From Pseudomonadota bacterium (GTDB taxonomy: Bacteria > Pseudomonadota > Alphaproteobacteria > Acetobacterales > Acetobacteraceae): a stretch of DNA of 43,520 nucleotides. The stretch covers positions 1 through 43,520 of the forward strand of contig JAJZBH010000002.1 of NCBI GenBank assembly GCA_021799015.1, read 5' to 3'. Position 1 is the stretch's first letter, and the number at the start of each line of letters is the position of its first letter. Under the pieces are notes generated by a model. The model worked only from the letters and a program-made list of their open reading frames with translations. It was not told the DNA's origin and did no database searches. The position numbers and the translations under genes were made by a program. Below are positions 1 to 43,520 of the stretch, in pieces.

Positions 1-720
1 CAGATGAATGCGTCGCCACCGCTGCCGCATCAGCGTGATTGTAAAGATAATCGCAACGGCGAGCACACATGCGCCAGCGGATGCAAGCGTAACATCTCGG
101 CCAATAAGTTGATCCGAACCCAAGGGCGTCAGGACTTGCGAAAATGTTGTTCCCGCCATTGCGACAAAATGGATCGCGGCGATACAGCACATAAGAAGCA
201 CAGCCGTCTTGATCTGGCCGCGCACCCGGTGAATTTTGTTAATTTGCCACAATGCGAGAACCGCAAACATAAGGCCAAGCGCAACAGCGCCGACAACATT
301 CATGGGCCGATAGCTAACGCGAGCCGACCAGATCGCGCTCATGCCGGTGAAATGCATGGCCGACACCGCCGCTGCCACGAGCGCACCTGCACCAATCCGA
401 ACTCTCACGCTTCGCGGCGCTGACAAGACCATCGCAAAAGCGGGCAACACACCAATGACCGCGATCACAAGGGACAGAACCGTTGGGCGCAGCGCATAGC
501 TAACGTCCCTTCCTGATGTCTCCGCAACCATTGCGACGAAGTGCGTCGTCCACACACCGAAGCCAAAAGCAAGCGCCGCGAGACAAAGCCAGCCCCGCCG
601 GATCCAGCCGCCGGCCAGAGCCGAAGCGTGGGATAGCACAGCAACCGCGCTGAAGGATGACCAGAAGCCAATTGCAATGGCTAGAGCAATCCAGCCGCTT
701 TGGGTCAAGCTCATGACCAT
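1..720 (-). CDS. MHYT-domain integral membrane sensor protein (N-terminal part; C-terminus beyond window start)
   Basis: Minus-strand frame open from ATG at 720 (or 714) to the window edge. Contains three MHYT-like motifs in TM helices (VWTTHFVAMVAE, SAMHFTGMSA, AAIHFVAMAG). Not in the supplied ORF list because it runs off the edge. Confidence 0.8.
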   Translation of the reverse strand, partial: MVMSLTQSGWIALAIAIGFWSSFSAVAVLSHASALAGGWIRRGWLCLAALAFGFGVWTTHFVAMVAETSGRDVSYALRPTVLSLVIAVIGVLPAFAMVLSAPRSVRVRIGAGALVAAAVSAMHFTGMSAIWSARVSYRPMNVVGAVALGLMFAVLALWQINKIHRVRGQIKTAVLLMCCIAAIHFVAMAGTTFSQVLTPLGSDQLIGRDVTLASAGACVLAVAIIFTITLMRQRWRRIHL

Positions 721-1087
721 GTGGTCCCGGGAAGCTCGGAACTTCTCCGCCGCTGCCCACCGGCGATCATGATTCGTGCCCTCGGGAGGGTGGCGCGAAC
801 TATGGCCGATTGAGCCATGATGATGTCTTCACTTCCAAGAATAAGATCTTCCCGTAACTGTTTGGCTAGCCGAGCGAATCGGCCGATTCAAAATCGCATG
901 TAGCATAGCACAATAGCGCGGCAAGCATAGTGGTTCCGCAAATGGACCCTCTGGCGTCACCCCCTGCTTCCCTCGTGACGCGCAGGTGCTTGGTGGCCGT
1001 GCGACACCAGACCGGTGCGCCCATCAGTGATTTTCGCTTCCTTTTTAATTATTTAACGACACCGCGAGCGCCCCAATCGACACCGGG

Positions 1088-1558
1088 TCACGCTTTCCCC
1101 AGGAGATTGCGTTCTGGCGGGAGGTCGCCTGAACCGGCGTTGGCTAGTCGCGTACTGCTCGAAAGCAGCTTGAGAAAACTGGTCACATTCTGGTTCGCGG
1201 CATTAATAATGGTCTGAATTTCGGAAACTTCACCCATGATGAGACGCAGTTTCTCGGCATCGTTTTCGCGGCCTGGCTTCCCCAGTATTTCCCGGTAGGC
1301 CGACTCGATCGTGTGATGTTTCGCTCTCCGCACGACCAGCAGCAGATTATCCAGGTATGGCGTGGCTTCTAGAACGCGCGATTCCAAAGATCGCGCACTT
1401 TGAAACAATTCTGCTCGATCAGCACTGATTGCCCGCGTCGCGAGGTCCGACGCCGCCGACTTCACCGTCATTACGGCGTTCAAAGCCTCGTCGAGAACCC
1501 TCGAAAAATCCATTTCCGATGTCGGCGCCGCCGCACTTTCTTTAACCTGGTCAGTCAC
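1088..1558 (-). CDS. Uncharacterised helical protein at end of flagellar array; possible FlgN-like chaperone
   Basis: 156-aa ORF, overlaps the flgM-like gene start/stop region, Leu/Ala-rich helical composition; position next to a flgM-like gene suggests FlgN role. Confidence 0.5.
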   Translation of the reverse strand: MTDQVKESAAAPTSEMDFSRVLDEALNAVMTVKSAASDLATRAISADRAELFQSARSLESRVLEATPYLDNLLLVVRRAKHHTIESAYREILGKPGRENDAEKLRLIMGEVSEIQTIINAANQNVTSFLKLLSSSTRLANAGSGDLPPERNLLGKA

Positions 1559-1886
1559 CCTTCAGGATCCGGGCTTCGTACCGAACAAGGGCCTTGGCGA
1601 CCGCTTCTGGCGGCGGCTTATAGATGCCGGCAGCAATCTGCTGGGCAACTTCCTGTATAGTTGCATCCGAATATCCTGGATAGGCCGTCGAAGCGCCTTT
1701 GGCCATCGCCTGACCAGCTGTTGCCCGTTCGCTTACCGAGACCGCCGGGGCCGCCTGCGTTACCGGAAGCTCATGTGTAGCAGGTCTGGTTTGTGCCGCT
1801 GGTGAAACAGTCTGCGGCGACGCTTCCCGCGAGGACGTCAGGGGTGGCGCTGGCTGCGAAGTCGCGGAATTGACAGGTGGAGTCAT
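1551..1886 (-). CDS. flgM: FlgM-like anti-sigma-28 factor
   Basis: C-terminus ATIQEVAQQIAAGIYKPPPEAVAKALVRYE resembles the FlgM core (I-x-x-G-x-Y-x-x-x-x-x-x-A-x-x-L); Pro/Thr/Ala-rich N-terminus; 111 aa. Confidence 0.6.
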   Translation of the reverse strand: MTPPVNSATSQPAPPLTSSREASPQTVSPAAQTRPATHELPVTQAAPAVSVSERATAGQAMAKGASTAYPGYSDATIQEVAQQIAAGIYKPPPEAVAKALVRYEARILKGD

Positions 1887-2260
1887 GCTGCCTCCTTGCC
1901 GGATATGGTCCGGAGCTGTCCCTCAAGCTCCTGCGTCTCAGAGAGAATCGACGCAATCGCCGGCGCGTCGTTCGACGCATTAGCGTTGACGATCCGGACG
2001 TGCAAACCCGCGTAGGCAGCGGACAGCTTCTCGGAAAGCGGGCCTTCGGCGGACCGCGCAAGAGCATCCAGCTGCATGATCAACTGATTGGCTTTCTCGA
2101 TCATCTGGAGTTTCTTTGTGCGGTCGCCTTCCTCGATAGCAAGAGCGGCGCGTCGGAGAAACGTCTGAATTCCGCGCAACCCCCGGACGATCCATGTCAT
2201 ATCCGGCATCTCCGACATCATCGACGTTATCTTGTATGCGCCTGCGATCGACATGGTCAC
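1883..2260 (-). CDS. fliS: Flagellar export chaperone FliS
   Basis: 125 aa helical; directly downstream of fliD; FliS-like GDRTKKLQMIEKANQLIMQLDALA segment; 4-nt overlap with fliD end. Confidence 0.7.
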   Translation of the reverse strand: MTMSIAGAYKITSMMSEMPDMTWIVRGLRGIQTFLRRAALAIEEGDRTKKLQMIEKANQLIMQLDALARSAEGPLSEKLSAAYAGLHVRIVNANASNDAPAIASILSETQELEGQLRTISGKEAA

Positions 2261-3672
2261 CCCCCAGACCCGCTTTTCGTCGTTGTGTTCAAAAGTGCAC
2301 CAAGATAAGCCAACGTGGAATTGGCACCGCTTGTTCCATTGATTGCCGCATTAAACTGATTTTCGATGTTCGTGATCTGCTGGTTGCCGAGGAGCGTCTG
2401 TTGCACGATCTCGGATTTGAGCGACGACACCGTACTGTTCAGATCTGTCGTCGACGCACCGATAAAACCGCTTCCCAGCGCCCCGCTGCCGCTTCCCGAA
2501 TTTGAACCTGTTGTCGAACTCGAACCAATCGCCCCCGAAACCACCTCTTTCACGGCTGCGCCGATCTGTTTGACCAGGCTGTCGACGGCTGTCGGGTTCT
2601 TTTGATACGCAGAGCTGAACTTCGTGGAAGAAAAGCTGATACTCCCGGCAGAGGAAATTGAAAACCCGAGAGACCCTGCTGAAATTCCAGATCCCGCTGC
2701 GTCGGCTATGCTCGCGATCAGCTCTTGCTTGAGCTGTTGCACCTGGACATTCCCAAGCAATGGTCCAGCGGATGCCACCTTACTGCCGCTGGCAGACGAG
2801 GATGTTTTGCCCGGTGTGTATGCGATCTCCTTTGATAGCGTCGAGATGGCTGTATTCAGTTGGCTTGTAAACGAGGACAGCGCCGAGGAAAGGCTGTTCG
2901 CGCTTTGGGTGACGTTGACCGTTGCGGAACCCGAAGCCGAAAGGTTGAGGGTTACTCCTTTTACCAGGTCAATGCCAGTATTGGAATTCTCGGTAACTGG
3001 AACGCCATTAACCGAAAACGACGCATTGCGTGCGGATTGCGCCAGCGTAAAGGTCGCACCCGAGCCCGAACCGTACTTGACTCCCGAGAACGCCCCCGAT
3101 CCGGAAAGGCCAAAGGCCTGGCCGGATCCCGCACTTGTGCTCCGGAACACGAGCTTTGCACCGCCGCTCGTCTGCACGACTGACGCAGCAATTCCCTTGT
3201 TCGCTTGGTTAACAGCTGCCGCAACATTCGCGAGCGTATCCTGCGAAGATAAAAGGCCGATTTTCGTTGACGTTCCGTTCGCGAAGCTGAACGTCAGGCC
3301 ACCGGAACCGCTGCCAAGCTTCGCGCTCGCGGACGCATACGTCGCGGAATAGATTTCCTGGCTTTTCGCCAGCTTGATGCCGGACAGATTGTAACTACCA
3401 GCCACTGCGCTCGATGTCACGACCGCCGTCGCACTCTTGTTGGACACGCTGGCGACCATCGGATTGACCGATGTTGGGTCCATGAGAGTGCTCAACGATC
3501 CATTGAGCGACGAAACGGCTCCCTTGATTTTCCCGAGCGCACTGATTTGCGCCTGGTCGGCCTTAATCTGCGATTGTTCGAGCGTGATCGGAGCATCTAT
3601 ACGCTGTTGCGCCTGCCCGATGACCGTCTTGATCTCGGCCGATGAAAACAAGCTGCTGATCGAGGCGCTCAC
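2257..3672 (-). CDS. fliD: Flagellar hook-associated protein 2 / filament cap FliD
   Basis: N-term SSLFSSAEIKTVIGQAQQRIDAPITLEQSQIKADQAQISALGKIKGAVSSLNGSL; Ser/Gly/Thr-rich; C-term coiled coil QTLLGNQQITNIENQFNAA. Confidence 0.85.
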   Translation of the reverse strand: MSASISSLFSSAEIKTVIGQAQQRIDAPITLEQSQIKADQAQISALGKIKGAVSSLNGSLSTLMDPTSVNPMVASVSNKSATAVVTSSAVAGSYNLSGIKLAKSQEIYSATYASASAKLGSGSGGLTFSFANGTSTKIGLLSSQDTLANVAAAVNQANKGIAASVVQTSGGAKLVFRSTSAGSGQAFGLSGSGAFSGVKYGSGSGATFTLAQSARNASFSVNGVPVTENSNTGIDLVKGVTLNLSASGSATVNVTQSANSLSSALSSFTSQLNTAISTLSKEIAYTPGKTSSSASGSKVASAGPLLGNVQVQQLKQELIASIADAAGSGISAGSLGFSISSAGSISFSSTKFSSAYQKNPTAVDSLVKQIGAAVKEVVSGAIGSSSTTGSNSGSGSGALGSGFIGASTTDLNSTVSSLKSEIVQQTLLGNQQITNIENQFNAAINGTSGANSTLAYLGALLNTTTKSGSGG

Positions 3673-3777
3673 GCAAACTCTCCGTTGGTTCCACAGATTA
3701 TAACGTTGTCAGTACGATTCCGCCAACATCTTTTTACTCGGCCAGGTATCAGCCTTGAATACCTTGCTTCCGGGAAA

Positions 3778-3800
3778 CCCGGCCCCTTTCGGGAGCCGGG
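3778..3800 (-). terminator. Hairpin downstream of flagellin gene (possible terminator/attenuator)
   Basis: CCCGGCCCC-TTTC-GGGAGCCGGG inverted repeat in the fliC-fliD gap; no strong U-tract. Confidence 0.5.
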
Positions 3801-3827
3801 CCGCCAGTCCCGCATTTAGGAAGGACG

Positions 3828-5309
3828 TCACGGAAGGAGAGACAGGAACGCCTGCTGAAGCGTCGTGCTCGATTTAAGCGCGGCGACACCTGCCTGCGCC
3901 TGGATCTGACTCTGCGTCAGCTGCTGGCTCACAGCAGGGATGTTTGCATCCTGCACGGTCGCCAGCCCGTTCTGGAGGTTAGCGTTTGTGGTCGTGAGGT
4001 TGTTCAGGGTTGCTGTCAGGCGTTGTTGGCTGGCCCCAAGTTGCCCTCCAAGGTTATTCAACCCCTCGATCGCGTACTTGATCACGTTGATCGCGCTGTT
4101 GGCGCCTGCAGTCGTGGAAACGTTAATGCTGGACAGGGACAGCAGGGTCGACTGCGATTTCAGGCCGATATCGGTGGCATTTCCAACACTGAATGACTGG
4201 TCCGACTGGAAGGATACCAGTCCTTGCGCAACCAGCGTTTTGCCGGTGGTGGCCGCGGTAAACGTTCCGGCGGTGGTTGTGCCACCGTACGTTCCCGCAC
4301 CTTTTCCACTACCCACGGTAAAGCTCCCGTTCGCAACACCGGTCACAGAAATATTCTGGCCCTGCGACTGTGTCAGAACAATCGATTTGGAGTTGGCGCT
4401 ACCTTGTTGGACTGCGGTGATGCCCGTCTTAGCGGTGTCGGCGTTGATCGCGTTAACAAGCCCGGAAACACCGGTCGCGGAAATTGTTACCGTGTTCGTG
4501 GGCGAAGCGGAAGTGCCGTTGCCGAGCGTGAAATTGAATGCCGAGCCCGAACCTCCTTTGACTTTAAGCGCAAGCTGTGTCGTTGCTTGGGCGGAGACAT
4601 TTGTCTGGTTTGTCAGCGCGTTGACCGCAGCAGCGATGCTTGAGGCTGACTCACTTGCCGTTACTGCGACTTTGGCGGTGCCGTTCGAACCGTTAATTGC
4701 CAGCGATCCGGCGGTAAATGCGGATCCGGTCTTCGTTACCGCGGCAGATCCGCCATACAACGTGGCGGAAGCGCTAAGCGTGTTCATACCAATGCTGTTC
4801 GCCTGGGTGCTGCCGATCGAAAGGCTGAGTGTCTGCCCTTCGTTGGCCCCAATCTGAAACTGCACACCGCTGAACGTACCATCGAGCAGATTGATGTTGT
4901 TGAACTGCGTCTGCTGCGCGATCGTCGTAATCTGGCTCGTGAGCTGCGAAACAACGCTCTGCAGGCTTTGAGCTTCCTGTGGCGTCTGGGTGCCGTTCGC
5001 CGCCTGGACCGCCATGGAGTTCAGCTTCTGGGCGACGTCGAGCTGCTGCTGCACCGCACCTTGTGCTGTCTGCAGCAATGAAATGCCCTCATTGGCGTTC
5101 GAAGATGCTTGCGTGACGCCGTTTACCTGACTTGTAAAGCCCTGAGCTTCGATGAAGCCCGCCGGATTATCCGCCGGCGAATTGATCGACAGCCCCGTTG
5201 AAAGCTGGGTCTCATAGGTGTTGTTGGCCGACTGGGCCGCGGCAATACCGTTGAGCGCCTGAAGCGCTCCAAAATTCGACAGTATGGAGCCGGTTGCGCC
5301 TGACATCAT
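3828..5309 (-). CDS. fliC: Flagellin
   Basis: N-term MMSGATGSILSNFGALQALNGIAAAQSANNTYETQLSTGLSINSPADNPAGF (flagellin D0/D1) and C-term QQRLTATLNNLTTTNANLQNGLATVQDANIPAVSQQLTQSQIQAQAGVAALKSSTTLQQAFLSLLP. Start chosen at the MMSG site with RBS CAGGAGA rather than the longer ORF start at 5357. Confidence 0.92.
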   Translation of the reverse strand: MMSGATGSILSNFGALQALNGIAAAQSANNTYETQLSTGLSINSPADNPAGFIEAQGFTSQVNGVTQASSNANEGISLLQTAQGAVQQQLDVAQKLNSMAVQAANGTQTPQEAQSLQSVVSQLTSQITTIAQQTQFNNINLLDGTFSGVQFQIGANEGQTLSLSIGSTQANSIGMNTLSASATLYGGSAAVTKTGSAFTAGSLAINGSNGTAKVAVTASESASSIAAAVNALTNQTNVSAQATTQLALKVKGGSGSAFNFTLGNGTSASPTNTVTISATGVSGLVNAINADTAKTGITAVQQGSANSKSIVLTQSQGQNISVTGVANGSFTVGSGKGAGTYGGTTTAGTFTAATTGKTLVAQGLVSFQSDQSFSVGNATDIGLKSQSTLLSLSSINVSTTAGANSAINVIKYAIEGLNNLGGQLGASQQRLTATLNNLTTTNANLQNGLATVQDANIPAVSQQLTQSQIQAQAGVAALKSSTTLQQAFLSLLP

Positions 5310-5341
5310 GTTCTCCTGAGTTCTGGGGAAAAACACGCCGC

Positions 5342-5354
5342 ACGCCTCCGGCGT
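5342..5354 (-). repeat. Inverted repeat in flagellin 5' leader
   Basis: ACGCC-TCC-GGCGT perfect 5-bp stem about 33 nt upstream of the flagellin start. Confidence 0.45.
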
Positions 5355-5406
5355 CACGGTCGTGTCCTATATTCGAAACCGACCCGAAGAGATTTCAGGA
5401 AGCGCC

Positions 5407-5422
5407 ATCACGTTTGCGTGAT
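5407..5422 (-). repeat. Inverted repeat between fliP and flagellin
   Basis: ATCACG-TTTG-CGTGAT perfect 6-bp stem just after the fliP stop codon. Confidence 0.5.
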
Positions 5423-5425
5423 AAT

Positions 5426-6124
5426 TTAGTGAATAAAGCTCCGCGCCATGGTGCCCATCAGCAACGGCCACCCGCCGATCGAGACAAAGAGCAGCAGCTT
5501 GATCGGCAAACTGATGAGTGTTGGACTGACCATGATCATGCCGAGCGCCATAAGGACAGCAGCTACAGCTAGGTCGATAAGCACAAATGGAATATAGATC
5601 AGAAAGCCGATCTCAAAAGCGGTCTGAAGCTCCGAGGTCACGAAAGCGGGTACCAGAATCAGCATCGGCACATCGTTTGGCTTGGCGTATTTCTTGCTGC
5701 TTCCCGACAGGTTGACGAACAGCTGGAGCTCGCGCCTGCGGATTTGGCCCAGCATGAACTGGCGCATCGGAACCTCGGCGGCAGCGACAGCCCGGTGAAA
5801 TGGCAGCCGTTTTTCCAGATAAGGCTGGACTGCAGCCGTGTTCACCTGCTGAATTGTCGGACGCATCACAAACCCTGTCATGATCAGGGCCAGGGCAACA
5901 AGAACCATGTTGGGGGGGGTCGTGGTCAGGCCAAGCGACTGCCGAAAGATGGCGAGAACCACGACGATCCGGGTAAAACTCGTCATCAGCAGCAATAGGC
6001 CCGGCAAGAATGCAAGGCCGGTGATGATAAGCAGGGTCCGGACATCGAGGGAGTAAGTGACATGATTACCACTCCCCGCAACAGCAGCCAGCGGCATTCC
6101 CAGACCCTGCGCTGCCAGGATCAT
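5426..6124 (-). CDS. fliP: Flagellar export gate protein FliP
   Basis: FLPGLLLLMTSFTRIVVVLAIFRQSLGLTTTPPNMVLVALALIMTGFVM and VPAFVTSELQTAFEIGFLIYIPFVLIDLAVAAVLMALGMIMVSPTLISLPIKLLLF are diagnostic for FliP. Confidence 0.97.
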   Translation of the reverse strand: MILAAQGLGMPLAAVAGSGNHVTYSLDVRTLLIITGLAFLPGLLLLMTSFTRIVVVLAIFRQSLGLTTTPPNMVLVALALIMTGFVMRPTIQQVNTAAVQPYLEKRLPFHRAVAAAEVPMRQFMLGQIRRRELQLFVNLSGSSKKYAKPNDVPMLILVPAFVTSELQTAFEIGFLIYIPFVLIDLAVAAVLMALGMIMVSPTLISLPIKLLLFVSIGGWPLLMGTMARSFIH

Positions 6125-6630
6125 TGCAGAATGAAGTCCGTGATATAGGCGCCCGCGAAAGGAGCAGCAGGAAGTTTTGCATCGCCCCTTGAAACCACCT
6201 TGTCAGCAATGGCCAGAGCCGTTTGTGCAAAGTGCCGTTTTGCCGCCGGGCTTCCGGTTGCCAATTGAGCTCCATCCTCCATCACGGCAGAAATAAGGGA
6301 AGCCTTCACCATCGGCTTGTATGACTCAAAAACAGCTGCGGCGTTCTTGTTGTATGTCGCAAAGGAAATTTCAATTTGAAGGTAGCCCTGGGATCCATCG
6401 GCCGATGCGGAAGATGGCAGAGTGACAACCATCTTGCCGGTGTCAACGAACTCGATCTTTCCTTTGTGCCTTGTTACCCTTGTCAGTTTTCTTGCTACCG
6501 GCGTCGTTTTCGTGACCGTCGACGGTTCAGACTTGAGCCATCCGAGGGCCCATGCTGCCGCAACGCCATCCCCCACCAGCATCACAAGAAGGGCGAGTCC
6601 ACCTAACGCAAACACGACTGTCTTGCGCAT
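6121..6630 (-). CDS. fliL: Flagellar basal-body-associated protein FliL
   Basis: Single N-terminal TM helix, 169 aa, DTGKMVVTLPSS...YLQIEISFAT pattern, 4-nt overlap with fliP. Confidence 0.75.
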   Translation of the reverse strand: MRKTVVFALGGLALLVMLVGDGVAAAWALGWLKSEPSTVTKTTPVARKLTRVTRHKGKIEFVDTGKMVVTLPSSASADGSQGYLQIEISFATYNKNAAAVFESYKPMVKASLISAVMEDGAQLATGSPAAKRHFAQTALAIADKVVSRGDAKLPAAPFAGAYITDFILQ

Positions 6631-6793
6631 AAAACCTCCGCTGCGGACAGAATCAATAAAGACACACTAGAAAATTTCTCTTGCGCCGTCATAATGGCAT
6701 GCCCATGAGACTGTCAAAATGAACCACGTCGCATGATCACTCGATGCTGGAAGCCTTGTTGGTCGAGAAGCTGTTCATGAAAGGGATTTTGCA

Positions 6794-7093
6794 TTGATTT
6801 TCGGGGCGACCCGCCGGCAGCTATATTGCCTTGACCTGCTTCACCATGGCCTCGCAATCGTTGGCCTTGCCGTGACACCCCTCATTTTTGGTATCATCCT
6901 CGTTGGCCTCGCCCTTGCGGTGTTACAGGGAGCATTTCAGATTGAGGACAGCACGCTTGCAATGGCAGCAAAACTCGCCATTGTCCTGCTGATGGCCGGA
7001 AGTGGTCTGGTGGACATCTATGTTTCGTTGTCGGGCCTTGCTACCGACTGGCTTCACCACCTCCCGGACTTAATCAATCGGCCCTGGTCCTGA
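6794..7093 (+). CDS. Divergent FliQ/SctS-family export protein (second FliQ copy)
   Basis: Two TM helices around LVGLALAVLQGAFQIEDSTLAMAAKLAIVLLMAGSG, matching the FliQ pattern L-Q-x-x-x-Q-I-x-x-x-x-L-x-x-x-x-K; immediately upstream of fliR. TTG start. Confidence 0.7.
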   Translation: MIFGATRRQLYCLDLLHHGLAIVGLAVTPLIFGIILVGLALAVLQGAFQIEDSTLAMAAKLAIVLLMAGSGLVDIYVSLSGLATDWLHHLPDLINRPWS

Positions 7094-7094
7094 C

Positions 7095-7877
7095 ATGCTT
7101 CTCATTCCACAGCACGAGCTCCTCGCATGGATTGGCGCCGTATACTGGCCGTTTCTCCGTATGACGGGCGTGTTGCTGACCGCCCCTGTCCTGGGTTCGA
7201 ACGTCCTGCCGGTCTTTTTCCGCATCCTTCTTTCGGCAGTTTTCGCGGTCTGCCTGGCAGCATGGGGCGGGCCATGGCCCCCGCTGCCACAGGGAGTCTT
7301 TGCTCTCATGGGCGAAGGCACACTGCAGATCGTGGCTGGCGCGGGAATCGGCTTAACAGGCATGATCATTGTGTCAGCAATCGCGTCAGGCGGCGAGATT
7401 GCCGGTGCAGCACTCGGTCTGAATTTCGCCACCATCACCGGCCTCAATCCAGACCAGACGCCCGCCGTTCTTTATAACATCTTCTACTGGACCGGACTGC
7501 TCGTATATCTTGGACTGGGAGGAATGATCATGACCATCCATGCTGTCAGCCTCTCTTTCCACACGTTTCCCGCCGGACCACCATCAGCTCCTGCATTGCA
7601 TAACCTTGCCAACTTTGCTGGATCAATCATCGAAACGGGCGTGCTGATAGCGCTCCCCGCCATTGCCGCCAGCCTTGCCCTGAATGCCGTAACGGGGCTT
7701 GCTAACGCACTTGCACCGCAGATAAATATTTTTTCAATCGGATTTCCGCTGCTGTTTCTCGGCGGCATCTGGATTATCGCGACATCGTTGTTCTCTATCG
7801 AGCCAATCGCAGTTCACCTGATGACCCAAGCGGCCAAGGTGCTAGGGGTTTGGACAACGTCCTCGGCCTCGAAATGA
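7095..7877 (+). CDS. fliR: Flagellar export gate protein FliR
   Basis: 260-aa polytopic membrane protein; LQIVAGAGIGLTGMIIVSAIASGGEIAGAALGLNFATITGLNPDQTPAVLYNIFYWTGLLVYLGLGG is FliR-like. Confidence 0.9.
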   Translation: MLLIPQHELLAWIGAVYWPFLRMTGVLLTAPVLGSNVLPVFFRILLSAVFAVCLAAWGGPWPPLPQGVFALMGEGTLQIVAGAGIGLTGMIIVSAIASGGEIAGAALGLNFATITGLNPDQTPAVLYNIFYWTGLLVYLGLGGMIMTIHAVSLSFHTFPAGPPSAPALHNLANFAGSIIETGVLIALPAIAASLALNAVTGLANALAPQINIFSIGFPLLFLGGIWIIATSLFSIEPIAVHLMTQAAKVLGVWTTSSASK

Positions 7878-7996
7878 CGCGTGCCACGTCGACCGCTCGT
7901 GAAGGGCCAGCACACCAAGCCCGTGCTTATGACATTGCCCTGGCCACACTCCTGGTAAGCGAGAATGTTGGCCACGAGCCTGGGGCATTCCGGTAA
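7874..7996 (+). CDS. Small ORF (40 aa) between fliR and flhB
   Basis: ATGA overlap with the fliR stop; translates to MTRATSTAREGPAHQARAYDIALATLLVSENVGHEPGAFR*; ends 7 nt before the flhB ORF start. Confidence 0.4.
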   Translation: MTRATSTAREGPAHQARAYDIALATLLVSENVGHEPGAFR

Positions 7997-8002
7997 AGCA
8001 CA

Positions 8003-9115
8003 ATGGCTGAAAATGATTCGGAGAAAAAGCACGCGCCAACCGAAAAAAGGCTTCGGGAAGCCCGCGAGAAAGGGCAAATCAGGCGCTCAAACGATCTGCC
8101 GAAAGCCGCGACTACTCTCGCCACCATACTGGCTGCCGTAGGGCTTTCCGGACTGCTTGCAGGCGCTACCGGAGCATGGCTTGCCGGCGCCATCAGAAAT
8201 GCCGGCCATCTGAATATTCCGGTTGCCGTCGATAATTTGAACGATTTCCTGTTCGTCCTCGCCTGTTTCCTGATGGTCATTGCCGGGATCGCACTTGTCG
8301 CCGGCTTTGCCTCCGGCGGATGGATGCTGTCTTTGGCCCTCGTCGCGCCAAAGCTTGAACGGTTGAATCCCGGTTCATCATGGGGGCAGATTTTCTCTCT
8401 TTCCAACGCAATCGAGATACTGAAGTCCATCGTCAAGATTGTCGTCATTGGTGGCTTCGCCTGGATGACGTACGCGTTCGAACAACGACGGTTCGTATCG
8501 CTTTCAGGCAGCCGACATCTCTCGCTTCTTGACCTCGGATCACCCGCTTTCATCGTCATCGCCGGCGCCACGGTCGGCGCATGCGCTCTCGCTGCGGTCG
8601 ATGTCGGCGTTCAGGCCTGGCTTAATCGACGCAATCTCAAACTAACAGATCAGGAACTCCGCGACGAAATCAAAAACATGGATGGCGACCCTCAGGTTCG
8701 TGCTCGACGCCGCGCTCTGATGAGAAAGCTTGCACGAGCAAGAATGCAACAGGCTGTTCGGACCGCTTCTGTTGTCATTACGAATCCGAGCCATTACGCG
8801 GTCGCAATCCGCTATCGCCGCGGGCTTGACCCAGTCCCCATCGTGGTTGCCAAAGGCTCTGATTTCAGCGCTGTCCCCTTGATCGATGCCGCCAGGCAAT
8901 ATGGCGTTCCACGGGTCGAGGCCCCACCTCTCGCGCGCGCATTGCATCGAGTTGTAGAGATAGATCGCCCCATACCTGGCCATCTCTATCGGGCGGTTGC
9001 GGAAGTCCTTGCATACATCTGGCGACTGGAAGCCTGGAAAATGTCAGGCGGAACAAGACCCGTTGCGCCGCAGTTCCCCGACCAGCTCGATTCGCCCTCT
9101 GAAGATGCCGCCTAA
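8003..9115 (+). CDS. flhB: Flagellar export protein FlhB
   Basis: MAENDSEKKHAPTEKRLREAREKGQIRRSNDL N-term and the autocleavage-site region VVITNPSHYAVAIRY (NPSH variant of NPTH). Confidence 0.96.
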   Translation: MAENDSEKKHAPTEKRLREAREKGQIRRSNDLPKAATTLATILAAVGLSGLLAGATGAWLAGAIRNAGHLNIPVAVDNLNDFLFVLACFLMVIAGIALVAGFASGGWMLSLALVAPKLERLNPGSSWGQIFSLSNAIEILKSIVKIVVIGGFAWMTYAFEQRRFVSLSGSRHLSLLDLGSPAFIVIAGATVGACALAAVDVGVQAWLNRRNLKLTDQELRDEIKNMDGDPQVRARRRALMRKLARARMQQAVRTASVVITNPSHYAVAIRYRRGLDPVPIVVAKGSDFSAVPLIDAARQYGVPRVEAPPLARALHRVVEIDRPIPGHLYRAVAEVLAYIWRLEAWKMSGGTRPVAPQFPDQLDSPSEDAA

Positions 9116-9498
9116 GTGCCGCGCAGATCCCGAAGATGCCGATCACGCATGTTGATCTCATCGTTTCTCACGGTCAAGCTTTTCTGACGTTCGATTTCTT
9201 CGCCCAATTTCATCAGGGCGGCTTCTTTCGCCAATGCCGTTTGAGCCTTGGCATCCTGATTGACCAGTTGGGCTCGCACCGTTGCCATCAGAAATTGGCC
9301 ATAGATCAGGAGATCATGCCCAGTCCGGATATCGGAAAGACGCCGCCCGTCGAGTTCGGATGCATACCCAGCCAGCGTCCGGGCAGAACGCTCAAGCGAT
9401 TCGAGTCGCTGTGCCTCAGCAGCTGCGCGGGTTTCCGCCTGCACCCTTTGTTGAGCCGCAAAGATCATGAGAATTCGAAGCGTACGCGGGCTCAACAT
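9112..9498 (-). CDS. fliJ: FliJ-like flagellar export chaperone
   Basis: 128-aa coiled-coil protein directly downstream of fliI. Confidence 0.6.
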   Translation of the reverse strand: MLSPRTLRILMIFAAQQRVQAETRAAAEAQRLESLERSARTLAGYASELDGRRLSDIRTGHDLLIYGQFLMATVRAQLVNQDAKAQTALAKEAALMKLGEEIERQKSLTVRNDEINMRDRHLRDLRGT

Positions 9499-9503
9499 CG
9501 ACG

Positions 9504-10850
9504 TCAGGCCAATTGCGGATTGACCGCCCGTTGCAACGCCGCCACCGATTCGGTGAACGAGACATAGTCATTCGATCCCTGACGCAGGAACATTTCCATG
9601 CCAGAGGCGCACCGCAAAGCATCATCGAGGACAGCGTCCCGACCTGGCGCATAAGCGCCTATGTCCACGAGCTCCCGCTTCTCGGCGTTCCTCGACCACA
9701 ATAATCTGAAGCGGTTCGCTGCCTCGGCATGCTCCGGTGTCACAACATTGTTCATCGGTCTGGATAGCGACATCGACAAATCGATTGGCGGATAAATCCC
9801 TGCTTCGCTGCTTTTGCGGGACAAGACGATATGGCCGTCAAGAACCGACCGGGCGGCGTCCGCGACGGGGTCGCCGACATGATCATCGCCTTCGACCAAA
9901 ACAGTGTAGAGCCCGGTAATCGAACCCTCCCCTTCCTTGCCCATTCCGGCTCGCTCCACGAAGGCGGCAATCTGGCCAAACACGCTTGGCGGATATCCTT
10001 TCATTGCCGCTGGTTCTCCCGTGGAAAGGCCTATCTCCCTGCCGGCCATCGCAAGGCGGGTAAGCGAGTCCACCAAAAACAGAACGTTAAGACCTACAGA
10101 CCGAAAGAATTCGGCAATTGCAGCAGCGCGCTGGGCGCCCAGAATTCGGGCTAGCGCCGGTGAGTCGGCTGCGCTAACAACCACCACCGCGCGCGACAAT
10201 GACTCGCCAAGGTGATCCTCGATAAACTCCCGCACCTCACGACCACGCTCGCCAATCATCGCCACAACAACAGCATCGACGTGCGAATGCCGTGCCATCA
10301 TGCCAAGCAGAGTGCTCTTGCCTACACCGCTCCCCGCGAACAAACCCATGCGCATGCCTCGGGCGATCGTCGCCATGCCGTTGACCGCGCGGACGCCAAC
10401 GTCGACGACGTCATTCAGGCGACGCCTCTCCAACGGGTTGACCGGATTTCCATCAAGAAGCCAGGATTCTTCCGCGGGAGGCCGTTGCAATCCATCCAGC
10501 GGCTCACCGTAAGCATCAATCACGCGACCGAGAAGAGTGGGTCCGACGTCGACCCGGGCCGAAAGTCTGCTGGGCAAAACCGGGTCCCCGCGCCTTATAC
10601 CCTTAAGGCTTCGGTCGACAATCAGAAGTGTTTCGTCCTGGTCGAAGCCCACAACCGACGCCCCGATCGTCCGATCCGCTGTCTTGATCACGCAGCGCGA
10701 CCCTACCGGCGCGGGCATTCTCGATGAGCGAACCACCTCACCCGCCACCCCACTAACATAACCACAGCGCACGACGGGCTCCGCAACCTCTTTTGCACAG
10801 GCCAGAAGGGCATTGGCGGCGTCCGATAGTCTCGCCCGCAGCACTGTCAA
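9504..10850 (-). CDS. fliI: Flagellum-specific ATP synthase FliI
   Basis: Walker A GLFAGSGVGKSTLLGMMAR, GERGREVREF, and LFLVDSLTRLAMAGREIGLSTGEPAAMKGYPPSVF. Confidence 0.97.
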   Translation of the reverse strand: MTVLRARLSDAANALLACAKEVAEPVVRCGYVSGVAGEVVRSSRMPAPVGSRCVIKTADRTIGASVVGFDQDETLLIVDRSLKGIRRGDPVLPSRLSARVDVGPTLLGRVIDAYGEPLDGLQRPPAEESWLLDGNPVNPLERRRLNDVVDVGVRAVNGMATIARGMRMGLFAGSGVGKSTLLGMMARHSHVDAVVVAMIGERGREVREFIEDHLGESLSRAVVVVSAADSPALARILGAQRAAAIAEFFRSVGLNVLFLVDSLTRLAMAGREIGLSTGEPAAMKGYPPSVFGQIAAFVERAGMGKEGEGSITGLYTVLVEGDDHVGDPVADAARSVLDGHIVLSRKSSEAGIYPPIDLSMSLSRPMNNVVTPEHAEAANRFRLLWSRNAEKRELVDIGAYAPGRDAVLDDALRCASGMEMFLRQGSNDYVSFTESVAALQRAVNPQLA

Positions 10851-10860
10851 ACTGGTGATC

Positions 10861-11511
10861 TCATGCTGACTCCCTTAGGAATTGGCCTCTGCGCTTGCTT
10901 TTCGGTGCCAAGCCTCGGAGTGCCAGGATCTGACGTTCAATTCGCGCGTCCCAACGCGCAAGAATTTCGCTCGTGTCTCTCGAAACGATCGTCACCTCGA
11001 TGCCGCCTTCCTTCATGGTTTCATCAGGTTGGCACTCCAGTCCCACCAGCAGACCGGAAATATGCGCCAAGGTCATCGGATGTGCGTGACAGACGACGAC
11101 TCCGCGGCCTGCAGCTTCCTGCCTGGCCTCTGTTATAACATCTGAAAAGATGGCAGACCGGTCAAACTTAGCATTGCCATCCAACAACGCTTCGGCAAGC
11201 TGGACACCCAGATCGCATACGGCCTCACTCAGGTAATCGCCTATTCTGCTCTTTTCAGCCTCGGCTTCCGCCAGACGTGTTTGAAGAGCCCCGACGAGCG
11301 AGGCTATTTCTACGCGCGCCTCGTCGTACGCAGCCTTTCGGCCAGCGTCGAAGCCCTGCTTCCATCCAGCCTCGTGTGCCGCCTGTCTCGCCTGCTCAAT
11401 CTCGGCGTTAGCCGCCTGTTCGGGTGTATTAGCGTCGAACTGACCCAAAGCCTCCGCTTCGTCATCGGCCAGACGCGCGCGGTTGGCAATCCGAAAAGGA
11501 TGAGTCACCAT
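10861..11511 (-). CDS. fliH: FliH-like stator protein of export ATPase
   Basis: Upstream of fliI; A/E/Q-rich coiled coil EQARQAAHEAGWKQGFDAGRKAAYDEARVEIASLVGALQTRLAEAEAEK plus vATPase-E-like C-terminal region. Confidence 0.75.
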   Translation of the reverse strand: MVTHPFRIANRARLADDEAEALGQFDANTPEQAANAEIEQARQAAHEAGWKQGFDAGRKAAYDEARVEIASLVGALQTRLAEAEAEKSRIGDYLSEAVCDLGVQLAEALLDGNAKFDRSAIFSDVITEARQEAAGRGVVVCHAHPMTLAHISGLLVGLECQPDETMKEGGIEVTIVSRDTSEILARWDARIERQILALRGLAPKSKRRGQFLRESA

Positions 11512-11759
11512 GGACGTCGACGCTTACTCAAGACTGCCTCCCACCGAGTCACCAGACTAATGATTTCGAGCAAGATGACGAGTACTCCTGCAGATCCGAT
11601 AGATAAGGCGGTAATTTCAGCACCAAACACCAGCAGCGGGCCCAACCCATCTGTCTGCGGAACATTGAAGGCTCCCCAACCAAAGCTGATCGCAGCGCCG
11701 CTGAGAAACGGGCGCAACGGAACATCAGCCAAGTCTTCAGTGGACTTCGATTTAGCCAT
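11505..11759 (-). CDS. Uncharacterised 84-aa membrane protein between motB and fliH
   Basis: Start MAKSKSTEDLADVPLRPFLSG at 11759 overlaps the motB stop by 8 nt; one or two hydrophobic stretches (GPLLVFGAEITALSIGSAGVLVILLEIISLV). Confidence 0.65.
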   Translation of the reverse strand: MAKSKSTEDLADVPLRPFLSGAAISFGWGAFNVPQTDGLGPLLVFGAEITALSIGSAGVLVILLEIISLVTRWEAVLSKRRRPW

Positions 11760-12621
11760 ACTGGTTTTTACCAAACCGACCTGCGGCAGCATGGCTGCCA
11801 GTACCCGTTGGCTTGGGGGCTGTGATGAGAATCTCAACCCGACGGTTCGCCGCCCGGCCAGCGCTGGTCCTATTGGACGCAATTGGGTGATATTGACCAA
11901 AGCCCTCGGCACTCAGACTGCGGCCGGTCACCGATGCCGCCCGCAACAGCAGCAGCACGCTCATTGCTCTCGCCGCGGACAATTGCCAGTTCGACGGAAA
12001 GGCAGAGGTGTGGATCGGCACATTGTCAGTGTAGCCTTGAACCGTAATTCTATAACCCGGCGGAATTTTTGCGAGGACGTGGGCAAGTGGATCAAGGACT
12101 GCCTTGGCTCTCGAGGTCAGCGTAGCTTGGCCATTTTCAAAAAGAATCTTTGCGTTAAGACGGATTCGAATAGTCAGAGGGGTCGTGAGCAAATCAATTC
12201 GGTTTTTCCGGATCTCCGGCTGCAATAAACCCTCAAGTCTTTTCAGCAATTTTTGCATCGCAAGCAGGGAGGGCTGCAACTCGCTCTGTGTCGCGCGTGA
12301 CAGGATCTGCGGTTTCTGGGATTGCGGACTCTGGGGCGCCTGCACCGGGCGTGCGATGGGTTTCGGTAAAGCATGCATCGGAGCATGAGGCGATGCGGGC
12401 AGCCGAATCAGTGCGGGAGGCGTCCCCTGAAATGCCTGCAAGATGCTCGCGGCCACTTCCTGCAATTTGTATTTGTTCTGATTTGATGTCGCCCACAGAA
12501 CGATGAAAACCGCCAGGAGCAGGGTCAGCATGTCTGCGTATGAAATCATCCAACGCTCATGGTTGGCCTTGTGGCCAACATCGCGGCGGCGACGGCCGCG
12601 ATGACTCGATCCCGAAGACAT
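11752..12621 (-). CDS. motB: Flagellar motor stator protein MotB (OmpA-like C-terminus)
   Basis: HERWMISYADMLTLLLAVFIVLWATS plug/TM and OmpA-type PG-binding GYRITVQGYTDNVPI...NWQLSAARAMSVLLLLRAASV...GFGQYHPIASNRTSAGRAANRRVEI. Confidence 0.95.
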   Translation of the reverse strand: MSSGSSHRGRRRRDVGHKANHERWMISYADMLTLLLAVFIVLWATSNQNKYKLQEVAASILQAFQGTPPALIRLPASPHAPMHALPKPIARPVQAPQSPQSQKPQILSRATQSELQPSLLAMQKLLKRLEGLLQPEIRKNRIDLLTTPLTIRIRLNAKILFENGQATLTSRAKAVLDPLAHVLAKIPPGYRITVQGYTDNVPIHTSAFPSNWQLSAARAMSVLLLLRAASVTGRSLSAEGFGQYHPIASNRTSAGRAANRRVEILITAPKPTGTGSHAAAGRFGKNQYG

Positions 12622-13424
12622 CAGTCAGCCGCCTCGCCAAGCGGGTCGCCTGCGTCGGATGAGGCAACCTCGTCCGATACAGGTGGCCTCCGCGACTCAA
12701 GCATATTTTCGAGGCGCATCCGCATTCGGGACGGCATTTCCTGCCTGGAAAGCATGATAAAGCCCTCGGTCGCTATCTCCCGGAATACCGATCGAGCGCC
12801 GGCGATTTTCTTGAGCCTGTTTCCAAGAGGAAAGAAAACAAGATTTGCCGAACCGACACCATATACAGTTGCGACAAACGCGGTTGCAATACCTCCACCG
12901 AGTTCGCTGGGGTGGTTCAATCTCAGCATGACATGGATTAACCCGAGAACAGCACCCAGAACGCCGATCGTTGGCGCGTAACCACCGGCAGCTTCCCAAA
13001 CACCACCGCTGGCCATGAACGCGCGGTCTTCCGCATCACCAGTGAGGTACAGCATATCTCGCAGATCTTCCGCCGGAGTCCGAAGAACAACAGCATCAAT
13101 CGCGACGCGAAGGAAATGGTCGCTAACCTCCTCGGTGGCACTCTCGAGAGCGAGCGGGTTCTTTCGAACAATCTCGGCCCACTTCGTCATGTCTTCGATC
13201 AACTCGATTGCATCGGTCTTCGGAGGCCTCAGGAGCCAGGAAACATGCTTGATTGCATTCCGAAGCGTTTCGATGTCCTCGTGAACTAGAAGCGCCGAAA
13301 TTGTCCCTCCGAAGACTATCATGGCCGCGTCCATTTTCAGGAGCGACTGAATGGCATCGCCCTCCAAAAAATTGGCACCAAAAAGGACCAACAGCCCAAG
13401 AAGAACACCGACGATGGAACTCAA
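12621..13424 (-). CDS. motA: Flagellar motor stator protein MotA
   Basis: MDAAMIVFGGTISALLVHE...GGVWEAAGGYAPTIGVLGAVLGLIHVM...GGGIATAFVATVYGVGSANLVFFPLGNRLK. Confidence 0.95.
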   Translation of the reverse strand: MSSIVGVLLGLLVLFGANFLEGDAIQSLLKMDAAMIVFGGTISALLVHEDIETLRNAIKHVSWLLRPPKTDAIELIEDMTKWAEIVRKNPLALESATEEVSDHFLRVAIDAVVLRTPAEDLRDMLYLTGDAEDRAFMASGGVWEAAGGYAPTIGVLGAVLGLIHVMLRLNHPSELGGGIATAFVATVYGVGSANLVFFPLGNRLKKIAGARSVFREIATEGFIMLSRQEMPSRMRMRLENMLESRRPPVSDEVASSDAGDPLGEAAD

Positions 13425-13972
13425 GTTTCCGTCTCCGCAAAAGTCGTATTCGGCGGCGGATAGCCATCGGTTATGATGGACCGGGCTAACATCGCTATCG
13501 CCCGATGCCGAACACGGCTGGCCGTCGGTTCGCTCAAATTTAACAGTCGCGCGATCTCCGCATTTGTGAATTCTTCCAGATAAAACAGAGAAATTACGGT
13601 CCGTTCCTGCTCCGGAAGCTTTTCGATCGCGCTCGTCAATGCGGATAAGTTCTCGGAGGCAATGAGCAGTTCGACGGCACCAGGATCGACATCAGCTTCC
13701 TCAAGGCTGCGCACCAGCTCGCCTTCACGGCGCACCATCGCCCCGCTCTGTCGCAGCATGTCAATCATGGAGCCGAATACCCGTGGCTTTATGAACGCCT
13801 CGAAAGGCACGCCCCGTTCGGGGTGGTAACGTTCACGCATTTCCAGCGCGGTCATGATACCCTGCTGGGTAAGATCGTCCACCTCAGCCCAAGGCATCCG
13901 ATCCCGCAGCCGCAAAGCGGTTCGTCGTATCCATGCCCCACATCGGATAAGAACATCTTCCGATGTCGGCAT
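13421..13972 (-). CDS. fliA: RNA polymerase sigma factor, FliA/WhiG type (sigma-28)
   Basis: Region 2 MPWAEVDDLTQQGIMTALEMRERYHPERGVPFEAFIKPRVFGSMIDMLRQ and region 4 AIEKLPEQERTVISLFYLEEFTNAEIARLLNLSEPTASRVRHRAIAML. Start chosen after the flhA stop with AGGTGA as RBS. Confidence 0.88.
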   Translation of the reverse strand: MPTSEDVLIRCGAWIRRTALRLRDRMPWAEVDDLTQQGIMTALEMRERYHPERGVPFEAFIKPRVFGSMIDMLRQSGAMVRREGELVRSLEEADVDPGAVELLIASENLSALTSAIEKLPEQERTVISLFYLEEFTNAEIARLLNLSEPTASRVRHRAIAMLARSIITDGYPPPNTTFAETET

Positions 13973-13988
13973 GTGCGAATTCACCTGA

Positions 13989-16109
13989 TCAGGTGTCGCC
14001 AGCATTGACAACCTGCACTGGCTCAATTGTGCCGATCAATGTGATCGGCTGATCAGATGGAATTTCCTCCATAGCTATGACGGGAAGAATCGAATTCAGG
14101 CATGCCGCAATCGGGAAGCGGTACCGGCCGGGAACGGCCAACACCGGCCCGCTCTGAAGTGATCCCTTTACTTTTTTTCCTTCGCGGGCAGCCGAACGTA
14201 GCAGAGCCAAGGTTCTTGGCTCTATCGCCGTACGCATGCCTTGGTCCCGCGCTGTGTCAATGGCTTTCGTGACCATTGCCTCAAGATCAGGGGCGATTGC
14301 CAGAACTGCGAGGTTTTGGGAATCATCCAGATATGGGGCAACAATCTGGCGACCGATCCGGATTCGGACCAGTGCAATCGTTGTCTCCGCATCCTTCGCG
14401 TTAGTTTCGGGTGCTTCAAGCATCGCCTCCGCGATGCGTTCCAAATCCTTAATGGGAACGTTCTCAGACACCAGTCCGGCAAGGACCTGCCGGATGAAGC
14501 CCACGGTAAACCGGTTCCTGAGGTCGTCCGTCAGTTTCGGATGCGTTTTTGCGAGCGCGGCAATGAGTTCCTCCACCTCCGCGCGTCCGAGCAACTCTGC
14601 GCCATGCGTTTGAAGGAGACGATCGAGGTGCGTGGCAATGACACCCGATGGCTCCACAACCGTATAGCCTCGCGTCTCCGCATCTCCGACCTGCGCAGGC
14701 TCAATCCAGAGCGCATCGTGACCAAAGACGGGTTCCTTTGATTTTCGCCCCTTGCCCAGCTTGTCCACAACGTCTGCCGTCTCGATCGCAAGCAAGGCGT
14801 TGGCCACGACCTCTCCCCGGGCAATTGGCGCCCCTCGAATCGTGAATTTATATTCCTGTGGCCGCACACCTTCCGCGTCCCGAATATGAATGTTTGGAAG
14901 GAGGAACCCCATGCGTCGACTGTAGCGGGTTCGAACAGCTGTCAATCTGGAAACTAGGGACGGCTTGCCATCTGGCTGTTCCCCGACCAGCTGGACGAGC
15001 CCAAAGCCAATCTCAAGCCCAAATGCGTCGATTTTCTGCACGCTGAGCGCATCGAGTTTCTGACTTTTTTCCTGTACCGGTTGCACTGCCACCGCATCGG
15101 CAGTTTGGGTTTCTGCACGGCTCTTTGCCCGCAAGCGCAAGCCCATCAAACCAATACCTGCGCCAAACGCGATAAATGGAAGGTGCGCCATGCCCGGCAT
15201 AAGGCCAAGGGCAAGGGTGAGCGCCGCAGCCACGAGAAGGGCCTGAGGATACCTCGAAATTTGGCTGATTACCTGCGACGAAATGTCTTCTCCAGTTGCT
15301 ACGCGGGTAACAATGAGGCCTGCCGCAACCGAAATCGCAAGGGACGGAATTTGGGCCGCGACTCCGTCACCGACAGTCAAAAGCGTATAAGTGTGAGCTG
15401 CGACAGCCAAGGGAAGTCCATGCTGAAGAGTGCCGATCAGCAAGCCGCCGACCAGATTCACACCCAGGATAATCATGGCCGCAACAACGTCGCCTCGAAC
15501 AAATTTTGACGCGCCGTCCATTGCACCAAAGAAATCCGCTTCACGCCTCAACATGTCACGCCGGCGCTCTGCCTCCTTTGCGCTGATTGACCCAGCATTC
15601 ACATCGGCATCAATGGCCATTTGACGGCCGGGCAAGGAATCCAACATGAAGCGCGCAGAAACTTCTGCCACACGGCTCGAGCCCTTGGTAACAACTACAA
15701 AGTTAATCGTTATAAGTATCCCGAATATTATGATTCCAACGACATAGTTTCCACCAACGACAAAACGTCCGAAACTCTGAATAACGACTCCCGCCGCATC
15801 TGAACCGGTATAACCATTAAGTAAAATCGCGCGGGCGGTGGCTACGTTGAGCGCAAGACGCATAAGCGTGGTGCCCAGCAAAATCGACGGAAATGCCAGA
15901 AACTCTGACGTCTGAGGAATGTAGATTGCCGAGGCAAGAATCACCAGCCCAGCCGAAATATTCATCGCAAACATCAGCGAAATAACAAGCGGACTCAGAG
16001 GCACGATCAGCATCAGCAGTATCGCGGCCAGAATCATCGGGCCGGCTAGCCGTCCCGCTAGAACGGCACCCGATTGACGCGCCAGCGGCTCAGCGACGGT
16101 AGCCGACAT
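13989..16109 (-). CDS. flhA: Flagellar export protein FlhA
   Basis: 706 aa; FMLDSLPGRQMAIDADVNAGSISAKEAERRRDMLRREADFFGAMDGASKFVRGD is the FlhA/FHIPEP signature. Confidence 0.98.
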   Translation of the reverse strand: MSATVAEPLARQSGAVLAGRLAGPMILAAILLMLIVPLSPLVISLMFAMNISAGLVILASAIYIPQTSEFLAFPSILLGTTLMRLALNVATARAILLNGYTGSDAAGVVIQSFGRFVVGGNYVVGIIIFGILITINFVVVTKGSSRVAEVSARFMLDSLPGRQMAIDADVNAGSISAKEAERRRDMLRREADFFGAMDGASKFVRGDVVAAMIILGVNLVGGLLIGTLQHGLPLAVAAHTYTLLTVGDGVAAQIPSLAISVAAGLIVTRVATGEDISSQVISQISRYPQALLVAAALTLALGLMPGMAHLPFIAFGAGIGLMGLRLRAKSRAETQTADAVAVQPVQEKSQKLDALSVQKIDAFGLEIGFGLVQLVGEQPDGKPSLVSRLTAVRTRYSRRMGFLLPNIHIRDAEGVRPQEYKFTIRGAPIARGEVVANALLAIETADVVDKLGKGRKSKEPVFGHDALWIEPAQVGDAETRGYTVVEPSGVIATHLDRLLQTHGAELLGRAEVEELIAALAKTHPKLTDDLRNRFTVGFIRQVLAGLVSENVPIKDLERIAEAMLEAPETNAKDAETTIALVRIRIGRQIVAPYLDDSQNLAVLAIAPDLEAMVTKAIDTARDQGMRTAIEPRTLALLRSAAREGKKVKGSLQSGPVLAVPGRYRFPIAACLNSILPVIAMEEIPSDQPITLIGTIEPVQVVNAGDT

Positions 16110-16368
16110 GGACTATCTCAGGTACAGCGGCAAACACGTGGCGGGCGTAGCTCGTGGCCGAGCCAAGCATGAAACTGCCGCCCAGCGCCAACAGAATCGC
16201 GAGACCTATCACCTTGGGCACAAACGCGATCGCAGCCTCGCGAATTTGGGTCGTGGTCTGGACGAGACCACCCAAAACACCCAACACAAGAGAAACTCCA
16301 AGCGCTGGCCCAGCCAGCGCAGCAAAGCAGTAGACAGCGCCCGTGGTGAACCAGCCGGGAATTGTCAC
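16090..16368 (-). CDS. fliQ: Flagellar export gate protein FliQ (canonical-looking copy)
   Basis: LVLGVLGGLVQTTTQIREAAIAFVPKVIGLAILL matches the FliQ core QxxTQI....FVPK; adjacent to flhA and fliN. Confidence 0.9.
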   Translation of the reverse strand: MTIPGWFTTGAVYCFAALAGPALGVSLVLGVLGGLVQTTTQIREAAIAFVPKVIGLAILLALGGSFMLGSATSYARHVFAAVPEIVHVGYRR

Positions 16369-16718
16369 GCCGACGACTCGTGCGCATCGGGCGTCGCGAT
16401 CTCCGTCAGGCGAATCCCGTACTTTCGGCTATCAGTTGCAACGACTTCGCCTCGGGCGACAAGCCGGCCGTTGACCCGAATATCCATCGGCTCACCGACA
16501 CCACGATCGAGAGGGACAACTTCACCCTGCTTCAGAGCACGGACGCTCTTGAGAGGCATGGTCAGGCGGCCGATCTCGACACTCATTGTAATGTTAACAG
16601 AATCCAGTGCAGTTGTCCTGATGGCCGGCTGCTCGGACCGATTAGCGCTGCTCGTATCGAGCGCCTCGACCTCAACAACATGCTCTGAAGATATCACGAC
16701 GTTATCTGACATGTTCAA
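16365..16718 (-). CDS. fliN: Flagellar motor switch protein FliN
   Basis: SpoA/C-ring domain: SVEIGRLTMPLKSVRALKQGEVVPLDRGVGEPMDIRVNGRLVARGEVVATDSRKYGIRLTEI. Confidence 0.93.
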   Translation of the reverse strand: MNMSDNVVISSEHVVEVEALDTSSANRSEQPAIRTTALDSVNITMSVEIGRLTMPLKSVRALKQGEVVPLDRGVGEPMDIRVNGRLVARGEVVATDSRKYGIRLTEIATPDAHESSA

Positions 16719-17592
16719 AAATTACCCCGTAGCTTTCTTCATTCAGCCGCCCGAACGCGGCCTCTCCAAGGACTGCTTCCCCATCAGTAACGCGAGCAAG
16801 CCTATGAAGCGTAATTGAAAAAACGTCGCCGGGTTTGAGCGACGCCAGGCGTTTAAGCGGTATCGATGCAGTTCCAATTTCGACGGCGAGTGAGATCTCG
16901 ATTTCGTCGAGTACCGTTCTGAACTGACGATCCCAGGTAACATCACTATCTTGCCGCGAAGAAGTGCCAGCGGGCGAGGAAAGCGCAGTTCGATGAGCCT
17001 CGAGGCCACGATACGGAAAGCCGACGATCAGCCCGCCGCCACCGGCACTTAATTCAAGGTTAGCGAACATTCCGTAGTAGGGCTCTGCCGCGTCGGCAAC
17101 CGAAGCCAGCGTGGGATGAGTTTCGGTTCGCAGGACCCGAACCTTCACGTCCAGGTGAGCGCGAAGCGCGTCGTCAATCGACTGCACAACCATTCTTATC
17201 ACGCTTTCACCGATGCGTTTTTCCATCGCGGTAATGTCGTGCCCGGCATCTGCTGTCTGGGGTCCGCTTGCTCCAAACAAATCATCGACGATGGCAGATA
17301 GGAGTCGCCCTTCGATCATGACAATCGAGAAGCCGCGAAGAGGAGAGATCTCGACAATGGCAAACAGAACTGGACCCGCCGGCCAGGAGTTAAGCAGATC
17401 GTCGTGCTGAACAATGCGGTGGCCACCGCTTATAACGTTGATACCGCGGCGTGTATCCTGAAACAGCCGCGCTCTTAAGGCTCGAAAAAGCCTTTCATAG
17501 ACAATCGTTAGATCCGGCAGCCTGTTGCTTAAAGAGGCGGGCGGCCGCGTCATGTCGACCGGTTCGAATTGAATATGCTCATGCATAGGCAA
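16702..17592 (-). CDS. fliM: Flagellar motor switch protein FliM
   Basis: PDLTIVYERLFRALRARLFQDTRRGINVISGG...FAIVEISPLRGFSIVMIEGRLLSAIVDDLFG plus C-terminal SpoA domain. Confidence 0.9.
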   Translation of the reverse strand: MPMHEHIQFEPVDMTRPPASLSNRLPDLTIVYERLFRALRARLFQDTRRGINVISGGHRIVQHDDLLNSWPAGPVLFAIVEISPLRGFSIVMIEGRLLSAIVDDLFGASGPQTADAGHDITAMEKRIGESVIRMVVQSIDDALRAHLDVKVRVLRTETHPTLASVADAAEPYYGMFANLELSAGGGGLIVGFPYRGLEAHRTALSSPAGTSSRQDSDVTWDRQFRTVLDEIEISLAVEIGTASIPLKRLASLKPGDVFSITLHRLARVTDGEAVLGEAAFGRLNEESYGVIFEHVR

Positions 17593-18958
17593 CTACCGAT
17601 TGGTCTGGCTCACCTTTTGCCGCCGACTCGGTGGAGGCTTCCGGCCGATAAGGTTGCGGCTGGTGGTAGCCGTGATTGGAAGAGGAGCCGCGGTCGGTGA
17701 AGGAGCCTGCGGCATCGCCTGCACCCTGCGAAGCGTGCACGGATGAAACCTGGAATCCAGCCTGCGACAGATGCTGGGCCATCCCCGCTGCGGCTGCCAC
17801 GGCGGCCTGAAGGCCAGCTGCTTTTTCAGCGATCATCCGCACACTCAGCGCCCCGCTCGAGGCAATGGAAATGCTTAAAGTAATCGTACCGAGGTCCGCG
17901 GGATGAAGCGTAATCCGGGTTTCTCCTCCGCCTTCCGCTGCGAGCCGCGAGGTGAGTGCAGCCGTGTGGGCGGGGAGACCATCTACCGGTACCGCTGCAG
18001 GCGACGCGGGCACGCCAGCCGACGCCATGATCTCTCCCCCTCCACTACTATGCTGCCCACGCGCGATCGCTAGGGCGCCGCCTTGCGTTGACGGCACGCT
18101 GGAAGACATCGGCTGCCTGTGAAGCTGCAGGGCATGGCCCGATGCCTGAACAGCCCCTGCCAAGAGGGCGGGTGCTGCCGATGGGTTTCGTTTCTTGGTC
18201 GGGTGAAAGTTATGGCTAGCTGGCGGTGGCGAGGCGGTCGTTTCCAGCCTGGCGAATGAACTTCCGGAAGTTGACGTCACGATCAATCCGGATCCTGAGC
18301 GGTCTCCTGACGGCACAGCTGACGGTCCTCGGCTTTGTTTTTCGGGGTTCCTGTTGACGGTTGAGCTTGCCGCCCGGGCTTCCAGGATTGCCGCCGACGA
18401 TTCAGTCTGGGCCTCTTCGTGGCGCGCACGCGATTTTGCCCCCGAAAGTTGCGCGCCTTTGGCGAGTGCATGCGCGCGTTGTGCCGTCTCTGACACCGAA
18501 GGTTTACCGGTGCCTCCGGCGGAGGCAACCGTCGTCGAACTGGCGTCTGGCGCGCCAGCTAACGGCGATTTCTGGGTACGCGCATTCGCCTCGATGGGCA
18601 GTGGCCTAGGGATCTCTGCGCGAGCGGCCGCAGCACTTCCCCCGCTCGAAGGAAGGTTCGTGGAGACATGTTTCTCCGAGCCGCTCTGAACCTTGGGCAA
18701 ATCATTATGTGCGTTGGAGTGCGGCGGTTTAGGTACCGGCGTGGAAATGCCCGCTTCAGCGTGTCGTTCCGCACCGTTATGCAGCGACGCAGAATCGCTG
18801 GTCGTCGAAGCATCCTGAAAGCCTGAAACGCGACCCTTCTGTTTATTGACCTCCGCAGTCAAAGCACCTTGCCATCGGTTCGGCTCCAGCAACCCGTTGG
18901 GTTTCGGCACCGTTCCCGTAGTCCATGGTTCGGTCCAGCCGGTTAGGAGCGCCCTCAC
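17579..18958 (-). CDS. fliK: Flagellar hook-length control protein FliK-like
   Basis: Low-complexity 459-aa protein with C-terminal core EGGGETRITLHPADLGTITLSISIASSGALSVRMIAEKAAGLQAAVAA (FliK Flg_hook domain). Confidence 0.8.
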   Translation of the reverse strand: MRALLTGWTEPWTTGTVPKPNGLLEPNRWQGALTAEVNKQKGRVSGFQDASTTSDSASLHNGAERHAEAGISTPVPKPPHSNAHNDLPKVQSGSEKHVSTNLPSSGGSAAAARAEIPRPLPIEANARTQKSPLAGAPDASSTTVASAGGTGKPSVSETAQRAHALAKGAQLSGAKSRARHEEAQTESSAAILEARAASSTVNRNPEKQSRGPSAVPSGDRSGSGLIVTSTSGSSFARLETTASPPPASHNFHPTKKRNPSAAPALLAGAVQASGHALQLHRQPMSSSVPSTQGGALAIARGQHSSGGGEIMASAGVPASPAAVPVDGLPAHTAALTSRLAAEGGGETRITLHPADLGTITLSISIASSGALSVRMIAEKAAGLQAAVAAAAGMAQHLSQAGFQVSSVHASQGAGDAAGSFTDRGSSSNHGYHQPQPYRPEASTESAAKGEPDQSVVAYA

Positions 18959-19959
18959 AGCATGTCCTCCGCGCCAGCAAGCGAAATTTTGCCTTCCTGC
19001 GCCAGCCGAAGCGCAGCATCAACGAACTCCCGCTGCGCCGCCTGCGCGTCTGCCCGTGTCACCAGCGGACCGGTCTCCAGTTCCTCCCGTAGCAGCGCCC
19101 CTTCCTTGCTCGAGACATTCGCAAATATTTTCTGTCGCATCGCTGAGTTCGCACTTCGAAGCGCCGGAACCATTCGCCCATTGTCGACTTCCCGCAGGAT
19201 CATCTGGATCGCAGGATCGGCGAGCCGGACCAAGTCATCAAAAGTAAACATCTCTTGTCGGATTCGGTCCGCAAGCGCGGAATCCTGCTCCCTGATTTCG
19301 GACAAGACCCGATCGGAAATCGGTACGCCCATGCCGTTCAGAATGTCGGCCGCCTCGCGCACCCCCCCTAACGAAGGCGCGCGGGCCGTAACTGCCCCAC
19401 CGAGCATTTCTGAGAGCATAGCCCGCAGTTCCCCCAGAGCAAAAGGAAGAACCTGATCGAGGCGCGCGTATCTGGCCAGAACATCCGTTGCGAGGGCAGG
19501 CGGCAGATGTGCAAGGAAAGCTGACCCGGCCGCCCTGCCCATGTGTCCCAGCATCACAGCAAGGACCTGCGGTCGCTCCGACCTGAACTGCTCAGCGAGG
19601 GCTTTCGGATCGGCCGTGGTTAATGCGTCGATGGCGCCGTTGCCTGAACGCATGAGGCGCTCCATCATTTCCGCCGCCTTCCTTTCCCCTACAGCGATAG
19701 TGAGCAGGCGTTTGAAATGCGCGACACCCCCGGGTGCGATAGCACCATCGGATTCCAGATCTGCGTTGAGGCGGAGAAAAATCTCGTAAGTCTTGTCAGA
19801 GGGAACGGCCTTCATCGAAGCCATAGCGTCCGTAATTGCCGCGATAGCCCTTTCGTCCATGTGGCGAAGCACAGATGCAGCACGATGGTCCTCGAAGGAC
19901 AGCAGAACAGCTGCAGCCATTTCCGCCCCGGTCAGGCTCTCTGGCTGGGCCACACTCAT
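18955..19959 (-). CDS. fliG: Flagellar motor switch protein FliG
   Basis: LTGAEMAAAVLLSFEDHRAASVLRHMDE... and C-term MFTFDDLVRLADPAIQMILREVDNGRMVPALRSANSAMRQKIFANVSSKEGALLREELETGP. Start MSVAQPES overlaps the fliF stop. Confidence 0.95.
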   Translation of the reverse strand: MSVAQPESLTGAEMAAAVLLSFEDHRAASVLRHMDERAIAAITDAMASMKAVPSDKTYEIFLRLNADLESDGAIAPGGVAHFKRLLTIAVGERKAAEMMERLMRSGNGAIDALTTADPKALAEQFRSERPQVLAVMLGHMGRAAGSAFLAHLPPALATDVLARYARLDQVLPFALGELRAMLSEMLGGAVTARAPSLGGVREAADILNGMGVPISDRVLSEIREQDSALADRIRQEMFTFDDLVRLADPAIQMILREVDNGRMVPALRSANSAMRQKIFANVSSKEGALLREELETGPLVTRADAQAAQREFVDAALRLAQEGKISLAGAEDML

Positions 19960-19960
19960 C

Positions 19961-21577
19961 TCACGATTCCTTTCTTGGAGGCACCGGCTGCTCCAGCGAC
20001 CAGTTCTGCAGCGTTCGCGCAATGGAAACCGGATTTATGTCGGCGACATTCTTGATGCGGCCGACGATTTCCTGAAACTGCTCGTGCACAAGGGCTTGCT
20101 CCTTTGATACGGAAGCGCCGAGCGCGTTCCGAGCGGCCCTGAGATCGGCATCCTCGGCCAAGCCATGCGGCCCTGTTGCGGGACGACGCAGCCTTTCGGC
20201 AAGCCAGCGCCTGGCCGGCAGCACCACGCCGAAAAGAGCAGTAAGGGCAGCGAGTACAAGGAGCCCGCCCCGGATCAACAGCGGCAGGCTGTTGGCCGCG
20301 TTTGCCTCCAGTGCATGGCCTGGTGGGACAAATGCAGCTGTTGTGACGGCCACGCTTGTCACTGGGACGGCGATCGCCGCCGCTACCATCGACTTTACTG
20401 CGGCGGTCGTTAGCCGGCCAAGCGCCGGGGGCGCAACCACCACCGAGACAGACGTGCTTTTTATTTGCCACGCAGGAAGACGATCGAATGTGTGAGTCTG
20501 ATCGATAGCGAAGGCCTCGACCTTATGATGCGATGAGGACCTGGGCATAACCGTGGCCGGCCTTTGCTTCGCAGGAGCTGCAGCAGGCTTTGCGATACCC
20601 CCCGCTTTGGTGGCAGGCTGGACAACAGGGGCAGTCGTCGGGCCGGGCGGCTGGTTAGACAGCGCCCCTGGAATGCCCATCGCAGCGTATCCCGACCCAA
20701 CTTTTTTTGTTGTCGTCAGATCATCCGACGTCGGATACGACTCAGGCCCATACAGTGTCCTGTCTATCGTCTTCCTCGAAAACCCAATATCCGAAGAAAC
20801 CGCAACCCTGTAGTTGGCCGCACCGAAGATGGGGGTTAGTATTTCGCGGATTTTGGCTTCGTCACTGGCCTCGACATGCCGCTGGATGGAAAACTGCTGC
20901 GCGACGGTTCCGGCATTGGTCATCGGATACAGAATTCTGCCGGCCTCCGTCTCGACGACGACGTCCTTCACGGACAACCCAGGAACCGCTCCGGCTACAA
21001 GCCTGGCGACCGCAAGCCCTATGGCCGCATCAGCCTCGGGCGCACCGGCCATAACAACTGAGGCTTTGGGCTCAGGCTGATCGGCAAGGAACGGCGTGTA
21101 CCGAGGAATGGCTAGAAGAACACGGACGTACCGCGCTCCGGTAACCTGCTGGACCGACGACTCAATTTGCGACTCCGTCGACTGCATCTGCATTGCGTGA
21201 ACAGCAGCCACACTCGCGGTCATCGGCGTCTTCACAAGATCCCGTAAAGCTGCAGTGCCGTCGCTTGACGGCTCCCCGGCCTTCGCAAGCTCGAGCCGGG
21301 CCCGACCGAGATCGCTGGCAGGAACCCTGATCACATTGCCGTCAGCGGCCAGTTTGTAGGGGATACCAAGCTTCTGAAGCTCGCCTATAACACCCCCCCC
21401 TTGTTCCGGAGTCAGGCCGTCAAACAGCGTGACATAAGCAGTACCGTAAAATGCGACCATCCCGAAAATAACGGTGGCGAGCAGAGCAACAGCGACCCCT
21501 CCCGCGATTGGCAACGGCATCCGCTTCAAGCGCTCAACCGCGGCGCCACCAAACTCACGCGCCTGTGAAAAACTCAT
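19961..21577 (-). CDS. fliF: Flagellar MS-ring protein FliF
   Basis: ALLATVIFGMVAFYGTAYVTLFDGLTPEQGGGVIGELQKLGIPYKLAADGNVIRVPASDLGRARLELA; periplasmic and C-terminal TM architecture. Confidence 0.96.
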   Translation of the reverse strand: MSFSQAREFGGAAVERLKRMPLPIAGGVAVALLATVIFGMVAFYGTAYVTLFDGLTPEQGGGVIGELQKLGIPYKLAADGNVIRVPASDLGRARLELAKAGEPSSDGTAALRDLVKTPMTASVAAVHAMQMQSTESQIESSVQQVTGARYVRVLLAIPRYTPFLADQPEPKASVVMAGAPEADAAIGLAVARLVAGAVPGLSVKDVVVETEAGRILYPMTNAGTVAQQFSIQRHVEASDEAKIREILTPIFGAANYRVAVSSDIGFSRKTIDRTLYGPESYPTSDDLTTTKKVGSGYAAMGIPGALSNQPPGPTTAPVVQPATKAGGIAKPAAAPAKQRPATVMPRSSSHHKVEAFAIDQTHTFDRLPAWQIKSTSVSVVVAPPALGRLTTAAVKSMVAAAIAVPVTSVAVTTAAFVPPGHALEANAANSLPLLIRGGLLVLAALTALFGVVLPARRWLAERLRRPATGPHGLAEDADLRAARNALGASVSKEQALVHEQFQEIVGRIKNVADINPVSIARTLQNWSLEQPVPPRKES

Positions 21578-21587
21578 CGTCTCTTAT

Positions 21588-21896
21588 TCAGATTTGCATA
21601 TTCGTCAGCGTCTGGTACGCAGAGACGACTTCATTCCGAACAGCAACAACAGCATTCCAGGCAACTTCTGCCTTGTCCGAGAGAACAAGCGCAGTCGCCA
21701 TCGATGCCCCGGGTGTTCCAGCCGCGACCGCGTCTTCGGCTGTCGCAGCAACTGCCTGCTCCGCGCTAACTCCGGTCAACGCGTCATGAAGCGTTTGGAG
21801 AAAATCGCTTGCATGGCTTGATACCTTCCCCCCTGTTGGCGTCGCAGGCTGCGACGGAACAGATGAAGAGCTTACTATGTTATGGATTGAAGCCAT
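21588..21896 (-). CDS. fliE: Flagellar hook-basal body complex protein FliE
   Basis: 102 aa; FLQTLHDALTGVSAEQAVAA...ALVLSDKAEVAWNAVVAVRNEVVSAYQTLTNMQI is FliE-like. Confidence 0.88.
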   Translation of the reverse strand: MASIHNIVSSSSVPSQPATPTGGKVSSHASDFLQTLHDALTGVSAEQAVAATAEDAVAAGTPGASMATALVLSDKAEVAWNAVVAVRNEVVSAYQTLTNMQI

Positions 21897-22144
21897 CCTG
21901 CCTACCCTGCCTCAAAAAAACTCGCCGATGGCGGAACAACGCGTTGATTTCTCATGGCGCATAACGCAAAGACGCCTCATTCTGTGTATTGCCGATTCGC
22001 AATTATCACGAATCCGGGATTTTCCTGCTCTCGTTTCCCTGATCTCCGCGACATTCATTTTTAGCCGACCCAACGGCCATCGCGGCTATGTCGCACACAA
22101 TTTAGGATTGCGCTAGTGTAATTTTTCCTCTTGAAGTTGAAATC

Positions 22145-22549
22145 GTGATTGTGTACTCAGGCGCGGTCCCAAGGAAGAACGATTTGACGAACACGCCCAG
22201 CTTTATTGCCTTCGCACAAACGATCTTTGACCTGCGCAGCCAACGGGAGTCGCTGATCGCGAGCAACATCACGAACGCGAATACGCCGGGCTACAAAGCT
22301 GTGGACATTAACTTCCAGAAAGCATTGACCCATGCTCTTGCCCGCGCTGACAGCGAGCAACCAGCCAGTGCGCCGGTCGAATTTACTACCGGATTTCCTG
22401 CGGGACTCGATGGGAACGACGTTTCACCAACAGCCGAGAAGCTGGAGTCATTGCAGAACATGAGCGCATTGGGGGCAGAAACCCAGTTTCTACACCAATC
22501 GACCAGCGATCTCATTACGGCCCTCCGCCCGAATCCTAACGGCACATGA
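22145..22549 (+). CDS. flgB: Flagellar basal-body rod protein FlgB
   Basis: LRSQRESLIASNITNANTPGYKAVDINFQKAL rod-protein N-terminal motif; GTG start uncertain. Confidence 0.9.
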   Translation: MIVYSGAVPRKNDLTNTPSFIAFAQTIFDLRSQRESLIASNITNANTPGYKAVDINFQKALTHALARADSEQPASAPVEFTTGFPAGLDGNDVSPTAEKLESLQNMSALGAETQFLHQSTSDLITALRPNPNGT

Positions 22550-22992
22550 GTCGTGTACCAGGAAAGTTAGTCATGGACAGTGCAGTTGTTCCCGGCATAA
22601 CGACAATTATCGGTTCCGGAATCCTGGCCCAAAACGAGCGATTGAGCCTTATCGCCTCGAACATCGCCAACGCCGATTCCATCGCGACGTCCGCAGCTAA
22701 CATCTATCGGGCCATGGAACCGGTATTCGAGGCGGTTCCATCGGAATCTGGCTCGCCAATTGACGAAGTGCAGGTGGCCGGCATCGTGCAGAGCTCCGCT
22801 CCGCCGAAGACGAAATACGATCCCGGGAGCCCGCTGGCGAACGCAAAGGGCTACGTCACGATGTCGAATGTCGATCCCGTTCAGCAAATGATCGATCTCA
22901 TCTCGGCCTCTCAGAGTTACTCGGACGAGATCGCCGTGCTGGATCAGACCACCAGGATGAACCAGACCATGACACAAAGTTTCATCGCGTGA
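22546..22992 (+). CDS. flgC: Flagellar basal-body rod protein FlgC
   Basis: ERLSLIASNIANADSI and NVDPVQQMIDLISASQSYSDEIAVLDQTTRMNQTMTQ; 4-nt overlap with flgB. Confidence 0.93.
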   Translation: MSRVPGKLVMDSAVVPGITTIIGSGILAQNERLSLIASNIANADSIATSAANIYRAMEPVFEAVPSESGSPIDEVQVAGIVQSSAPPKTKYDPGSPLANAKGYVTMSNVDPVQQMIDLISASQSYSDEIAVLDQTTRMNQTMTQSFIA

Positions 22993-23035
22993 CGCCCACA
23001 GCACCGAGAACTCGGTTGCGCCCAGGAGGTTCAGC

Positions 23036-23725
23036 ATGACCAATCTTTCTCTCAACGGATCCCTTGCGAGCATCGCACCGACGGCCAGCAGCCAGGCACC
23101 GCAGGTCAGTCAATCCTCATCCACGGGATCGTCGTCCGGACTCACCCAAGCCGACTTCATCAAGCTGATCGTTGCCCAGATGCAGAACCAGGACCCGACA
23201 CAGCCGATGAATCCGCAAAACCTGGCGACAGAATTCTCGAATCTGGCTACTGTCAACGGTATTGACACTCTTGATAACAAGGTTTCGCAGATCCAGTCGG
23301 GCGCTGCCGCGGCCCAGCTTGCACAGGCCGCGAATCTCGTCGGCAAGACCGTCGCGGTCTCCGGCGACAGCCTGACGACCAATGGCTCCGGCACCGCAAT
23401 CGGCGCCTTTTCGCTGACCGGGCCGGCGACAACCGCAATCGTCTCAATCATTGACCCGGCCACCGGCAACGTCGTTGGCCATGTAGGCCTCTCGAATCTC
23501 CCGAGCGGAATCAACAACTTCTCCTGGACAGGGGGAACGCCCAGCAAGACGTATTCCTATCAGGTCTCGGCAACGGATGCAGCAGGTAATCCCGTGCCGG
23601 CCGCAACCTACGCGTCAGGAATCGTCAACGCGGTTAATCTTTCTGGCAGCGCGCCCACCATATCGCTGTCCGGACAATCAAGCCCTGTTTCTCTTTCCAA
23701 AGTCGCAAGCATCATCGGAGGCTGA
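23036..23725 (+). CDS. flgD: Flagellar hook capping protein FlgD
   Basis: LTQADFIKLIVAQMQNQDPTQPMNPQNLATEFSNLATVNGIDTLDNKV. Confidence 0.93.
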   Translation: MTNLSLNGSLASIAPTASSQAPQVSQSSSTGSSSGLTQADFIKLIVAQMQNQDPTQPMNPQNLATEFSNLATVNGIDTLDNKVSQIQSGAAAAQLAQAANLVGKTVAVSGDSLTTNGSGTAIGAFSLTGPATTAIVSIIDPATGNVVGHVGLSNLPSGINNFSWTGGTPSKTYSYQVSATDAAGNPVPAATYASGIVNAVNLSGSAPTISLSGQSSPVSLSKVASIIGG

Positions 23726-23728
23726 AGA

Positions 23729-24961
23729 ATGTCTCTCAATACGGCTCTTTCAGGATTGCTTGGAGCTCAGCAAGGGCTCAATATCGCATCTAACGATCTC
23801 GCAAACGCAAGCACCACAGGCTTCAAATCCGGATCCGCACGGTTCAGCGATCTTTACGCGGCGGGTGGCACGAATCCGACCGGGCAGGGCGTCGCAAGCC
23901 AGTTCGTTGAGCAGGATTTCGCACAGGGAAATCTCCAGACCACGGGGAACCCTCTCGATCTCGCGATCCAAGGGACAGGGTTCTTTGTTGTCCAGAAAAA
24001 TGGCCAGAACAATTATACTCGCGATGGTGCATTTCAGCTCAGCCCGAGCGGCCAACTGCAGGGCGCGACCGGCTCCGCCGTTCTGGGATACGGCGTCAAC
24101 CCCAACGGTAATTCCAATGGAATCCTCGGCCCGATCACCGTAGCCACCTCGGGTCAGCCGGCCCAAGCCAGTTCCAAGATCTCTCTGAACACGGCATTGA
24201 ATTCCGCGGACCCCGCGATCACTTCCGCGTTTAGTCCTACCAACTCTTCGACGTACGACCGGTCGACCTCCGTGGTGGCCTACGACTCTCTTGGCAACGC
24301 CAACCATGTCCAACTCTATTACGTGAAGAACCCGGCGTCCGGGTCAGCTGGAACAACCATTCCGAACACATGGTCTGTTTATGCCCAGCCAGAAAGCGCG
24401 TCAGGGAATGCGGTAGGTTCGGCGAGCAAGCTGACTACGCTGGCGTTCAACTCGTCAGGCGCTCTCACCGGAGGCGGATCGGCGACATTAAACGTCAACT
24501 GGAAAAACGGCGCTGCCAATTCGGCTATTGCTTTCAATTTTGCCGGCACGACCGTCGGTGCTCAGGCCTTTGCTGTCAACTCGACGACAAACAACGGATA
24601 CGCCCCTGGCACCTTTACCGGCACAAACATCACCAAAACGGGGCAAGTTCAGTCTCTTTACTCGAATGGCCAGACCAAAACAGTCGGAAACCTTGTGTTG
24701 GCAAGCTTTATCAACAATCAAGGCCTCATCCCAAAGAGCGCGAACCTTTTTAGTGCATCCGCAAACTCCGGCCAACCTGTTCTCAATCTTGCGGGCGCCG
24801 GGGTTAACGGGTCTTTGGTGTCAGGTTCAATTGAGCAATCCAACGTACAGACCAGCAATCAGCTGGTCGAGCTGCTGAAATACCAACAGGCCTACCAAAG
24901 CAATGCCAGCGTGATCCAAAGCGAGCAGCAAGATTTCGCCAAGCTGGAACAGGTGGCGTAA
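23729..24961 (+). CDS. flgE: Flagellar hook protein FlgE
   Basis: MSLNTALSGLLGAQQGLNIASNDLANASTTGFKSGSARFSDLYA...C-term LVELLKYQQAYQSNASVIQSEQQ. Confidence 0.94.
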   Translation: MSLNTALSGLLGAQQGLNIASNDLANASTTGFKSGSARFSDLYAAGGTNPTGQGVASQFVEQDFAQGNLQTTGNPLDLAIQGTGFFVVQKNGQNNYTRDGAFQLSPSGQLQGATGSAVLGYGVNPNGNSNGILGPITVATSGQPAQASSKISLNTALNSADPAITSAFSPTNSSTYDRSTSVVAYDSLGNANHVQLYYVKNPASGSAGTTIPNTWSVYAQPESASGNAVGSASKLTTLAFNSSGALTGGGSATLNVNWKNGAANSAIAFNFAGTTVGAQAFAVNSTTNNGYAPGTFTGTNITKTGQVQSLYSNGQTKTVGNLVLASFINNQGLIPKSANLFSASANSGQPVLNLAGAGVNGSLVSGSIEQSNVQTSNQLVELLKYQQAYQSNASVIQSEQQDFAKLEQVA

Positions 24962-24966
24962 CCGTC

Positions 24967-25707
24967 ATGGGATTTGGCGGACTCTACACTTCGATGTCGG
25001 GCCTCGAAACCGCGATGCAGCGTTTGGACACAACTGCCGAAAATTTGGCGAACGTGGACACCCAAGGTTATGCATCGGCACAGACCGATGCGCTAAGCCT
25101 TCCTTACGTCGGCGCAAGGCCTCTCCCTGGCGCCGACGTGATGTCTCTCGGCGAAAAGGCTGATACCCAAAAAGGCCCCCTGCAGCGGACTGGTGGTGCG
25201 TTCGACGTCGCGGTCGAAGGCGGCTGGTTAGTGGTCCAGGGCCCCGGCGGAAAACCCGCCTTGACCCGCTCTGGTCAACTTGCGTTGGGCGGCGATGGTG
25301 TTCTGGTAACGGCCAACGGCAACCCTCTCCTTAACTCAAACGGCAGCCCCGTCAGCCTGCCCGCCCTCAAAGACCTAACCATTTCAGAGTCCGGCCAGAT
25401 ATCGGGTGTGCCCGATACCTCTGCTTCCAACACACCCCAGGTTTTTGCCCAATTGCTGATAGCACAGACCCCTGCCACAGGTGTAACGCCGATCGGCAAC
25501 TCTCTTTATGCACTTCCTGCTGGGGCAACACCCACTCCCGCAGTCAAGGCATCGGTTCGCCAAGGCTATCTGGAAGGGAGCAACGTCGACCCGGTACGGT
25601 CGATGATGGATCTCATCGATGTCTCGAGAGGTTTCCAGTTGCAGACCCAACTTGTGGCCCAGACAACGAAAGACAGCTCGCAACTCGACCAGGTTCTGCT
25701 CGCCTGA
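24967..25707 (+). CDS. flgF: Flagellar basal-body rod protein FlgF
   Basis: MGFGGLYTSMSGLETAMQRLDTTAENLANVDTQGYA...GSNVDPVRSMMDLIDVSRGFQLQTQLV; precedes flgG. Confidence 0.88.
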   Translation: MGFGGLYTSMSGLETAMQRLDTTAENLANVDTQGYASAQTDALSLPYVGARPLPGADVMSLGEKADTQKGPLQRTGGAFDVAVEGGWLVVQGPGGKPALTRSGQLALGGDGVLVTANGNPLLNSNGSPVSLPALKDLTISESGQISGVPDTSASNTPQVFAQLLIAQTPATGVTPIGNSLYALPAGATPTPAVKASVRQGYLEGSNVDPVRSMMDLIDVSRGFQLQTQLVAQTTKDSSQLDQVLLA

Positions 25708-25735
25708 GCTGACCTGAAAACGCAGGAGATCGACC

Positions 25736-26530
25736 ATGCTGCCAGCCCTGTCCGTGACCGCAACCGGGCTCAATGCCGAGCAGGTAGAACTGGACGCCAT
25801 CTCGAACAATCTGGCCAACCTGAACACCACTGGCTTTAAAAGTTCGATGCCGGTGTTCGAGACGCTTGTTTACCAGCAGCAAATCCAGCCGGGCGCCGCC
25901 TCCAGCGGAAATACTCTCTACCCCTCGGGGTATGATCTTGGCACCGGCGTTCGTGTCGCAGGCACCGTTCCCGTGCTAACACAGGGAAACCTGCAGCAAA
26001 CAAACAATCCGCTTGACCTCGCAATCGAAGGCCAGGGCTATTTTCAAGTTCTGCAACCGAGTGGCCAGATCGCCTACACGAGAGACGGTGCTTTCCAGGT
26101 CAACCAGAATGGCCAGCTGGTGACGGCCGACGGCTACCAGGTTCTTCCGAACATTACAATCCCGCCAAACGCGACCAGCGTAACAATAGCCCAGGACGGC
26201 ACAATCTCGGTGACGACACCCGGCGCGAACAACGCGACCCAGATCGGGCAAATCCAGCTGGCGAATTTCGTTAATCCCCAAGGGCTGCAGCCAGTCGGGA
26301 ACAACCTCTTTCTGCAAACAAACGCAAGCGGAGCGGCCATCACCGGTAACCCCCAGGCAAATGGCCTTGGCGGTGTCTACCAAGGCTATCTTGAGCAATC
26401 AAACACGAACGTTGTGGAATCGATGGTGGACCTGATCAGTGCCGAACGGGCGTACCAGCTTGGTACAAACGTCGCGTCCGATGCCGGGCAGACCCTGTCC
26501 CAGTTGTCACAGATGGTTGCTAACGCGTGA
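25736..26530 (+). CDS. flgG: Flagellar distal rod protein FlgG
   Basis: LDAISNNLANLNTTGFKSSMPVFETLVYQQQIQPGAASS...YLEQSNTNVVESMVDLISAERAYQLGT. Confidence 0.96.
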   Translation: MLPALSVTATGLNAEQVELDAISNNLANLNTTGFKSSMPVFETLVYQQQIQPGAASSGNTLYPSGYDLGTGVRVAGTVPVLTQGNLQQTNNPLDLAIEGQGYFQVLQPSGQIAYTRDGAFQVNQNGQLVTADGYQVLPNITIPPNATSVTIAQDGTISVTTPGANNATQIGQIQLANFVNPQGLQPVGNNLFLQTNASGAAITGNPQANGLGGVYQGYLEQSNTNVVESMVDLISAERAYQLGTNVASDAGQTLSQLSQMVANA

Positions 26531-26667
26531 TTGAATCAGCTCCGCGTTGTGGAATCGATGTTTGACCTGAACAGCAGCAAGCCACTCACGTCTTGGACAC
26601 TGATGTTGAAGCGTGGGACGTGGAAGCATTTCGGCCAGAAGTTACATTCTGGCGCAAGCTGGCTGCT

Positions 26668-27372
26668 ATGATGACGGAGCAGACGCCGTGGCAAGGGGTA
26701 GCCCTCATAATGCTATGCGGCCTTCTGACCGGATGTGCCACAACTGCACCCGGAAAACTCTACTTCGTGAAGCCCACTGCGTTTCCGGTTTCCGTTCAGC
26801 AAACACCCGATTCCCAAAGCGGATCCATTTTTCCGCCGGATACCACGGGTTCGCTGTACGCCAATCAGCGCAACTGGGCCGTCGGTGATATCGTCACCAT
26901 CGATGTCACCCTGAACACTACTGCCCAGGACACAGACAGCGGTGCTCTGACAAAAAGCTCGTCAGTCAATGATTCGGTTTCAGCCTTCCTCGGTGTACCT
27001 CTTCAGTTCGGTTCCTTGCACGGCAGCCCATTCCAACCAACGTTCAATCTCGGTAACAAACAGGCGTTCAGCGGCAGCGGAGCAACAAGCGGATCCAATA
27101 CGGTAACGACAGAGATTGCCGCCGTCGTAACCAAGATCGAGCCTAATGGTATTCTGGCTCTTGCCGGTCGGACCAATGTCAACATCAACGGAAACGTGAC
27201 CGGGGTAGACGTCAGCGGCTTCGCCCGCCCTCAGGATATTGGAGCAAACAACACCTTGAATTCTGCCCAACTCGCCGATGCTAACGTCCAATATGTTGGG
27301 ATCGGGGCCATCAACTCATCGCATCATGTCCCATGGCTAGAAAGCGCACTTTCGAGATACTCACCATTCTGA
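26668..27372 (+). CDS. flgH: Flagellar L-ring lipoprotein FlgH
   Basis: Lipobox LLTGC in MMTEQTPWQGVALIMLCGLLTGCATTAPG; GSLYANQRNWAVGDIVTIDV; start trimmed from ORF start 26593. Confidence 0.92.
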   Translation: MMTEQTPWQGVALIMLCGLLTGCATTAPGKLYFVKPTAFPVSVQQTPDSQSGSIFPPDTTGSLYANQRNWAVGDIVTIDVTLNTTAQDTDSGALTKSSSVNDSVSAFLGVPLQFGSLHGSPFQPTFNLGNKQAFSGSGATSGSNTVTTEIAAVVTKIEPNGILALAGRTNVNINGNVTGVDVSGFARPQDIGANNTLNSAQLADANVQYVGIGAINSSHHVPWLESALSRYSPF

Positions 27373-28454
27373 TAGCTGCCGCTGTCTCCGCAACTGCGCC
27401 ACCCGCACTGGGTGACCAGGTGCGGGATCTCGTAACCGTTGCCGGGGCGCCCAGTAACCAACTGGTAGGATACGGACTCGTCGTCGGATTACCCGGAACC
27501 GGCGACCAGACAACCCAGATTCCCTATACCCAGCAGGCGATAACAAACATGTTGTCCCATGAAGGAATTACCCTACCGGCCACCTCCTTCATGCAACCGT
27601 ACGACGTCGCCTCGGTCATGGTCACCGCGACCGTACCGCCGTATGCGGAACCTGGCGCCGACCTCAATGTTACGGTCTCAGCGATCGGCAATGCAACGTC
27701 GCTCGCCGGTGGCGTCCTTCTCCCTACGCCCCTCAAGGGAGGTAACGGCCTTGTATACGCCCAAGCCCAAGGCCCCTTGCTCGTGAGTGGATTCGCGGCC
27801 AGTGCCGCCGGATCATCGGTGAGAGCCAATACGCCTACGGTGGGGCGCATTCCCGATGGAGCCGTTATGTCAAGGGCCATTCCGACGAGCTCGATCCTGC
27901 CGGACGGAGAGAGTCATCTGCTCCTGCGTCAACCAAGCTACGGCAATGCCGCGCGCATCGCCTCTGCGATCAACCGGTCAGTTGGCGCGGGAACCGCTTA
28001 TGCAGCCTCCCCTGATGAAATCGACCTGAGTAATGCGGGTAGCCTGGACCCGGTCGAGTTCATGGCTCGCGTTCTCAGGGTCAGCGTAACGCCCAGGAAA
28101 GCAATTCCGACTGTCGTTGTCGATGCTCAATCCGGAACCATCGTGATGGGAGCGGGCGTCCGGCTTGGCCCTGCTGTCGTCTCGCACGGAAACCTGACCG
28201 TCACCATCCAGGCATATAATGCCGTTAGTCAGCCCAATCCGTTTAGCGGTGGACGAACAGTTGGCGTCCAGAATGCCCAAATCTCTGCCCGGCAAAGCAA
28301 GGGTGGAAAGGTCGTGACACTTCCACACGCGGTTACGCTGGCCGAAGTCGCTGCAGCTCTCAACCGAATCGGGGCGAGCCCCAGCGATCTGATCGCCATA
28401 GTAGAAGCCCTCGAGTCGGCAGGCGCGCTCAAAGCCGATCTGAAGGTGATCTGA
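27333..28454 (+). CDS. flgI: Flagellar P-ring protein FlgI
   Basis: Signal peptide, then DQVRDLVTVAGAPSNQLVGYGLVVGLPGTGDQTTQIPYTQQAITNMLSHEGITLP; 40-nt overlap with flgH end. Confidence 0.96.
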   Translation: MARKRTFEILTILIAAAVSATAPPALGDQVRDLVTVAGAPSNQLVGYGLVVGLPGTGDQTTQIPYTQQAITNMLSHEGITLPATSFMQPYDVASVMVTATVPPYAEPGADLNVTVSAIGNATSLAGGVLLPTPLKGGNGLVYAQAQGPLLVSGFAASAAGSSVRANTPTVGRIPDGAVMSRAIPTSSILPDGESHLLLRQPSYGNAARIASAINRSVGAGTAYAASPDEIDLSNAGSLDPVEFMARVLRVSVTPRKAIPTVVVDAQSGTIVMGAGVRLGPAVVSHGNLTVTIQAYNAVSQPNPFSGGRTVGVQNAQISARQSKGGKVVTLPHAVTLAEVAAALNRIGASPSDLIAIVEALESAGALKADLKVI

Positions 28455-29308
28455 TGCTCGTTCACGCCCCCGCCTCTCCTGGCAGCTCTGGAGTCAACGG
28501 TGTATCGGTCGCCGCGCAGGCAGAAAAGCTCATCGCAATGCTATGGGAACAGGTGCTTTCGGGCATGACAGCAACGGCGCTACCCAGCAGCGCGCTAGGC
28601 ACCGGCTCGAACGTGTACGATGGCATTGCCCTGCATGCTGTCGCAAGCTCGGTCTTCAGCCAAACGGATGGAGGATTGCGTCATGACATCGTTGCCCAGC
28701 TTACGGAAGCAAATCCGTCTGCAGGGCAAAATTCGCGACCGCTCGATAGTCCATCTCTGGCCGGATCGTCGCTTGAAGCCCTCCGAACCCTTGCCAATGT
28801 TAAGGGCAGCCCCGGAATTCAGGGAAGCGCCATGGTCAAAGCTTCAACCATCCTCGACCGTGCAATCGCGTTTGCCCAAAAAGTATGGCCCGACTTGCAA
28901 CAAGCGGCTCTAAAGCTCGACGTACCTCCTGTCGGCCTGCTCGCGCAGACCGCGCTGGAAACCGGTTGGGGAAGCGCCATCCCGGGTAACAACCTCTTCG
29001 GCATAAAAGCTGTGAACGGCCAGGCATCGGTATCACTTCCGACAAAGGAAATGGTCGAGGGGAGCCTCATACCGGCGACGGCGTCGTTCGCGACCTATCC
29101 ATCGATTTCATCGGCGGTTGGCCACCTCACATCGTTACTCGAAACACGATTTCGCGATGTACTCGGCGCCAGTTCCGTTGAACAGTTTGCCGCGGGACTG
29201 GCCCGCGGTGGATATGCAACAGACGACGCCTACGCACAAAAAATTATTGATATCGCACGGTCGCCAATCATGGATCAGGTGCTTCAAAGTTTAGGAATTA
29301 GCTCATGA
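28454..29308 (+). CDS. flgJ: FlgJ, two-domain: rod-binding plus peptidoglycan hydrolase (glucosaminidase)
   Basis: N-terminal rod-binding AAQAEKLIAMLWEQVLSGMTATA; C-terminal VPPVGLLAQTALETGWGSAIPGNNLFGIKAV GH73-like domain. Confidence 0.88.
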   Translation: MLVHAPASPGSSGVNGVSVAAQAEKLIAMLWEQVLSGMTATALPSSALGTGSNVYDGIALHAVASSVFSQTDGGLRHDIVAQLTEANPSAGQNSRPLDSPSLAGSSLEALRTLANVKGSPGIQGSAMVKASTILDRAIAFAQKVWPDLQQAALKLDVPPVGLLAQTALETGWGSAIPGNNLFGIKAVNGQASVSLPTKEMVEGSLIPATASFATYPSISSAVGHLTSLLETRFRDVLGASSVEQFAAGLARGGYATDDAYAQKIIDIARSPIMDQVLQSLGISS

Positions 29309-31242
29309 GCGGTCTAACCGGCGCAATGTTCACCGCGCTCTCGGGTCTTGACGCCTTCTCGAAAGGCACCGAGACCGTTAGTAACAACGTCGCCAACCAG
29401 GCAACCAGCGGCTACGCCGTCGAGACCCTTGCGCCCCAAACCGTCGGCAACTCTTCGTCCGGGGCAGGTAGCGGAGTATTGGATCCGGCGGCCGTCCGGC
29501 GCGCCGCCGACGGCTTCGCGGCGGCGCGTGTCTATGCAGCGACCGCCACAAGCCAAGGGGCTCAAAGCCTTGCCTCTGCGCTGTCCACAATCGATCAGGC
29601 CTTCACCGGTAACGGAAACATCCATAGTACTGCGAGCACCTTTTTCGCCGACCTGTCCACGCTCGCCTCGGAACCGACGAATGCCGCGCAAGCCAGCACA
29701 GTGATCGCTGATGCCCAGACGCTGGTCAGTGCATTCCAAAGCGCCGCTGGAAGCCTGAACACCCAATTTGCAACAATATCCAATTCACTCCAGCAGCAGG
29801 TTGCAGACGCCAACAAGTTACTTGGACAGGTCGCAGCCATCAACAAATCGCTCCAGGCGTCACCGAACAGCAACACTCTCCTGGATCAGCAACAAGCCAC
29901 CCTCACGGCACTCGCGAAGTACGTATCGATTTCGACCGTTCCGCTGTCGAACGGAGCAGTCGAGGTTACCACTGGTGGTACCGTTCTCGTCGACCAAAGC
30001 GGAGCCCAGTTGCTGAGTATTACACAGTCAACGCCATCAAGTCGCCCCGTCGTCACCGCCGGGGCTGACAAGGTGCCCGTAAACCTCGGAAGCACCAGCG
30101 GATCCCTTGGTGGATCATTGGCCGGTTTCACGGCGACTTCAAACGCATTAGCGTCCCTCAACTGGTTCGCAGGAGCACTAACTGGGCTCGTGAACCAAGC
30201 GCAGGCCGAAGGCCTGAACGGCTCTGGTAAACAAGGTGCTCCCCTCTTTTTGATTCCCGCTCCTACGGTTACACCATCCCCGACGAACACGGGATCAGCC
30301 ACGCTGGGTGTCACGATAACAAACGCGCCCCAGTTGCCGCCGAATGGCCAAGGCTACACACTCACGTTCGGGCCCGGCGGCTGGACGGCCACCACACCGA
30401 ACACAAACCAGACTTACAGTCTTGGCGCCGGGCCAACCCTGACACTGAACGGCATGAGTATCGCGGTAACCGGCACGCCGAAGCCAGGCGACAGTTTTCA
30501 GATCAACCCCACTCCGGGGGCCGCAGCCGGATTGGCCCTCACATCAACGAATCCGGCGGTGCTCGCGGTTGCAGACCCGTACGCGGTAACGTCAGGCACC
30601 ATTTCCCCAAGCGGGGCGGTGATAAACAATAATGCCGGGACCGTGACAGAAACAAGCGACACTGTTCTTGCTAACCCAACCGCGGGCGCAGCCGTTGTCC
30701 CCGGTTCGTACTTCGGCCAATCCCTGGTCATGACCTTTACGTCGCCCTCCGCGTACAAGATCACAACAGCAGGGGGAGCTACGGTCTCAAGTGGAACGTG
30801 GAGCGGTGGAACCGGCGTCGCAATTGCATATCCGTCAGGCTCGAAAGCCGGTGGCGAATACTGGCAAGTCAATCTGAGCGGAACACCCGCCGCGGGTGAT
30901 GTTGTTTCACTGACGCCCGGCGGCCTGAACAGCGGATCCAACGCGTCCCGCATGGCACAGTTGTGGGACGCTTCGAATGCGGCTCTTCCGGGCGGCTCGC
31001 TACAGGGATCCATTCTATCGATCATCGGCTTCAACGGCGCACAATCCGCCGCTGCAAAAACCATGCACTCAAACAGCGCCAATAACCTGCAGACAGCCCA
31101 GAATTCGCTTGCCGCAATCGCCGGCGTCAACCCTGATCAGCAGGCAACCCTCCTCTTGCAATATCAGCAAGCCTATGCCGCCGCGGCCAAAGTTATTGCA
31201 ACAGCCGCGACAATGTTCAACTCACTCCTGCAGGCTGTTTAA
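29305..31242 (+). CDS. flgK: Flagellar hook-associated protein 1 FlgK
   Basis: MSGLTGAMFTALSGLDAFSKGTETVSNNVANQATSGYAVE...GVNPDQQATLLLQYQQAYAAAAKVIATAATMFNSLLQAV. Confidence 0.94.
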   Translation: MSGLTGAMFTALSGLDAFSKGTETVSNNVANQATSGYAVETLAPQTVGNSSSGAGSGVLDPAAVRRAADGFAAARVYAATATSQGAQSLASALSTIDQAFTGNGNIHSTASTFFADLSTLASEPTNAAQASTVIADAQTLVSAFQSAAGSLNTQFATISNSLQQQVADANKLLGQVAAINKSLQASPNSNTLLDQQQATLTALAKYVSISTVPLSNGAVEVTTGGTVLVDQSGAQLLSITQSTPSSRPVVTAGADKVPVNLGSTSGSLGGSLAGFTATSNALASLNWFAGALTGLVNQAQAEGLNGSGKQGAPLFLIPAPTVTPSPTNTGSATLGVTITNAPQLPPNGQGYTLTFGPGGWTATTPNTNQTYSLGAGPTLTLNGMSIAVTGTPKPGDSFQINPTPGAAAGLALTSTNPAVLAVADPYAVTSGTISPSGAVINNNAGTVTETSDTVLANPTAGAAVVPGSYFGQSLVMTFTSPSAYKITTAGGATVSSGTWSGGTGVAIAYPSGSKAGGEYWQVNLSGTPAAGDVVSLTPGGLNSGSNASRMAQLWDASNAALPGGSLQGSILSIIGFNGAQSAAAKTMHSNSANNLQTAQNSLAAIAGVNPDQQATLLLQYQQAYAAAAKVIATAATMFNSLLQAV

Positions 31243-31253
31243 AGGAACGTTCG

Positions 31254-32471
31254 ATGGAATCAACTTTCTATACCAACTCTGCCGCAGCGTTCACAACGCA
31301 GGAAACACAGCTCCAGCAGCTTCAATCCGAACTGGCTTCCGGAAAAGCCGTGAACTCCGCTGGTGCCGACGCAACGGCCTATATTGGCGCAGCACAAGAC
31401 AACTCACAAATTCAGCAATTGGCAGCCGAACAGAATAGCCAGACGAACATACAGGCGACCCTCCAGACGGGAACGTCGACGTTGGGTCAAGCAACGACGC
31501 TTCTCGACCAGCTCCAGAGCATCGCACTTCAGGCAATCAACGCGACCACATCCGGTCTCAATTACCAGGCTCTCTCCGAACAGGCCGGACAGATAGGACA
31601 GCAGCTGCTCGCATTTGCCAACAGCCAGGACCCGCAAGGAAATTTTGTCTTTTCTGGGACCGCCAAGGGGACGGAACCCTTCAGTCAGAACAGTTCCGGA
31701 TCGGTCTCATATAATGGGAACGAGGGAGTTTCGAGTGTTGAAATCTCGCCTGGAGTCACGGTCAATTCTGCGTTGAACGGAGCCGTCTTTATGGACGGCC
31801 CGAGCGGCAATGGATTTGCGTCGGTCAGCGCCGGAACGACCAACACGGGAACAGCAACTCTGGTTGCGACAGGGGTATCGAACCAAGCCGCTGCAGGCGC
31901 ATTTCAAACCGGCAATCTTGCCATTACCGTCTCATTTTCATCATCTGGCGGAACGGAAAGTTACGTAGCCACTCAAGGCGGCATAAAAATCGGTGGGGGA
32001 CCCGTAACCACGTCAACTAACAGTGCAATGCTGAATCTTGACGGAATTCAGTTCAAACTGTCCGGCGCCCCCAATGTAGGCGACACCTTTGTTATCGCTC
32101 CCTCACGTCCCCAATCAATCTTCTCGCTTGTGTCCGGCATTCAATCTGCACTGTCATCGCCGGGATCGACCTCAGCTCAGATGGCCCAGACACGTCAAAC
32201 GTTGGAAAATGCACTTGGCGGCATCGTGCAATATCAGAACCGATTCTCAGGCGCCAGCGCAAAAGCGGGCGTGATACTGAAGTCTATCACCCAGTCTGGG
32301 GCAGCGGACACTACACTCAGCACGGCCGATCAGACAAATGCAGCCGCATTAGTCGGAGCAAATATCCCTCAGACGCTGACGCAAATCGAACAGCAGACCG
32401 CCGCGCTTCAGGATTCCCTCAAAGCTTTCAGCTCGGTCCAACAACTTTCGCTCTTTTCGTTCATCGCCTGA
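31254..32471 (+). CDS. flgL: Flagellar hook-associated protein 3 FlgL
   Basis: QLQQLQSELASGKAVNSAGADATAYIGAAQD; flagellin-like N- and C-terminal coiled coils; follows flgK. Confidence 0.85.
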   Translation: MESTFYTNSAAAFTTQETQLQQLQSELASGKAVNSAGADATAYIGAAQDNSQIQQLAAEQNSQTNIQATLQTGTSTLGQATTLLDQLQSIALQAINATTSGLNYQALSEQAGQIGQQLLAFANSQDPQGNFVFSGTAKGTEPFSQNSSGSVSYNGNEGVSSVEISPGVTVNSALNGAVFMDGPSGNGFASVSAGTTNTGTATLVATGVSNQAAAGAFQTGNLAITVSFSSSGGTESYVATQGGIKIGGGPVTTSTNSAMLNLDGIQFKLSGAPNVGDTFVIAPSRPQSIFSLVSGIQSALSSPGSTSAQMAQTRQTLENALGGIVQYQNRFSGASAKAGVILKSITQSGAADTTLSTADQTNAAALVGANIPQTLTQIEQQTAALQDSLKAFSSVQQLSLFSFIA

Positions 32472-32506
32472 TCCAAAGGCCATCGAGCTAACATAACAGA
32501 GGTTTC

Positions 32507-35500
32507 ATGAGCAACGGCAAAACGGCGATCATCATTGCCGGATATTATAGAAGCGGCACGTCGGCTTTGAGTGGGAGCCTGAATGATCTTGGTATCACCA
32601 TCCATGGCGATGCCGACGCCAACGAACACAATCCCAGGGGCTTTTTCGAGTCAACCGACCTTATCCGTTTCGATATGCGCGTGTTCGAGTTTCTCGAGAT
32701 GCCGTGGGCAGATATTGGCCACACCCCTCGGGACTGGTTCAGGCGCCCGGGCGTCAGCCTCTATGTATCACAACTATCCGAACACTTGGCCCCCAAATTC
32801 AAGAATGATTCGCTGGTTGCGGTTAAACACCCCCACATATGCCGCCTTCTTCCGGTTTACGCCGAAGCTGCAAAAAGTCTTGGATACGCAACCGTTGTTC
32901 TTCATACACACCGCAGCCCGTACGAAATCGCGTCCAGTCAGGCAAAGAAGAATGGCCTTAGCCGCGCGCACGCCCTGTTACTCTGGGCCAGTTACATTAC
33001 CGAAGCAGAAAGACACTCGCGTCTCTTCCCGCGCACATGGGTTTTCTACGAGGATCTTCTCGCAGACCCGACTGCGACAGTTCACGAGGCTCTCGATTTG
33101 CTGGGTATTACCCCCCCCAATTCCGTGCCCGTGGGATTCGTAACCAGGGCTTTGCGCCGCTCGGCCGGGGTTGATGGAGTAGATCTTCATCCTGCGGTCG
33201 GCGATCTCGTGGCGGGAATCGCCCGCGCAATCGAGGACAAAAACTCCAATCCTGACACGTGGGATCATTTCAGCCGGAAGGTTGAGGAAATGGCCCGGTT
33301 CCTTAAGGAGATGGGCAAAAGTTCCAACCGCTCTGCGCGTGGGGTTGGCGAAATGGTGAGCTTGGCACAAGCGATCGCGGCACAGCAAGCCACCGTCGGC
33401 AACACCGCAACTCATGCGGTTCGGCCAGCCGAGCGAGGAGACGAGGCAGAAAGAAACCGGATACGCCGCCGGATAGAAGCGGAAGGGTTGGCAGGCGGTG
33501 GACCGGTAACCGTAATCATTGTCGTTCAGCCCGAGGTGGCGACAGAGCAGGTCGTCCGAACCGTGAACAGCCTGCGGAACGGGTGGCTCATGCCCATGTC
33601 AATTTGCATTTACGCCGTATCTGAAGCCGCGGATTCAAGTTTTGGACTCGGTGTTTTCGAGCGCTTCTTTACGACTGCCGACGCCATGGAAGCCGAGCTG
33701 TACCGGGCGATGTCTAACGTCGAGACAGCTTACGTGGCCGCGATTGCCGCAGGTGACCTCGTTGAACCCGATGCAATAGCCCGACTCGCTCTTTCCACGC
33801 TGGATCGGCCCGCCATGATTTACACCGACGAAATTGTGTCCGCCGGAGAAAGCCACGTTATTCGGGCAAAGCCGAGCATGGATATCAACCGGCTACGGGA
33901 GAGTTGCTTTGTAGGGGATTGGGTCTGGTATTCGGTTGACACGCTGCGACATATCGGCGGCTTTGATCACAGTCTGGCTGGGGCCGAGGAATATGATGTC
34001 CAGTTGAGAATCGCAGAAATCGCCGCACGAATTGTACGCCTGCCCGAGGCGCTCTTCGTCCGAGGGCATCATACACGTCGCGACGCCACGCCCATCGAGA
34101 CGAGCATGCAATCGGCGATGAAAGCCATCGGCGCGCATCTTGCGCGGTGCAGAATCGCAGCCCGAGTGGCAGAGTCCGAGATCGGCATTCCAGGGCTTTT
34201 CGCGCTGGTTTATGACGGCGCCGAAGCACAACAAATCCTTCCCTTGACGATCATGTTGTGCGTCGAAGGCCGAACCCTACGGCAGGTACTGGATGCAACA
34301 AATAGACTTGTCCCCATACTCGGCCCCAACGACAACCTTGTCTTTACCGTCGCCGACCAGGACCAACTCGATCGGGCTGTCGTAGAGTTTCTCCGCTCGG
34401 CCGAAGAAGCGGTGGTACACGAACATCCCAACATCCGGGTATGCCGCCTTGTCGGGCCAATGGGAGCGCGGATCCAGTCAGTTCGAACCAGCCAGCCTGG
34501 CCATGCTGTGCTCGTGGTGGACCCTGCAGGCCACCCCGAACGCGATGACGCGCCCACGACTCTGTTGGCAATGGTGCACTCCCTCCCTGACGCCGCACTT
34601 GTGTCTGCGCGCACGTTCTGGACCGAAGAGAACGGTGCGACTCAAATGTTGGGGCCTCTACTGTTCGGAGCAGCCATGCGGATCGGAGCAAACAGGGATG
34701 GCAAAAACCCGGGGCCCGGGGGATGGTTGGCCGCAACGCACGCCGTGGATGGGGTTGACGGACCGATGGTCATGATCCATCCGGACGCTCCACCCCTGAA
34801 TGGGGAAGCCACCTCGTGGACCGAAATCTGCAACAGCGTTGGCCATACACAAGCCCGCCGGCGGCTGCGGCTGTGGACCCCTCGAGTGTCTGTCGAAGTT
34901 CCGCGGACTTACGCAAGCGAGAAAAATCACGAGCCGGCCGCAGCTCTAACGCTGCCTTACCGGCCGGACAGTCACCATCCTTCCATGTCCATGATCGGCG
35001 ATCCACTGCTTCTTGAGGGGCGGTTCGGCCTGATCGACACGGAAGGGAGCGTTTTGCTTTCCGCTGCCGGGCGATTAGAGGATGGCCGGATTATCGACAT
35101 GCTCCGGAATGCTCGACTGGACGCCGGTGTGTGCGCCTCGTTTTCGCCTGATCCGATTGACTATGCTTCTGCCGGCCGAGCGATCGCGCAGGGACGCCGA
35201 TGGATCCGTGTCAATCCACGCTATGAACCGGTGCTTTCTGGTTCGGAATCCCGTTTCCCGTTCGAAGCGGTCTGGACCGAACCGCCGCCGCCTGAAACCA
35301 GGTCGCTTGTTCAGAGCGCTTATTGCCATTACGCAACGTCGCAAGGAATCGCTAATGTGCTCCGAACGCTCGGCGCCAGAAAGGTACAGACCCTCCAACC
35401 CAAGCTCCGAAAGTCGCTTTGGCTTGACGGGCACGTAGTCGCGGCGACTACCAAGCCGTCCGTAATGTGGATCGACGAGGGCACCGATGTTCCTTGGCTA

Positions 35501-35941
35501 CCATCAGTCATCGCGGAAACCAAAGAGGCGGTCGACTGGATCGTGATCAGTGCAGCCGATCTGCCTCTTCCGGGCTACGTCGCGCAGGTGAAACCTGTAG
35601 TCCTTGAGGAGCAGTGGCTTGGTCTGTTCCGGCAGTTCAGCCCACGTTTTTTCATCCGTCCGACGCCGGGATCAAAGTGGCGAGATGATTATACCCTGAT
35701 GATGGCCGCCGCGGCAGGATGCATCCTGCTGGCTGGGCGCGAAAGCCCCGCGCGCGACGGGCTTCCGGTCCGCAATTACCTTGGATCAGACAGCCCCGAG
35801 CGCTGGCGCTCGGCGATTGAACGCCATGTACGGGAGTCGGCCCTTCCCTCTCCATCCTCCCTCGACAACCTATGGTTCGATACCAGGGATTACGACTGGC
35901 TGGTTAAGGCACCCGATTTCGTCGTGCGAAAGGTTGCCTGA
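32507..35941 (+). CDS. Multidomain sulfotransferase-glycosyltransferase fusion (1144 aa), candidate flagellar modification enzyme
   Basis: N-terminal sulfotransferase PAPS-binding loop AIIIAGYYRSGTSALSGSL, then VVLHTHRSPYEIASSQAKKNGLSRAHALLLWASYITEAERHSRLFPRTWVFYEDLLADP. Middle GT2-like region PAMIYTDEIVSAGESHVIRAKPSMDINRLRES...HIGGFDHSLAGAEEYDVQLRIAEIAARIVRLPEALFVRGHH. C-terminal GT4-like region FFIRPTPGSKWRDDYTLMMAAAAGCILLAG. Confidence 0.8.
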   Translation: MSNGKTAIIIAGYYRSGTSALSGSLNDLGITIHGDADANEHNPRGFFESTDLIRFDMRVFEFLEMPWADIGHTPRDWFRRPGVSLYVSQLSEHLAPKFKNDSLVAVKHPHICRLLPVYAEAAKSLGYATVVLHTHRSPYEIASSQAKKNGLSRAHALLLWASYITEAERHSRLFPRTWVFYEDLLADPTATVHEALDLLGITPPNSVPVGFVTRALRRSAGVDGVDLHPAVGDLVAGIARAIEDKNSNPDTWDHFSRKVEEMARFLKEMGKSSNRSARGVGEMVSLAQAIAAQQATVGNTATHAVRPAERGDEAERNRIRRRIEAEGLAGGGPVTVIIVVQPEVATEQVVRTVNSLRNGWLMPMSICIYAVSEAADSSFGLGVFERFFTTADAMEAELYRAMSNVETAYVAAIAAGDLVEPDAIARLALSTLDRPAMIYTDEIVSAGESHVIRAKPSMDINRLRESCFVGDWVWYSVDTLRHIGGFDHSLAGAEEYDVQLRIAEIAARIVRLPEALFVRGHHTRRDATPIETSMQSAMKAIGAHLARCRIAARVAESEIGIPGLFALVYDGAEAQQILPLTIMLCVEGRTLRQVLDATNRLVPILGPNDNLVFTVADQDQLDRAVVEFLRSAEEAVVHEHPNIRVCRLVGPMGARIQSVRTSQPGHAVLVVDPAGHPERDDAPTTLLAMVHSLPDAALVSARTFWTEENGATQMLGPLLFGAAMRIGANRDGKNPGPGGWLAATHAVDGVDGPMVMIHPDAPPLNGEATSWTEICNSVGHTQARRRLRLWTPRVSVEVPRTYASEKNHEPAAALTLPYRPDSHHPSMSMIGDPLLLEGRFGLIDTEGSVLLSAAGRLEDGRIIDMLRNARLDAGVCASFSPDPIDYASAGRAIAQGRRWIRVNPRYEPVLSGSESRFPFEAVWTEPPPPETRSLVQSAYCHYATSQGIANVLRTLGARKVQTLQPKLRKSLWLDGHVVAATTKPSVMWIDEGTDVPWLPSVIAETKEAVDWIVISAADLPLPGYVAQVKPVVLEEQWLGLFRQFSPRFFIRPTPGSKWRDDYTLMMAAAAGCILLAGRESPARDGLPVRNYLGSDSPERWRSAIERHVRESALPSPSSLDNLWFDTRDYDWLVKAPDFVVRKVA

Positions 35942-36636
35942 TGCGCAGTCTGGCCTGCGTTATGGTCGGACTTGTCCTTGGCGCTGCCTCCCCTGCACTC
36001 ACCTACGCAACGACTCATGAGCATGTCGCCGCCGTCACGAAAGCGATCCGATCCCAGCTTCACATGAGCACCGCGCAGTTCCATGCCGGGGGCGCGCGGA
36101 TGATGCCGCAATGCTTGGCACCACTGGCGGTGTCATGGCTCTCCGGTACCGATGAGTACAAAACCGTTGCGGTCAAGTGTTCGGAGCCCCCATGGACGCT
36201 TTACGTCGGTTTGTCGGTACCCACGGTTGTTCGCGTCCCCGTCATAATTCACGCCGTTCCCGGCGGGCACACCGTTCCACCGCGGGATGTCGCGTACAAG
36301 ACTCTCCCAATCGACGATTTGAATGGTCAGGCCATAAGTCCCTTTCAAATTAACGAAGGAGTCGCCGCCCGCATCACTTTGTTGAAGGGCACCCCGTTAA
36401 CGGAAAGTGATGTCGACATCCCTGTCGCTGTTCGTGTCGGGGAACCGGTGTCGCTGGTGTCGAATACTCAGGGAATAACGGTAGAAACTGCAGGATCAGC
36501 CCTGCAGAACGGCGGTTACGGGCAAAAAATTGTCGTACAGAATGACGAAACGCATCGACGGGTTATGGCAATTCTCGCTCCATCGGCACCTTCACTCAAA
36601 GGCGTCTATGCGATCCCGAACGCCCCCAGCAACTAG
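35941..36636 (+). CDS. flgA: Flagellar P-ring assembly chaperone FlgA (SAF domain)
   Basis: Signal peptide; VRVPVIIHAVPGGHTVPPRDVAYKTLPID...INEGVAARITLLKGTPLTESDVDIPVAVRVGEPVSLVSNTQGITVETAGSALQNGGYGQKIVVQN is FlgA-like. Confidence 0.88.
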   Translation: MRSLACVMVGLVLGAASPALTYATTHEHVAAVTKAIRSQLHMSTAQFHAGGARMMPQCLAPLAVSWLSGTDEYKTVAVKCSEPPWTLYVGLSVPTVVRVPVIIHAVPGGHTVPPRDVAYKTLPIDDLNGQAISPFQINEGVAARITLLKGTPLTESDVDIPVAVRVGEPVSLVSNTQGITVETAGSALQNGGYGQKIVVQNDETHRRVMAILAPSAPSLKGVYAIPNAPSN

Positions 36637-36751
36637 CCGACGATCGATGCTAAACGAACCCGGTTCCCCGCAACGTCCATATGCGGTGTCGCCGCAAGGC
36701 ATTAGGACTATCGTTAACACAAATCTTTGACGAGCCTCTAACGGAATACCT

Positions 36752-36777
36752 TGCCTGCCAGGTGCCCCGGACAGGCA
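36752..36777. terminator. Hairpin between convergent flgA and chvG
   Basis: TTGCCTG...CAGGCA inverted repeat in the intergenic space between convergent genes; no strong T-run. Confidence 0.4.
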
Positions 36778-36780
36778 GAA

Positions 36781-38412
36781 TCATGGCTGCGCGGGCAGGC
36801 GGATCACAAAACGCGCACCGATTATAGCACCGGCAGCATTGCGGCGATTTTCTGCCATGATCCGGCCATTATGCGCTTCAATAATCTGTCGGGAAATCGA
36901 CAGGCCCAGCCCGGAATGGCTGCCGAAACCTTCCCCCTCGGGCCGTTCAGAGTAAAACCGGTCAAAGATGCGATCAAGTTTGGCGTCCGGAATGCCTGGC
37001 CCCTCATCCTCAACTGCAATTTCGATCAGGCTGCCGGTCGTCCGCCCGCGAAGCCATATTTTGCCTGCGTTCGGGCTAAAGGAGATGGCGTTGGTAATCA
37101 GGTTTCGTAGAACCTGCACCAACCGGCCTTCGGCACCGCGAACGCTCAGCCCGGTTTCGGGAGCATCAACGATGAGATGGGGCTCGTCAGGTTTGCGGGT
37201 CGCTTCATGGATGTCTGCAAGAGCCGCCAGTATGGGCGCCAAGTCAAGATTCTCCATCGCGGTCCGCGACATTTCTGCATCTAAACGCGACGAGTCGCTG
37301 ATATCGGAGATCAGCCGGTCCAGTCGGCGAACGTCCTGACCAATAACGTCGAGGAGGCGCGAGGCACGTAAGGGGTCGTCCATGCGGGAAATCGTCTCGA
37401 TCGCGGAGCGAATCGAGGATAGTGGATTCTTGATCTCGTGAGCGACATCGGCAGCAAAGCGCTCAATAGCATCCATGCGCGCCCAGAGCGCCTGAGCGGA
37501 ATCCTGTAGAGCACGAGCCAGGGCGCCAATCTCATCCTCTCGTGAAACAATGCTGACCGGAAGCGGTTCAGCGAGGGCGGCATGTCCTTCCCGCAGGCGG
37601 GTGGCCGATTGTGCGAGGCGAAGCAGCGGTGTTGCAATTGTGCGGGCGAGGTAAAACGAAAGCAACACCGTCAGCGCAATTGCAATACCGAACAAACCGA
37701 GAATTGAAACTCGAACGGCAAAGACCGCACGATCGACCTCGTCAGCGCGGCGCGTTAGCAGAACTACGCCCACCTCTCGATCTGACCGCAGAATCGGCTC
37801 GGCGACGGTCACCAGAAGGCGCCCGTCGCGCGCACGGCGAACAAAAGGCGGGGCTTCGTGTTTCGCCGTCGTCTCAGTGGTCAAGCGCAACGTCTCACGA
37901 ACGTCCGGCTCCCACGCATGCCTGTCGTTTTCAGCAGATTTGCCGCCAGTTTCTCCGGGAGGCGGGCGAAAGGCAAGAAATTGGTCGTACAGCATACTAA
38001 CCGCGCGGGCGAATAAACCACGCGGCTCAGCAGGCGGTAATTTTTCGGTTATGATGCTTCCTCCCGGTCCTTCCCGCGTCCGAGAGTTTGCAATAACCTG
38101 CCCGTCAGGTCCGTAGATCAATGCCTGAGCGTTCGGCGTCGGCTCGATCAGTCGATACAAAAGCGGTCGCGCCAGGTCAGGATTCAACACTGGCTGGTTA
38201 GCGGCATTGGTCTGGACTGCGGATTGGGCCAAAGCGCCCGCATAAATTCGCGCCTGTTCCCGAAGTGCTGTCACTTCCGCCGTCATCAATCCACGCTGAT
38301 ATTGATCCAGATAAAGCAGCGCGGCCACGATCAGCGCAATCGGCAAGACATTGACCAGTAGAATGCGCCCCAGCAGCGGCGAAACCCGCCGGCGCCGGAG
38401 AAGTCCGCTCAT
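36781..38412 (-). CDS. chvG: ChvG/ExoS-type sensor histidine kinase
   Basis: N-terminal TM/stimulus-sensing region, HAMP, H-box FAADVAHEIKNPLSSIRSAIETI, N-box NLITNAISFSP, G-box DEGPGIPDAKLDRIFDRFYSERP. Confidence 0.87.
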   Translation of the reverse strand: MSGLLRRRRVSPLLGRILLVNVLPIALIVAALLYLDQYQRGLMTAEVTALREQARIYAGALAQSAVQTNAANQPVLNPDLARPLLYRLIEPTPNAQALIYGPDGQVIANSRTREGPGGSIITEKLPPAEPRGLFARAVSMLYDQFLAFRPPPGETGGKSAENDRHAWEPDVRETLRLTTETTAKHEAPPFVRRARDGRLLVTVAEPILRSDREVGVVLLTRRADEVDRAVFAVRVSILGLFGIAIALTVLLSFYLARTIATPLLRLAQSATRLREGHAALAEPLPVSIVSREDEIGALARALQDSAQALWARMDAIERFAADVAHEIKNPLSSIRSAIETISRMDDPLRASRLLDVIGQDVRRLDRLISDISDSSRLDAEMSRTAMENLDLAPILAALADIHEATRKPDEPHLIVDAPETGLSVRGAEGRLVQVLRNLITNAISFSPNAGKIWLRGRTTGSLIEIAVEDEGPGIPDAKLDRIFDRFYSERPEGEGFGSHSGLGLSISRQIIEAHNGRIMAENRRNAAGAIIGARFVIRLPAQP

Positions 38413-39113
38413 CAGGCTTCCTTGTACCGATAGCCGATGCCGTAAAGCGTCTCGATCTGATCGAACTGCTCATCACAGGTACGGAATTTCTTGCGTAGCC
38501 GCTTAACGTGGCTGTCGATCGTTCGATCGTCGACATAGACGTTTTCGCCGTATGCCGCATCGATCAACTGATCGCGCGACTTGACCATCCCGGGGCGGGC
38601 AGCCAGCGCCTTTACCAACAGAAACTCGGTGACCGTGAGTTGAATATCCTGGCCTTTCCACAGGCATTGGTGCTTGGTTTCATCAAGGGTAAGATTTCCT
38701 CGCACGATAACGCCCGACGGGCCGGCTCCCGAACCTTCTGCCCGACTTGCTTCATTGCGGCGCAACAGGGCTCGAATACGCTCGAGTAACAGGCGCTGGC
38801 TGAACGGCTTGGTAATATAGTCGTCGGCGCCAAGCCGCAGGCCCATCAGTTCATCTATCTCGTCATCCTTACTGGTTAGGAAAATGACCGGCATTGCTGA
38901 GCGCGCGCGAAGGCGCTGCAGCAACTCCATCCCGTCCATGCGCGGCATCTTGATGTCGAGAACCGCAAGATCTGCCGGTTTGGCCGTCAGCCCCTGTAAG
39001 GCCGATTCGCCGTCCGTGTACGTACGGACCTGAAATCCTTCCTGCTCCAGCGTCATCTGGACGCTTTCGAGAATATTGCGGTCATCATCGACCAGGGCAA
39101 TTGTGTGTTTCAT
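38412..39113 (-). CDS. chvI: ChvI-type OmpR-family response regulator
   Basis: [69 protein letters not shown] plus winged helix; paired with chvG. Start trimmed to MKHT. Confidence 0.9.
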
Positions 39114-39179
39114 GGTGCTTATTTTGACGCATATCACATGGCGAGAAATTCGCCGAGACGTGACTGGAACGGAAGGACA

Positions 39180-39953
39180 ATGCAAGTGGTGGGTGACGAC
39201 AGCAAGGATAAGACGGCGTCGAATGGAGCCAGGGACGCAAACCGCGAAGCGATTGCGCTCCTGCGAGGATGCCGAATGGGCAGTCTTGCGGTAGTCGACA
39301 AGGGAGTTCCGAGGATTGCGTTGGTGACACCCGCGGTCGCCCTTGATGGCGCTCCCGTGATTTTGCTGTCACGACTTTCAGCCCATACCAGAGCGATTGA
39401 CCGCAATCCGCATTGCGCTTTGATGCTGGTGGGACCACTTCCCGACAAAGAGCAAAATCCGCAGACCGCCCCGCGGCTGTCCCTCGTCGGCCAAGCAATA
39501 CGCGCTGATGACCCATGTCTTCGGGCCCGTTATCTCTCAATCCATCCATATGCCACAGAATATATCGATTTCGCCGATTTCGGACTGTTTCGGATCACGA
39601 TTACCGAGGCCCGGTACGTGGGCGGCTTCGGAAGGGCCATGACTCTCAAGCCAGATCAACTGGCACCAGAACCCTGTATCGTTGCAGCCTTCGATGCGGC
39701 CAGCGCGGCGCTGATTGCAACGCTCAACTCTACGGCCGTGAAAGACATTGACCGCATTGCCGCGATGGGTCACGTTGAAGTCTCCGGCTGGCGAATCGTG
39801 TCGATCGACCCAGATGGCATTGATCTCGCACGGGCGGAAACCGTGCTGCGGACAAATTTCATGCATCGAATTCGAGACCCAGCCCAGGTTGCAAATGAAA
39901 TCAGCAGGCTCGCAGCAATAAGTGGTCGCACGAGCCGACCCGTATCAGTCTAG
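39180..39953 (+). CDS. HugZ-like / pyridoxamine 5'-phosphate oxidase family protein
   Basis: [64 protein letters not shown]...; C-terminal DUF2470-like domain; start trimmed to MQVVGDD. Confidence 0.82.
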
Positions 39954-40565
39954 TTTCCTGGACAGACCTGCACAAAGCGGTCAGCGAGCATTACGAGAAG
40001 GGGCGAGACCTGCCTGGCGCGGGCATGGCGCCCTCTTTTCCGCGCCATTTGCCCTGTACTTGCGCGTGGTTGAATTTGCGGGCGTGCTGTAATGTTGTCG
40101 CCCTCCGGGCTGGTGCGGGCCAGCGTACAACGCTCAATGTGCGGATGCATCGGCGATGACAGGCCCGAGGAGCGCTTCGGGGTATTTTCAAAGGACCAGT
40201 CTTCGGCAAAACCGCCGGCTTGGAAGCGGGTAAAGACACACCGGTGGTGTTGGAACCATTACTGTAGCCGCTTACATTCGAACCCTGCAACGGCTTTACT
40301 TTTAGGCAATCCTTGTGGGTAAATACATGAAGGCCCGTTTCGATCCGATCCCTGGCCCTGTGGGGCGGACACAACCTGAACTGATACCGTCAAGCGTCCG
40401 AGCACCGCGTTTGAAGTGCTCTGGCCGTGCAGCCCATGATTGGACTTCTGGCGCACCGCCAGCTTGCCGCAAAGAAGGGTGCCAGCGGCATTCCCTGGTG
40501 CGCGCTGGGGGCCACGCGCAACGACGCGCCAGTGCCTCCCGACACAGGGCCCGGCGGTTCGACAC

Positions 40566-41417
40566 ATGACCAAGCGTCCAACTATCGCCCAACTCCACGG
40601 CCAGCTGGTCGTTTTCTCGCGGTTGCTGGCGATACTGACCTGGACGGCGGCTGTCCTCCCGGCCCAGCTTGTTCTGAACAGGCGATCAAGCAACGCTAAG
40701 GTGGTCTTGCCGCTACGGTATTGGTCCGGAGTTGCGTCGATTCTGGGAATCAGAATCAATGTTGTAGGCACCGTTGCACGCAACGACAGACGACCGGTCG
40801 TTTTCGTTGCAAACCATGCTTCATGGCTGGATATCGTAGTGCTCGGCGCCGTATTACCAGGATGCTTCATTGCCAAAGCCGATGTCGGCCGCTGGCCAAT
40901 CGTCCGTACGATTGCGGGCGCCGGCCGAACAATTTTTGTCAGTCGGCGACGTGCGAGCACAAAACGCGAGCAGTCAGAACTCGGTAGGCGGTTGAACGCC
41001 GGCGACAATCTGATTTTGTTTCCAGAGGGCACGACGTCTGACGGTGCCCGGATTCTGCCGTTCCGTTCCAGCTTCCTGGCACTTGCGGAGCAGCCGCAGC
41101 CTCCGATCGTTCAGCCGGTTACGATTGTTTTCGATCAACTTGACGGCTTGCCGGTCTGTCGACGGAATCGTCCGTTGATCGCATGGTATGGCGACATGGA
41201 TATTGCGTCGCATTACGCCCGTATCGGTCAACACAATCTTCGAGCGACAGTTGTTCTTGACGAACCTGTCGATCCAAGAATAGGCCGCAAAGAACTTAGC
41301 CGCGCGCTGGAAACAACCATCGAAAACCGGGCCGCAGAGTTGCGGCAAGGGCGCATTGATGATGTTTTCATCAGACGATCACCGCTCGCGACGGGCGGAC
41401 CGAATGAAAAAGCTTGA
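40566..41417 (+). CDS. 1-acyl-sn-glycerol-3-phosphate acyltransferase (PlsC family)
   Basis: VVFVANHASWLDIVVLGAVLPGCFIAKADVGRWPIVRTIAGAGRTIFVSRRR (NHxSWxD acyltransferase motif) and LILFPEGTTSDGARILPFRSSFL. Confidence 0.92.
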   Translation: MTKRPTIAQLHGQLVVFSRLLAILTWTAAVLPAQLVLNRRSSNAKVVLPLRYWSGVASILGIRINVVGTVARNDRRPVVFVANHASWLDIVVLGAVLPGCFIAKADVGRWPIVRTIAGAGRTIFVSRRRASTKREQSELGRRLNAGDNLILFPEGTTSDGARILPFRSSFLALAEQPQPPIVQPVTIVFDQLDGLPVCRRNRPLIAWYGDMDIASHYARIGQHNLRATVVLDEPVDPRIGRKELSRALETTIENRAAELRQGRIDDVFIRRSPLATGGPNEKA

Positions 41418-41542
41418 CAGAAAGGGTTTGGAATCCCGACATACGTTCAGTGATCAATTGGAGATAGAATCACGATAAGGCGCTTGACCCTTTCGCCTTT
41501 CCGCCACATCCACCGGCGAATGACCAGCCGGGATGTTTTGGA

Positions 41543-42976
41543 ATGACCGATCACCACGAAACACGCGCGCACGCGCGTCCTGACGCATATTCGCAGATTT
41601 CGCCCCACCGCTCACTCCATGTGATGACTTGGGGCTGCCAAATGAATGCCTATGACAGCGGTCGAATGGAGGATGTCCTGCGGCCGTTGGGTTTTCGCAG
41701 CGCTACCGGGCCGGACGCCGATCTCGTGATTCTCAACACGTGCCACATTCGCGAGCGGGCCGCCGAAAAGCTGTTCTCCGAACTTGGCCGGCTTCGTACC
41801 CTGAAGGAGGCGCGCGATGGAGCGATGACAATCGTTGTCGCCGGCTGCGTGGCGCAGGCCGAAGGCACAGAGATTTTGACCCGCGCGCCATTTGTGGATC
41901 TGGTGATTGGCTCTCAGTCCTATCACCGCTTGCCAGAATTGCTTGCCCGTCGCGCGCGTACTGGCGTGCCGGTCATCGAGACGGACTTCCCTGCAGAGCA
42001 GAAATTCGAACTCCTGCCGAAGGATCAAGCGTCGCAGGGCCCGGTAGCTTTTCTTGCGATACAAGAGGGATGCAACAAGTTCTGCACTTTTTGCGTTGTC
42101 CCGTATACGCGCGGTGAAGAGCAGAGTCGTCCTGCGGCGGCGATCCTCGCCGAAGCGCGCCTTCTTGTGACCAAAGGGGCACGAGAAATTGCATTGCTTG
42201 GACAGAATGTGAACGCCTGGCATGGCGAAGCTCCTTCCGGCGGGCAATGGTCTTTAGCGCGACTGCTTGCAGAATTGGCCGAAATTCCTGATCTCGCTCG
42301 CTTGCGTTACACGACCTCGCACCCGCGAGACATGCGAATGGAGCTCATTGCGGCACATCGGGACAACCCGAAGCTGCTGCCGTTCCTGCACCTGCCGGTC
42401 CAATCAGGGTCGGATGGGATCCTAAAGGCGATGAACCGACGTCATGATACCCGCCTCTTCCGGAGAATCGTCGATGATTTGCGGGCTGCGCGACCGGATA
42501 TCGCGCTGTCGAGCGATTTCATCGTCGGCTACCCCGGCGAAACGGATGCGGATTTCGAGGAAACCATGAACCTTGTCCGCGAGACAAGGTTTGCGCTCGC
42601 CTACAGTTTCAAATTTTCACCGCGCCCCGGAACCCCCGCCGCCAGCGCAGAAAACCAGGTACCAGAATCCGTAAAGGATGCGCGCCTGCAGGAATTGCAG
42701 GCTCTGCTCCGCGATCAGCAACATGCGTTCAACGATGCCCAGGTCGGTCGGCATTTCGACGTCCTCTTCACTGGATCCGGGCGGCATCCAGGGCAGATCG
42801 CCGGACGCTCACCGTATCTGCAGCCCGTCATTGTCGCGGACCAGAAAATAGGGCCCGGTACAATCCACGAAGTCACGATTACGGCTGCCAACCCGAACTC
42901 GCTCATGGCAAATATCGTTGGCGGCGCCATCACGGGACCCGCTTTAACACACGAACAGGAGCATAAAGCCGCTTGA
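41543..42976 (+). CDS. miaB: tRNA-2-methylthio-N6-dimethylallyladenosine synthase MiaB
   Basis: [19 protein letters not shown], radical [29 protein letters not shown]-terminal TRAM-like domain. Confidence 0.97.
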
Positions 42977-43520
42977 ACCAGATCACTGCCTCCGCATCCA
43001 AGCTCGCGCGCACCCTTACATTCGACGATAACGCCTTACTTTCCATTCTACTTGGAGACCATGATCGCAACCTTGCCCGTATTGAGCAACGGCTAGGGGT
43101 GCGCCTCGCTTGTCGGGGGAACCGCGTATCGATTACTGGGGAAGCCCATCGAGTGGAAGCGGCCGAAATTGCGCTCTCCACATTATATCATCGCCTGATG
43201 CGCGGTGAAGCGATTGGCGCCGCCGATGTGGATGCGGCCGCCAGACTGGCTGATCCGGCAGCCGAGCCGCGACTACCGCTTTCCGATCTTCCGGCAATTC
43301 GTACACGCAAGGGGGTCGTCGGTCCGCGCAGCCCCGGTCAGACCGCCTATATCAATCTCCTCAGCCGCCACGAGATGGTTTTCGCCATCGGTCCTGCGGG
43401 AACCGGGAAGACTTACCTCGCAGTGGCACAGGCCGTCGCGATGCTTGGCACCGGCCGCGTCGACCGTATCGTGCTCTCGCGCCCCGCCGTCGAGGCTGGC
43501 GAGCGCTTGGGCTTTTTGCC
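42973..43520 (+). CDS. phoH: PhoH-like ATPase (C-terminus truncated by window end)
   Basis: TTGA overlap with the miaB stop; [64 protein letters not shown]; typical miaB-phoH synteny. Confidence 0.93.

Follow-up and report, generated by a model that had tools for sequence, protein, structure and literature searches.

We find that the 1144-aa sulfotransferase-glycosyltransferase (ST-GT) protein encoded between flgL and flgA in the window (the whole 43,520-nucleotide stretch of DNA that was analysed) belongs to an enzyme family that is specific, linked to the flagellum and as yet uncharacterised. On balance it is probably a flagellum-dedicated soluble glyco-sulfotransferase that would place a sulfated glycan on a flagellar protein, with the flagellin FliC as the likeliest recipient; its activity, order of steps, sugar and substrate are what we infer here. 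The gene occupies 32507-35941 (+), starts with ATG and contains no internal stop codon, exactly as the first-pass annotation had described it, and a likely ribosome binding site (AGAGG, 32498..32502, +) lies just ahead of it. It forms part of a tight gene run, flgK-flgL-ST-GT-flgA, in a window that is for the most part a flagellar cluster. Upstream, flgL (hook-filament junction protein; 31254..32471, +; TIGR02550, E 4e-47) is separated from it by 35 bp, and downstream its TGA stop and the ATG start of flgA (P-ring chaperone; 35941..36636, +; TIGR03170, E 5e-23) share bases in the sequence TGATG. A 98% identical copy, with the same frame and neighbours, is present in another metagenome-assembled genome (MAG), 'Acidiphilium sp. 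isolate clean440', and the window's genome is a MAG related to Acidiphilium. A chance open reading frame or an assembly artefact is ruled out by copies of 98, 90 and 71% identity and by purifying selection. Adjoining the flagellar cluster, and convergent to flgA, is a histidine kinase and response regulator pair (36781-39185, -). The cluster itself (21588-36636 and 2257-16109) appears foreign within its genus: its FlgG shares 84% identity with that of Allgaiera (Rhodobacterales) and 74% with that of an Acetobacteraceae MAG, against only 47-51% with those of most same-genus genomes, and among 12 same-genus genomes FlgL has a relative in just one other.

To place the gene in a broader context we gathered 32 distinct homologues from Acetobacteraceae and Rhodobacterales (31-98% identity) and compared the proteins encoded around each with those of the window, counting for each flank those contigs on which that flank is visible. 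flgL was found directly upstream of the ST-GT gene in 30/30 visible flanks and flgA downstream in 31/31. Indeed, every visible homologue sits between flgL and flgA, so that the homologues do not lie mainly away from flagellar genes, which bears out the flagellar link originally proposed for this gene and rules out a random insertion into the operon. The flgL-ST-GT-flgA position is common to two orders that otherwise arrange their flagellar genes differently, namely flhA..motA-motB..fliI-flgL-ST-GT-flgA-fliC-fliD in Acetobacteraceae and flgE..flgK-flgL-ST-GT-flgA-fliL-fliP..fliD-fliC in Rhodobacterales (Allgaiera, Thioclava, Defluviimonas). One Acetobacteraceae genome (G156) carries two ST-GT genes (L069 and L073), each within its own flgL-flgA-fliC-fliD cluster. 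Several relatives have two FlgA genes, and one homologue (L059, on G312:C81) is interrupted close to its 3′ end by an in-frame TAA that is either a sequencing error or the mark of a recent pseudogene. A scan of species-representative genomes revealed 9 relatives; within the order, 24 of the 397 genomes scanned contained a full-length ST-GT gene. All 24 of these carriers fall within the 329 genomes that contain FlgA, while none of the 68 FlgA-less genomes carries the gene. As a control, we inspected 15 neighbourhoods of single-domain or other-fusion relatives and found no flagellar cluster, only one isolated weak motB-like match; we therefore assign the flagellar link to the full-length family. 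The divergence of ST-GT proteins also tracks that of flgL, flgA, fliD and fliC (r of 0.96, 0.97, 0.93 and 0.80, respectively), values that reflect a gene cluster inherited together and do not show that the products interact physically. Plasmid and phage collections contained partial relatives only; Cereibacter sphaeroides plasmids, for example, encode sulfotransferases that share 34-37% identity with the N-terminal domain. The whole protein is covered by no model in Pfam or NCBIfam, and direct PDB sequence searches with the whole protein returned no match.

The N-terminal domain (residues 1-270; 32507..33316, +) has a complete PAPS sulfotransferase signature, in agreement with the original assignment, and would by this token be expected to transfer sulfate. 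In the window protein this signature consists of the 5′-PSB loop GYYRSGTS (residues 12-19), E48, KHPH (107-110) and the 3′-PB residues R136, P138 and S144. Across the ST-GT family and its stand-alone relatives, G12, R15, G17, T18, S19, E48, K107, R136, P138 and S144 are invariant; the loop as a whole (GYYR[ST]GTS) and R136-P138-S144 are invariant or nearly so, and K107 and P109 are conserved, free-standing relatives included. The Pfam model Sulfotransfer_3 matches residues 8-202 of the window protein with an E-value of 2.7e-5 for the domain alone (25.0 bits, just under the curated threshold of 27), and it matches 26 of 29 family members, the best at 1e-7. Similarly, profile-profile comparison of the domain with stand-alone sulfotransferases gave an hhalign probability of 100, and AlphaFold modelled most of residues 1-270 with a pLDDT of about 75-90. 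Profile matches of the domain to solved sulfotransferases in the PDB were weak (E 0.09-1.4), and the best 50 matches of a fold search with the full model were mostly glycosyltransferases (GTs), a sulfotransferase fold not being confirmed among them. As for the sulfate donor, APS kinase, the source of PAPS, is encoded in 27/27 other ST-GT carriers; this lends no specific support, since the gene is common in the family anyway (168 of 200 sampled genomes, 84%). No copy turned up in the MAG of the window itself, which is probably an assembly gap because a contig (C153 of G000, locus L078) ends about 340 bp before cysNC, and we have accordingly dropped this absence as an argument against PAPS use. 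Nor did we see any nucleotide-sugar genes in the window, which counts against the proposed role.

The remainder of the protein resembles glycosyltransferases. Residues 315-775 gave no Pfam match, and it took profile-profile comparison and fold search to detect the GT2 region. These place a first GT2 (GT-A) domain at residues 329-572 (33491..34222, +; hhalign probability 98.8 to strong GT2 domains, with fold search and alignment in agreement) and a second, degenerate one at residues 573-805 (34223..34921, +; probability 94.6). Against GT2-GT2 proteins carrying strong Glycos_transf_2 domains (E 1e-42 to 1e-52), the tandem region aligned with a probability of 99.5 over 423 columns and collinearly across both domains, as compared to 0.3 for a control with the ST-GT C-terminus. 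The full AlphaFold model (mean pLDDT 58, better within domains) found its best PDB matches in the chondroitin polymerase K4CP (Foldseek E 5e-10), LARGE1 and heparosan synthase 2, and the MftF model TIGR03965 matches three members, the best at 2e-8. Thus the GT2-like character assigned earlier holds for what are two tandem domains and not one. For the C-terminus (residues 806-1115; 34922..35851, +), a separate AlphaFold model of residues 760-1144 (mean pLDDT 61, pTM 0.62, confident from about residue 915) matched PimA (Foldseek E 1.2e-5, TM 0.47-0.50) as well as WsaF and GT-B-like UDP-GlcNAc 2-epimerases. With moderate confidence, then, this portion is predicted to have a GT-B fold of GT4 type, as the first-pass annotation had suggested, but the EX7E motif is absent from it; by eye, the family alignment reads DxYxxxxAAAAGC at the place of EX7E...AxG.

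This loss of motifs is not confined to the C-terminus. Where relatives have DHDD, the first GT2 domain of the family reads NAGD (AAGD in the window), with both metal-binding Asp of the DxD lost in all 29 aligned members, and in the second domain NND has become DPA or DAR and, again read by eye, the catalytic Asp is lost too. Canonical GT motifs are therefore replaced family-wide while the sulfotransferase signature is intact, and because of this glycosyl transfer by ST-GT may not occur. The earlier idea that the enzyme builds and caps the glycan is consequently still only a proposal, its GT modules being devoid of canonical catalytic motifs. Taken further, the same pattern might mean that only the sulfotransferase is catalytic and that the three GT modules are a retired docking scaffold for a flagellar protein glycosylated by other, unlinked GTs. 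The sulfotransferase is indeed the most conserved domain, the share of alignment columns with an identity of 95% or more being 24% in it and 17, 9 and 13% in the others. We nevertheless consider this explanation unlikely. The first GT2 domain keeps a dense invariant set (D417, YxDE, KP, GDWVWY, GG and GxEExD, represented in the window by Y-x-DE at 439-442, GDWVWY at 470-475 and GAEEYD at 492-497), which includes carboxylates at the catalytic-base position, and no partner glycosyltransferase has been identified. Moreover, when the other GT2 proteins of the compared loci were scanned by pattern for NAGD-type motifs, none was found, but pairwise alignment does place EAGD at the DxD position of L020, a related GT2 protein; such a variant is therefore not necessarily inactive. 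No part of ST-GT is decaying, given dN/dS values of 0.06-0.35 for each domain across eight pairs. We thus rate GT modules that work with a changed motif set above a binding scaffold for an intact sulfotransferase, though not strongly.

The ST-GT protein has no transmembrane-type segment by sequence hydrophobicity and is predicted to be a cytosolic multidomain protein. PAPS and nucleotide sugars are cytosolic. In Caulobacter, flagellin O-glycosylation takes place in the cytosol, before export, and is carried out by FlmG (PMC7591256). The likeliest substrate in the window is the flagellin encoded by fliC (3828..5357, -; Pfam Flagellin_N/C). The 509-aa product reported in the first-pass annotation was correct, but its span is 3828-5357 with a GTG start; the interval 3828-5309 corresponds to an internal ATG and would yield 493 aa. 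Flagellin is rich in Ser and Thr (25% overall, 30% in the central region). This composition does not decide the substrate, since FlgL (24%) and FliD (28%; the filament cap, annotated at 2257..3672, -, and an alternative substrate) are similar. It is conceivable, therefore, that the same chemistry is directed at FlgL, FliD, hook or another export substrate, for example to gate assembly. The closest fixed neighbour is in fact flgL and not fliC, which lies further from the ST-GT gene in the window and in Rhodobacterales, but fliC and fliD directly follow flgA in most Acetobacteraceae homologue loci, and flagellin is the target of FlmG, the cytosolic glycosyltransferase known from flagellar systems. 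We accordingly regard a substrate other than flagellin as rather improbable.

For modification of flagellin by ST-GT, the following sequence of events may be envisaged. In the cytosol, the GT part would first bind a protein destined for flagellar export, with the Ser/Thr-rich FliC as the likeliest, and a short O-glycan would be attached or extended by the first GT2 module, possibly together with the GT-B module. The N-terminal domain would then move sulfate from PAPS onto that glycan, and the sulfated flagellin would be exported and subsequently assembled. We put forward tentatively the fuller proposition that follows from this scheme, namely a bacterial flagellin bearing a sulfated O-glycan made by a single multidomain enzyme of the flagellar operon, in which GT motifs have been replaced by a new conserved set. 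As a whole, the interpretation originally given to this gene is partly supported.

Two other explanations fare poorly. The domain order of ST-GT is the same as that of ST-GT2-GT2 proteins from other loci, as one might expect of a surface-polysaccharide enzyme sitting by chance in a flagellar operon without a flagellar role, but this is largely refuted, and thus very improbable, given a position kept in 32 homologues, in two orders and in the second flagellar cluster of one genome (L073), and given the absence of ST-GT from FlgA-less genomes. Direct protein sulfation (of Tyr, for example) without a glycan would be in line with weak profile matches to protein-tyrosine sulfotransferase 1 (E about 0.6-1), but is equally hard to credit for a sulfotransferase that is fused to GT domains and many of whose closest sulfotransferase relatives are GT-fused as well.

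Comparison with known systems helps to define what is new about flagellum-dedicated ST-GT. The best fold matches of the model, K4CP, heparosan synthase 2 and LARGE1, resemble it in having tandem glycosyltransferase domains, but they are active glycan polymerases with canonical motifs and no sulfotransferase or GT-B domain. Closer in architecture are ST-GT2-GT2 fusions of other alphaproteobacteria (L116, L117 and L121), in which an N-terminal sulfotransferase precedes two GT2 domains and the GT part is collinear with that of ST-GT. These have canonical GT2 motifs (DHDD, NND), a longer spacer and non-flagellar loci, and no counterpart of the GT-B C-terminus was found in them. The fusion is therefore not unusual in itself, a point on which the first-pass annotation needs correction; its dedication to the flagellum is what is unique, and as far as these tools show the novelty lies in the added GT-B-like domain and the altered GT motifs, fixed in flagellar operons. 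A search of open-access literature, with most subscription papers and all preprints outside its scope, found no sulfated bacterial flagellin or flagellar sulfotransferase. FlmG of Caulobacter is likewise an alphaproteobacterial flagellin modifier that is soluble and cytosolic, as we propose for ST-GT, and has a GT-B-like fold, as predicted for the ST-GT C-terminus, but its architecture is different, with a TPR flagellin-binding domain and no sulfotransferase (PMC7591256). In the ST-GT protein no Pfam match was found to a TPR domain (E up to 10) or to a Maf domain; a search of carriers with PF01973 matched in archaeal controls only, a result that says nothing on bacterial Maf elsewhere. The nearest parallel for the proposed chemistry is provided by the Halobacterium sulfotransferases Agl30 and Agl31, which put sulfate on protein-linked glycans in an organism with a glycosylated motility filament (PMC11980604). 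They differ in that they are separate enzymes without a GT fusion, act on an archaeal N-glycan and serve an unrelated filament (PMC11980604). Sulfation is known on archaeal glycoproteins of cells whose motility filaments are glycosylated; if ST-GT is active, bacterial flagella would join them, and the filament would acquire a surface modification of strongly acidic character.
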